64,000 nucleotides of DNA, from the NCBI GenBank assembly GCA_030998015.1, contig JARWMV010000249.1, positions 744,001 through 808,000 of the forward strand, given 5' to 3'. Below the pieces are notes generated by a model that was not told the origin of the DNA, searched no databases, and worked only from the letters and a program-made list of their open reading frames with translations. The translations under genes and the position numbers were made by a program. How positions within the stretch are numbered: position 1 is the stretch's first letter; every line of letters starts with the position of its first letter. This DNA is from Ceratorhiza oryzae-sativae. Lineage: Eukaryota; Basidiomycota; Agaricomycetes; Cantharellales; Ceratobasidiaceae. Below are positions 1 through 64,000 of this stretch, piece after piece.

Positions 1-359
1 AGGATCTGGTGGATTGTGATGATCTTTGGGCAGCAGATACCACTGAAGATTAGCTATCGATAGAGCATAAGATTGCTTTGATAGAATAAGTGGTTGCCAA
101 GATATGAGTGGTGTGATGTTGCAATCAATATCTCTTGATAAGAGGAAATATTGCAACCTCTGTATCTCTGAGATCTTATTGTAAAAAATTAATAAAATAT
201 GCATTGGAAAGTGGGAAATTTGTACTATTTAATGAAACTGAAAATAGTACAATTTGGAGCACATACAAATTCAAGTATTTCACAAATTAATTACAGAGGC
301 ATCACTTGAGGTTGGCAGAGCAAACTAAAATAATAGAAAAATGTTAGTGATCCATAACA
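1..359. repeat. Partial terminal repeat of the element A family, cut by window start
   Basis: This stretch matches 21860-22212 in the same orientation and 7804-8160 in reverse. It ends with the same terminus as the right end of element A (…ATCCATAACA). It is therefore the right-hand end of another element A copy, or a solo arm, whose remainder lies left of the window. It is AT-rich and almost free of CpG. No coding capacity is visible. Confidence 0.75.
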
Positions 360-637
360 TAAGTTGAACAAGCTATAAACATAGTCACATGACCTCAGCA
401 CTTATACTGATGCTTATCATGGTTATCTAACTCACTCCTGCAATTCTCTCCATTGTAACTTGGAGTGAGGAGTGAGTTATCATGTGAGCTCAGTGCTTAA
501 ATCATGTGACCCTCAGACCTTGTGCAGCTCTATAAGAGTCAGAGCCATAACAACCCTAAGAGTGACTTACTTAATACTTGTTTACACCACATGTGACCTA
601 TAACATACTGCAGACTGCAGAACAGTCTGACTCATAC
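360..637 (-). mobile_element. Decayed LTR remnant related to the LTR of element B (first part)
   Basis: Read on the minus strand, this resembles the element B LTR: it keeps the inverted pair ACTCACTCC / GGAGTGAGG (GC-richer in B), the TCACATGAC palindromes and the pattern of the GCGGCTC…GAGCC arm. Nearly all differences from B are C-to-T or G-to-A. It is interrupted by element C and resumes at 7580. I see no genes in it. Confidence 0.6.
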
Positions 638-1013
638 TGTCAACAACAACAAGTCAGGCAATGAGGAAAATGGTAAGAAAGTAAAAGAACTTGTATTCAA
701 TGAGAGGTCAAGTTCTTGAGGAGTCCTCTGCAAACTTGACCTGGTTTATATACATAGTACAAGCCACATCATAACAAACAAGTCTGTACAGTGAGTCACA
801 ACTGATAAGAGATAGAAGCAGTAGAAGTGACTGCGGAACTGCAGAATTTCACATCAGAGTTGAAATACATCTCAGTTATCAGTCCAGAACATCCCCTGAA
901 TCACATGACACAGATATACCATAAAAGGCAAGTATGTTTTGAAGATGATCTCATAAAATGTAATAAATTGAGAAAATATTATAGAGTGGATATATGCATG
1001 TCAGTTCATGACA
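638..1013 (-). repeat. 3' LTR of element C
   Basis: 376 bp, matching 7204-7579 along its whole length. It contains the polyadenylation-side copy of the R region. It differs from the 5' LTR at about 24 bases; nine differences are TG in one copy against CA in the other, and three are CG against TG or CA. Confidence 0.92.
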
Positions 1014-4000
1014 CTTCCCCCCTTCAAGGCACAGGGGTCATGGGGTGCCTTTGGATGTGACTTGACATAGTTGGCAATGAGTTCTGGTGCATTCACCAGG
1101 TCATCATAAGTTAACCATTGTTGCTTGTTGTAGCTGAGCCATTTGACGTAGTATTCAAAAATGTTAGACCTTTTGTTGTATTGTGACTTTATGATCTGTT
1201 CCACTTTGAATTCTTCTTCCCCTTCAGGAGTTACCACAGGTGGTGGTGGGGGAACCTGATGGCCATAGGGGTCATCTTTATATCTGGTGAGAAGTGAAAC
1301 ATGAAACACTGGGTGTATTTTCATGGTTATTGGTAGGTCCAATTTGAAAGCATGTGTGCCATGTTGTGCTACCACCTTGAATGGTCCAACTCTTTTGTGG
1401 GCCAGTTTCCTGGAGGCCTGTTGTGTCCGTATGTTCTTGGTATCAAGCCAGACTTTGTCTCCAACCTTAATAGCTTCTGGGGTCCAATGCTTCTGGTCAT
1501 AGTATTCCTTGATCCTCTGGTTTGCTATTTCCAGAGCTGCCCTAAGTTTGTTGTGGCCCTTTTGGAGCCATTCTGCATGGTTGTCTGCTAAGGGGAGTTC
1601 TTGTTCCTCCCTGTCCCCAACTGCCAGCCTTGGATGGAAACTGTAGTTTGCAAAGAATGGTGATTTGCCAGTCAAGGCATTGACACTGTTATTGTAGGCA
1701 AATTCAGCCAATGGTAGGAGTGAGACCCAGTTGTCTTGCCAGTCTGATACATAATGTCTGATGTACCCTTCCACTACTTGGTTGGCCCTTTCAGACTGGC
1801 CATCTGTCTGAGGGTGATATGCTGTGGAGTAGGAGGGTTTTATATCCAGCTGTTTGTATAAGTGCCTTAGGAATTTGGATGCAAAGTTGGGGCTGCAGTC
1901 TGAGATTGTTTTCTGTGGTAACCCATGAAGTTTCCATACATATGTTAGGAACAAGTTGGCGCAATCCATAGCACTGGCTTCTGATTGACATGGGATAAAG
2001 TGGACCATTTTTGTCAGGCAGTCGACAACTGTAAATATGGTGTCAAACCCCTCTGACAGGGGTAGCCCAGTGATCAGGTCATAGGTAATTTCTTCCCAAG
2101 GTTTTTCTGGTGCTGGTATTGGGTTTAGGAGCCCTGGGGGAACTTGGTTGCTGTGCTTGTTCCTGATGCATGACTCACAATGTGTGACATATTTGTTGAC
2201 TGATTTTTTCATTGATAACCATGTGTATTTGCAATTTAGCAATTCATATGTTCTGAACTGCCCTGGGTGCCCTGCTGCTGGGCTATCGTGACAGCTTTCG
2301 ATGACCAGTTTGCAAAGTTCTTTGTTATTTGGGACATAGATTTTGCCCTTGTGTTGTAAAAGTCCTTCATCCCATTCCCAATCTTTAACCTTCTCATTGT
2401 CATCTAGGGCTTTTAGCACTTTTGATAGGTGTTTGTCCCCTGGGATAGCATCCCTAATGAGTTGTTCCAGGTTGTGGTCTGGCATGATTGCTTGCAGGCA
2501 CAGTGATTTCAGCTCAAAAAATTGGTTTTGCACAAGCAGAGCTTGGCTCTCACCCCCCTCTTTAGGGATGTGTCTTGACAGCCTAGAGGGTATATCTGCC
2601 TGGCCATTCTTTGCCCCTTCAATGTATAGAATCTTGAATTTGAACCTGGATAGGAACTCATGCCACTGTGTGACTTGACTGTTCAGTGGCTGATTTGTCT
2701 TCCAATACTCCAAATTCTTGTGGTCACAAACAATGTTTACTGGGTGTTCAGCCCCTTCTAGTAAATGACGCCAGTGTTTGAGGGCCTTTATAATTGCCAG
2801 CATTTCTTTGTTGTAAATATCATAATTTCTTTCTGCTGGGACCATTGCCTTGGAGTAGTAGGAGATTGGGTGAAGCATTCTGTCTTCTCCATATTGCAAT
2901 AATATGGCGCCTGTGGTGTAGCCTGAGGCATCTGTTTCCAGAATGAATGGTTTGCTGGGTTCTGGCTGAATTAGGAGGGGGGCTTCCTTTAATTTCTGCT
3001 TCAGCAGGTTCCATGCCCAATCCCTTTCTTCTGTCCATTCCCACTTTATGTCTTTCTTGACAAGTTCATAAAGACATTTTGTGATTTTTGAAAAGTCCTT
3101 TATGAAGTGCCTTAACCAATTTGCAAACCCCAGCCCTTCCAGGACTTCGGTTGGGTTGGTAGGGGTTGGCCATTCAACAGCCTTTTCAACCTTGGCTGGG
3201 TCTACTTTAATTCCCTGGGGAGTCACTACTATTCCCAGGTAGTCCACTTTGGTGACATCAAAAACACATTTCTCCAGGGCGCAGTATAGGCTGGCCTTTT
3301 GAAGCCAATGCAAGACTTCTCTGACATGTTCGTTGTGTTCCTCTTGGTTTTTTGAGAATACTAATATGTCGTCCATGTAAATTACAACATAAATGCCTTC
3401 AATGTCCTGGAATTCCTCTCAGATCATGGCCATGAAGGTTCCCAGTGCATTCTTTTGGCCGAATTGCATGACTAAGGGCTCATACAGCCTGTATTTGGTC
3501 TTAAAAGCAGCCTTCCATTCATCTCCTTCCTGAATTTGTATGAGGTTGAAACCCCACTTTAGGTCAAACTTGGTGAATATCTTTGCCCCATGCAAGGTTT
3601 CTACAATGTCATTGATGCGTGGGAGTGGGTACACATTGGAGACAGTCATTTCATTTAGCTGCTGGTAGTCAATGCACATGCGCAGCTTCCCATTCTTCTT
3701 TTTAACAAATATGACTGGGGATGCCATTGGTGACCTTGAGGGTCTAATATGCCCTGCCTTCAATTGGCGGTCTAGGGTTTTGCGCAATTCTGTGTCTTCT
3801 TTAACACCCACACTGTATATGGGGCCATGCCTTGGTTTTGAATCTGGTTTCAGATCTATTTCCATATCCCACTTCCTATGGGGTGGTAGTGGTTGGACAT
3901 TGTCTTCTTCAGCAAATATTTTCTTGAACTCCCTGTACTTTACTGGAAGCAAGTCTAAAGAGTCCAACTGGAGCTCCTTGGGTTCATTCGCTTGCATGTG

Positions 4001-4531
4001 TAAGGGTTTTGTGATGCAATGCTTCAGGCATATTGGTGAGTTGAATTTCATGTCCTTTCCATCCCAGTCAATGTCCGGATTATGGAATTTGAGCCATGAC
4101 ATGCCCAGGACTAAATCATTTTTGCCAACATTCACAATGTAAGCACTGAGAATCTCTCAGTGCTCTTGAATGCACAACTCAAAGGTGCAATAATGGGTCA
4201 CAGACCCAGAGTCTATCTCCCTTCCATTGATTACTTGTAATCTCTTTGGTGTTTTTAGGGTGGTGGTAGGGATACAATATTGTTTAACAAGATCTTATTG
4301 GATAAATACTGATGTGGCCCCTGAATCAATCATGGCCCATCCATTGAATTTTTTCATATTATATGCAGACTTGTGTTTGGGGGTTGTGTGCAGTGGGAAT
4401 GCATGAAAGAAAAACTGAAGTTGTGATTGGTTTCCTAACAACATACATTCCATTCCCATATTTTTATTTTCATTCTGCACACTTTGTAACATAGTGCCCA
4501 AGACCGCCCCCCTGGCACAGTTTGAGCTCAT
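1001..4531 (-). pseudogene. pol: Element C pol (protease-RT-RNaseH-integrase-chromodomain), with three internal stops
   Basis: One reading frame runs from 4531 to 1001, broken by stops near 4295, 4166 and 3419. Protease has the DSG active site (about 4310). RT has the catalytic YMDD motif (about 3365-3380), followed by RNase H (motif LETDAS). Integrase has an HHCC zinc-binding region (about 2170-2290) and a DDE core. In that core the usual DRG after the second aspartate reads DCS, as expected from CpG-type decay. The C-terminal chromodomain (about 1050-1210) would bind modified histone tails and target integration to heterochromatin, as in other chromoviruses. The frame opens with ATG overlapping the gag stop (ATGA). 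The product is non-functional as it stands. Confidence 0.9.
1014..1025 (-). other. Polypurine tract of element C
   Basis: The minus strand reads GAAGGGGGGAAG immediately before the 3' LTR. This is the expected primer for plus-strand DNA synthesis in LTR elements. Confidence 0.8.
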
Positions 4532-5919
4532 TCTCTTACCAACTCCTTGTCAGTTGTTTCTACATCCTCCACAACCACTTTGTAACCTGACATCTTGGCT
4601 GAAGGGCATTTGGCGGCGGTATGACCACATCCTCCACAGTTATAGCAGGTATTCATTCCTTTTCCTTTTCCTGCACTATCCAGGTCCATTGCATCTGGAT
4701 CTTTTGCTTGGGGGGTTGCTGGTGGGTGATTGTCCTTTTTTATGTCCTTGAAGGACTCTTGTACATTGGAGTTACTACCATCATAGCAAACAGTAGGGAC
4801 AGTGAAGCCCTTGGTGTTGGGCCTGATGGCCACAATCTGGCCCTTGACTGCCCTGCCATCCTTGATCTTGTATATCCGCTCCCCACTCTTGAATTTTTCC
4901 TTTTGGGGGTTGCTTTGTGAGGTAGCTGTTAGCCTGCTTGACAAGGTGTTGTTGCTGCTGGACTTGTTAACCCCATGAGACATCCTTTTGCTACTGAACA
5001 ATATGAGGTGGCAGTCGATTTCCAAGGCTTGCTGAGTGAGCTGGGCAAAGGTTTTGGTGCAGGGGTTGTAGTTTTGGGCCACCATGCTGTCTGTTACATC
5101 TGATGATAGACCATCATAAAACTGGTCACGCATGGCCACATTGTTGTAGTTGAGCCCTGTTGAGTATAAATTGAATAGGGTGAGGTAATCTTGAACCATC
5201 TTGGATTGTTTAAGTTTCTGCCACTCATCGCAGTTATTTTCGGTGCAGTTTAGATCCCCATAACAGGTGGTAAACTCCTGCCAGAACAGGTTGGCATCAT
5301 GAAGCCATGGGATGGTGGTTCCAGGGTTCAGGATTTTGAATTCTTCATACAAGTTGACCCATTCAGCAGCAGATCCTTCAAGATAGGATGTGATAAAGGC
5401 AACCACTTGGTTGGCTGAGTGCCCACTCATATTTGTATTGATGTACCAGGCACATGCAATTCTGAATGAAATAGCATCTTTGCACTTTGTGCCATCAAAC
5501 CTTTGTGGGGTGGCCATCTTAACTTTTGCTGTTGACCCACTGGAGGGAGTAGTAGCTGCTGGTTGCAGCAGGGCCATGCTGGAGGAGGGTTGTGCTGGGG
5601 TGACTCTGGTGCCCCCCAAGGAGGTGTTGATTTGTGCCTCAATGCATGTAATGGTTGTTTGGAGAATTGCTAACATGCCAACCAGATTGTTTATATTGGT
5701 GGCCAGTCCTGCCATGTCAGCATCTATCTTCACTTGGTTTGTTGTAAGCTTGGCTTTGAGCAAGTCTGTGTAGGTTTTATTGTTGTGTTCAATGTCTCCA
5801 ATGTCATTTTGGAGGTTGTTGGTTTGTTCTTGCAATTCATCCATAGACTGGAGCATATAGATTACTTTGTCTTCATCAGACATATTTGCCCAAGCAGGGG
5901 CAGGGGCTGGTGATGCCAT
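4528..5919 (-). CDS. gag: Element C Gag with one CCHC zinc knuckle
   Basis: An intact 463-residue ORF. The N-terminal third is predicted helical and coiled-coil-like (LQEQTNNLQNDIGDIEHN). The central part is a retrotransposon Gag domain (the stretch around WVNLYEEFKI and LFNLYSTGLNYNN). Near the C-terminus (about residues 428-441) is a single zinc knuckle, CX2CX4HX4C (CYNCGGCGHTAAKC), which would bind the element RNA during packaging. It ends in TGA overlapping the pol ATG as ATGA, so pol may be made by termination-reinitiation rather than frameshifting. Gag is the only fully open gene in this copy. Confidence 0.88.
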   Translation of the reverse strand: MASPAPAPAWANMSDEDKVIYMLQSMDELQEQTNNLQNDIGDIEHNNKTYTDLLKAKLTTNQVKIDADMAGLATNINNLVGMLAILQTTITCIEAQINTSLGGTRVTPAQPSSSMALLQPAATTPSSGSTAKVKMATPQRFDGTKCKDAISFRIACAWYINTNMSGHSANQVVAFITSYLEGSAAEWVNLYEEFKILNPGTTIPWLHDANLFWQEFTTCYGDLNCTENNCDEWQKLKQSKMVQDYLTLFNLYSTGLNYNNVAMRDQFYDGLSSDVTDSMVAQNYNPCTKTFAQLTQQALEIDCHLILFSSKRMSHGVNKSSSNNTLSSRLTATSQSNPQKEKFKSGERIYKIKDGRAVKGQIVAIRPNTKGFTVPTVCYDGSNSNVQESFKDIKKDNHPPATPQAKDPDAMDLDSAGKGKGMNTCYNCGGCGHTAAKCPSAKMSGYKVVVEDVETTDKELVRE

Positions 5920-7186
5920 TTCAGGAGGGATTCAGGTAAATTCTAACAGTGACGGAGATGATAAGGAAGTACAGGAAATTGAGACTTGTTTTGGTAATAG
6001 AGGATTTTGGTTCCCTGCACAAGTCTATAAATTTTGAAGTTTCCAATCCCCTTGAACCTTAACCATGTGTTGTCCAAGTCCCAACTTTTGGTGTCTTGGC
6101 AACAATATGGGCACTCCACCCTCATCAATTTAGTTTGATCCCAAAGGAGTGCTTCCTTGGGGAGGGGTGATTTGGGCTGCCAGAAGGGGTGCTTCTTCCT
6201 GAATTGGCAAGCTTGTGCCACTTAGAAAGGTGGGGTGAGGAAGGTCTGATGGTGTTGAGAAGACAGGGAAGGCGTACTTGTGGGGTGAAATTGTTTCTCA
6301 GACTATGGCTTCTAGTCTGAGATGGTCTTGGAGGAGGGATAAGTAGTCCTCCTGGTGTTTGCGCAAACACTTGGTTAAGTACATGCAGCAGGCCTCAGCT
6401 TCATGAAGTTTTTTGCAGGTTTCTTTGTACTTATTTCAGTAATAGCAATACCTGTCTTGGAAATTTTCAATAGTGTTTAACAGGTGACAAAGAAGTTGTT
6501 GACCAAGGTTCTCCAGCTTATAGCTAGTTGTGGGGGATGGTGTAGTAGTATAAAAACTTGTCCTTTTTAGGACAATAGGGGCAGCATGCAGGGAAGGTGG
6601 CTCTGTTTGCTCAACAGCAAATTTTGCACTCAGGGGCACCCAGCTCAGTGACAAAGGCTTGTTGGGCTTGTCCAACTTTCTGGGGGTGGACTTTGACAAT
6701 TACCACATGGTTAAAATCAATGTGCCCAGCCTCTTCAAGGATATCTTCAACTGAGTTGAGGGTGAAGCAATGGATAGACAGGTGTCCAAACCACCCACAC
6801 AATCAGCAGCACTGGTCTTCTGTAAAAGGTTGTGCCACTTGAGGGCTGTGCATTCTGTTAGAGACGTACTTGAGCAAGAGCAAGATAAAAGAAAAATAGA
6901 CCCTTTCCTGAGTCTATTGGAATAGGAAGGTGACTTCCATTGCTCAACTACTTAAGGGCAATGAGCAACCCCACCTCTTGTCAATGGAAGAGATTAGAGA
7001 ACCAAAGCTTGTTACAATGTGTGAGGGACCTGGCTATGCAAGGTTTCACAGAGGCACGTATAGGGCAACAATGTCTTGTGGCTGTGGATAGGTGGAGTGG
7101 GATTGGGGAAGGCAATGGGGAGTTATCTTGAGACAATGCCAACGGTGTTCCAGACATATCCCAGACAACACTGAGACTTATGATTG
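5920..7186 (-). other. Element C long leader with fragments of a possible pre-gag ORF
   Basis: About 1.27 kb separate the primer site from gag, far more than the roughly 120 bases in element B. On the minus strand several broken frames show cysteine pairs (CKIC near 6620, CPYC in two places near 6570 and 6110) and a proline/serine-rich stretch (6125-6370). They may be remains of an extra ORF upstream of gag, but stops in every frame prevent a firm call. Confidence 0.35.
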
Positions 7187-7201
7187 TCAAGAACTTGACC
7201 T
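7187..7201 (-). other. Primer-binding site of element C, self-priming type
   Basis: The minus strand reads AGGTCAAGTTCTTGA just after the 5' LTR. It is perfectly complementary over 15 bases to the segment at 7271-7285 of the same LTR (and 705-719 of the other), which lies about 33 bases downstream of a TATA box and so at the predicted RNA 5' end. This is the layout of Tf1/sushi elements, which prime reverse transcription with their own mRNA 5' end instead of a tRNA. Confidence 0.7.
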
Positions 7202-7203
7202 GA

Positions 7204-7579
7204 TGTCAACGACGACAAGTCAGGCAACAAGGAAAATGGTAAGAAAGTAAAAGAACTTGTATTCAACAAGAGGTCAAGTTCTTGAGGAGTCCTCTGTGAA
7301 CTTGACCTGGTTTATATACATAGTACAAGCCACATCATAACAAACAAGTCCATACAGTGAGTCACAACCAATAAGAGATAGAAGCAGTAGAAGCAACTGT
7401 GGAACTGCAAAATTTCACATCAGAGTTGAAATACATCTTGGTTATCAGTCTGGAACATCCCCTGAATCACATGACACAGATATACCATAAAAGGCAAGTA
7501 TGTTTTGAAGATGATCTCATAAAATGTAGTAAATCAGGAAAATATTATAGAGTGGATATATGCATGTCAGTTCATGACA
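7204..7579 (-). repeat. 5' LTR of element C
   Basis: 376 bp, TG…CA. On the minus strand U3 runs from 7579 to about 7286, and R starts near 7285 judging from the TATA box and the primer-site complementarity. Confidence 0.92.
7311..7318 (-). promoter_or_regulatory. TATA box of element C 5' LTR
   Basis: TATATAAA on the minus strand, about 33 bases upstream of the segment at 7285 that pairs with the primer-binding site. The spacing fits a transcription start at that segment. Confidence 0.6.
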
Positions 7580-7803
7580 CATAGCTTGAAGGGTATATAA
7601 CTCATTGAAAGCAAGCCTGTGGACCCCAGCTTGCTTTATCTTGTCCACCACAGGGACCTTGACCATACTGTCATGGCCTAGACCATGAGCATGGCTTTAT
7701 CCTGATTTTATATTATTTTGTTTTGTTTTATCTCTATCTCCTAGTTTTTGGACAAGTCCTGTTTATTCAGATATATGCATAGAATTATTGACTGAGTCAT
7801 GTG
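7580..7803 (-). mobile_element. Decayed LTR remnant related to element B (second part)
   Basis: Continuation of 360-637 beyond the element C insertion. The pair around 7623-7645 (AGCTTGCTTTATCTTGTC on the plus strand) corresponds to the start-site region of the element B LTR in reverse orientation. The last 100 bases no longer match B. No genes. Confidence 0.55.
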
Positions 7804-8338
7804 TGTTATGGATTACTAACATTTTCTATTATTTTAGTCTGCTCTGCCAACCTCAAGTGGTGCCTCTGTAATTAATTTGTGAAATACTTGAATTTGTATG
7901 TGCTCCAAATTGTACTATTTTCAGTTTCATTAAATAGTACAAATTTCCCACTTTCCAATGCATATTTTATTAATTTTTTACAATAAGATCTCAGAGATAC
8001 AGAGGTTGCAATATTTCCTCTTATCAAGAGATATTGATTGCAACATCACACCACTCATATCTTGGCAACCACTTATTCTATCAAAGCAATCTTATGCTCT
8101 ATCGATAGCTAATCTTCAGTGGTATCTGCTGCCCAAAGATCATCACAATCCACCAGATCCTTGTGCCAGAATGGCCCAAAGATCATTAGAATCTTACTGG
8201 ACCATCAATTAAGATCTAATGACTCCAGTGAGTCAGGAGAGCCTTCCTAATTGACCCAGAAGCTTCTCTGACTCACTTTATGACTCACTGAGATGTAGCC
8301 TCTGTTCATTACATGTATATACTATGGTAATGTGATCT

Positions 8339-8343
8339 ACAAG
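8339..8343. other. Target-site duplication of element B, left copy
   Basis: ACAAG directly before the left LTR of B; the identical pentamer follows the right LTR at 19023-19027. Joining the flanks restores the uninterrupted arm of element A, as confirmed by the intact right arm near 21675-21690. Confidence 0.95.
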
Positions 8344-9121
8344 TGTCGTGACCCTCTGGAGGCTCCCTTGTGGAGCACTTAAGTAGTGGCTGCGTTGACG
8401 GTTTGGTGCTATGCAGTATGTATTGAGTGTTCTAGTTACAGTGTTTGCTATGGTCTATGGTGGTTGACGAGATAAAGCAAGCTGAGGCACCCAGTCTTGC
8501 TTTATCCTCCTTATATATACCTGTGGCTGCGGTGGCTGCGGACGTATTATCTAAGCACACTCCGCAGTAGGTGTAGGTTATGTACAGTACTATGGGTTAG
8601 GTAATTGTTTGTCTTAAGTTTGTGCGGCTCCGAATCTTATAGAGCCGCACGAGGTCCGAGGGTCATGTGACCTTTTTGGACTTAAGCACCCGGCGCTTAA
8701 TCGCTGAATAAGCGCCGAGGTCACGTGACAACTCGCTCCTCGCTCCAGGTAACATGGGAGAGAAACGCTGGAGCGAGTTCAGGGTAACCACCAGCGCTTA
8801 ATCATTGGTAAGCGCCGAGATCACGTGACAACTCGCTCCTCGCTCCAGGTAACATGGGAGAGAAACGCTGGAGCGAGTTCAGGGTAACCACCGGCGCTTA
8901 ATCGTTGGTAAGCGCCGAGATCATGTGACAACTCGCTCCTCGCTCCAGGTAACATGGGAGAGAAACGCTGGAGCGAGTTCAGGGTAACCACCGGCGCTTG
9001 ATCGTTAGGTAAGCGCCGAGATCACGTGACCTTGTTTATGGTTTGTTCCGCTTCGGGAAAAATGCCATAAATCTGTACAATATTCGGTTGTTAGGTTATG
9101 TCTGCTAGGCGGGTCATAACA
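8344..9121 (-). repeat. 3' LTR of element B
   Basis: 778 bp, TGTCGTGACC…GTCATAACA on the plus strand. It is almost identical to 18146-19022, with a few CG/TG or CG/CA changes, one T indel and one fewer 100-bp unit. A TATA motif (TATATATA) lies near 8513-8521. Confidence 0.93.
8692..9017. repeat. Tandem 100-bp units with hairpins in the left LTR of B
   Basis: Three full units start at 8731, 8831 and 8931. Each holds the inverted pair ACTCGCTCC…GGAGCGAGT, a perfect 8-bp stem GGCGCTTA…TAAGCGCC (8-base loop, at about 8692, 8793, 8893 and 8993) and a TCACGTGA palindrome. The right LTR has four units. The repeated hairpins are the most structured part of the element. Confidence 0.9.
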
Positions 9122-9137
9122 TTATCCCCCCCTTTGG
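9122..9137 (-). other. Polypurine tract of element B
   Basis: The minus strand reads CCAAAGGGGGGGATAA immediately before the 3' LTR. This fixes the LTR boundary and the minus-strand sense of the element. Confidence 0.75.
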
Positions 9138-9200
9138 ACATGTCTTGGGGGATCTCGAGGCATGTTTCTTTTTTCTGGGTTCTAAAAGTTTCTAAAAGGT

Positions 9201-9325
9201 ATCTCATATATCGAGGAGGTTAAGGGCGCTGGACTCGAACCAACAACCTTCCGTTCGATGTGTAATTGATTAGCTAGGAGATGATGAGTCAGGCTAGACC
9301 CCTTAACCTCTACGCTACATGAGAT
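9201..9325 (-). other. tRNA-like hairpin with pol III A and B box motifs
   Basis: The minus strand has TAGCGTAGAGG (9307-9317), matching the A-box consensus, and GGTTCGAGTCC (9231-9241), matching the B box, with a T-arm-like stem around the latter. The outer ends pair (ATCTCAT with ATGAGAT; GAGGTTAAGGG with CCCTTAACCTC). A proper D stem and acceptor stem do not form, so this is not a normal tRNA gene. It could be a tRNA-derived pol III promoter, a SINE-like fragment or a packaging/processing signal. Confidence 0.4.
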
Positions 9326-9420
9326 TACTTTCTCCTTGCTTATTTCCTTGTTTAAGCTTACTTCTCGACACATGGTCTGTGAATAACACAGCTTATACAA
9401 AGATAAATTATTTTTATTTT

Positions 9421-10702
9421 TTAAGGAAAAATAAAAAATGGCTTCCCTCCTGAGTATACCCAGTCTACGTTTTTGGATACCCATAAGTCCCCCTCTTCCC
9501 CCTCTATGTCCGTCCAACACTTCATTATGGCCGACCAGCTATTCCCCAGGATCACCGTCGGCCATACCTTCATTGACTTCACATGAGCATATCTGCCTGT
9601 GAAGTCTGCTTCGTACTGGCTCAGGGCTTTGAGCGAGTACTTCCCGTTTGACTGGACCATGTCATCCAGGATCCAGATGTCGGCGTCCTCCGACAGATTC
9701 CCCACGTTCCAGACGTTGCACATCCGGCTATGGGAGCCCTTGGATCGCGCATACGCCGTCTTCCCAGTTCCTGTTTCGCCTTCAATCACCAGGATGTGAT
9801 GGCACACGCCCCTCCCTCTCTTCTCAGCTCTTCCGCAAACCATCGGTCCGCCCTGTCGATGTGCGCCGGTCTTCTGGGACTTCCAACTCCACCGGGATTG
9901 CAGGCATGCATCCCCGGTCCTCCTTATACGTGTACTCAGCATATGCTCGTACCGAGTTCCACGTCGTCACCATCTGGAGGGGGCGCAGGCGCTTGAATGC
10001 CTGGTAGTACTCTTTTTTTGTCGCTGAGGCAACAATCTCCGCCCCGTCCTCCAGGTCCGCCTCCGCCCTCGACCTTTTCCTGCCCTTCCCCTTCACCAGG
10101 ATTTCCTCCAACCTTTCCAAGGTCAGGTCCCCCGCCATCAGCTCCTCTACCTCCTCGCCGTTAGCTCCGACATCCTTCCAGAGGTAGTTGAAAGCCTCCC
10201 TTGCAGGGTTGCCTCCTGGTCCGTCCTTGAGGTCCTTCAGCAGGATGTTGGGGTGTTGCCCCTCGAAGTCCCAGAACCGGGTGTTCTGGGTGTTCCAGCC
10301 GCCCTTCCGCTCCTGACTGATGGAGAGGGCGTGGACATGGAGGGGCCGGGCCAGGTCGTAGTTTGGTTCCTCGGGGTTGTGGCGTTCCACCACCAAAGTC
10401 GCCCAATGATTTGGCCGTTGGCGGCAGAACGCCTCGTATCGGGCGACGAGCCCACTTGAGGGCTGATCGCGTAGCTTCGACCAGGTCAGCAGCACCGCCC
10501 TGGTCTGGACGCGGAACCGAGGGGCCGGCGCGGTTTCGGTCGGCTCTTCGGACCCTCGATCCGTCGGCGTAGGCCGCATAGAAGCGGGTGAGGGGGCTCG
10601 GCTTGATACCGAGGGCGCTGGCGATGGCGACGCCGACCTCCGCCCTTCGCTTGATCCGCTTGGCTGGGGTGTTGCCGCGTTCGATCCATTTCCGCTTAGC
10701 AT
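9421..10702 (-). pseudogene. rep: CRESS-DNA-virus-type Rep: HUH endonuclease plus SF3 helicase, split by one frameshift
   Basis: Frame 1 (9824-10702, 292 residues) has a disordered serine/proline-rich start of about 60 residues, then rolling-circle motif I (VLLTWSK, about residues 70-76), motif II with the metal-binding HVH (LHVHALS, 121-127) and motif III with the catalytic tyrosine (YLWK, 173-176). A basic KGKGRKRSR stretch follows. Frame 2 (9421-9942) carries the superfamily-3 helicase: Walker A GETGTGKT, Walker B with paired Asp (WILDDM) and motif C ending in Asn (VILGN). The frames overlap at 9824-9942 and a single-base shift near 9840 separates them. Motifs are closest in style to geminivirus/genomovirus Reps. 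In a replicating virus such a protein nicks an origin hairpin and restarts synthesis; here it lies inside a retrotransposon. All catalytic motifs I can check are kept, so the frameshift is recent or a sequencing error. Confidence 0.85.
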
Positions 10703-10779
10703 CGTTTACAGTTTTAGAGGTATTTGGGGACTGGGAAGAGAGCATGAGAGTGTGGGTTATCTCGGGTCTTGTGCTTGTC

Positions 10780-10786
10780 TATATAA
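10780..10786 (-). promoter_or_regulatory. Possible TATA box for rep
   Basis: TTATATA on the minus strand, about 80 bases upstream of the first ATG of Rep at 10702. Position is plausible for a promoter of its own, separate from the LTR. Confidence 0.3.
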
Positions 10787-10999
10787 GCTGCAAGGTCCGT
10801 TTTAATTGTCACATGACTCCGTCTTGCATTTGTTGTGATCACATGACCTTATTTTGGTGATGACGCATCTCCGAGGGGTGCCCTCCCATCCGTTCCTCTG
10901 CGTCGGCCTTGATCCTCGCTACGCTCGGGGCCTCCGCTCCCCCACTTCGGTCGGTGCCCCCTCTCCGACCCCTCCGGTAGTTAGGGGATAGCGTATATT

Positions 11000-11125
11000 C
11001 ACGTGACTAGGCTAGGTCATGTGATTCCTGTGCTTTGTTGTTTGTTTTCTGGCAGGTGGTCACATGACTAGGCTAGGTCATGTGATTCCCGTGCTTTGTT
11101 GTTTGTTTTCTGGTAGATGGTCACA
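11000..11125. repeat. Two and a partial copies of a 61-bp hairpin repeat
   Basis: Copies start at 11000 and 11061. Each contains CACRTGAC…GTCATGTG, an 8-bp stem around the loop TAGGCTAG. A decayed third copy follows near 11121. The same CACGTGAC core occurs throughout the LTR repeats of element B. Confidence 0.8.
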
Positions 11126-11243
11126 TGTCTGTTGGTGTCACCTGACCAGACCTTGTTTTGATGTTTGTGCACGTTATTGTGTTGCACTGTGATTTTTTAA
11201 TGTTCATGGTTTTGTTGTTTTCCTTCCTCATCCCGTCTTTACT

Positions 11244-11785
11244 ATGCGTGTTATTTCCCTTAACTACAATCCCCTTGACTGCACCTGCTGGTCTCTTCCT
11301 GAGGGGGAGTACTGCGCCTACTGTGATGCCGTGTGCGACGCCTCCCTTGAAGACTTCTATGGAGGTGTTGGGGACTGGTTCTTCTGTGGGGTGCCTGGTA
11401 TGTGTGTTCGTTCTTCGTCGTTCTCACATAGCTAACTTGTTCTGTAGAAGAGCGCATCCTCCTTGATGGTCGGGCCCATGAGGCCACCCTTGAGCGTGTC
11501 TGGGCGCTTGTTGATCAGGACTGCCGGTTATTTGAGGAGCGGCAACACCAGGCTGCCCTTGCTGAGTTTTTTGAGGAGGGCTCAGCCCCTTTGTTCGATG
11601 AGGCCTCACCCTTTGCGGCTTCTGGTTCTGGATGTTTCCAGAACTATATGGCTGATCTCCCAGGGGGGGAGGCCCCCTGGCTGTTGCCTGAGAACCGGGC
11701 CGGTGGTTCTGCGGCCCGTACTATTAGGAAGGATAAGAAGGCAAAAAAACCCTATACCCGGCCCCTCAAGGGCAAGAAAAAATAG
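11244..11785 (+). CDS. Spliced unknown protein on the antisense strand of element B
   Basis: Exon 1 is 11244-11397 and exon 2 is 11448-11785, joined across a 50-base GT…TAG intron that keeps the frame (163 residues). The N-terminus is cysteine-rich (CTC, CAYC and two further Cys within 20 residues), compatible with a small zinc-binding fold. The middle is acidic and helical (WALVDQD, EEF). The C-terminus is lysine-rich (KKAKKP, KGKKK), suggestive of nuclear or nucleic-acid binding. An intron running against the direction of the retroelement RNA cannot be spliced out during transposition, which explains its survival and shows the gene is meant to be transcribed antisense. It is divergent from rep. 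I recognise no family. Confidence 0.6.
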
Positions 11786-11828
11786 AAACATTTTGAAATG
11801 TATTATTATATGATTATGAAAATTATTC

Positions 11829-12683
11829 TTAAGACATTCCAAAAAACGTGTGATAGGCCCGATAATCACAGGGGCTCCGGGGCCAGCAGGGGCACTTCCT
11901 CCAAGGCGCCCCCAGCTCATCCTCCCATTTGGCCCAATCCGTTTGGACTCCCTCTTGGGCCGGGTCCGGGGTTGGTTCCTTTATCGTTACTCTCGGCTCC
12001 TCCTCCTTCACCACCAGGGACTCCAGGCTTGCCGTGAGGCTCGACATATCTGTGTCGTAACCGTGCAGGTTTGGGCGTACCTTCACCCAGTTACGGAAGT
12101 CGGCCAAGTTTGCTTCCTTCAACCTGATGGCAGTAAACATTTCATCAGTGGTAGTGGCCTCAAGCAGTCCCACATACGGTGCCGCCGGTGCCAGCTTCCA
12201 CTGCTCCAACAGTGCCTTTGCCCGGCGCTCCACCTCCCAGTCCCCTCCGTCTGCCATTTGGCCTGTGGCCCTCCTCTGTTGCCTTGCTGCCTTGGTCACC
12301 ACGTCGACTGTTGGTCCCACGATATTGTCGACGACATACATCGGTGTTCTTAACAAGGCGTTTCTCGTCGTTGGCTTCCGGCTTCCATGCCATGTCAGGA
12401 CCCCTAACCTGGGATCCAGGTACTTGTCATCGTCAATCCAGTTCCTTTCATCCCTTAACTTCTTTGGGATGTACACTAGGTTAGCCCCTGGCAACAGTCG
12501 TTCGGCGTACCTCTGGGCGTCTTCCACACTGGAGCAGTACATCCCTGGTTTAGGACGATTTTCCCTGCCAGGGTAGGGTGCTGGCCGCCTGGTGGTGGGT
12601 GGCTGCCGAAGTGGGGCCACCTGATTTTCGGCAAGTGGGGTGTAACGGTTGGGATGTGCGATTGGGTGAGTGACGAAAGGCAT
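11829..12683 (-). CDS. Unknown 284-residue protein of element B cargo
   Basis: An intact ATG-to-stop frame in the sense strand of the element, 87 bases after the chromodomain stop, ending about 45 bases from the convergent plus-strand gene. The first 50 residues are proline/arginine-rich and disordered. The middle (about 60-200) looks folded and contains a glutamate-rich helical part (WEVERRAKALLEQW). No transmembrane segment, signal peptide or catalytic motif is visible, so an envelope role is unlikely. It may be read from a spliced or internal transcript. Function unknown. Confidence 0.55.
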   Translation of the reverse strand: MPFVTHPIAHPNRYTPLAENQVAPLRQPPTTRRPAPYPGRENRPKPGMYCSSVEDAQRYAERLLPGANLVYIPKKLRDERNWIDDDKYLDPRLGVLTWHGSRKPTTRNALLRTPMYVVDNIVGPTVDVVTKAARQQRRATGQMADGGDWEVERRAKALLEQWKLAPAAPYVGLLEATTTDEMFTAIRLKEANLADFRNWVKVRPNLHGYDTDMSSLTASLESLVVKEEEPRVTIKEPTPDPAQEGVQTDWAKWEDELGAPWRKCPCWPRSPCDYRAYHTFFGMS

Positions 12684-12770
12684 GCTTTTGGGGTTTCGCA
12701 GGTGTGTTGTGGTGCAAGTGAGGTAGTAGAGCGGGCTCTGGCCTTTCTTGGGTATCCTGGATGGCTCCTT

Positions 12771-15700
12771 TTAAAGCTTTCCAGATCCTCGTTTGGTTCT
12801 CTTTGGCCTGCCTTTCGAGTCACCTGAGTGCTGACTTGTCTTGACTGGCATTGGTGCGTCTGGTAAGCGCCTTTGCAAGTCATTTAGAACCTCTTTCATG
12901 TCAGCAAACTTGCTGGCACGTTCCATTGTGTCTTCTATTGGGTCGTAGCCCTTCCATCTGATTTGGTAAAACAGCTCGCCATTCCGCCATTCATAATTTG
13001 CAATGTGGTCCACCTCGTATTCCTCCTCTCCTTTTTCCGTTATGATTGGTGGTGGCTTGGCCTGCCTTCTTCGGAAGTCTTTATCTTCTGTGAATGGCGA
13101 GAGGAGATTTACATGGAATACATTGTGTACACGTATGTTTTAGGTAGGTCCAGGCGATATGCATGGGATGAGATCTTTTCTGTGATTTCAAAGGGCCCCC
13201 CTTTTCGGTTGTCCAGTTTCTTGGAGGGTCTCTTGGACGAGAGGTTTGTTAGGAGCAGCCAAACCTTGTCTCCTACCTTGAATTCCCTCCCTTTCTTTCC
13301 ATTTGTTGGTGTAATTCCATTGAGGCTCTTGCCTCATCCCATACCTTTTCCATTTGATTACGCATGTTGTCTGCAGCGGGTGCCTCAGATGGTTCTTCTC
13401 CCTCTCGGACAACCCATCTTGGGTTTTTTCCATATACTGTTTCAAATGGGGTTTGTCCTGTTGTAGCATTTACGTGGTTGTTATGGCAGAATTCGGCAAT
13501 GGGTAACCATTTTACCCAATCATCTTGTCTATAATTGCAGAAGGTTCTTAAGAACCCTTCTACCCATTGATTTGTCCTTTCCGACAGACCATCTGTTTCT
13601 GGATGGAAAGCAGTGGAGAATCTGGGCTTTGTCCCAATTCCTTTGTATAGGGCCTTTAGGAATTGGCTGTTAAAGGTTGGCCCTCGGTCTGAGACAGTGG
13701 TTTCTGGGGTCCCGTGATGTCTCCATACTTCCCTTATGAATATTTCTGCCAGTTCTTCTGCATTGGTGCTCTCCAGACATGGTACAAAATGGGCCTGCCG
13801 GGAAAGCGATCTACAACTGTCAAATACTGTCGTACCCCTTTGAGACAGGTAATTTGACGATGAAATCATATGCGACATCTGCCCATGGTTTCCATGGGAT
13901 TGGTAAGGACTTCAGGGAGTGCCTTGTTTGTGTCCTTTGCTTCTTTGACACGTTTCACAAGATTCCACGTATCGGTTTACTTGGGCCTTCATTCCTGGCC
14001 AATAGTAATCCCTTGATAGTAATTCTAGTGTTCGGGCTTGTCCCTGATGACCTGCCACTGGGGCGTCATGGCACTCCTCAAGGAGACTCAACCTCAAGTC
14101 CTTGTCATCTGGGATGTAGAGCCTATCGTCATACCTTAATAGGCCCTCCTTCATTTCATACCGTCTAAATTCCTTCTGTACTGAGGGCGGTAGTTGTTCT
14201 TATTTGCCACACTCAGCCTTAAGGATCTGATAGATTCGTCTTCTTCCTGAGCTTCTTTAAGCTCTTCCCAGAAATTCCCCTGTACTTCTGCCATGAAACC
14301 TATGAACCTTTCTTCTGGAATCATGATCTGTGGTTCCATAGGGGTATCCCCATGGTCGCTCCTTCTGGAAAGGGCATCTGGCTTCTGTGAGAGTTTCCCT
14401 GGTCTACACAATCTGAAAATTGAAGGGTGCCAGAGTGAGATACCATCTGGCATGCCTTCTATTCCACATCTGGGCATTTTGCCAGTACTGGAGGTTCCTA
14501 TGGTCAGTGTATATCACAATAGGTTCCTCTGTCCCTTCTAAGTATAACCTCCAGTGCTCTAAGGACCTAACAATTGCAAGCAACTCCTTGTCGTAGGTGT
14601 CATAATTTTTCTCTGGTGGGGTGAAGCTCTTCGATAGGAAGGCAATTGGATGCAATCGGTTGTCATCACCCTTTTGGCTTAGTACCGCCCCCATGGCCAC
14701 TCCTGAGGCGTCTGTTTCCAGTATGTATGGCCTGTTTGGGTTTGGGTGGATCAGGACCGGTTCTCTTGCTACTGCTTCTTTGATAGCTTCAAATGCTTCC
14801 TGTTGTTTTCTTTCCCACAGGAATTTGACATCTTTTTGGGTGAGATCTGTGAGGGGTTTGGCTAAGGTACTAAACTTCTCTATCCACCTTCTATAGAACC
14901 CCACGAAGCCTAGGAAGGCTTGGACTTCTTTTACTGTGTTAGGTTCTGGCCATTCTAGAACTGCCTTTACCTTTTCCTTTTCCATCGATATCCCTTCTGG
15001 GGATATGACAATTCCAATGAAGCTTACCTCCTTCACAAAGAACTGACACTTGTGTGGTTTGAGGAAGAGGTGGTTTTCCCTCATTCTTCTTAACACTTCC
15101 CTGACATGTTGTACGTGTTCTTCCCTGTTTCTGGAAAACACTAGTACATCGTCCATGTAGATTACCACATAATCGTCTATTATATCACGGAACTTTTCCA
15201 TCATGAACCTGGTAAAGGTTCTTGGTCCTTCTTTTACTCCGAATGGCATGACCAAGCATTCAAACTGGCCTTCTCCTGTCCTGAAAGCTGTTTTCCATTC
15301 GTCTCCCTCTTTTACCCTGATGTTGTTGAACCCCCATCGAACATCCATTTTTGAATAGATGGTTGCATCCTTCAGTCTCTCAATCAATTCTATTTGGATT
15401 GGAAGTGGAAACCTGTCTGGCTTGGTGATGTCATTCATCTTACGGTAGTCGACTACCAACCTAAGCCCTCCATCTGCTTTGTTCACATAGAAACAGGGTG
15501 CAGCTACAACTGACTGGCTGGGCCTTATTTTCCCGTTTCTTAGTTCCTCCTCTAGGTACTCCCTGAGCGCCTTTGTTTCTGCTGGTGACATACTGTACCT
15601 CTTTGCAGGCTTTGGCAGCTCCGCTCCCTCGATCAGGTCCATTTTGAAGTCTAGGTTACCTCGGTGGGGTGGAAGTTCTCGGAAACCTTCTTCCCCAAAT

Positions 15701-16080
15701 AGGTCTTCAAAATCCCTAAATTCTTCTGGGATTGTAGGCTTTCACTTGCTGCCCTTGCCTTGATTTCGTCTGGGTATGAGATGGTAAGGTCTTTCCAATC
15801 TATGATAGGTTCTGCTTCTTCAAGCCATTCTTTCCCTAGGACTATGTCTGTGTCACCTAGGGTCATTACATAAAGGGAGCATTTTAGTGTCTTCCCTTCC
15901 ACTTCGATGTTTAGTTCTGCCCTTTCTTCTATGGCATCCTTGATTTCATTTCCATCAATGGCCACAATTGATTTCTTGTGTTTGAGGGGAGTGGTTGGAA
16001 TCCCTTTTTCCCTTGAATAGGCCTTATCGATGAAGTTGGTTGAAGATCCTGAGTCAATCAGCGTTTAGCTGGTTCCATGA
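12771..16080 (-). pseudogene. pol: Element B pol (protease-RT-RNaseH-integrase-chromodomain), several frameshifts
   Basis: Protease with a DSG site at about 16050 runs to 15651. The frame changes near 15745 into RT-RNase H (to 14404), with the catalytic YMDD motif near 15155 and RNase H motif LETDASG. It shifts again near 14440 into the linker, then the HHCC zinc region of integrase (13912-14154; EECHDAPVAGH … CETC). A shift near 13910 removes the first part of the catalytic core; the second D (SDRG) and E (GLSER) are present in 13273-13878. A further shift leads to the C-terminal chromodomain (12771-13013), a histone-mark reader with the aromatic WKGYDP motif. At least four frame changes make this copy unable to transpose by itself if the sequence is correct. 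Confidence 0.88.
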
Positions 16081-16191
16081 TTCCCTCTACCGTAGTGTAT
16101 ATTATTGATTGATTACTAGACTTCTTGAGGTAACATACATCTGCGGTAGGGGTTATATTGGGGTCCTCCAACATGGAAGTGGTAGGACCAA

Positions 16192-18026
16192 TTAGTTTTC
16201 CGACTCAGAGCTGCTTTCTTCCTCAACTTGTCTGCTGGCCTTCCCTTGTATCTTAGCTTTGTCGTAGGTCCACTGGCCTCGGCACTCCTTCAGGACATGC
16301 CCTGATTTACCGCATTTGATACAGAGTCCTTCTTTCCTTCGCCTGTCCTTTTCACTGTTTGGTATCCTTACCATGTTGTTGGTTTGGGTATTCCCCTGTT
16401 TGCCGCTGGTCCCTAAAGGCTTGTTTCCCCCTTGTTTGTATTTCGCTGGTGCCCAGGTTGAATTTGATGAGTTGCTGGTCCTTGTATTCATTTTCTGGTT
16501 TGCAAACTGCATGTCATCCATTTTGCAGGCAAAGTCAATTAATTGATCTAAGGTATATGATGGACCTTCAGCCTCATTTGCCAGTACTTCAATCCTTAAG
16601 ATCTCTTGTCGTACTTCGGGTTTTAACCCTTCCCTGAATTGGTCCTTGAGGCTTCCTGGTTCCAGTCTACCTCTTGGATCAGGATCCGGAATTGGGTAGC
16701 ATAATCCAATGCGCTCTTGGTCTGTGTTAATTTCCTTAGTTTCCGGATGGTCTTTTCCTTTATGACTGGGTCATTAAAAGCATCCAGGAATCCCTTCCTG
16801 AAATCCTTCCAGGATGCAAGAATACCTGTGTGTTCGCCTGCTAGTAGTTTCCGGCGGTAAGGTTGTGCCCAGTTTGCTGCTTCCCCATCCTCCATGTTCA
16901 TTAGCACAGCAGATATCTTTTTTCGGTCATCAAAGGCTGATTCGTCATAGTCAGCAAAGAAAAGTTCCATGCTGATTATGAAGTTCTCTGCTTCCTTCCC
17001 CTTTTTCCCATTAAATTTGCTGGGTCTCCCTAGTCTCGCCTCCTTAGGAGTGTGGTTTGCAGCAAGGGTAGGTTGGTTTGCTTGGGATGGAGGTTCTGTT
17101 CGGGGTCTTATTGTGGACTCAGCCTGGAAGGTTCTTCCCAGAAAAGGTGTTCGTACTGGGGAGGCTGAGGGGGATCGTGAGGGGCTTCCTATGACCACCC
17201 TAGTTCTTCCCCTGGTTTCTTCTGTCCTTTCCCTTGGCCTTCCTGCTTCAGTTGTTTTCCGGAGCTCATTTCCTAGATCGGTTACCCGTTGTTCTAGTGC
17301 GATTAGGATCTCCCCTGTGTTTTCGGTTTTCTTCTCTAAGCTTTCGAGCTTTCGCTCTTGCATTCCCAGTACCCGGTTTATTTCCATGGAGATGTCCTTT
17401 AATTCTTTTATCAGGTTCCCCATTTCTGCTTTTAGGTCGTCCTGGTTCTTTGCCACATAGAGGACATTTTTGTTGGATGTTTCCATAGACCTTACCATCC
17501 AGTCCACGTTTCCTTCTTGTCGGGTTAGTGATATTTGACACTGATTTATACCCGTGATTGCCTTTTCTAGTTCCCTATGATTATTGTCTCTAAGTTCCTT
17601 GAGCCCCGCCCTGATGGCCGTGGCAATGGTGTGAATAGGGTTGGCAGTGGCTATGGTTCCGGGACCTGGCTGGGGTTGTGTCCTTGCCTCTTCCGCCAAG
17701 GCCGTGCCTTGTTCGTATATGGTTCGGGTCATATCTTCTACCTCATCCCTCTCTGGATTTGAGATATCTTCTGGGTCTGGATTTATCAGGTGAATTGGCG
17801 GTTGAGGGCTGCGGAGTGGTATTCCCCCTATTTCCCCTCCCAGGATGGGGGCCCGAGTGGGGTTGGGTTGAGCCACTGGTCGTGGGTTTTGTGGCAACCC
17901 CCCTGGCATTCCTTGGAGGGTCTCATCTGGGTTACCTTCAGCCTCTGGGGAAGCAATGGGTTTGGGTGATTGTGGCCTACTATTTGCCACTCTGCTTTGA
18001 GATCGAGTTTGTGGTCTCTGTGACAT
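16192..18026 (-). pseudogene. gag: Element B Gag, split by one frameshift
   Basis: The first frame (16623-18026, 467 residues) has a long polar N-terminus with a coiled-coil-like middle and a retrotransposon Gag core (around WAQPYRRKLL and FRKGFLDAFND). It shifts near 16655 into the second frame, which ends at 16192 after one zinc knuckle CX2CX4HX4C (CIKCGKSGHVLKEC). The knuckle would package the element RNA. The ATG at 18026 is about 120 bases from the primer site, a short leader. A single-base error or mutation explains the split. Confidence 0.85.
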
Positions 18027-18131
18027 AGTTTCTTTGTTCTCTTATGTATCACAGGAGTTAGCTGGTTTTCTCGTGTACTCAGCCCTTAGTATCTGTGCAG
18101 TATACTTATGTTCGCCACTAGTTAAGTTAAG

Positions 18132-18143
18132 AGCTTGCTTTAT
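18132..18143 (-). other. Primer-binding site of element B, self-priming type
   Basis: The minus strand reads ATAAAGCAAGCT within three bases of the 5' LTR. It is perfectly complementary over 12 bases to 18274-18285 in the LTR, about 36 bases downstream of a TATA box (18313-18321). The arrangement mirrors that of element C. Confidence 0.65.
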
Positions 18144-18145
18144 AA

Positions 18146-19022
18146 TGTCGTGACCCTCTGGAGGCTCCCTTGTGGAGCACTTAAGTAGTGGCTGCGTTGA
18201 CGGTTTGGTGCTATGCAGTATGTATTGAGTGTTCTAGTTACAGTGTTTGCTATGGTCTATGGTGGTTGACGAGATAAAGCAAGCTGAGGCATCCAGTCTT
18301 GCTTTATCCTCCTTATATATACCTGTGGCTGCGGTGGCTGCGGACGTATTATCTAAGCACACTCCGCAGTAGGTGTAGGTTATGTACAGTACTATGGGTT
18401 AGGTAATTGTTTGTCTTAAGTTTGTGCGGCTCCGAATCTTATAGAGCCGCGCGAGGTCCGAGGGTCATGTGACCTTTTGGACTTAAGCACCCGGCGCTTA
18501 ATCGCTGAATAAGCGCCGAGGTCACGTGACAACTCGCTCCTCGCTCCAGGTAACATGGGAGAGAAACGCTGGAGCGAGTTCAGGGTAACCACCGGCGCTT
18601 AATCGTTGGTAAGCGCCGAGATCACGTGACAACTCGCTCCTCGCTCCAGGTAACATGGGAGAGAAACGCTGGAGCGAGTTCAGGGTAACCACCGGCGCTT
18701 AATCGTTGGTAAGCGCCGAGATCACGTGACAACTCGCTCCTCGCTCCAGGTAACATGGGAGAGAAACGCTGGAGCGAGTTCAGGGTAACCACCGGCGCTT
18801 AATCGTTGGTAAGCGCCAAGATCACGTGACAACTCGCTCCTCGCTCCAGGTAACATGGGAGAGAAACGCTGGAGCGAGTTCAGGGTAACCACCGGCGCTT
18901 AATCGTTGGGTAAGCGCCGAGATCACGTGACCTTGTTTATGGTTTGTTCCGCTTCGGGAAAAATGCCATAAATCTGTACAATATTCGGTTGTTAGGTTAT
19001 GTCTGCTAGGCGGGTCATAACA
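18146..19022 (-). repeat. 5' LTR of element B
   Basis: 877 bp with four 100-bp hairpin units (starting about 18531, 18631, 18731 and 18831). It is otherwise near-identical to the 3' LTR. The ACAAG target duplication follows at 19023-19027. Confidence 0.93.
18313..18321 (-). promoter_or_regulatory. TATA box of element B 5' LTR
   Basis: TATATATAA on the minus strand, correctly spaced for a start near 18285, the segment complementary to the primer-binding site. Confidence 0.55.
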
Positions 19023-19628
19023 ACAAGCCAATAGCAGGTCTCAGATGCATCAATGCCTTTGATACACACCCTGTCTTTACTCTCTTATCCTATACTGGGC
19101 TAGGGTGTACCCCAAGTATAGCAGTACCCTCTTTTGATGATTGCACTGGCATGCATGTATCTATTTGGCTCTGGAATGCCCTCCTCAGGGTATAAAAGGA
19201 CCTCCTCTGAGGCCCTTCCAGACCACCTCCTCCTCTTACTCAACCCAGACCAGTTATTGGTTTCTTTTCTCTTTCTATTTCTCTTGTCTGTGTGTGATTT
19301 CTTATATAACTAGTACCAAGGAATAAAGTACCATATTAGTTATATACTGTCTGATTCATTGTATCTTATATACAGAGATATATAAGGATACAATATTGCC
19401 TGATTGAGTGTGACATTAAGTACCAGCCATTAGTGGAAATCTAAGTACCTGTAGCTGAGGAAGTACATGCATTAGGCAGCCCACCATCTATCCTATAAGC
19501 TATTGCTTAAGTCTAGTATTAAGATTAGTATCAGTTAGTCCAAGCAACTAGGGCTGAACTACATTTAAGATATGTAAGGGAACCTGACCATAGTAGTCTT
19601 GCTCTTTATACCTATAAATTAGTCAGTT

Positions 19629-21076
19629 AACACTGTGAAAGATTAAGACTACCTTGAGTGTTACTTGATTGCATTGCAACTACTTTGAGCCTTCTTACTC
19701 TAGTCTAAGAAGTATTGAGTACAATTAGTGTATACTAACATATCTTCATTTGCTTAAGCTCTAGATATTCAAGTGTACCCTGACCTGTAACAACTTGGCA
19801 CACATCATACTGGGACACACAGATATCAATGCTGCACTGAAACCCCCCCTCTTATAAATGAACTTGAAAAATGCCAATGTTGTTGTCAAGAAGGTTCCCT
19901 GTGGTATAACACCTCTCTTGCCACTCACCTCAAGCCCCCTGAACCTTTGCTGGTTGAACACTTCAGTGTGTTAATTCTGTTGTCTATGACCTTGATAAAT
20001 GTAGTATCTCCTGACTTCATTATGGTCACTATTGTGGATTTACACAATCAGTTGGAAAGAGCCAAATATCTTGCAGGTTTGTTTCATCAATATGGGATAA
20101 CCATGTGTTGATGAAAATTTATAAATACTTGTAAAATAGTTGTGTCTGGAACAATGCTGCTGTATGACTGGGTAACAACTCTGGACCATGAGGTGGCATA
20201 TATATGGAAATCCACTTGGTCAGTTGGTTGCATCTTTAATCATTTCAACCAAGTTTAGTTGATACTAATTCTTTTGTGAGTACTTGGGAGGATGTATGAC
20301 TGCTGGACAGTTGCTTTTCCATTTAGTGCAACTCTGCCCAGTGTGCTGATTGACAGAATCACTGGCTTCAACTATTGATTGCCTTTTACACTATTCTTAT
20401 TTTCACCTATACCTAGTGCCTTGGTGAGTAGCCTGAGGACCTGCATGTAACTTTCTGTTTGACAAATTGGTCTTCTAGACATGAGCATCATTCATTTCAT
20501 CTCATCCAGAAGATTGCTTAATCAAATTTCAAAGTTGTAAGCAAGTATTGACATTTTATGGCTAAAGTAATGTAATTGAGCTCAGTGTGGTCTATAGTAA
20601 GTTCCTCCTCCCTTTATATTAGTGAAACAATAGTGTAAATTTTCAGTGCCAAGGGTTGTTTTCAATACACTGCTGGGTTTTGCACAATCAAAGGTGCACC
20701 TAGAGGGCTGGCAGCAGGCTTGGCATTTACAATGTTGTTTTCCCTCATGTTCATCAAGAACTTGATTGATGTATGTGCAACATTCTAATCATGTAAAGAC
20801 CCCTGTTTACTATCTGTTGGTCTTCCTTAAGTAGTGGCTACACTGGTTGTGTTGTCTATTTCTATCTATTGTGTGTGTTATTCTACAGTGTATGTGTCAG
20901 AGCTGATGACCTGAACAACAACACCTAACACTTGTGAGGTGAAGGCAGATCCAAGGGCTGTAACACTGAGGATCAAGGCTGCAACATCTAAGAGGGGACA
21001 TGCAGTGAAGGAGGTGGTTGTGATGACATGCAGGGAGAGTATAGAAGTGCACTTGTCCTAAAGAGGACTGGGCAAG
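19629..21076. other. Decayed core of element A
   Basis: AT-rich, nearly CpG-free, with stops in all frames. A minus-strand fragment around 20690-20760 vaguely resembles a retrotransposon polymerase but cannot be assigned. The 66-residue minus frame at 19761-19961 has no recognisable domain. I see no transposase. Confidence 0.5.
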
Positions 21077-22212
21077 AACTGACTAATTTATAGGTATAAA
21101 GAGCAAGACTACTATGGTCAGGTTCCCTTACATATCTTAAATGTAGTTCAGCCCTAGTTGCTTGGACTAACTGATACTAATCTTAATACTAGACTTAAGC
21201 AATAGCTTATAGGATAGATGGTGGGCTGCCTAATGCATGTACTTCCTCAGCTACAGGTACTTAGATTTCCACTAATGGCTGGTACTTAATGTCACACTCA
21301 ATCAGGCAATATTGTATCCTTATATATCTCTGTATATAAGATACAATGAATCAGACAGTATATAACTAATATGGTACTTTATTCCTTGGTACTAGTTATA
21401 TAAGAAATCACACACAGACAAGAGAAATAGAAAGAGAAAAGAAACCAATAACTGGTCTGGGTTGAGTAAGAGGAGGAGGTGGTCTGGAAGGGCCTCAGAG
21501 GAGGTCCTTTTATACCCTGAGGAGGGCATTCCAGAGCCAAATAGATACATGCATGCCAGTGCAATCATCAAAAGAGGGTACTGCTATACTTGGGGTACAC
21601 CCTAGCCCAGTATAGGATAAGAGAGTAAAGACAGGGTGTGTATCAAAGGCATTGATGCATCTGAGACCTGCTATTGGCTTGTAGATCATATTACCATAGT
21701 ATATACATGTAATGAACAGAGGCTACATCTCAGTGAGTCATAAAGTGAGTCAGAGAAGCTTCTGGGTCAATTAGGAAGGCTCTCCTGACTCACTGGAGTC
21801 ATTAGATCTTAATTGATGGTCCAGTAAGATTCTAATGATCTTTGGGCCATTCTGGCACAAGGATCTGGTGGATGTGATGATCTTTGGGCAGCATACCACT
21901 GAAGATTAGCTATCGATAGAGCATAAGATTGCTTTGATAGAATAAGTGGTTGCCAAGATATGAGTGGTGTGATGTTGCAATCAATATCTCTTGATAAGAG
22001 GAAATATTGCAACCTCTGTATCTCTGAGATCTTAAGATAAAATCACAATAAAATATGTGTTGGAAAGAGGAGATTTTGTACTATTTAATGGAATACAAAT
22101 AGTACAAATTCAGATGCATACAAATTCATTTAATTTCAAGAAAATTACAGAGGCATTGCTTAGGTTGGCAGATCAGACTAAAATAATAGAAAAATGTTAG
22201 TGATCCATAACA
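21077..22212. repeat. Right inverted arm of element A
   Basis: Uninterrupted inverted copy of the left arm (7804-8343 plus 19028-19628). Its continuity across 21675-21690 gives the sequence of the empty site into which element B jumped. Confidence 0.88.
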
Positions 22213-25145
22213 CAAGTCAGCTGCTATGTATCCATAGCCTTGCAGGCACATTATAAGAATACCTCTGAGGGCTTGGCTTGATGGGGGTATTTCAAGTGGT
22301 AAAATGCTAAAATATGTATCTAATGACAGTTAATTTACTGACTTCTACCAGAATGGTTGAGTTTTTAGCTGAACCAAAGCAGCAAAATTGAGTAGGAGAT
22401 CTACCCTCTTGGATGTTGCACTGTGCAAAATATTGAGACACTTCCCAGCTGTGAACAAATTAAAGGGTTTATGCTCATTGTGGATATTGAACAAACTCCA
22501 TGCTCATATTGATATTACATCAATGTTGTTCCTTTTCTCTCTTTCTGTTGTCCAATATTCATGTTTTAACTCCATATGTAGATATATTAGCTAGATACAC
22601 CTGTGTATTCTCCTGATTATTCTCTGTTGTCTTGTATATAACTGAATCAACTTCTGCCTCAATTCCTCAGTGACTTTTACCCATTTACTTGTGTGCTCTA
22701 TTCACCAAGTTCAATCGCTTTATTCACTGTGCTAAGTACGTCTGAAGTGTATCTTATTCCATTCGCTTCAATAGTGGATGGCATTCTGGAAGAATATCGG
22801 CTCATTTAAATGCAGCCAGGGAAATAAGCACTGCCAACGCTCGACAAGCAGAGAAGGTCGGAAATTGCACACGATCCCGCGACTTTGTACAGAGGCCAAC
22901 AGCAAGGTGTGCATACACTCGCCCTTGAGTTGTGTTAACAGCGCGCCTCCCACAGACAATTTGGCCCATACATTAGCTAGTCGAGCTGTAATAATATGTC
23001 TGCATAAATAGGCCTAGTATTGCCGAGAATCTGTTTGCGGGGGTGATGCCCGCCGTCGCAGCCTGGGCAGCCTGCCTGCGGCGGTTCTGACTTCCCTAAA
23101 CACACCGCATATGCTGGGCTCGCATGTACCCTCGTGCCCGACCCAGAGTGACCAATTACATTATAGCTAGGTATCCTGTGACACAGAAGCGGTGATGCCC
23201 ATTGATTATGAGGCCCCGTAGGTGTTGGCTGGTAAGGGCAGTAGCATTAGCCCTGGACTGTCTGACGTAGACTGGCGGTGAGCAGCAGAAGCAGCAAGGC
23301 ATGTATGCGTAGGGCATGCCAATGGAAATTACGTGAATGTGCGTCTTTCTACGCCTTGCGGACCGACGTGACCAGCTATCTCCGATAGCTTTCCCAATGG
23401 TCGTACCACTCGCATCCGGATTCCGCCAGCGTTGCTCTTCGGAATTTGTTCCTGGTCCGTGGAATCCCTCTTCGCAGTCGGTCACACCCGCCGACACCAT
23501 AGCATGGCAATGCGTTCTTTTCGTCTCGTTAGGTCCACTCTTCACTTTTGACTAGGATATTGCGAAGTATCTTGAATTCAGATCTACGCTGAAGAGGTAC
23601 CAAAACGGCTGTCGAATATCGTGAGTAGAGTAACTACGTTCGCTATACTCCCGATTGTGACTTGGTCCATTAAGCTCCAAAGAACCAACAGGTTCGTTCA
23701 GTCGCATGTCGCTTCAGTTCGTATTTAGCTAAGGATCAGCCTGCCGTAGTACCAGCAACTTTGCGTGTGTTGTAGACATTGCCTCAAACATTTACCGACG
23801 CCGCGCAAGAGACTTTGAACCCGTCTACGGGCATCTGTCAGAGCCCCCTAACAACAAAAGCAATATTTCTAACTAGAGACCTTTTGAAAGCTCATTCGAC
23901 AGATGCCCTGGCGACGAGCTACTTTTGACGGGTATCACAGCATCACCAAGAGCCCGGAAATGATGGATGTTGAGCAAGCCATGAAGGTGTTTGGCAGCCT
24001 CATCGCAGATTTGTCCCATTCTCGTATCGAACGCGAGATCCAGTACCACGTCACATAAGCACCACTCAACCTCGACAAGTCATAGCAGAGCGGCTAGGCG
24101 GGCTTTACCCCAGGCTAGCCAATCGCTGGCTCGATACCCGTTGACGAGGCTGGTTGGGTTGATTGCACGGATCCAATAGCTCCGATTGAAGCCGATGCTG
24201 AGCCGCAAGCAGGTCGTTGACTCGAATTCTAATGTTGAACCCAAAGTGTTCCGGCAGCAGTCCTTCCGGAAGCTTTGCCTTTCGCGCTTCAGCAACTACC
24301 CAGGCCCGCCGGGTCGTTTCCCATCCGTGCGGTCCACGCTAAAGATCGGTGCCTCGGTTGGAGCCCAGGTCGAGCGGTTCCACCTCACCCCCAGGACTAC
24401 TTAAGCGTTCTCTCTGGATTTGTCTGGAACGAACATTTTAGTCGCCAAGGGCGTTTTAACGGTCAGCGCACGGCATACGACAAGACACTGCGAACACAGT
24501 GACTGCAAAAATTCGCCAGGCAAGGTGTCTTGAAGTCCGCCTTGTACGTCCTGTAAATAAAGCACAGTGTATCATAAGTGTACTTTTGAGGAAATCTCCA
24601 ACGAACCCGCGACATGTTTCGTCATTCCCAATTGATTATTTCAATTGAGTATAGGATACATGATGAGGCCCGAAGAAATTTCATGTATCGTTCATATCCG
24701 GGCGCCGCCAGTGCACGGCCCGCCAGGCTTTGTGCATCAATAGTATTTCTGGCGTGTGATAAGAACGATTTAGGCAAATTGAATTTTGTGCAAGAATGGC
24801 TGATTTTTTGCCTGAGTCCAAATGTTGAAATTATGTATGGGGCCCAGATATGATATGATCACCACTGGAGGTTGTAGTGCGCTAAGTGATGAGGCATCAT
24901 TCAAGTGAGCACAGATCGATGGGTGTTTGATTTTCGCAGATGGCGGCACTCGGTTATTTTGTGAGCCCGAGGTGGCGATACGCATGGGTTATCGTCTTGG
25001 GGTGGCGAAGCAAACCCCACGTCACCACCTATTACATAAGCATTGTCCTTTGCTAAAAACCACCACCATCGCAACAGTATTTTCGCTGCCACTGCTATCC
25101 CAACACCACAACAACATCAGCACCTTGTCAGAGAAACTCTCAAAA
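22213..25145. other. Intergenic region without supported gene
   Basis: AT-rich near element A, then of normal host composition from about 22750. Only short unrelated frames occur. No tRNA, repeat family or conserved domain was recognised. Confidence 0.5.
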
Positions 25146-25536
25146 ATGGTTCATCAAATTCCTACACCGGCGAACTCGAGAGGAAAAAGTTCTACACACT
25201 CCGTGTTTCGACGTATTTTGCTTATCCCGGTGATTGTGTTCGTGATGTACTTGTCGTTCAAGTATTACTTGTGGGCTACGACTCCTAAACAACCGGAAAT
25301 TATCTATGCAGATCGGTCAGTTCTTGCTCTTGGATTCCCTACTTGGACCTACACCGGAAAAGCGGTGTGACTGTGTTCAACCCAATTGTGGCTCAGATTC
25401 GACAGTTGGACTAATTGTACGTCTTTCTAGGTATTCGGAAAAATACAGGTTCCGGCCTGCGGCTTCGCCAATCATCACCGAAAAACTAAAGGACGGAAGA
25501 ATTAGGATTCGAGGACACGATGCGAGGGACCTGTAA
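25146..25536 (+). CDS. Small single-pass membrane protein, unknown function
   Basis: Exon 1 is 25146-25366 and exon 2 is 25431-25536 (64-base intron, GTGACT…CTAG), giving about 108 residues. The start is the ATG in the context AAAATGG; an upstream extension of the frame lacks coding character. One hydrophobic segment (about residues 22-42, LLIPVIVFVMYLSFKYY) follows a basic N-terminal region, so a membrane anchor with the C-terminal 60 residues on the other side is likely. The C-terminus is charged (EKLKDGRIRIRGHD). No family recognised. Confidence 0.55.
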
Positions 25537-26046
25537 TAGTTGGTAAGAACATCACGGGACTCACATCCATCACACTAACTCATGAACCAGTGTCCCTCTG
25601 TAGGCCACTAACTGGCTCGTTCATGGACATTGCGCACTTTGGATCAACATTTGGGTTCTTATGCCTATATATCTCGTTTTGCCATCAGACGATTTGTATC
25701 CTGTATCTCACAGTATCACGTTTAATTCTCCAATTATTAGCTTTAAGTTCGGACAATAGCGAATTTGATTCTCGCTCCTATGGCTCTCGCAACAACCTAT
25801 CCGAGGATATGCGCTCCCACGGCTATTGTTGATTATTTGTCTTTTTCGTTTTCGCGTGGTGCCCCCATGACTCAGTCTTCGTCCAGCTCGATTCCTCGGC
25901 TCGTAAGCGCCAGCTGTTCGGCACGTTGAATAGGGCTGTGAAATCCCCAGGAGGCGCTGAACAGCAAACAACCATTGGTATCCTCTGCAATTTTGAACAA
26001 CTTCTGTAATCCTCAACACTGGAACACGACCGACGGATCACCCGAT
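25537..26046. other. Intergenic, nothing recognised
   Basis: Promoter side of the NACHT-WD40 gene. No conserved frame or repeat seen. Confidence 0.5.
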
Positions 26047-29000
26047 ATGTTCTCGAAGAAAACTCGCCATCGAATTCAAGGTTAGTCGTCACTCACGCCA
26101 GACAGCTAACCCTTGGCCCATGCACACCCAAACCTTCTAGAACTTGAGATTCAGCGTACATTCAAGCACGCAACCGTAGCCGAGATCCATGTGGATACTA
26201 TGGAGGCGGTTCGATTGCCATCTATCGGACCAGGGATGCCGATACGTTGGCAGAACATTGGACCATGGTATAAAATATTCAGCCGGAATGTGAATAAATG
26301 CTGAACTTGGCACTAGCGAGACCCTTTCTGGGTCTCGTATCAAAGTCATTTTGTTTGAAAAGCATTTTTTTGGAAGCTGGAAGTCGAGCGTCGGATCGGT
26401 CGAATATGTTGTATCTTCTGTCCAAAATCGGCGACAATTGATATTACGTAAGTGATATTAGACATAAGGAGTCTAATTTATCAAACATAACTTTCGTCTA
26501 GTATCGGATACTCACGCCTTCAAGGCTATGTTCACCTTTCCCGATTCGAACCCTGTGATTCAATGTGACGATCGCAACTTCGATGATGCAGCCGAGGCTC
26601 TTTTGAAAGCCCGTCTCATGGAACGACCGCAACGACTTGTTGACAGGCTTGGATTTGTTAAGGATGTAGTCAGCATGATCTTGGATACCGGTGGAATGGT
26701 GGCTGACGTGAGTTCATTCTTTGTTTAAAAAAACCTCAACTGCAGATAAAACAGCGGTCTCCGCTAGATACACCCTATCGCTAAAGCTGCCTACGTTATC
26801 TGTAACACTGCATGGGAGGTACGTTCATGGCAGAATTTGAGAGCCCGTCCTCACCGCTGCGCGCTTTACTGGCTATAGAAACTCAAGAAGCAGGAGCAAT
26901 GCGACGAAGAAGTGAATAGACTCATCGAAGAACTTTCAAGCATCTTGCCATATATGAAGATAGTTCATGATATCGCTACTCTTCTTCAGCTGAAGAGCTG
27001 CGTGTTAGATCTACTACATCTGATCGAAGATGCGTCGCAATTTATCATAGGGTACAATCTTGATGGTGGTGTCGGTAAGTAGCCAACAATTTACCAGTAT
27101 GGTCCTTTCTCACTTGAAATAGTTCATAATTTGAAAAAACTTGTTGGGTCAACTGCCAAGGAACAGGTTAACAGTCTCATGGAAAGCCTGAAAAAATTGG
27201 AAAAAGAATTTGACCGAGGGGTCAACCTGCAGGCTTTGCAAATGATGGACATGAAAAGTAAGCGATGTATTGATTTCAATGTAGCTTCGTTTAGGAGTAA
27301 CACTTGTATTCACAGTGCGCATGGCGCTCGGAGCGTTGAAACCAGTGGGTCAAGCTCAATATAACATTACCCGCTCGTGTATGCCTGGCACACGTGAAAA
27401 AATAATCCAAGATATCCTCAAATGGTGCCTTCATGCCGCAGAGGGAGACGTAACCGAGCCAACTTCAAGGCTTTTATGGGTACACGGAGATGCAGGATTT
27501 GGGAAGACCGCGATTTCGACTTCTGTGTGCGAATCATTAGACAAGGAAGAGCGACTCGCCGCTAGCTTTTTCTGCAGGCGTGACGATCCTGAGTGCCGAG
27601 ATCCACGGCGTGTAATGGCGAGTATCATCTACGAATTGGCCATCAAGCATCGTCCCTATGGCCAACTGGTAATTGCGCAGCTAGCCGAAAAAGGTGCTCT
27701 GAATACTTCCATGCAAAAGCAATATGAACGCCTTGTGCAAGACCTCCTTGGATCTCCTGCGCTGGCGTCTTCCGCCAATCGTTTTGTTGTCCTCGTTGAT
27801 GCTTTAGACGAGTGCAATAGAGACATGCGTCGGCAGCTCATTGGATATCTATTAAAGATGTCGCAGCTGGTAACCTGGCTTAGAATCATAGTGACAAGCC
27901 GACCCAAAAGGGATATAAAGAAAGTATTCGAAAACTCCAAATCAATTCCATTCTCGGCCCTGGACGTTTTTCAATACCACGCTTCTGAAGACATTCGTAC
28001 GTTTATTCGGGGACACTTTGCCGATTCAACGGATTCTGAACCACTTTCCGAGGAAATGATCGATCGTTTAACAATGCAGTCAAACGGGCTATTTCTCTGG
28101 GCAAAGACTGCATGTCGGCACGTGTTAGACGGACCTCGTCCGCAAGATCGATTGAAGTCCGTACTAGCTCTTGGTTCACATTCTAGCGCTACATATAAGG
28201 AACCTGATAGCATTTACAAAAGTGTGCTTAAAACTAGCATGGCTAATGGCGGCAAAGGCGACGAGGACCTATTTAAAGAGTGCCTAGATGCGATTATTGT
28301 ATCTTCAACTCGTATGCCCCTATCGGTTACTAGTCTATGCGCGTTGCTTGGTCAGCGATTTCAACCAGAAACTATGCAATCAGTGGTGAATAGCTTGAAC
28401 GCGGTCATACAAACGGACGATACGAAAGAAATGGCCGTGCGAGTATTGCACCCCTCATTTGTCGACTACATGACAACTCCCAGGCGTTCCCGTCGATTTC
28501 ACGTGAACATCGAGGAAGAAAATGCCCAATTCGCAATATGTTGTATGCGGATACTGAAAAAACAGCTCAGGTTCAATATCTGCGGACTAGCCACGTGCTA
28601 TAAACGCAATCAAGAGGTAGAAAATTTCGATGAGCGAGTCAATCAAACGATCAGCCGAGAGCTTCGATACAGCTGCTTGTTCTGGACTAGCCATTTAGCA
28701 GACTGCCAAGGCGGTGACGAAGGGCTTGTCAACGACATACTGACAGGCCCAACAGTATTGTACTGGATTGAAGCACTAAGCCTAATGGGAAAACTCGATA
28801 CAGCATTAGCCTGTTTACGGGATCTGAAAGGCCGGTATAGTGTGAGTGTACAGTCTATTGCGTAGCGATCTTTTAAAGCACTTACTGAAAGAAATTCTAC
28901 TAGGAAAAACCATTATATAGCTATGTCAACGACCTGGACCGTTTTATTCGAACATTTTATGATCCCATTTCGGAGAGTACACCCCACCTTTATACATCAG

Positions 29001-31248
29001 CACTTGGGTTTCTCCCAGCAAATTCTATGATCCATACACTTCGAAACAAATACTTCCCTAATACCATCAAATTCAGGGACGGGATGCAACATAACTGGCC
29101 TCTTTGGCTGCATTGCGTATCGCATGATGATGCTGTGCAATCCATTGCAGTATCTCATAATGGGCGTCGTGTCGCCTCCGGATTGGCAGGGGGTAAAATA
29201 TGCATATGGGATTCGGATACTGCAACAGCTACAGCGATTCCGTTTGCCGGCATACTGGAGCGATCAACTCCGTTGCATTCTCACCCGATGACTGCCATAT
29301 TGTTTCAGGATCGGCTGATAAAACGTTGAGACTCTGGAATGTCGAAGCAAGTGAAGTTGCTGGCAATCCGTTCATGGGTCATTCAGAAGCTGTGCGCTGT
29401 GTCACGTTTTCTCCAAACGGAGGTCTAATTGCGTCCGGCTCTGATGATCATACAATACGACTATGGAATACCGCAACTGGCAATCCAGTTAGGCAGCCGT
29501 TCGCCGGCCACTCAGGACGCGTTTTCTCGGTTGCATTTGCACCCAATGGCATTCATATTGTCTCCGGTTCACAGGATAGAACATTGATGGTGTGGGATGT
29601 GAATACTGGTGCCCACCTCTGGTCTGGTATTCTTGGTCACTTTGGCCCGGTGATGTCAGTTGCGTTCTCCCCGGATGGACAGCTCATGGTGTCTGGATCA
29701 AGCGACAATACTCTCAAGTTATGGAGTGTAGCAACACGCGAAGAACTAAAAACCTTGGTCGGGCATACTAAAACCGTCACCTCGGTTGCCTTTTCGCATG
29801 ATGGCCGCCGGATTATATCAGGTTCATTTGATAAAACGCTACGCGTCTGGAGCATTGAGGATAATCTGGGATCAAGCGCTGCTCTCACTGGGCATTCAGA
29901 AGCCGTTTTTGCGGTTGCGGCCTTCCCTGACGGAAAATTTGTCTCGGGATCTAAAGACAGGTCGGTGCGAATATGGGAGGCGAACACCGATCTTCCACTC
30001 AGTAACGATCTCCATGGCCATACCAAAGGGGTATATGCTGTCACCTTCTCTCCGAATGGGCGTCATATTGCTTCTGCATCGGGGGACAAAACGATACAAC
30101 AATGGGACATGCACACGGGTGCTAAATATAACGAACGTTTCAGAGAGCACTCACGAGATATTTGCGCCATTGAATTCTCTCCTGATGGTGGCCGTATTGC
30201 ATCTGGTTCGTCCGACACTACAATAATCATACACGATGCGAAATATGGGACCAAAGTTCTCCCCCCTTTAATCGGCCATACCGATACCGTTTCATCGCTC
30301 TCATTCTCTTCTGATGGTCGTAGGCTCGCCTCAGGATCGTGGGATCGAACAGTACGAATATGGGATACAGCAACTGGTTCCGCTGTTGGGCCAGCCCTTT
30401 CCGGGCACACAGATTTCGTGGCCTCGGTCGCATTCTCAAATGACGGCCGATACGTAGTTTCTGGGTCCTGGGATAAGACAGTTCGAATGTGGGATGTACG
30501 AAGTGGCGCATTACGTTTTGATCCCATTACGAAACATGAAGGCCTTGTCCTCTCTGTTGCATTATCTTCTGATGATTCTCGTATCATCTCTGGCTCTTGG
30601 GATAAGACTGTGCGAGTATGGGATGCACAAACGGGTGAATCGCTTAGCGACCCCTTAGAGGGCCACTCAGATGGCGTAATGTCGGTCTTATTCTCTCGCG
30701 ATGACCGCTACATAATCTCTGGCTCTTGGGATAAAACCATCAGGATTTGGGATGCTTCTACATTCGCTGCAGCCGGCAAACCACTCATGGGGCACTCCTG
30801 GCCCGTTCGCTCCGTCGCACTCTCCCATGACGGCCAGCATATCGTGTCGGGCTCAGATGATTATACAGTGCGAGTCTGGAGCCTTGCCACCGGTATTGAA
30901 ACGAGAGGTCTTCAATCTGAATATTCATGCGAAGTTGAAATCGTGGATTTGGAAACTACCCCAAATGAAGAAGTTGCAAGCCAAACAGATAGCTTGAACC
31001 GGTCTTATTCTCAGGACTTGCCGTCCAATGCCTTCCGGCTCACGGAGGGCAGGGACCCCACAAGCGGCTGGGTAACTACCTCTCAGGGCGAATTGCTGTT
31101 CTGGCTTCCTCCAGAATACCGTGGGGAACAGCCAGACGATTCCAAACTTGTCATTAGTTCGTATCGTTTGCCTCCTCCTGTCTGGCTTGATTATTCCAAC
31201 TTTGTGCATGGCGACCGCTGGACCGATGTATTCAACCCAAATTCTTAA
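26047..31248 (+). CDS. NACHT-WD40 NLR-type STAND protein, one frameshift
   Basis: Nine exons splice in frame: 26047-26080, 26141-26267, 26317-26447, 26502-26707, 26768-26818, 26879-27074, 27123-27257, 27316-28841 and 28904-31248 (about 1,580 residues). The first 110 residues look like a C2-type beta domain. Next comes a helical region (around GFVKDVVSMILDTGG and RLIEELSSILPYMKIV) reminiscent of the four-helix N-termini of fungal NLRs. The NACHT NTPase has Walker A GDAGFGKT, Walker B VVLVDALDE and the TSRP sensor. The C-terminus holds 14 WD40 repeats, enough for two seven-bladed propellers; repeats 10-13 share the run SGSWD. Such proteins sense ligands through the repeats and oligomerise to trigger incompatibility or cell death. 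One base is missing at about 29250 (GCCGGCATAC), shifting the frame between WD repeats 1 and 2. Either a pseudogene allele or an assembly error. Confidence 0.88.
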
Positions 31249-32502
31249 GTTGAACCAGGTAAAATAATTCAATTTCACCTCTCTTTCGGTGCACACTCAA
31301 ACTCGATCTGAAATTTGTTAGATCCGTTTCTGGTTCTCGAAGGAGAAAGGACGTTATGTAGCAACGCGCATGTTTGAGTCTCCGTATATATATTTGACAA
31401 AGAGCTCCCCCTATTTATGAATTGAACAGGTGTCAGAACTTGCCACGGAAATTTTGATGATACTGAGCTGGGGGTCTTGAGCTGACGCCCGTACAACATA
31501 CCGGTTACACGAACCTTTGGCAGGGTTGCGGGAGGCAACCGCCACCAACGGTAGGGTGTGCGTGGCCCCAAACCGCGAGTGAGACACATAAGTGGGGTGC
31601 GCCTAATCCAAATAGTTGATCGTATCAGTCGGATTGCAGCTAGGTAAAAAGCGACATGCAACTTTAGGCGCTATCACGAAGTCGCCCCGGAGCGGGCGAA
31701 AAGCCATACATCGCTTCGACGACCCACGTTACCGGCGACACCGAATGTCTAGCCATGCTTTTCAGCACTTCAGGCACCGCTCAAGACTCATTTCATGCTA
31801 CTCCTGTGTTAATTTACATGTGATAAGCTCAAGGTGGGGCGGAGGTCCTCAGCAGCATGTTTAGACATTTGCCTTTTCGTCAAGAAGTTTACTGCCAGAA
31901 AAGTTGGAGGGATGGTGCTCTCGTCTCAAGTTCTCTCCCCTTCTCTTGCCCACAATTTCATCGTACCTTTGTTGCCACATGGTTTGCCGCCCAACCTGCG
32001 AGTTTTCCGATGCCTCATTCCCCAATCGCTTTGCTCTGGACCCCACTCCTCCCGTTTGGGCTGCATTCGTCATTTAATGGGGCTGATTCAGAGGTTTAAT
32101 AGTACCACTTGCCAATTACATATAACTGCGCATTTATGGATACTTATTCCCATCGCGAGCATAGGATACGCTTCTACCTCGACACCGTGCCCGCCACAAT
32201 AACACCCAAAGGGCGCAAGCGTTATTCAATTCAAAGAAATCCTTTTTATGTAACAGGGCAAATTCTTGCACGCAATTCAGATATATGACCATTCAACTCA
32301 CAAAGACTTGGTCTTGGGTTAAAGTCTTCCTCCTCATTGTTGATTATAACCTCATAGCCCTGAGGAACTTGGACTATGTGCTTGTAGCGGCGTTCTCAGA
32401 AATTGTATACTTGACAAATATTTGGCCACAACGCAAGGAGATACCTATAGCCATTTGTTACCTATGCATAGGACGTCATATATAAGAACCATTTGATGAA
32501 GC
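31249..32502. other. Intergenic, nothing recognised
   Basis: About 1.25 kb between the NACHT-WD40 gene and the convergent F-box relic. Several short frames on both strands, none with family resemblance. Confidence 0.5.
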
Positions 32503-34015
32503 TTACTCGGCCAAATTTCTCAGAACGTCTCCCCCAGGCAGCGAGTAATTTTCCGCACAGAGCTCAAAGGCTTGAAAATGCTCCGAACCAAGGGAAATTG
32601 ATTCGGCAGGAGGAAACTTCCAATCAACTTCACGACCCAGCGATACACTGCACCGACTCAGATTGGGCACTTGGCTAGTTGACCGAGCTTCTCCATGCAT
32701 TGCGTATTGAGGAATAACCAAGTGCAAGAGATTTGACCATGACGTCGGAATTGATTGAACCGCGTTTGCGTCGAATTCGATGCCGGTGAGATGACGGATG
32801 GAAAGATACCCAAGTGGCAAGGTGGCTAAGTAGTCAGAAAGAGCCTCTAGCATACGGTCGTCGACGATGGTCAATTGTTTGGGACCTCCCCAGTCGATGG
32901 TCAAATGGGATATGCGTCTGCTGTTCTGGCATATAAGCGGGATAACAGTTCGCATATATAGCTCGGCTGCTTCTGACCCTGGCACGTCGTCTTCGGAAAC
33001 CCAAAGATGCAGGCGAAGACGTGTTACGCGTTTGATCATGTGCGCATGTCCCAAATCGTGCATACGTCTGGGATTGATAACAACCGGAGTGATAAATGAC
33101 GCAAAGCTGGGAATGATTTCGGTGGTATATCAACCGTTTGAATGGAATGAATCAAAGGATGGAAAAGGGTGGGGCTAATTTCGAGTGATTTTAAGCTAGG
33201 AAGTTCGGCCAGAGCCAGAATGCCTTTGAGGGTGAGTAGAGATGCATTTGTTGTGAGGGTACTCAGACAGGAGAAATCGATCAAATGAACGTGAAAATCG
33301 TTAATATTTGATGAAAAAGGACGGTTGAATTTTTGATCCTGTTCGACATCTTCTGGCATGATTCCGGGAAAGACCGTGAGGGTCTCGAGTTTTGGGGCGG
33401 CCCGTTTCAGATTCTCAAGGTTTTTGTGAGAGCGACGATAGAAAGTTGCATGGATGGCATGATGATTTTGGTATCCTTAGTGACTGAAATCAGGGAAGGA
33501 CGAGAGAAGACAAGAATCCATAGTCTTTGATCTGATCCAATGAAATGGCTTTCGGGTATGCATGGGAAGCGAAGATTGGGTAGGAGCAACGTCTTCTTTG
33601 CTGCCGCCCGGAGCGTACTCCATCGTGGTATGTAGTGGCGCTTCGAGTCTCCGGTTTGAAGCCTCTCAACGAGCGGTGAGTACAGAAAGAACCGGGTAAA
33701 GTCCGCTTGTTGGAATGGAGGCAACTGGCAGAGGAGTGAGTAGCGTGGGTGGCATCGAGTAAGTGCGTGTGTATTTACCTCTATAAAAGTCTGAGTTGGC
33801 CTATGAGACGAGAACAAGGTATGTCCTGGTATAAGAGACAGTAAATGCAAAACATTGGGGGTGTCTCTCCAAACTTGGGCCGCTGCGGCATAATATATAG
33901 CTCGGCAAGTCGCCGTGAATCGAACACATTCGGACCCGGGTATATATGAGAAGATATGGTTCATTACTTCGGGAAAGCCTACTAGTCTGTTCCTCGCCAA
34001 ACTGGATCCCTCCAT
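32503..34015 (-). pseudogene. F-box protein with two frameshifts
   Basis: The N-terminal part (33407-34015) has an F-box-like motif, LVGFPEVMNHIFSYI … CRAIYYAAAAQVW, typical of the many agaricomycete F-box proteins that recruit substrates to SCF ubiquitin ligases. The frame then changes near 33450 into 33036-33359+ (leucine-rich, LLTLKGILALAELPSLKSLEI) and near 33060 into 32503-33063. Concatenated length is about 500 residues, the usual size for this family, and all parts keep leucine-rich character. No intron consensus explains the changes. The start ATG at 34015 directly precedes the F-box motif. Confidence 0.7.
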
Positions 34016-34809
34016 GACGATCGGGATAGGGTTAGAGGGGGGTGGGGGACTCGAACCATAAATAAATCGTTTATGTAAGGAGAGTGCCTATAAGCCATGA
34101 TAGAGTATAGATCGATGGCAATGTATCCGCTCTTGCGATTCATCCGAGTGATCAATTCAATGGGCCGCAAGGCTCACAACGGCTGGACGCCACACATGGG
34201 TTCTAAAGGACGTCATTGAAAGCAGGGAATGAGGCAGAGAATACGGCTTGTGGTGTCGAAGGACCTCGAATAGCCCGCGAATGCGCATACAGTGACTCGA
34301 GAAATAGATGCGGTAACTCGAAAAGATAGAACTGGCCTAATCATGTGGCGCCAAAAAAGCGCCTCGATTACTTGAATCGGTTATCGTCGCAGCAGGATAA
34401 TATTGCAAGTTCGTGAGGTCTCAGCAGTGATCTGACGGACCCAAGAGGGAGGATTCAAGCTCGAGTCACAACCTTTACTACGGCTATTTCGAATCGTTTT
34501 TGCTCGCGTTGGGAAGAGCGAGGATGAAGCAGGAAGTTGTCACCGGGAAAAAACCGTGACAAAGCCGAAAGCGTCACCCTGGCTGACCAATCATCCCGTG
34601 GTCCGTGCGCCGGGCTGTGATTGGCTGATGCGGGTGATACGAACCTAGCGACCACACCCGCCGTCACTCCCCGTTCGCCATCACGCCCCTCACATCGTCA
34701 CGGATAGGAGTGACTGCATACACCCACCCCCCCTCAACTGGCCCCCTCGGCGCGCTTGGTTTGCCCACATTTTTTTCTCGTTGCCATCCGGCGCTGTTCC
34801 CACGTCACG
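34016..34809. other. Intergenic promoter region of two divergent genes
   Basis: Separates the F-box relic and the basic low-complexity protein gene, which are divergently transcribed. GC content rises from about 34430. No site recognised with confidence. Confidence 0.45.
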
Positions 34810-36750
34810 ATGGAGCCATCGGCGGTCCCACAGCCTGCGACACCCGACGGACACTCCCACCCGTCCCAGCCGTACGACCCCAACGTCGCCTCGACCAGCA
34901 ACAATGGTGCCCAACGACAGGCGAGCGAAGATCCAGATAGCTCGATGGATTGGCAGGATGTGTCGTTCATCTCCAACGTCTCCAACGTGACCAGCGAGGT
35001 CATTCCTGTCGACGAGGACGAGGCGGCGTACAAACGCCGCAAGGCCCGTGAGCGACAGCGGCGCAAGCGTGAGCGGGATCGGGCCAACGGCATTGGACGA
35101 AACGGCCAACCTGCGCCTCCCCGCCGCTACCCGGGGATGGACGTAGCTCAATTTGCCGGTGGGACTAGCCCGTGGGCAGACCCCCCTCCGGATCCGGCAG
35201 CGTTGGCCGCGATGACGCCAGAGGAGGCACGGAAAGAAAAAATGCGGCGGGCGGCGAGGGAGCGCCAGAGGAAGCACCGGGCGGTCGTACGAGCGCGCAA
35301 GGTTGATGAGGATGCAAGCGACCACGTTCAAATCGTCCCCAGTGCGGCGGCGAACACGGGCACGCCGGCAGCCGAGGGCACCCTCCCACCCACGAGCACA
35401 GCCGAGCCCGTGGACGAGGGACACGCAGAGCCCGACATCGGCCACCACGAGGACTCACCCGGGGTGTCCTACGAACAGCAACAGCCCCCGCCGTTTGCAT
35501 ACTACCCGCATCCTATGTGGACCAGCAGTCCGTTTGCACCCGGCCAGTTCTTCCACCCTCCTGGCACACATCCTGCGTTTGTGCAAAATGGCCAGTTGAT
35601 GCCTGCGCCCAGTCACCTCGTCCAGATGATGCCCCCTCAAGCGCCGCCTCAGACGATGAATCCGATGCAGATGCAAGTGTCGCCGGCGGCGGCTTCGCCC
35701 CCCCAGCCCTCCACAGCCTCAGCAGCACCCGCCACGCCCGCCACGCCCGCACCCCCGGCCCCGACGGCATCTCCCGGTCCAGCCGTACCAGCCCCTACCG
35801 CCCCCTCTGTTTCTGCCCCTGCGCCAACCCCGCCACCAGCTCCCACACACGCTCCGTCTTCGGCACCAGCCCCAGCATCGGCTCCTGTAGAGGCACCACC
35901 TCCAGCACACGTGTTGGCCCCTCCTGCTTCCCTAGCCGCATCCATGCCTCCCCCTCCACCAAGCCATACCAACGGCCAGACATTTGCCATGGTCCTGACC
36001 CTCGCCCTCAACAGCTCGAACTCGGCCCTTCTCCGTGCGCACATTATGCAACAGCTTCGACTTAGCCCGATGGACCTCATGGAGTTGGAGGGAGTCATTG
36101 CTCGAGCGTTTGACGCATGGGATCGAGAGGTTCGTCTTTCTAAATCGCTCCCGGTCTATGCCTCATGTTCTCTCGGATGTTTGTAGCGAGGTGGCGGGGA
36201 TCAAGCGCAGACTCAGGCCCAAGCGGGTTCGCAGTTTTCTGGAGGACTTGCGCCCGCGTTTCCTATGCCACAACCACCGGCGCAAGCACAAGCACCACCG
36301 CCCACCGCTGCATCGCCTCAAACTGCGCCGGCGCCGGCACCAGCGACTCAGCACCACCCCCAACCACCTCCAACCCCTCAACACCAAACCACCGCCCCTC
36401 CGTTAACACCTCAATCCCAGCCTCGTCCTCGTGCAAGTACGAGCACCGGTACCACATCTCGTCGCACAATTGGAATGGGACACCCACCTCCTCCTCCACC
36501 TCCCCCAGCAGGCGGCACGCTCAACGTCCCGCGCCCAATCGCCGGGAGGAGCGTGAGCGTGAGCGGACCCAACATGGCCCAAGCCCAAGCCTCGGCGGCC
36601 CAACGGAGTGTGTCCCATCCTCAACGAAACTCGCATGCGATCGCGCTTCCGCGTGCTGGTTCGGGAACGACGGCCGTCGCGGGGCAAAAGCGGCCCGCGC
36701 CGGGTTCTCAGTCTGCGACGCAGTCCCAGTCGACCCAGCCTCAGTCCTAG
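34810..36750 (+). CDS. Low-complexity protein with two basic DUF3020-like segments
   Basis: Exons 34810-36129 and 36187-36750, joined across a 57-base intron in phase 0 (about 627 residues). Start is ATGGAGCC after a GC-rich leader. Two arginine/lysine-rich helices (KRRKARERQRRKRERD, about residues 75-90; RRAARERQRKHRAVVRARK, about 145-165) resemble the basic DUF3020 region of fungal nuclear proteins and would bind DNA or act as nuclear signals. The rest is proline-, alanine- and glutamine-rich, as in transcription co-regulators. A helical segment (AMVLTLALNSSNSALLRAHIMQQL) is the only other folded part. A hexanucleotide GTCAGA array begins at the stop; in another frame the Q/S/P-rich character continues to 37015, so the true C-terminus may be longer and the annotated stop a result of an indel. 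Confidence 0.65.
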
Positions 36751-37015
36751 TCAGAGTCAGAGTCAGAGTCAGAGTCAGCCGCGACAGGCGCCGCACCCGC
36801 TTCAACAACAACAGACAATGCGCTCGCCTGCTCCGCCTCCGGCTCAGCCTCAGACGCGGGTGAGGACGTCGAGTCAGCAGTCTCGGACGAACAGCAGTCA
36901 GCCCCAGACGCCGAATGGCGCGTCGAGTGGGGAAGCGCGGGGGAGTGGGAGCGGTTCAAGTTCGGCGGGTGCAGGTGTTGCTCCAGCTAGCACGGTGTTG
37001 GGTCAGCTTCCGTAG

Positions 37016-37752
37016 CCGTGGTCACGGTCCAATTTCAATGCTCGAGCTTTATTTTTTTCCCTGGCTTTTCGGTCTCTCTCTCACGCACCACTAGACCTCC
37101 CGTTTTTTGAATTTCTGCAAGCTGCGGAATTATATTACATAAATTAAGTACAACCCCTATTGCTTTTTCCTTGTGCTTTCGAACCCCCACCATCCTCCAT
37201 ATTATATACGTGGCCACATTTTTCTTCTCTGATGTATGGGTATTGGATATGCGTGTAGTGTTGTACGTTTATTCGACTGTGTCGAATGTGAATGTGTGTG
37301 GCGGGGTCTATTTGGCAGTGTGACGATCACGGTATTCGAGAATTTCCTGTCACGGTCATGTGAGGATCACATTTCGGCGAGAATTGTCCGATTCAATATT
37401 CGATACTGGCCTAATTCACTGCATATAGCTCTAGTTATGTATGTTTGAAGAACCGAAAGCACTTACCCATTAGTATCATAAAATAACTAGATTATGTGCT
37501 TGAATTGAGTATATAAAAGTAAAAGAACTTGCACAAAATCGTTACCAGGACATGTTCGCAAGCTGTCAAATGTAATCAAACTACACTTTTCAAAGCCCGA
37601 CGACATATCCTAGGCGCTCAACGTCAAAAAAGCAGAGTACACGTGCCCGAGGACCCCGCTATCCCGCCTCGGCTCGAGCGTGGCCGAAGGCAGTACGCAT
37701 CGGCTGGAGTACTTTAACCATTCGCTCACCAGAAACCCCATCACACGACATC
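37016..37752. other. Intergenic, nothing recognised
   Basis: AT-richer spacer between the co-directional basic-protein gene and the TPR gene. No gene or repeat seen. Confidence 0.5.
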
Positions 37753-39480
37753 ATGGGCACCCCCATTATGCCAACTATTGTCTCATGTGATGCTGGTCAG
37801 GATGGTGGTGCTTCAGCGTACGTCGCAGTCTTGGGTTGTTTGACGGAAAGCTGACTGCCTGTTTTAGGATGTCCCTGGCCGAATTGGTGCGTACTGGCAA
37901 CTTGTACCACATCCAAGGCCTAAGTACTCAAATTAAATCGTTTGCGTGCTACGCTTCATTTACATACAGGTTCAACTTGTGAAATCGCAGAGCCCAGGAA
38001 GAGATTTGTCCAAACCTTGCGACCTGCCAAAACCATGCGATCAACATTCAACATGCCGCTCCGATAACGACAGAATTCTTCATATTCTGTCGATTGAAAG
38101 GGACTGCAGAACTTTGGACTTTGACGAAGCATGCCTCATGCTAGCCCAACACCTGTCGCTAGTGAGCGAGGACGATGACGTTGAGCAATTGGTCTATGAC
38201 TGTTACCTGGAACTCTGCACACGCATACACGGAAGTCCGAGCTATTCTGCAGGGATAGACTCTGAACTGTCAATGGCTACCGAACTGCTTGGGCATACCC
38301 CCATCGGGAATCCAAATAGGGTCGAGCTAGTACGAATGCTTGGCTGGATGCTCAAACGACGATTTCAAGAGACCGGCAAACCATCGAACCTCAACTTGGC
38401 AATCAGCTGCTTCTATCAGTCAATATTGCTTTCTCTTTCAAGAAGGAAAACGACTTGCGTGAAGATATGTTTAATCTTGGCGAATTGTGCCACCTTCGAT
38501 TTCAGCGCAAAGGCATACTCATGGACATCGACCAGGCGATTACATGCTTCAGCTGTTTAGTTGGTAATGAATCAACAAACCCCTCCGATTTATGTACGCT
38601 TTTCAGTGGACTCGGCGTCTTTTTCTGCTTCCGGTTTGAGCTCACCAACGAGCAGACTGATATAGATCAAGCGATTGTCGCCCAACGCACAGCCATATCT
38701 CATTATCCAAACGAACACCCCTCAAAACCGGAATGTCTGAGCTCTCTAGCTGTTTCTTATATGCGGAGGTTCGAAGCTTCCAACAAATTCTCAGATATTG
38801 ACGCCTCGATCGAGTTTGCTATGCAAGCTATATCCATGACACCCGACTCTCATCCGGATCGTCCTGGGCGGTTATGCAATGTCGGAAACTCATACAACTG
38901 CCGCTATGAAAAATCTAGATACTTCAAGGACCTTGAGCTTTCCATACGGTACCAACTGCAGGCGGTAGAGGCCAGCACCGCAAGCGATGATGTGCATGCT
39001 CTATGTCTGGACAGTCTTGGTACCTCGCTAGCCAACAAATTCGATCTTCAAGGGAGCATTGCTGATATCGACCAAGCTATCTCTTATCATAATAAGGCTA
39101 TAACGTTGACCCCAGAAGGAGACATATCCCGGCCTGATCGCCTCAGTAACCTCGGAAACGCTCACGGGCGGCGATTTCTACATTTAGATCAACCGGCTGA
39201 TCTCGAGTTGCATATTCAGTGCCTGAACGAGGCAGTATCTTGTGCAAACGAAACACATCCCCGTTATCCAGAGTGGCTCGATCGTCTCGGAAATGGCCTG
39301 ATCTGCCGTTTCCAGCGCCTTGAGAAACTCGAGGATCTGAACAATGCCATCATCTTTCTTGAACAAGCAGTCTCGCTTACAGGTGTCCAAGACCCTAAAA
39401 GATCCGAGCGCCAAGCGGTTCTTGAATCCGCTATGTCTACTCGTACACTTTGGATCCGAGGCCATGAAGGGCCAGAATAG
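37753..39480 (+). pseudogene. TPR protein, truncated paralogue of the TPR-CHAT gene
   Basis: Exons 37753-37817, 37868-37886 (19 bases) and 37970-39480. The exon pattern and the 19-base microexon match the TPR-CHAT gene at 45627, and the proteins align from the start (DRILHILSIERDCRTL against DRLLHMLLIERDCRSL). Tetratricopeptide-like repeats follow (SNLGNAHGRRF, SLGTSLANKF, CLSSLAVSYMRRF). One base appears deleted near 38440. The protein stops after the repeats, before any CHAT domain, and no CHAT sequence follows downstream. It is either a decaying copy or a shortened form that could bind partners without protease activity. Confidence 0.75.
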
Positions 39481-40098
39481 TCGTGATTTATTTGGTTGTT
39501 GGCGTTGAGAAAATGAGCAAAATTGGCGATTGCGTCGCCACTGTCTTCGCCGCACAAACGATACCCCAGTAGATTATTGAAAGGCCATTGTAGGCCCTGC
39601 GGTTTGATGGTTCGATCCGACTGGGTATATGTCGATCATCTGCCGTTCTGTATTGTATCTCGATGACGCTTTAGTATGTTCCCCGTGCGCTTGCAAAATG
39701 CCATCAAAGCGGCGAAGGGAAGAACTAAAATATTGAATTGAGCAGCATAATAGAACTTATGGCTACATGAATGAGGGTTGTTCTGAATAAAATAGGAGCC
39801 CGAGCCTTGCTGCCGGCCTGAAATCGAGTAACAAGCCATTGTGATAAATGGCCGCGGAGAGTGTTTTGCGAAAATGGGGTTAAATCGCACATATGAAATC
39901 ACACGTATCTGCGGTGAGACAGCAGATTTGAGAAGGCACTTGTAACTCTGATACGCCTTATAACTGAATCAGTCTAAGCTGGTATGAGTAAACAAAAATT
40001 TGGAATGATAATTGTTTCGGAAAACAGAAGCTTCGACAAAGGACACAGGTATGAACGGAGAAGGTACAGGGAAAATTAAATGTTCATAATGTCCCCAA
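39481..40098. other. Intergenic between convergent genes, nothing recognised
   Basis: 3' flanks of the TPR gene and the AAA+ gene. Only short meaningless frames. Confidence 0.5.
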
Positions 40099-43000
40099 CT
40101 ATGTTTCGGAAAGGTTTCCAGTCGTAGAACCAGGAGTGTACAATGCAACATGTTGGTTACGTCCTGGAAACTTCGCTGCATGGCTATTCAAGGCATCCTT
40201 GATGTCCGAAGGCGGGCGAGTGAGAAGAGCTTGACCGCCTTGTGAGTTGGAAGTAAATCCGTTGGCCCCGTTGACGAGTTTGTACCGAGGGCGCCCAATC
40301 GCGAAGAACCTGGACCTCCCACAATATTTGAGCCCAGGGCGTTTACACTGTTTGAGTTCAGCCCGACCGAACCTGCCCCTGGAGTTCCAAGGCCAGATAG
40401 AACCGCCTCAGAGGAGCCTAGGCTGCCCAGACCCCCAGCATAACGACCTGGGTCAATCCAACAGGGTTGTAGCTCGAAATACCGTTGGCTCCGGGTAAAT
40501 TAACAGAGTTCGATGTGGAAGAATTGATACCACCGTAGGCGTAAGGCAGGGCGCTGGCGAATCGAGATTGGTCGCGAGTGCCCATCCCAAATTGAGTATT
40601 CCACTTGCGAAGCTCGCTCAACGAATTCTGGGACTCAGATGATGAAGGTGCAATATCCATGAGCGCCCGGCTAAAATGACGAGCAGCCAGAATATGAGGT
40701 TTTGAGACTCCGGAGCTTTTGTCAGGCGCGACTTCACTAGTCGAGGGGGATGAAGGCGTCTTTGACTCGGGATTTGAGGGGTCGCACGAGTTTTCATCAT
40801 CAGATGGCTTGGGGATGGCTATGCTGTTTTCGGGTGTCCCTGTTGTGCTACTGGTATATTTTGAGCCTGGAGCGCTTTCGGGTTTTGCATAAAGGGAGTT
40901 AGTGTTCCTCCCGTTGTGATCCATGGCAGTTTGACGTTCTCTTTCAGAGCATCCATAGCAGCAGAAACACAGAGATCTAAAAGATATATTGTTAGGATGT
41001 GTGCCGGGTAATATGACTCCAACTTACTCTTCAGATCCGAGCCACTAAATCGTTCTGTCTGCTGCGCTATCTTACGAATGTCGACGTCCGGTGCCAGCGC
41101 GTCATTTCGTAACATAATCTTCAGAATCTCTTCACGCGCCTCTATTCCTGGCAAATCCACCAACAAGCGATATGGGAGACGGCGAAGAACGGCATCGTCA
41201 ACGTCGAACGGTCGGTTTGTCGCTCCAATGACGATTACGCTCGAGGCCATCAGCCCATCCATCTCTTGCATAAACTCAGTGAGCATGCTGGTATGCCAGC
41301 GAGAGCCGCCGTCGCACGAGCTGCTTGTACGAGAGCCCATAATCGAGTCGATCTCGTCAATAAAGACGACGCAGGGCTTTAGTCGGCGCGCAAGGCTAAA
41401 GAGACTCCGCACGAGCTTCTCGGTTTCGCCGACCCACTGAGTAGAAAAGTCAGTAAAACGAGGTAGGTAAATAAATCAAAATGAAGCGGCCACTGACTTT
41501 GTCGGCAATGTCGGAAGGTTTAATAGCAAGCTGATATAACTCATTAAGATATCTCTAGGGTGAGTTATCTGGACAACCTACCATCCGAGAACCCGATTCC
41601 TTGGCAAGAGCTCGAACAAGAAGTGTTTTACCAGTTCCCGGTGGTCCGAATAGCAGTGCTCCTGAAATTGCCTGCTCTTTGAGAATGCCGGACTGAAAGG
41701 ATTGAGGAAAGAGGAGGGGAAGAGATACGATCGATCGAACACTATCGATCACATGCGTAGGAAGGTGAACGTTGTGAAAAGTTGTAGAGAGCTTGGCTGA
41801 ATTTCAGAGGGTTTCAATCAGTACACGACAGCAACCATGATTAGGGTTACTCACCGACGTCGACGATACACCCGGTCAAGCGCTGCTCGTATTCATCCAA
41901 ATCCTCGGCTTTGACTTTCTCAACTATTTCATCAACGGGCGGCTTCTCGTCCCCCACCACTGCTTCCTCGTCGCATTTCATCCATGTCTTGCGTTCATCG
42001 CTACTCCTTTTGTTCGCTCGCCACGCCTCTCGTATCTGTGCCCAACTAACCAAGACCGGCTTTTGCTCCTCGTCTTCTCCATCATCGCCGTCTTCACATG
42101 AGAGCATCGCAATCTCGAGCGCACGATCAACGACACCCTTGAAGTCGTCTGGCTTCGCCAAGTGCTCGTCCCACTCCTTTACCATGCCGTCTTGAATATC
42201 GCCGTTGTCAGCTTCGGCCTCTCCAGTTTCCTTCTCCCTAGCCAATAAGCGCACCGCGCCAGGCTCTATGAGACCACCTTTGACGCCAGTCACCATGCGA
42301 AGCATGAGTTCGCTGAGCTCGCGCCGTCGATTCTCGCGTGAAGCGCGCTCGAGCTTGAGATTACGCTTCGCAGGAGCGACGACGTACGACCGGAAATAAC
42401 CATCAAGTCTCTGCGTATAGTCTTCGTCAGACGGCTCCGATGTCGCGGAGGAAGCGGATTTGGATATAACTTCCGAGTCGTCTGAATCGCTGGTGCTCGA
42501 GTCGTCCTCTGCCTGGCCTGTCTCGTTGGTGGGATTGGATTCTGGGGCCTGTGACTCCGACATGGTGGCCCCATCCTCCTCGATTTCTAAATCCTCCGCC
42601 GGGTCCTTGGCTTCCACCCCCGAGCTGTCCGCCCGAGTCATTTTCTCCCCTCGCTCCACGCCCTTGACTCGGGACTGGTTGATTTTGATTTTCGGCCTAA
42701 ACGAAGGTAGATCCTCCAAAATTTCGCCTTTCTCCAACTTCGCCTTCGTTTTCTTGAACCGTTCGGTCCTCTCCTTGACCGCACTTTCATCCCACTCCTT
42801 CAGCGGCGGGCAACACGAATCGCAGTCGCACCCTTCATAACATAACTCGCGTTTTGCAGAGTTTGGAAGGATCGATGACACGGGCGGGCAAACCCCGAAG
42901 ACGACGGTAGTTGGGTGAGTGATTTGTGATTCGGGGCCAAGACCACCTGTACGACGGGCACGAATGGCGGTATAAAGAGGTGGAAACCACGTAGAGACTC

Positions 43001-44279
43001 GAGGAGCAAGGAGGCCAAAGTCACGGATATAGATTATGCGTCGACGGGGCGTAGTAGAAGTGCTAGTCAGGTCACCCGTGGCATCGTGTCCAGGGGCAGG
43101 CTGTGTAGCCGGAACGGGATTTGAGTCGATCACTTTTTGCCAGAAGGACTCCAAGGCTTGGACGTTGCTCTCGCCGTCATCGTTATCGTCCAAGTCCTCC
43201 CCGGGTTTGACCTTCCCAAGTGGGTTCTTTTTGAAGCGGAATCCAGAGGCGGCTGTACGGGAATAAATCACTCCAGGACGATAGTAATTACACGATAGCA
43301 ACTTACAGGTCCCAAATGCCCCCCATTCTCCCGCAGCGAGCTGGGCCATATCTATCATTTGGACCTCGGAGTTGGTTCGTGCTGCCAGTTCCTTGATTGT
43401 TGTATCGATAATATGCTGCGAGCGGTTTAGTCCTCATTTAGAAAAGTATGAGACCGAAGAAAGGAGCCCACCTCCCCGCCTTCGATGGGGCAGTACAATG
43501 CCACCGTTGGCTCAACCAACTGAGATACTTCGTCGGCTTTCATGGCCTTTCTCTGTGTCTTTGAGAGAAGTGTAACGCGAAGTTGGGAGGTGATATCATC
43601 CATGTGGCCTGGAGGGGGTAGTACGGCCGAGTTGGCATCATCAAGAGCACGAGAATTCCACATGTTTTCTAGTGCGCGGTTCGTCAAGGATACTGATAAA
43701 TATGATTTATCTTGGAGCTTATTTTCGGGCTTCTCTCCAGTAGGGAACCCGTGCTTTTGCATAGCACCAACAATTTCATCCAGGTTACCTTGAGGAAAAA
43801 CCCCTACATTTAATTTGCCTTTAAACAGGACGACGGCGGGAACATCGCGCGCGCTGTACTGGCTCGTCTGTGATTAACAAATAAATGATAGTCCGACGAG
43901 GCACGCCAACTGAGCTTACTCTATACAAAATATCAGTGAAATATACTATTGAATAAATCAGTCAGCTACTAACATATATGTGAGGTCTGCATCAGACTCT
44001 ATTGGCACCTGCACGAACTTGACTTGCTTATACTTTGTGGGTTATCAACATCTAGAAAACAAGAGCTATGGTAAGATAGCGACGTTACCTTGCCCTCAAG
44101 TTCATCTAAAGTTGGCCCAAAGGACCAACATCCTCCCCAGGCAAATTCGACGACAGAAAAGATTGAGTCGGACAAGAACGTGTCCTACAAGCGACCAACG
44201 TAAGTCCAACCGCGACACAGAAGCTAACGGATGAATGACTTGCCAAACCAAAATCGCCGTGTAATCCAATGGTGCGCAT
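40099..44279 (-). CDS. AAA+ ATPase of Msp1/ATAD1 type with a thioredoxin-like N-terminus
   Basis: Thioredoxin-fold exons (44089-44184; 43974-44032; about 43488-43880) contain SVVEFAWGGCWSFGPTLDEL and DVPAVVLFKGKLN, but the usual CGPC is CWSF, so redox activity is doubtful. The same open exon continues into a region (SKTQRKAMKADEV, VALYCPIEGGE) that splices to 41847-43358, an acidic, charged middle. The AAA+ domain follows: Walker A GPPGTGKT (41555-41752), Walker B VVFIDEID, ATNRP sensor and a GSDLK-NLC segment (40819-41412), as in Msp1/ATAD1, which extract mislocalised tail-anchored proteins from the mitochondrial outer membrane. The C-terminus (LSELRKWNTQFG, then glycine/serine/asparagine-rich) runs to about 40099 but changes frame near 40930 and in 40240-40430. 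The 5' exon (ATG at 44279) is uncertain. Confidence 0.75.
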
Positions 44280-44784
44280 GTCTAAGAGGGATGGGATGTA
44301 TACCAGTATATACAGGCCTGTGTTGTCTTTTATTCTCGACCTGATAGGAATTGTCTGTTTATCCGGCCCCCGTTCTCGAATTCATCCAGTGAATTGAGTC
44401 AAGTTCAGGTATCGCCATGAGGGGCAAGGCCGTTGCACAGAATGTGCGGACCCATCCCAAGTAAGAAAGCGCAGCTGGGGGACCGGGCATATGTCTGATG
44501 CGATCATTCGGGCCTGGCTTGGAGCACTCCCGCCGAGCCGAAATTCAAATTTCGTGACAAGCCGGCGCTCTCGTAAAACAATCTTGTTTGTTGTTAGCGA
44601 TCACATACTGTAAATTACTCGATCCTGGCACGCCGTCCCTTTGAGAAAATATATTACCATCAACAAAGACAGGCCCAGAACCTGATTCAACCACGTTTCG
44701 TGATTTCGTCCATAGCGCTTCAATTTGCCACTTACGGATACCGCGGTTACTAGCCCCGGACTCTTCGTTCAGCCTCCTGGGAGA
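44280..44784. other. Intergenic, nothing recognised
   Basis: Upstream of the minus-strand AAA+ gene and downstream of the unknown minus-strand gene. No feature seen. Confidence 0.45.
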
Positions 44785-45569
44785 TCAATTCTTGGGCTCA
44801 TGTGATGACGAGGCAAAAAGGCGACCTGCTTGCCCAGGTGGGGATCTGCCGAATTTTTTGATTCCTACGCGAAGATCACCCTGTTCAGCTAAGGGTATCA
44901 TACCAGATATCCCGCCTGCTGGACTTTGGCTGGAGCCACTGAAGTCGATGTTCTCGCCTTGTGTGGTGCCGAGAATGTTACCCCATTGTCTAGTTAGAAT
45001 ATTTTGCATTCTCTATCGTACATAATCCCTTGACGCATTTCGTCGACAATCAGCTTGCCAAAAGTTCGCCCGGCGAGTTTCTTGGCCAGAGCGATGCTCC
45101 TTGCGTGGAGAATCGTCCACCGGTCAAACATGATTCGATAATTTTTGTAACCAACTTCTGATAAGCGTGCTCTAGCGTCGATCACGGGCATACCCAGTAC
45201 GGTCAACAGCTCGAGGCACGGGGCTGGACCCAGGCTCCAACTGCAGCGCAATACACCACGCTGCTGAGTCGCAGAACCATATGGAGGCATATGCACCGGA
45301 TGAGTAATCAAGAATTCAAGGCACACCAGTGTATGCGAACCTGAGAGAATGATAGGATACGCATACTGATTGGGTGGGTAATATTTACCCACGTTTTTCA
45401 TTGAGGAATTCCTCAGGGATTTGAGTTTTGCATAGGCTGACGCAGATCTTTCGCGTCTTCGAACGATACTAAGTTTGTATTCTCGCGTACCATGGAACGT
45501 TCGCAACCTGCTAGTTATGATTCCCTGCTGCGCAAGCGATTCCGTATTCCATCTCGGTAGCCACAACAC
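44785..45569 (-). CDS. Unknown protein, divergent neighbour of the TPR-CHAT gene
   Basis: Two overlapping frames (44994-45569 and 44785-45009) join by a single-base shift near 45005. A 55-base intron (GTAAAT…CTCAG, about 45344-45398) can be removed in frame. The product of roughly 230 residues is basic in the first third (SIVRRRERSASAYAKLKSL), then contains a moderately hydrophobic, helical part (ARSIALAKKLAGRTFGKLIV). The start used is uncertain. It shares a 60-base promoter gap with the TPR-CHAT gene. No family recognised; a pore-forming or substrate partner of the protease is possible but unsupported. Confidence 0.4.
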
Positions 45570-45626
45570 TGCCTATCGTCTTGCACATATATCCGGTCGT
45601 TGGCGACCGCTGGAAACCGCACCAAC

Positions 45627-48600
45627 ATGACAATTGACACACCCTCTCACAGTGGTAGCAGAAATGGGTCAAAGGCGTACGTATGTTATTGGGATCCACA
45701 TTTGCAAAAGCTCACGAGACGATTTGTGCACAGCATTGCATTGGCTGAAATGGTTCGCATATAAATTGCTTTTAATCAAAATTCTTGGTGCTAATTATAC
45801 ACTTATTCTCCCCCGTCCCTCTTTCATGACCCCATACTCAGCTTCAAATGGTCAAGCAACAGAACATGCTAGGATTAAATCCTTATAGCTCTTCATTTGG
45901 ACCAGACTTCGATGCTGCTCTCCTGAATAGCGGCCACCTAGGTTGCCGCGAGAGTGACAGACTCTTGCATATGCTTTTGATCGAAAGGGACTGCAGGTCT
46001 TTGTCTTTTGATGATGCATCCCTGGTGTTAGCACAACGCCTTTCTGAAGCTACGGACGACGAAGAGATTCAACAACTGGTCTATGACTGCTACAAGGAGC
46101 TTTGCACACGCACATACAAGGATCCGACTTATTTTGTCGACATAGATTCTGAAATGATGATCGCGGTCGAGATGGTCGTCTACACACCCATTGGGGATCC
46201 GAATCGCCTCGAGTTACTTCGAATGCTTGGGTTTATGTTCCAGCGACGATACAAGTTCGCCCATTCAGGCAAGCCATCGGACCTCAATATCGCTATCAAT
46301 TGCTACTATCAAATAATCCTGTTGGCTGGGTTCAATGATCCATCCGCCTTGGCAACAGATATGCTCTACTTAGGCGATCTTTGCAATATTCGATTCGAGT
46401 GTACAAAGCAACTTGCAGACGTGGATCAGGCCATTACGTGCCTGCGGTATCTGGCCTCCGGTCGCATTCAGATGGACTCAGAAGATTTAGCTATCACTTA
46501 TAGGAACCTTGGCTGCGCCTTGTACGTTCGATACGAGCTCACAGGGGAATCGACGGACACAGATCGTGCCATTGCGGCTCTTCGCACATCCCTGTCTTAC
46601 TTCCCGGATCATCACCCCCAACACCCGGAATGTTTGAGTAATTTGGCGCTCGCATATATGCGAAGGTTCGAGATCTTCAATAAACTTCCCGATATCGATG
46701 CCTCAATCGAATGCGCGCGAATGGCGGTATCCATGATCACCGACGACCATCCAATGAGGTCAGAGTGGCTATGCCAGGTTGGAAACTCGTATACTACCCG
46801 ATATGAGACGCTAGGGATATCCAAGGACCTAGAGTTTGCGCTTTCATATCATCAAGAAGCAGTCGCTTGTTTTACACGAGAGGATCGGATTCGTGCCCTT
46901 TGCTTGGATAGCTTGGGTACTTCGTTGTCTTACCGCTCCGAACGTCAAGGCCAAAAAGCTGATATTGATCAGTCCATTTCGTGTCACGCAATGGCAGTAC
47001 AGCTGATACTCGAGGGTGACCCGACACTACCGGAGCGCCTCAACAATCTTGGGAACGCATATAGCCGACGCTTTAGTTCCTTCTCTGAGCCTGACGATCT
47101 TGATCTTTCCGTCGGACATCTTCGAGACTCGGTTATGCTCGTTGACGAGTCAAATCCTTACTATGTTAAATGGCTCGAAAACCTGAGCATTTCCCTGATG
47201 ATTCGGTTTGAGCGTTTAAAATCATCCGAGGACCTGAGCCTCGCTATTCGGTGTTTGCAAACAGCCACCTCGCTCATCCCCCTGGATCATTCGAGGCGGC
47301 CCAATATCATTATACATCTTGCAAGTGCTTACATGATCTCGTTTAATGTGTTTGGGAGTCGACAGGATCTTGAGAGTTCGGTGGAATATTACAAACTTGC
47401 GGCTCTCTCGTCCCACGGAAATGCTGCAACTCTTTTCCATGCTGCCACTCGTTGGGCAATGCAGTCTAATCATATCGATTCGTTACCTTGCCTTGAGGCG
47501 TACCAACAAGTTATGGCCCTCGTGCACAGATTCATCTGGCTGGGTGTTAAAATGAACGAACACTTCCAGAAGATTCCCCAAGTTTCAAGGATCGTCATGG
47601 AGGCTGTGGCCGTGGCGGTTAGTCTAGGAGAATACGACCTTGCACTGGAGTGGCTCGAACAAGGTCGATCCATCATGTGGAATCAAATGTCGCAACTGCG
47701 AACGCCGATGGACGACTTGCGCCGTGTCCACCCTGAACTGGCGGGGGAACTTGACCGCGTGGCTCAAGGGCTTGACGATGCGTACGCTCCCGAAAATAGA
47801 AGCGGCCAACACTCGCCCATACGATCCACTGAGCAAGCTGATCAGTCCCATCATCGTTTGGCCGAACAATGGGAATCGCTTCTGGCACAGGCTCGTCTTA
47901 TTCCCGGCTTTCACGACTTTATGAAACCAAAGACGGCCAAGGAGCTTATGCTTGTCGCTCAAGATCGGGCTATTGTGGTTGTGGTTGTCGAGGCGCACCA
48001 GTGCGGCGCTCTTGCACTTGTGCCAGGGTCCCAAGAGATCATCTACATCCCGCTCCCCAACTTGTCCCACGACAAAGCCATCCGAGCTCAAATCGATCTG
48101 GCCAACTCGATACAACAAGCATCCATACGACAGCGAGCCATCAAGGGCGGTAAGCCTCTAAAAGAAAACTTGTTCGAGTCAATTTTGTCTATGCTCTGGA
48201 CCGACGTAGCCAAGCCTGTGCTTGACTCTTTGGGGTATACGGTATGTACGAGAATTATTATTTTTGAAAAAATAAATAATTTCGTTACAACAGGAAAACC
48301 CGGGTGAGGATCTTCCCCATGTCACCTGGTGCACAACCGGCCCGCTCGCCTTTCTCCCCCTTCACGCCGCTGGGTTATACGGTGTTCCCGGATCACGAGT
48401 CTCTGATTTCGTCGTGTCGTCATATACCCCTACCCTGACCTCACTACTATCCAACCTCAATGCCCCAAACGACTTTCACGGAATCCTCGCAGTCGGCCAA
48501 ACAACAACCAAAGGATTCCCCCCGCTCAAGGGTACCATTGGAGAACTCAACTCCATCGCTAACCACGCCGCCGCATCCAATATCACATTCACTCCACTCG

Positions 48601-49079
48601 AAGACCACCTGGCCACGACCTCGAGCGTATCAGACCAACTAGCTCATCACAGCTGGGTCCACCTCGCATGCCATGGCTCTCAAGACAAATCCGATCCTAC
48701 CGCCAGCGCGTTTCACCTGCATGACGGGCCTCTCGAGCTCGGCGCGATCATTCGCAAGCCTTTGCCGTACGCTCGGTTTGCGTTCCTGTCTGCATGTCAG
48801 ACAGCCACGGGAGATGAGAGTATGCCGGAGGAGTCGATGCACTTGGCTGCGGGTATGATCATGGCAGGGTACCCAAGTGTGATTGGGACGATGTGGTCTA
48901 TTCGAGACGGCGACGCGCCGGTGGTGGCTAATAGGGTATACGCCGAGTTGCTAAAGCATGGAGTGCCCAATAGCAAAGGAGCGGCTCGGGCGCTGCACAA
49001 GGCGATAGAGGAACTGAGGAGCAAGGTTGGAGAGAAAAATTTTGTGGCATGGGTACCATATATCCACATTGGAGTTTGA
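45627..49079 (+). CDS. TPR-CHAT protein (caspase-like protease fused to TPR repeats)
   Basis: Exons 45627-45676, 45734-45752 (19 bases), 45842-48241 and 48294-49079 splice in frame to about 1,084 residues. Residues about 40-700 are tetratricopeptide-like repeats (NLGCALYVRYEL, NLALAYMRRFE, NLGNAYSRRFS), a protein-interaction superhelix. The last 260 residues are a CHAT domain, in the separase/caspase clan, with the catalytic His in HLACHGSQD and the catalytic Cys in FLSACQTATG; both are intact. CHAT domains cleave specific partners, for example gasdermins in bacteria and, with NLRs, in fungi. The helical link SLGYTENPGEDLPH… is as usual in this family. No frameshift is visible, so this is the one complete member of three local copies. 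Cytosolic, no signal peptide or membrane segment. Confidence 0.9.
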
Positions 49080-50371
49080 GATATTTCGTTAAAGTTTTGT
49101 AATTTTGGTTGCAGTTGTATTTCTGATAGGTTCTTGGCGTTTCTTCATCACTTTGTTTGTTATCCTCTGTATGTGTATTTCTCAAAACGCACAGCTTGAG
49201 TTAAGTAACCATGGTGTCGGAGTACGGTAGTAAAATCAAGAATAGCTGAGTCTCAACGCATGTGGGGCATCTATATGCTGAAACTTCCGAGCCACCAGTT
49301 AAGGACCTCATGGAATAGCATTTAAACTACTAGCTTACGCCTCCGAATCCCAATCAATTTTCGATCTACTTCATTAAACCAAAGCGATTGAGGGAAAAGG
49401 GGCAATTAGTGCCAGAGACACTTACTAGTTTCATCAGATTTTCGGCGTTTCAGCAGGCTCGTATCACTAACTTTCAACTATTCGGCCGTTTCGCTCTGGG
49501 CTAGAAGTCCGGGCGGATTAAAGCCCAGCATACACGATGTGTTTCGGAAAGTTAGAGTTATTGTAGGCGGGTTGATGAGGTGGCCAACCGCCCAGACTGT
49601 GGCCACAGGGACCACCGCCATGAACATATTTTGGGTGATACTGGAATGAATCATATATCTACATGATTACGCCAAAATTAATATTCAAATTATGGCTGGT
49701 GCGCTTTTATGAATGTTGAACGAACCCGCACTCATATCGACGTAATCGATGTTATATCTTTCTCTCCGCCTGTACTCCGTATTCCTGTCGTATCTCCTTT
49801 TTTAGATGTCTCTCTCACATAAACGCCGATTTTTCTTCCGTACTTTCTCGATTACGTTCTATATAAGCCAATAGACAAGTCGCCTCTAATTTCAGCGACG
49901 TTTTCCCCATTCTTACTTGTCTACCCTCTCAGTGAGCCCAATCGCTTCCTACTCTGCGCTGAGTACCTCTTGGGGCGTCTCTAACCTATCACGCTTCAAA
50001 CATGAACAAATCGAAGGCACATGTACGCGCACTGGGAGGTGCGCTGTCTGAGGTCAAGGGGTCACGTGCACTGGTCCGACCCCCCATTCTCAGTCGGTGT
50101 GTACGGTCCTTCCTTTGCAGGCTGCATCCCACTACTTTATTCAGACAAATCTATCCAGCGCCATTTTAATAAACTAAGAATTAACTACATCATTATATAG
50201 GTATCCTTTGACTCAGACACTAGCTCCCACGAAAAACCCCTCTCAACGGGAAAAGGGGCTTGCGCGATTGTTGGGAGCAGGACGAGGCAGCGCTGTCGTG
50301 CTTGGAGTTTCTGATAATCCCTGATATCGCTTTAATGCAGTATGTTGAATCAACGTGAGCACAAGTCCCCC
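49080..50371. other. Intergenic; first 300 bases duplicated at 52.9-53.1 kb
   Basis: The 3' flank of the TPR-CHAT gene (about 49205-49385) recurs near 52935-53080. The rest shows no gene or known repeat. Confidence 0.5.
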
Positions 50372-51300
50372 CTATTTTTTGCGGCAGTTCAGACACATGA
50401 ATAGCCCAAATAGGATCAAAATGTTGCTCACAACAGCGGTCAAAGCAGTAGTAACTGCTACTGCAGTAGTCTCAACCTTCCAGGCAAGCACAATTAGTGC
50501 GGAAATTAATGCAGTTAGTGAACTGTTTGGTTTGAAAGCAATCTCAGTGCCAAAGGAAGGGATCGAAGTACGTAAACTCTTACTATCCAACCAGGACAAT
50601 TGGAATTACAGGAATACCAACCGAATAGGGGGCAGGGTTGGAATACGACCCTTTGTGGTACATGCTAAATGATCATCATGAAAATTCACTCAGACGGGTG
50701 GCATCTTTACGCACTCCTGTTTCAATGACTAAGTGCTGCGTGACTAGTTTGATTTCTAGGCTAGCATTAGCTACTTTCTCCCTTCTCCAACCCCAAATTT
50801 AAGAAACTCACTCAACCCAAGTGGCCATATTTGACGAAGCCACCGCACCAAACATGAAAGCATGATACTCCCATAGAGCAACGCCTTAGTGACCTGAATC
50901 ACCGGCTCCTTGGGATTGGGCGGGTTGTTTGTAAGACTAAAACATTGGGCTTCTACGCCAGCAATAAAAGTCGCAAGAATGCCAAGAGATCGATAGGCTA
51001 AGGGAAAATGTTCTCAATCAGCACAACTAGTTTCATAGATTGACTTGATATACAATCACCAGCCGCAGCAGACTAAAATGCTCCTATCTCAGCGATATTG
51101 CCGTAAAAATCCTTTGAGTGCTCACTTTCTGAAAGTGTATGTTTGCTTCAGCGTCATTGGCGGCGTGTTCTGGAAGAGCTCATCAAAGATAAACATCAAC
51201 TGGGAGGAATCGACAGTTGTGGTGGGCGGCGCATACCCATGGGTTGGTGTGTGGATACCAGGAGCACTATATTTGCTCGGCGAAATAGAATCTCAATGAC
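50372..51300 (-). pseudogene. Possible multi-pass membrane protein gene or relic
   Basis: On the minus strand, 51010-50790 encodes a segment like AYRSLGILATFIAGVEAQ … LLYGSIMLSCLVRW, and 50599-50372 encodes LTALISALIVLAW … VVSNILILFGLFMCL before a stop. The alternation of hydrophobic stretches and the motif ATFIAGVEAQ resemble multi-pass membrane proteins frequent in agaricomycetes. An N-terminal part may lie at 51130-51300 (QLMFIFDELFQNTPP). Exon joints could not be fixed and the gene may be decayed. Confidence 0.35.
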
Positions 51301-52539
51301 AGGCGGTGTCGGACAAAGCGGATAGAGACGATCCAGTCAGTTGCACGCAGTTGGGAGTGATTTCAATGAACTGGCAAACAAAATCCTCGCATAAGGAGTG
51401 CAATAATAATGCACAAACTCGGAGGTGATATGCTGGCCCTTTGCGCGCAAGCAAGTGCTAGTCACTTATCAACTGCCTGTGCTAGTATTGGCCTCATGGC
51501 GAGGACACGCCTGGCATCACGCTGGAACACACGCGAATACGGCGGGGTTTCGGGCCTGAAGTATCACACGTTGCATTTGATGAAACCCACAATTGGGGCT
51601 ACCAGGGCACCATTGTAGTGGATAGATCGGCGCTTGGCCAAATATCACCAGGATCATGTCTCGTGTTCTCCTTGTTTTCCATTGCTATCGAATACTTTCT
51701 GCCTTCCCGCGGCGTGAACATTTGATCGTTTATCTGGGCATATCGAAACGCTGACAAACTTGGATCCCCCCAAGAGTTTTGAGCAGGATGTCACAGCAAA
51801 GTAGGTTTTTTGGCCTGCCAGCCCTATGGAACGGTCTGAGGTCAACCCAACAGCGATTAACGCCGTACAACCCGTTCCAATGCCCGAGCCCATTTATCTT
51901 ACGGCGCCCGGTCAGATGAGCGTACCCAGTCAGATGACCATGCCCAGTCAAACGAGTGTACCAGAGGATGGCCCAGATCGTATGTTGTGTGATATTAATG
52001 CCAAGAAACCCAAGTTCTAAATGTCTCACCAGATCAACTCCGTGAAGCCAAATCTGAAATATGCCTGGAAGATTGTAAAAACTGTATGGGCGCCTGTGGG
52101 CTCTGCATACTCATATTTCTCACGTGTCAATGCTGTGTGGGTTGTGGCTGAGGCGTTAGAATAGGGGCATGTGTCACCTAGAGCAAAGTTGGGCGTGTCC
52201 ATCACATTTCTTGTCGACTGTAGCTATTATATATCCATAATACCCTTAGGCGTGCCCGTCGGAGGAAACGGGTTGGACCAACGGCCCTGTGCCTTCCTAT
52301 GCCACTCTGCAACCCCCGTGGGCCCTCGGGTCTCCATAGCATAAATAAACTCGCAACATGGGCAATGGGAGTAGGGAGGAGATAATCACATATTTAGTTG
52401 GCTATACCCAATGGGATCCAGCTATTCAAGTGTTGAACACAGAGAGTAGAGGGAGTAAACTCGGGGTGCCAGAACGTTTGCTCGGCTAACATGAGTTTGC
52501 TACCGTTTTTACTCTGGTTAGTCTAATGGTAGTTCGGAG
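51301..52539. other. Intergenic, nothing firm
   Basis: A 65-residue plus-strand frame (51826-52020) has short repeats of the type VPSQM/MPSQT, but no start context or family. Otherwise nothing recognised. Confidence 0.4.
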
Positions 52540-53090
52540 AAACTTGACGGTATCAACAACCAAAGGATTTCCTCTGTTCAAGGGTACCACCAGAGAGCTC
52601 AACTCCATCGCCAACCACGCCGCCGCAGCTAATATCACATTCACTCGACTTGAAGACCACCTGGCCACAACCTCGAGCGTATCAGACCAACCGCTCATCA
52701 CAGATGGGTCCACCTCGCATACCACGGCTCTCAAGACAAATCCGATCCCACAACCAGCGCGTTTCATCTGCACGACAGACCTCTCGAGCTCGGTAGGATC
52801 ATACGCAAGCCTTTGTCGTACTCTCAGTTTGCGTTTTTGTCTGCATGTCAAACAGCCACGGGAGATGAGGGTATACCGGAGGAGTCGATGCCCTTGGCTG
52901 CAGGTATAATCGTGGCAGAATACCCCAAGTGCGATTGGAATACAGTAGTAAATTGGAGAATAGCCAAGTCTGTGTTGCAGGACGTTTGTAGCAGCCAACG
53001 TCGCCGAGCCACCAGCCACAGACCTTATGTAATACAGTCTCCAACGCCAAATCAATTTCCGATCCCCTTCATTAGATAGATAAACTAGTA
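52540..53090 (+). pseudogene. CHAT-domain fragment duplicated from the TPR-CHAT gene
   Basis: Bases 52546-52930 match 48507-48890 of the TPR-CHAT gene closely (same stretches around ELNSIANHAAA, NITFT and LEDHLATTSSVSDQ), then jump to sequence matching the 3' flank at 49205-49380. About 320 bases including the domain's end are deleted, and indels break the frame near 52700. The codons for SACQTATGDE, holding the catalytic Cys, remain but out of frame with the first half. There is no TPR part upstream. It is a dead segmental copy. Confidence 0.8.
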
Positions 53091-53206
53091 CCAGAACGGT
53101 AAAAAGAGCTACATAATCCGAAAAAAGCGGTGATGCAAAACCCAAAAGGAGAATAAATATACACCTGCCCCTTACGACGCAAAAAAAAAAAACCCCCCGT
53201 CAAAAT

Positions 53207-56030
53207 CTAGCTCCGAATCTTCCATCCATCACCCTTTCGCTTTTTGCCCCCCAAGCCGCCATACCCTTCGCGCACCATCAACCACAGCCCGGTCGTGCTC
53301 ACGACATCCTTGATCTCTTCGGACGTCATGACCATCTCGCCCCTGCCCACACCTTGTCGTTCCCCGGCACCCAGACCAAACGAGTCCCCAGGCGCGCGGG
53401 GCACGAGTTCCATCCTGCTCACGCTCACGTCCGGCAAAGGAAACGGCATCTTGAACTGGCCAATCACTTTCGGATGGTGTGGCGCCGGGACAAGATGCGC
53501 AAGTCGGAGTTTCAAGCCAGTCGGTAAAGCTGGATCGACAGGGACGACATCATCCGAGGACGGCGGTGGCGGGAGGTCGAGCGGCAACACTCGCAGCGTA
53601 CAGCTCCACGGCGTCTCCGAGTCCTCAGGATCGCTATACTCCTCTTCTTCGTCCCGCTCCCGACTCGATCCCGAATCATTTCGCCCAACGGTCCCGCGCT
53701 TCACGGGCGATCCTGCCCTCGTCCCCTTTTTGACCGGCGACGACCCGCGCCGAGAGCGAGGCTTGGATTCAATCGACCGGCGCGGGGAAACCGAGCGCTC
53801 CGACGCGATCACACTCGGCGCCCGTCCAGCCGCCGATCGAGGCACCGCCAAACTCTCGCTCGCAACCGTCGAAAAGTCCAGCCCGTCCGCACCGCCGAGC
53901 GACGCGACGCTCATCGGCCGGTCCGCCACGACGCTCACGGGTCGACTCGCCGTGCCGCGTACCCGGCGACCGGTCCCGATCGTCCGAGACGGATCGGGTT
54001 GGGGCTCGTTTCGGGCGCCGCCGCCGCCGCCGCGCCGTTTTTTGGGGCCCCGGACCCATTCGAATCGGACTTCGACTCCGGCTCGGTTCATGTCGAGTCC
54101 GCCCCCGCTCGCGAGATTAGAGAACATGCCTCCGCCCTTGGTCCACTTGCGCAAGACCCAGACGTACGCAGTGGGTCGTCCGATAGGTGGGTAGACATCC
54201 GACCTCAACACAGCCTGGGTTCCTAATACGGGCGCCTGAAGATAGGCACCCGACGACGAGGAAGCTGCCAAAATCGGGGTTGTCGGCGTCGCAGGTGTGG
54301 TCGGAGCAAGGTTCGAATACACCGAAGTTGGGCGCTCTCGTCCGCCCGAAGCTCTCGTCGGTGTTGGGGGGCTCAACATGGTCGTGGGCGTCGTCGGGGA
54401 CGTAATGGGTGTCTGCTCCTTTTTCTTGAACAGCTTCCCAAATAGCTTTTTCGTCCCGCTCTCCTTGGGTGTCATTGGCACAGCATCGTCCGACACCTCT
54501 CTCGAATGGGCAAATGCTGAACCCTCCCTCGAATGAGCCAACGCCGAACCGTCTCTCGAATGGGCAAAAGCCGACGCTTCACGGGAGTGCAGCGTCGAAC
54601 TTGGTTTGGGTGGCGAATGCGAGGCCGAATGGTCGTCCGTGCTCGCTGCGCCGTGACCTGCATCGGACACACCGTCGTCCGCACCATTGGAGGGACCGTA
54701 CCCACCCGGTCCGCCGAGGGGAGCGTTTCCCCATACTTCAACGGGCTCGAGGACGCCGAGGCCGACGATATCGATCCCGCGTTTGCGGAAACGAGACACT
54801 GTTGCGTCCGTGCCTGTACGCCAAGGGGTCGATCCGGTCAGAAAACGGCAGAACGATTAAACAGGGTGGATCAGGTGCGAATGGCATGGATCAGGGGAAT
54901 ATGAATAGTGTGATCAAAGAATCAAAAGAGTGAAGAATAAGACGATCATCCGAGAATGATCGCCAAACAGTGAATCACATGGGATAATGACGATGAGCCG
55001 AGGTGAATAGGGGTGAAATCACAGGGGGAGTGTGACGCTATCGTGGGAATTTTCCAGAAAGCACACGCGACGCGACGGCGGCCGAGGGGATCTTCAGGTG
55101 GGGCACCGAGCTCGCCAGGGTGAAGAGAAGGAACCGGATGGGACAGAACAAGGTTGGGGAAAACCGGACGTAGACGGACGAGACATAAACATCGATACTC
55201 ACCCGCGTCCTGGACGGTGTTTTGCAGCACGTTGTGGGCGGACAAGTTGTACAAGGGGATAATGCGTCTAGACGAGCCAGAGGTGGTGCCTGTGGAGGCC
55301 ATGGTGCTGAACGATTGAACCGAGGCCGACGATCCTATAGACGAATAGAACTGGGACAAGTCGGATCTGGAGACGCAGTTGAGACGAGGCGAGTTAGGCC
55401 TTGATCCTGTTTAGGACGTACCGGTTTGTGCGAACCCGTGTCAGGTCATTGTCCTCGGACGGTGAGTCGGCCTTGGCCGCAGCTGCCGCAGCCTCTTTGC
55501 GGCTCTGGAGACCGGCGCTGACGGGCGGGACGTTGGGTACGCCTCCCATCCCGCCGTATCCTCCTCCAGCAGACGATGTCGAGCCGGTGGTGGACGTCGA
55601 GGCCGACCGAGATTGGTGCAGAGTTTCGGTTCTGGGCGGGATGAGCTGGAGTTGGAGGTTGAGCGGGTGGTTCGAGACCGAGGGCGGCGGTCGCACGACG
55701 ACAAAGGTCTGGGAGCCAACATGAGCGTTGGCATCCAGGTTCAATATAACCGAACACACGCACCTCGTTCAATGGCTTGCGCTTTTTCTCCTTTTCCCTG
55801 GTTTCCTGCTCGGCATCCGTATCTGCAGGCGGCGTGTGGCACGACTCGGGCTCGGCCGTCACGGGCGCCGCAGTGGGAGCGGTCGTCGTCGTGCGGACAC
55901 CGTCAAACTTGCGCTTGACGGCGAGGAGCCTGTCGAACGGGTTGGCGACGGAGGCGTTGGTGGGGGTGGCCTGGTCCCTGGTGTCGGACAGGGAGAGGCT
56001 TGGCAGCATGTTCGTTAGCTGGGAGAACAT
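53207..56030 (-). CDS. Conserved unknown fungal protein, serine/proline-rich
   Basis: Four exons on the minus strand: about 55764-56030, 55422-55708, 55203-55366 and 53207-54813, giving about 774 residues with clean GT…AG joints. Conserved-looking blocks are FVVVRPPPSVSNHPLNLQLQ, the RRIIPLYNLSAHNVLQNTV block, and RKRGIDIVGLGVLEPVEVW; they recall an uncharacterised protein family of basidiomycetes. Between them are long disordered serine/threonine/proline regions, with a repeat of AHSREGSAF type in residues about 300-335 and basic patches (LFGKLFKKKE; GPKKRRGG). Two folded parts appear near the C-terminus (TAYVWVLRKW; WSCTLRVLPL … LKLRLAHLVPAPHHPKVIGQ). No catalytic motif or membrane segment. 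Function unknown. Confidence 0.8.
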
Positions 56031-57894
56031 GGTGGTGGTGGGTGGGAGACAACCGCCGTTCGGGCGCCAAAATAATATATCCTCCTTCTCGGCGCGGCGC
56101 GCGGATCGACCAAACTGAAACCCGTCCGGTGGTCGGCACAATTACTGCCGGAATAAACCAGACAAAAAAACTCGGATGTGGTCCACGAGAGGCGAGCTAT
56201 ACTCCGCTCTTATACGAGCACCCACATGGATTACCTAACACTGACGCACTGATGCTCCAAGCTCGATGACGCTGCAGCGCGAGAATAGACATAAAATCCG
56301 GGATAAATGCGGTCATGATTCCGGTGCGCATGCGGTCCCATTGTGCTCCCCACCGTCGTCATACATCGTTTGTAACCTCGGGGCACGTCCCGGACGCCGT
56401 CAGATGAGGCTGAACTCGGGGGGTCGGCCATCGGCAACGGTCCTCAACTCTCCATGGGACCCTATCGATCTCTATTTGCGTGGGTGTTGCAGCACAGCAA
56501 ACGCTTCGTTTTTGTCCCGTTGCGCCAAGACAATTTCATCCTGTTCAATCCTGCGTGCCTGGCATCGATCCTGTTAAATCGGTGCATTCAGAACGACCGC
56601 GCACTTGAAGTTTCATGAATAGACCACACTTCTTCATCGCACAAGCCGTTTGTACCACGGACATATACCCTATGGACCCCGAATAGATTTCTCGGACCAT
56701 CCTTCAACGTCCGGAATAGTGCATATGCCCCTCACACCACTCCAAAAATCGCAGGATCCCCGAACCCCGACACGCAGTCGCTTGCGCAGCTTGAACCCCT
56801 AGAGATCGCCAACCACAGGTCAGAATCAGTATCTTTATCACCACCGGACCATCATTCGTCGTGCCCGCTTATGCCGAGCGCACAGCTTTTGCATTGCGGG
56901 CCGCAGTTTTCGGGCGCTGGGAACACGCCAAGGCAAGCGTGCAGGCCAACATGAATGCCCTCGAGCCAACCCACGGGGAGTCGAGCGTTTACGCGCAACT
57001 GCGGCTTGGAAGATCGGTTGATACCAAACACGTCCACATCTATTTGGAATCACGAGAACTCGTATACGTCTTCCTTGACGAGCAGCTTCTAAGCGCGTTC
57101 ACCTGGAGACCAGACGATGGACATCTATATTTGTGGTGAACATCCTCATTTGCACCGGAACATCAGTTTACGTGTTGTTTATATTATTCTTAGGGAGTCA
57201 TCTGACCAATACAACATGACGCACACTCTGGTTAAAATGAACAGGGGTCGGCCCAAGCACAACCAAATAACTGGCGATCGTGATCGGATCCTCCTCCCAG
57301 GATAGCGGCAAGGAACGAAAGACTCGGCCCGGAGAGCTAAATCGTTTCATCTGGGAATGTCTCATACCTTGAGACCAAAGCGGCGGAACTAGAATTTTTT
57401 ATGTAAATTCTTCTATCAGCCCTTGGAATGAATGTATTGAGTCCGCTTGAATCTCAATTTATACATCCAGCCTGTTACGTATAATGGTACACCTAGAAAA
57501 TGACTGGAACGGGTGCATACGGAATGTGGTATCTTGGCGTGACGATCCCCGGGCGTGATCGCGGTTCCCATTTGCATCGATATGGGCGAAACGCCAACAA
57601 TGCGAGATATATTCTCGTTCACAATTCAAGGCATATGAAAGGTGTCCAAGTTAACGATTCAGCAAGCTAAATGAATCCCACTTGGTCGAGCGTAAATGCT
57701 CAACATCGACCCGGGGGGATCCCGTTTGTCGACTGTGCTCGGATAAATATTCGCGCAGCCAGAGGCGATATCCGCTTTGCGGGCACAGTCACCCCACACA
57801 GCGCGAATGGTTAAATACAATCAAACGCTCACCGTTTTCTATCCAGCCTATTGCTACCTAGCTTACTGCACGCTTGCACAAACCAAACACTGTC
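56031..57894. other. Intergenic, one weak ORF
   Basis: The only candidate is a 92-residue plus-strand frame at 56861-57139 opening with GTG, alanine-rich at first and without family resemblance. Nothing else is supported in this 1.9-kb stretch. Confidence 0.4.
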
Positions 57895-58286
57895 ATGACC
57901 GAGCGAGTCTGGAATTCGAATCCCGACTTCATCTTGTATGTTGTCGCACTGTATGTTCTGGTTTCCAACGGTTGAACTGGTCGAGACACTAACCGGGGGT
58001 TGTTTTTGACAAGTCTCCTCCCACCCGTTGCGGTGTTCATGAGTATGTCTGTCTTATTCCGTGGAAAGGCTAAGCTTTGACATCAGACGCTATCCTAGAA
58101 CGAGGCCTCTGCAAGCATCTACTCCTCAATGTCGTACTTTGGTTCCTCGGATGGATCCCAGCAGTAATCCACGCATGGTGAGTACGCTATGTTCGTGAGC
58201 TATATGCGTTTTGTGACCTTTTCAATCCTAGGTGGGTGATCGCTCACTACCCATACGAGTTTAGTCAAGTAGGCTACTCGCACTAG
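57895..58286 (+). CDS. Pmp3-family small membrane proteolipid
   Basis: Four small exons (57895-57935, 58014-58042, 58087-58177 and 58232-58286) splice in frame to 71 residues, close to the 50-70 of the family. Diagnostic parts are FLLPPVAVFM, ERGLCKHLLLNVVLWFLGWIPAVIHAWWVI, covering both hydrophobic hairpin helices and the LGWIP…IHA motif. Pmp3/UPF0057 proteins sit in the plasma membrane and affect membrane potential and cation tolerance. The third intron has a non-T-rich acceptor (ACAAG at the first junction), so the first joint should be verified. A second copy follows at 59.3 kb. Confidence 0.85.
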
Positions 58287-59315
58287 AGGATTAATTCATG
58301 TTCCCGCCGCTTTGGATATAACCATACATTCTATACCTTTGAGGAACATATTTGTATCGATACATTTTATTAATTATTTTCCACCTTTACGCTCTGTTGT
58401 CTTGCCGAATCTACATTCAATTCGTATATCATTGACAGAACAACAAATGCAGATCTCGAAGCACGATGATATCAATTCCTCCGTCCCTTTGAGCTCTCGA
58501 TTCGGCCGGAATGTCGATTCTGTTACGCCGAAACATAATCGCCAGGCCACGGAACAACTGTAGATCTTGATGCATCTCCTCGAGATCCCAAGCGCACAGA
58601 ACTTTCATGCACGCAGCCTATCGTGCATTGCACCATGTGCTTTATGCTCCATATATACGTGTCCAAAATGCGTGCCTCCCTTGATATTGGGCACCGCATC
58701 GTCAGCGTGACCTGTTAAAGCGGCGCTGGATCTAAACGTTCACTGAGACGTTGGCAAAGTTTGGTGATAAAATATTGAGCATGTTCTTCGAGTGCGAGAC
58801 ATGGCAAACAATATGCCCGATGATTACAAGAGAGACATACGGTTATATGCGCCTGCGATCATGCCGACTACGGCTCCCGGGCGTAGCCGCGGTTATCATC
58901 CTTAGGCTTGTCTGCTGACAAATATGAGGGAGAATTCGAGCGCCGTCCCACCACGGAGATGCCACAAGCCACCATGCTCCTCTTTTGGCTTATACAGGCA
59001 ACCAAGGCCGGTAAAAACACATATACATGGCGATTAGTGAGCCTCGGCAGTCAGTACAAGGTGTTGTCTGACTCATTCCTGGGGGAAAACGGGGTTAAAT
59101 GTAGCTGTTGTGTGGCTTCGCTTCCTGCACCCGCTACCCCGCATACATAGCCCGCATACTTATTCGCCCGAAATCCAATATCAAAAATGGCCAATCGACC
59201 TCGGCCTTGTGTCAATGATACGACATTATATTTTGTCGCAATGTTAGCCTCCCGATCACTTCGTATCGTTCAAATCCGAAGGGTTAACGACCACTGCGTT
59301 GTGATATCCTAGACT
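58287..59315. other. Intergenic, nothing recognised
   Basis: A plus-strand frame at 58908-59150 lacks any family resemblance. No RNA gene or repeat seen. Confidence 0.45.
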
Positions 59316-59620
59316 CATGCCTCCTCTGGCAGTCTTCATGAGTAGGTTACATATTTTTTAATCTGCTGAAGACAGTGAAGCCTCAACCGCAGATCGTTCA
59401 GAGCGTGGGTTGTCAGCACATGTGCTCATCACTTCGCTTCTGTGGGGCCTTGGGTGGGTCCCCCGGTATAGCCTATGCCTGGTACGTCAAGTCAACCCTC
59501 TTGACAGGAGACGCCGCATGCTCAGTTCACAATCAGGTGGATTATACAGAAAGACCCGCCGACGACTTTGGCTATAGTTTGGAACGACTCGCACTACTCT
59601 CTCATACGGACCGGGTCTAA
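59316..59620 (+). pseudogene. Second Pmp3-like gene, frameshifted
   Basis: Exon with MPPLAVFM before a GTAGGT donor at about 59340, then after an acceptor near 59393 RSERGLSAHVLITSLLWGLGWVP. The frame must then shift by one base in a CCCCC run (about 59460) to continue as GIAYAWYVKS. The parts follow the order of the Pmp3 family and of the intact copy at 57895. The first exon is not identified. Tandem duplicate, either decaying or affected by a homopolymer error. Confidence 0.6.
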
Positions 59621-59887
59621 CACTACGGTATCGCTTCTATAGTCCTTGTTCTTTTCTTCTTTGTGCTTTCCCCCCCCTTTATTGTTGCCTTTGTATCATA
59701 ATTTGTTATTTGCTGGGGTGCGATGATCGACGTGCGCATAGCCCCAGCGCATTGCGCTTCTCGAGTTCGACTGCTGCCGATCAATGTATTTTTACTTCCG
59801 TTCCTAGCACGCATCCTTGTCATATAAGAAGATCGTGTGCGAGGCCTCGATGTGAATAAAGAGCGTTGACCTTCAAAGCTCGAACCT

Positions 59888-61360
59888 ATGGGACGTATTG
59901 CTTGCGACGCCAGCGATTGGTTCTTGCAGAGCCAACCCGGACAGCGGCCACGCTGCCACACATGTCTGACTGCTGGCCAGTCAATTGGATTGGCTGTAAG
60001 TTTGGATCCATTTTCCTTACGTACGGCTTATGTCTCAATTTGTCAAAATCCAAGTTCTCAGCGTTCACAGGAGCAATCAGTCTGCTGTTTGTAGTACTGC
60101 TCTTTACGGTGGTGACGGTATGTTCATGAAGATAGAATAGATCATTGTAGGCATGCTAATTCGTATGACAGATTCGATTTTATCATGCGAGTTCAAACCG
60201 ACGAGCAGAACTACTTTCTTATCTTGACATTTTCTTGGTTGGTCTAATCCGCTATTGACGCAATCGCCGGATGAGCTAAAACCATGAGCTAGATCAACCT
60301 ATTCGTAGCCGAGGTGCTAATGTCATTTGGAGGCCTTTTGGATGCTGGGTGGGCAAACCAGACTCAAGTATATTGCGGCGACTATTGCACTGCTCAAGGC
60401 ACGGTGCTATTCATCGGTGAAACGGCCGTTTCTATCTGGACATTCGTCATCACCATCTACACATGGATCTGCGTCGTACGCGGTCGACGCGTGACCTTCC
60501 ACGTTTTATATTGCCTTGCAATCATGGGTGCTGTCTGGGGCTACGTCCTCGCGTTTCACTTTGGATCATACGCGACTATAAAGTCGGTTAATGACGAAGA
60601 TCCTCATAACTACATGACACCAGCTACGTTTTGTGAGTGGCGGTGAATGTTCTTTGATTTCGCGTCCTGACGATGATTGACAGGGTGTTGGATAAACTCG
60701 AAATACACAAATAGACGACTTGGAGAGTACATTTGGTAAGTACGAGCGATATGTTTCCATATCCCCCATCTCATAACAGTCAGGTTATGGATCGCTGGTG
60801 TAGGGAATATAGCGGTCTATGTATCGCTATTCTTGATTCTCCAGGGCAACATAGCCATTGAAGGTAACGACCTTCGTACCGCTCGGTGGCACTCGAAGCC
60901 TCCTCCGCGAAACGATGGGGATGCCGAAGAAACTGACGTTCGTAATAACGCTGCGAAAATACTATGGTACCCTATCAGCTATACAATCCTTGTACTGCCA
61001 CCCTCGATACTCCGGTGGATGGGAACTGGGCACCCCCGGTTTTCAGATCCTCAGCTTCCGGATATGAGCTCCTTTGCCACTGCCCAGCTCGTGTTCCATG
61101 CTCTGTTTCGACTCTCCGCCGCGGTTAATGTTACGCTTGTACTCGCTACAAGGCCGAACGTCTTGTTACTAGGCGTAGGGAACCAGGAGCTGGGGGGCGG
61201 GGGCCAGCGCCAGGAACCTCGCTGGAGAAGTAATGAGAGTATCCCAGTTCCTCCTAGATCACCTACAGGTAGTGTTCGTACCGACGATCTGGGGAACAGT
61301 GCTGGATTTGGCGGACCGCGTGCTCGCTTTGGAGGAGACGAGGCGTATGGCAGAATCTAG
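59888..61360 (+). CDS. Seven-helix GPCR of cAMP-receptor-like/Git3 type
   Basis: Six exons (59888-59995, 60055-60117, 60172-60237, 60293-60632, 60684-60735 and 60784-61360) splice in frame to about 401 residues. Hydrophobic segments: GAISLLFVVLLFTVV, LFVAEVLMSFGGLL, the ETAVSIWTFVITIYTWIC block, YCLAIMGAVWGYVLAF, LWIAGVGNIAVYVSLFLIL, ISYTILVLPPSIL and LFRLSAAVNVTLVLA. The WCWI motif before helix 5 and YIWLW after it are typical of the Dictyostelium cAR-like receptors of fungi. The C-terminal tail (about 70 residues) is charged and serine-rich, as for G-protein coupling and phosphorylation. Ligand unknown; relatives sense glucose or other nutrients. The start at 59888 is chosen because the N-terminal CLTAGQSIGLA motif then joins helix 1. 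Confidence 0.8.
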
Positions 61361-62219
61361 GCTGATCCATTAAGCTAGGAAAATACTGAATTGTCAAATA
61401 TTTCTGTGGAAGATAAATGAGGTTGAAGGGCAGGATGTACGTGGGCATAATATTTTACAGTCAGCTGGTTGCACCGAGGTTATACCTTGCCTCTGTGTGG
61501 ATTGCTTCTATCTGAAGTATTATTTAACACGCTCTATATCGGGTACTTGGCGTCCACTCTTCTCTATATATGCGACTAATCCAAGGTCGCTATCCTTTCT
61601 CGTGAGACCAGTGTCGCAAAAATCTACTCGTGATCGCGAGTGCAACCTATTATCGGGAGTGCTCTTGTGACCACTACTGATAATAGGTATCACTCATGAG
61701 CGCTCGGGACGCTCGTAATCACGGATCGAGTTGGCTGAGAGGTTCCGACTTCTGCTGGTTATCGTAAACACTTTCTGTAGTGATCCTTCACGTTTCTTTG
61801 GCGATTGATCACACCGGACACCCCGACGCCCAAATCAGAAGATATTTTTGGATGGAATGTGGTTTAGTGCACTGTCTCAATAAGACCGCTTACCACTTGT
61901 GGGCGAACGGGCCGCTATCGGATTAGAAGACGGAGCTGCTGCCGCCCCTAATTAAATAACCGGCCAGTTTGAAGCTACAATTTGATGTAAGATCGAACTG
62001 GTCTATTGGCGCTCCCTAAAATGGTGATCGCCGTGGCACAAAACGCATGGTTGAGCAACTAGGCTGGAAGGAATGAGAGGGTTCGCGAACTTCCTAAGCC
62101 TTCCCCCTTGTGCTACGCTGAGAAACCAAATGTTGGCGCCGTTGGCGTCAAGCCGCTCCCTATAAATGTTCGGGAGGGACACATGTAGAAAGCCCGTGTT
62201 AACTCTTCCTAAGTTTATC
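61361..62219. other. Intergenic, nothing recognised
   Basis: Short inverted repeats occur near 61650-61700 (ATTATCGGGAGTG … CTGATAATAGG). No gene seen. Confidence 0.45.
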
Positions 62220-63765
62220 ATGCTACAGATCAGGGGCCTTGTTGAGTTCATCATCAACAGCCAGCTACAAATGACTATCGCCAGATACCTAGCTAGTGAG
62301 GGGCACCGCTCATAAAGCGCCGAATGTGGCTAATCCAGCCATCGCTAGTTGTATCCTGGACAGTGCTTGTATACGACTGGGTAATCTGTCTCGATAAGGA
62401 AGCCAAATATATATGGAGCGCACCATGGTCCATAGGGAGAACGCTATATCATTTCAATCGGATTTGGTGCGTTTTGATATTTGGGTAAGATCTTTTACGC
62501 AACCTCGAAGCGCCTCGTACTCAATCCTCCCGGATTTTGATCAAGTTCTACGATCCCTAGTAAGTCCTCAGAATTTGATCAGCATGTTACTTGGTGTGCA
62601 ATTAATTCAAGTCTCGTTGTTCTCTGCTTTACCCGATCCAATGGTTTGTAAAATTTCGTTTACCTTGATGTTGGTTGGATTGAGCTAACATGAAATAGAC
62701 GTAAGCTGCCAGGGTACATTTCAACTTCTAACGACTCAAGATTTATGCTAGATGTAAAAGAATAACTTTGTACTACGCGTCCGGAATTGTGGTCGAGGTC
62801 ATTGGCATTTATTGTGAGCTCATTAAATGTTGCCCGCGTTCACATGTTAACAATCACATTAATTAGGTGTTTTGTTACTGCGGTTTTGGGCATTGAGTAA
62901 TAATAGGCAAGTACAAATAGATGTGACCTATGGAGGATACTGAGCATTTTTCAAGGCGTTGCCTGTAGTGAGTTGGCTATATGCAGGTTACGAAGCAAGG
63001 CTTATCCTGTCCCGAGTGCGCTGCTTATATTATTCGGGATCTCAGTCGCTCTGTCAATAGTTCTCGTCAAGATGACACTCGATGTAAGTGCGTGTTGAGG
63101 GGTCAGGATGAATTTCTGAAAATTTCGTTAGAAATTCGTATATCTGCCTAACCCCAGTGAGTGCATTTATCGGCCGTGGCATAGCATCCTCATATTTTCA
63201 CATATCACAGTGCCAAGCGTTTTCACAGGATGCGTAATTCTCCTACCGTCCAGCATGTGGATGATGTACATTGTTCCCATAACCTACGACTGGATTTTGT
63301 TCTCTCTTACAGTCAAGACGATTTGGAATCTTGGGAGGGAGTATGGCACATCGCCGCTGATGCGACGTCTGGTTGAAAAGTGAGTAGATAGACATTACCT
63401 CGTGGCATATCGCCGCTCTGGAAGCATTGGCTCCGCAAACTGAACGTCTGGACCTAGTGGTGCACTACATTCCGCAGTGTTGGTTGCATTAACTATGTTC
63501 TCATGCATTGGCGGTACTGTAGAGGCAATTAAGATTGCCTCAAATGGATCCGGGTGAGCGTCCAGGCTACATCACTCAACTAAGTATGTCTGACATCCAA
63601 TTCAATTCCAGCGTACTGGGAGCCATATCTAGCGTGGTTTGCAGTCGAATCATACTCTCTTTACACACACTTGCGGAAGACGAAGCACGCCAGCGACTAC
63701 CTCAAGTAACATCTAGCGGGCGTACGGCAGGCAAGATAGAATTCAAGTGCCCATGCAAGAGTTGA
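62220..63765 (+). CDS. DUF6533 multi-pass membrane protein
   Basis: Exon 1 (62220-62295, ATG…IARYLA) joins exon 2 (62349-62484), which holds the DUF6533 signature VLVYDWVICLDKEAKYIW followed by PWSIGRTLYHFNRIW. Later exons include LLLRFWALSNNRQ near 62870, SVFTGCVILLPSSMW … PITYDWILFSLTVKTIW near 63215-63380, a hydrophobic segment LVALTMFSCIGG near 63490 and the last exon (about 63612-63765) with VLGAISSVVCSRIILSLH. The exons between 62484 and 62860 could not be fixed. Seven helices are expected. The family is expanded in basidiomycetes and uncharacterised. The last residues are basic/cysteine-rich. Confidence 0.7.
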
Positions 63766-64000
63766 GTAGCGCCGGCACCGCGCATGACGAACCAACTTCT
63801 CTTGTGTAACGGAAGAACCACAATTAGGGGCTTAGGGGGTATGATTAATTTCAAGTTTGCATTCTATCATAACTTCGCTTTGAGAATGATTAAAAATCTG
63901 TATCCAGTGTACAATTATCCACAATTGGATTTAATGAACCGAATCATAGGAGTAGATGGGGTACCTGTAGCGCCCGCGCGCTGGTACATGATTCTCACAA
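63766..64000. other. Window end, nothing recognised
   Basis: AT-rich 3' flank of the DUF6533 gene. Anything beyond is cut off. Confidence 0.4.

What the first reader, a model, noticed from the sequence alone, without database searches (positions are those of the whole stretch)
9201..12683. CRESS-virus-type Rep cargo inside a Ty3/gypsy retrotransposon
Seen: between the chromodomain and the polypurine tract/3' LTR of element B lie an HUH endonuclease (motifs VLLTWSK, HVH, YLWK) and an SF3 helicase (GETGTGKT, LDDM, VILGN), an antisense spliced gene, an unknown 284-residue ORF and hairpin repeats. LTRs, target duplication and polypurine tract show the cargo is inside the element, not beside it. 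Known: endogenous Rep-like genes occur in fungi. Inference: a rolling-circle replicon was captured by a retroelement and now moves with it, or the element uses Rep, for example on extrachromosomal circular DNA. I know of no described element of this layout.
Basis: partly seen in the sequence, partly recalled or inferred. Interest (0 to 1): 0.92.

Follow-up and report, generated by a model that had tools for sequence, protein, structure and literature searches.

The report
Virus replication gene inside fungal retrotransposon
A common jumping gene in this fungus, which copies itself through RNA, also carries a preserved DNA-virus-type replication gene as a standing part of its body, which suggests that it may copy itself in two different ways.

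Summary
Element B (8344-19022, minus strand) is a Ty3 LTR retrotransposon with a 5-bp target duplication. A geminivirus/genomovirus-type Rep lies inside it. This is a family, not one accident: 140 chromodomain, 146-154 Rep and 153 PPT-LTR sites in the genome. On contigs C1-C233, 87 of 99 PPT sites have a listed Rep site just upstream, and 100 of 105 Rep sites sit at element spacing. None of 81 chromodomain-PPT pairs is short enough to lack the cargo.

Correction: Rep is one open frame in 8 of 21 copies compared; the window copy is frameshifted. Two divergent cargo types sit in nearly identical pol bodies as mosaics. Between them the Rep linker-helicase part, the 284-aa ORF and a divergent antisense gene show purifying selection (dN/dS about 0.04-0.14; shifted-frame controls 1.7-2.2). 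The HUH segment is in a recombined tract and uninformative.

The Rep probably serves the element, perhaps by rolling-circle copying of its extrachromosomal DNA; this function is inferred. No origin motif was found and structure predictions failed. Nearest precedents: Rep in rotifer Terminons and a Tuber DNA transposon. My ten paper searches found no LTR element of this layout.

The parts
8344..9121 (-). 3' LTR (TG...CA) with 100-bp tandem repeats
   Evidence: LTR match; tandem repeats; TSD ACAAG on the outer side
9126..9135 (-). polypurine tract AAAGGGGGGG
   Evidence: read; PPT-LTR junction pattern has 153 sites in the genome
9421..9942 (-). Rep, SF3 helicase part (GETGTGKT, ILDDM, VILGN); different frame from the HUH part in this copy because of a frameshift
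   Evidence: dN/dS 0.042 between cargo types over 9792-9421
9824..10702 (-). Rep, HUH endonuclease part (LLTWS, HVH, WDFEGxHPNIL GRS-like, YLWK) and linker
   Evidence: motif order compared with the genomovirus table of PMC10821283
10739..11243 (.). intergenic region between divergent Rep and antisense gene; TATATA box on the Rep side; conserved GC-rich stretch 10925-11012 (candidate origin, not shown)
10999..11120 (.). two 61-bp direct repeats with TCACRTGAC...GTCATGTGA palindromes
   Evidence: (93% identical)
11244..11785 (+). antisense gene, 163 aa predicted, intron 11398-11447 (GTATGT...CTAAC...TAG), Cys-containing N-terminus, basic C-terminus
   Evidence: dN/dS about 0.10 for the exon 2 core
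11829..12683 (-). ORF of 284 aa downstream of the chromodomain, function unknown
   Evidence: no homolog at E <= 0.001; dN/dS 0.135 over 12239-11960
12771..13013 (-). chromodomain
   Evidence: Pfam Chromo 5.5e-5, just below the cut-off
13273..13878 (-). integrase part (rve)
   Evidence: Pfam rve 0.002, below the cut-off
14404..15642 (-). reverse transcriptase and RNase H
   Evidence: Pfam RVT_1 4.2e-34, RT_RNaseH 1.4e-36, RT_RNaseH_2 3.6e-38
15651..15965 (-). protease-like frame
   Evidence: Pfam RVP_2 0.0065, below the cut-off
16192..18026 (-). gag frames with a CCHC zinc knuckle (CIKCGKSGHVLKEC)
   Evidence: read directly
18131..18145 (-). primer-binding position after the 5' LTR; self-complementary to LTR position 738
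   Evidence: 12-nt complement AGCTTGCTTTAT
18146..19022 (-). 5' LTR

Best explanation
A Ty3/chromodomain LTR retrotransposon lineage carries a standing 3' module made of an unknown ORF and an ambisense pair: a geminivirus/genomovirus-type Rep (HUH nuclease plus SF3 helicase) and a small antisense gene, diverging from a 0.5-kb intergenic region. Shown: the module is inside the LTRs, is present in nearly all copies that could be checked, and its three genes show purifying selection in the parts that could be measured. Inferred: the Rep helps the element itself, most likely by nicking and unwinding its extrachromosomal DNA (circles formed from the cDNA) at an origin in the intergenic region, so that one reverse-transcription product yields several DNA copies for integration or for persistence in the nucleus.
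For: Inside the element: 5-bp TSDs in 4 copies (window, C14, C22, C57). Constitutive: 87 of 99 PPT sites have a listed Rep 1.0-2.2 kb upstream, 83 of 97 chromodomain sites have Rep downstream. Selection, all 21 copies, 110 cross-type pairs: helicase dN/dS 0.042 (shifted frames 2.2 and 2.0), Rep 10201-9860 0.085, 284-aa ORF 0.135 (shifted 1.7 and 1.7); antisense exon 2 core about 0.10 in 35 pairs of full-length frames. Among copies with an open Rep, 12 cross-type pairs give 0.08-0.09. Nuclease motif YLWK and LDDM in 21 of 21 copies, HVHA in 20, GTGKT in 18. Four of 20 fetched copies share one internal deletion of most of gag-pol yet keep the cargo, with Rep open in 3 of 4. An ambisense pair of about 2.4 kb (9421-11785) is the genomovirus layout and size (PMC10821283, passages). 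A review on Terminons says association with Rep may point to circular intermediates (PMC6431247, passages).
Against: No canonical TAATATTAC in the window and no tested variant in 9121-12700. The conserved stem CCCCT/AGGGG lies in a tract shared by recombination, so its conservation proves little. In that tract the HUH segment 10522-10210 shows few changes and dN/dS 0.52. Rep is broken in 13 of 21 copies, including this one. 12 of 99 PPT sites have no listed Rep. The deletion derivatives were found by searching for cargo, so the sample is biased. Rep identity rests on motifs and weak Pfam hits; both structure predictions were too poor to use. No reads or expression data.
Confidence: 0.42

Rival explanations
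1. The Rep acts in trans on the host: it pushes cells toward DNA synthesis or regulates element promoters, as geminivirus Rep does in plants, and does not replicate element DNA.
For: Selection on the helicase and linker fits any protein function; no recognised origin; Rep and antisense gene share a divergent intergenic region that looks like a promoter (TATATA on the Rep side).
Against: The nuclease motifs HVHA and YLWK are kept in 20 and 21 of 21 copies and across species, which a purely regulatory role would not demand.
Confidence: 0.23
2. The 2.4-kb Rep plus antisense pair is a parasite replicon that rides in the retrotransposon and still replicates or moves by itself.
For: Ambisense pair of genomovirus size; cargo is more diverse than pol and mosaic.
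Against: Only 5 of 105 Rep sites lack a listed chromodomain or PPT partner, and at least one of these (C56) has pol and the 284-aa ORF of the element nearby; all 21 copies read keep the same position and surroundings. Mosaic breakpoints also hit the 284-aa ORF outside the pair, as ordinary retroviral template switching would.
Confidence: 0.17
3. The Rep and its partners are antagonists of competing ssDNA viruses or of host silencing, kept because they protect the element or its host.
For: Some endogenous Rep genes are conserved and expressed (PMC3198968, passages); selection without a recognised origin.
Against: No direct evidence; conserved nuclease and helicase motifs suggest an active enzyme.
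Confidence: 0.08
4. Passive passenger: a virus fragment was captured once and is copied by chance with no function.
For: Rep is broken in 13 of 21 copies compared.
Against: dN/dS 0.04-0.14 between cargo types with shifted-frame controls near 2; open frames of about 429 aa also in Ceratobasidium.
Confidence: 0.03

Closest known systems
Genomoviridae / Geminiviridae Rep (order Geplafuvirales; order name recalled)
   Same: Same motif chain: LLTWS (LLTYAQ), HVHA (THYHA), GRS-like WDFEGNHPNIL (FDVDGYHPNIL), YLWK (DYATK), GETGTGKTAYAR (GPTRTGKTSWAR), ILDDM (VFDDM), then a motif C ending in N; ambisense pair of about 2.4 kb against genomes of 2.2-2.4 kb (PMC10821283, passages).
   Different: Integrated in a retrotransposon; the partner gene shows no recognised capsid similarity and is short; no canonical nonanucleotide; too divergent for a Pfam cut-off.
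Rep-bearing Terminons (Penelope-like retroelements of rotifers)
   Same: A retroelement that carries a rolling-circle replication initiator among accessory genes (PMC6431247, passages).
   Different: Terminons are telomeric Penelope-like elements up to 40 kb without LTR integrase chemistry; here it is a 10.7-kb Ty3 LTR element with a fixed ambisense module.
Geminivirus-like transposon of Tuber melanosporum
   Same: A fungal mobile element in many copies with a geminivirus-like Rep (42 Rep genes or remnants; PMC3198968, passages).
   Different: A DNA transposon with transposase ORFs and 37-bp terminal inverted repeats; its Rep is interrupted; no LTR, no RT.
LTR retrotransposons with captured ORF3 (bdelloid Juno/Vesta; orchid Ty3 with an m6A demethylase domain)
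   Same: Extra enzyme ORF downstream of pol (PMC5408684, passages; PMC9289625, listing only).
   Different: Those carry esterase, exonuclease or demethylase; in bdelloids no clear departure from neutrality was reported, here dN/dS is 0.04-0.14.
Nodavirus-like element captured by a nematode retrotransposon
   Same: A viral gene carried by a retrotransposon (PMC5177903, listing and start of abstract only).
   Different: RNA-virus gene in another host; I did not read its copy number or selection.

Membership tests
Ty3/Gypsy LTR retrotransposon, chromodomain lineage | Two LTRs, TG...CA, short TSD, PPT | tested here: met
   TSD in window, C14, C22, C57; not seen in C186 (a deletion derivative); C240 not determined
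Ty3/Gypsy LTR retrotransposon, chromodomain lineage | gag, PR, RT, RNase H, integrase order with a chromodomain at the integrase end | tested here: met
   RT and RNase H over cut-off; rve, Chromo and RVP_2 weak but in order
Geminivirus/genomovirus-type Rep | RCR motifs I, II, III and GRS, then Walker A, B and motif C, in order in one protein | tested here: met
   read against PMC10821283 Table 2; by eye, no statistical score
Geminivirus/genomovirus-type Rep | Profile match to Gemini_AL1 or Gemini_AL1_M over the curated cut-off | tested here: not met
   best E 0.001 in 1 of 25 homologs; genome scan 0 over cut-off
Geminivirus/genomovirus-type Rep | HUH fold and SF3 fold by structure | tested here: inconclusive
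   mean pLDDT 32 and 44; no fold search was run on these models; profile search of PDB sequences gave no Rep
CRESS-DNA replicon | Origin stem-loop with a nonanucleotide such as TAATATTAC | tested here: not met
   none; a different origin is not excluded
CRESS-DNA replicon | Capsid gene opposite Rep | tested here: inconclusive
   an antisense gene is there but of 163 aa and with no known relative; no homology search of it was run
CRESS-DNA replicon | Circular single-stranded DNA stage | not testable with these tools
   no reads available
Helitron | HUH nuclease with an SF1 (Pif1-like) helicase, about 1500 aa, no LTRs | tested here: not met
   Rep is about 429-442 aa with SF3-type motifs between LTRs; no Helitron Pfam hit

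The most novel reading that the evidence does not exclude
A hybrid mobile element with two replication engines: reverse transcription to make DNA and a virus-type Rep to amplify that DNA as rolling circles from an origin carried in the same element, so that an LTR retrotransposon behaves in part as a DNA replicon.
Probability: 0.35. Interest if true: 0.95.

Novelty: new variant of a known kind. Interest (0 to 1): 0.82.

Why it matters
Retroelements and rolling-circle replicons are treated as separate worlds. A high-copy LTR element that keeps a virus-type Rep under purifying selection gives a natural case in which both engines sit in one unit, and makes testable whether extrachromosomal retroelement DNA can be amplified by a Rep. 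It also shows a route by which ssDNA-virus genes persist and spread in fungal genomes.

Tried and rejected
Rep spliced across two frames: rejected, since 8 of 21 copies have one open frame. Overprinted second frame as the cause of high conservation in the HUH half: rejected, because the low-divergence tract has sharp edges near 12240, 11521 and 10200 and includes non-coding sequence, as recombination would give. tRNA gene at 9222-9318: not called by ARAGORN or Rfam. Rfam sul1 (E 0.037) and MIR1861 (0.42) hits in the cargo: below gathering scores, taken as chance. Relatives in IMG/VR, plasmids, phages, PDB sequences, PHROGs: none convincing. The Walker A pattern scan of viral contigs returned 120 stretches, mostly from long contigs, and was not analysed. 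The 284-aa ORF has no homolog at E <= 0.001 among 1033 candidates. Structure: two jobs, both too poor to use. One search stopped with an error in its last step (ORF284) and was redone; the exon-2 dN/dS printed (0.270 / 0.697) mixed frameshifted frames and is replaced by the full-length-frame value.

Papers: ten searches; passages read in PMC3198968, PMC5408684, PMC10821283, PMC6431247; all others seen as listings only. The Terminon paper itself is not held.
Full report
What is there. Element B runs from 8344 to 19022 on the minus strand. Its LTRs are 8344-9121 and 18146-19022, flanked by the 5-bp duplication ACAAG. Pfam gives RT and RNase H well over cut-off, and weak but ordered hits for protease, integrase and chromodomain. 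The stretch between chromodomain and polypurine tract holds a 284-aa ORF, an antisense gene on the plus strand, a 0.5-kb intergenic region and a Rep. The genome is 48.8 Mb in 253 contigs, unnamed. The best protein relatives are from Ceratobasidium species at up to 78% identity in partial matches, so a fungus of or near that family is likely; this is an inference.

The Rep. In the window its nuclease and helicase parts lie in different frames. I compared 21 copies: the window and 20 of the 42 places matched, namely ten close to the window (about 97-99%) and ten of a second type (about 86-87%). In 8 of 21 Rep is one open frame of about 428-442 aa from the first Met: 6 of 11 of the first type and 2 of 10 of the second. 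The window copy is therefore frameshifted, not spliced. Related proteins of about 429 aa occur in Ceratobasidium sp. AG-Ba in clusters of 38, 17 and 13 members and in other Ceratobasidium isolates; the rest come from sources tagged jgi and lgn, which I take to be metagenomes. The motif chain LLTWS, HVHAL, WDFEGNHPNIL, YLWK, GETGTGKTAYAR, ILDDM, VILGN matches, in order and in kind, the genomovirus motifs printed in PMC10821283, including the GRS (LLTYAQ, THYHA, FDVDGYHPNIL, DYATK, GPTRTGKTSWAR, VFDDM, N; passages). Profile support is weak: Gemini_AL1_M in 8 of 25 homologs at E <= 1, best 0.001; Gemini_AL1 in 1 of 25; no genome hit over cut-off. PDB-sequence, viral, plasmid and phage searches gave nothing convincing. 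Two structure predictions failed (mean pLDDT 32 and 44). So the identification as a geminivirus/genomovirus-type Rep rests on motifs.

Inside, and standing. Pattern counts over the genome: chromodomain 140, start of the 284-aa ORF 118, Rep 146 (154 with a second pattern), PPT-LTR junction 153; each control count was 0. The lists show at most 100 places each, so I paired sites on contigs C1-C233 only. Of 97 chromodomain sites 81 have a PPT downstream within 12 kb; 73 of the 81 lie at 2.8-4.7 kb, 4 at about 5.1 kb and 4 beyond 9 kb; none is near the roughly 0.35 kb that a cargo-free element would give. Of 105 listed Rep sites 70 have both partners at element spacing, 17 only the PPT, 13 only the chromodomain, 5 neither; 87 of 99 PPT sites and 83 of 97 chromodomain sites have a listed Rep. 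The 12 PPT and 14 chromodomain sites without a listed Rep may be truncated lists, divergent copies or true losses. Target duplications bracket the cargo-bearing element in the window (ACAAG), C14 (GACAG), C57 (TTGTG) and C22 (GGTAC); C186 has none, C240 was not determined.

Two cargo types and mosaicism. The RT regions of both types are 97-100% identical to the window, but the cargo shows sharp steps: low divergence to about 12240, 12-46% from there to 11521, 1-8% from 11520 to 10201, then 9-37% to the LTR. In the low tracts divergence between types is about that within types. This is what recombination by template switching between two lineages would give.

Selection. On all 21 copies without any filter on intactness (110 cross-type pairs) dN/dS is 0.042 for the helicase part (9792-9421), 0.085 for Rep 10201-9860 and 0.135 for the 284-aa ORF (12239-11960); the same regions read in shifted frames give 2.2, 2.0 (helicase) and 1.7, 1.7 (ORF). 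For the antisense exon 2 core, 35 pairs of full-length frames give dS 0.536 and dN 0.056. Among copies with open Rep, 12 cross-type pairs give 0.08-0.09; pairs within a type are noisier (0.09-0.44 in the first type, 0.68 for the one pair of the second). The HUH segment 10522-10210 lies in the recombined tract and gives few changes and 0.52, so it is uninformative; for it the case rests on conservation across Ceratobasidium relatives and on YLWK in 21, HVHA in 20 and TWSK in 19 of 21 copies.

The ambisense pair. Rep and the antisense gene diverge from 10739-11243 and together span 9421-11785, about 2.4 kb; genomovirus genomes in PMC10821283 are 2200-2375 nt and ambisense. The antisense intron has GTATGT and CTAAC in 18 of 18 copies where exon 1 was found and the acceptor anchor in 21 of 21. 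Being antisense, it would survive passage through the genomic RNA (inference). The protein shows no known domain to me and was not searched. No TAATATTAC or tested variant exists there. A CCCCT/AGGGG hairpin is kept in the 21 copies but inside the recombined tract.

Deletion derivatives. Four of the 20 fetched copies (L010, L012, L015, L017) share one junction joining 17223 to 13582 with a 10-nt overlap, which removes most of gag-pol and keeps the cargo; Rep is open in 3 of the 4. They have thus multiplied without their own pol. Because I found them by cargo, this is only a hint that the cargo is needed in cis.

How it may work. Selection says that the Rep and its partners help the element or its carrier. 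The simplest use of an active HUH-helicase protein is to copy circular DNA; LTR elements make circles from their cDNA (general knowledge). I put 0.42 on this as the best explanation, with a host-directed or regulatory role, a riding replicon, and defence as rivals. Passive carriage is nearly excluded. A review makes the same suggestion for Terminons, that Rep may point at circular intermediates (PMC6431247, passages).

Known or new. Precedents seen: Rep in Terminons, a Rep-bearing DNA transposon in Tuber (PMC3198968, passages), LTR elements with other captured ORFs (PMC5408684, passages; PMC9289625, listing), a nodavirus-like gene in a nematode retrotransposon (PMC5177903, listing). Ten searches of the open PMC library showed no LTR element with a Rep; subscription papers were not searched. 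I rate it a new variant of a known kind.

Noticed in passing
window 1-8161: Another LTR element (LTR repeats 638-937 and 7204-7503, gag-pol on the minus strand) lies between 340-bp inverted arms 1-340 and 7822-8161 that are 99% complementary; perhaps an insertion into another mobile element.
   Followed up: no
window 18131-18145 and LTR position 738: The primer position is complementary over 12 nt to a hairpin-forming sequence of the element's own LTR just after a TATATATAAG box, as in self-priming Tf1-type elements (recalled); the neighbouring element A has a similar hairpin.
   Followed up: partly
window 9222-9318 (-): tRNA-like stretch with A-box and B-box-like sequences between Rep and PPT; it lies in a stretch that differs strongly between the two cargo types. 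Not called by ARAGORN or Rfam.
   Followed up: partly
window 8609-9108 and 18410-19009: 100-bp tandem repeats in the LTR, different copy number in the two LTRs.
   Followed up: no
L010, L012, L015, L017: Shared deletion derivative lacking most of gag-pol but keeping the Rep cargo.
   Followed up: partly
genome, Rep sites: A further sequence group of Rep sites (GGAAY instead of GGAGC) suggests a third cargo type that I did not read.
   Followed up: no
window 35001-37000 and 53001-56000: Two GC-rich islands (0.59-0.67 against about 0.47), not examined.
   Followed up: no
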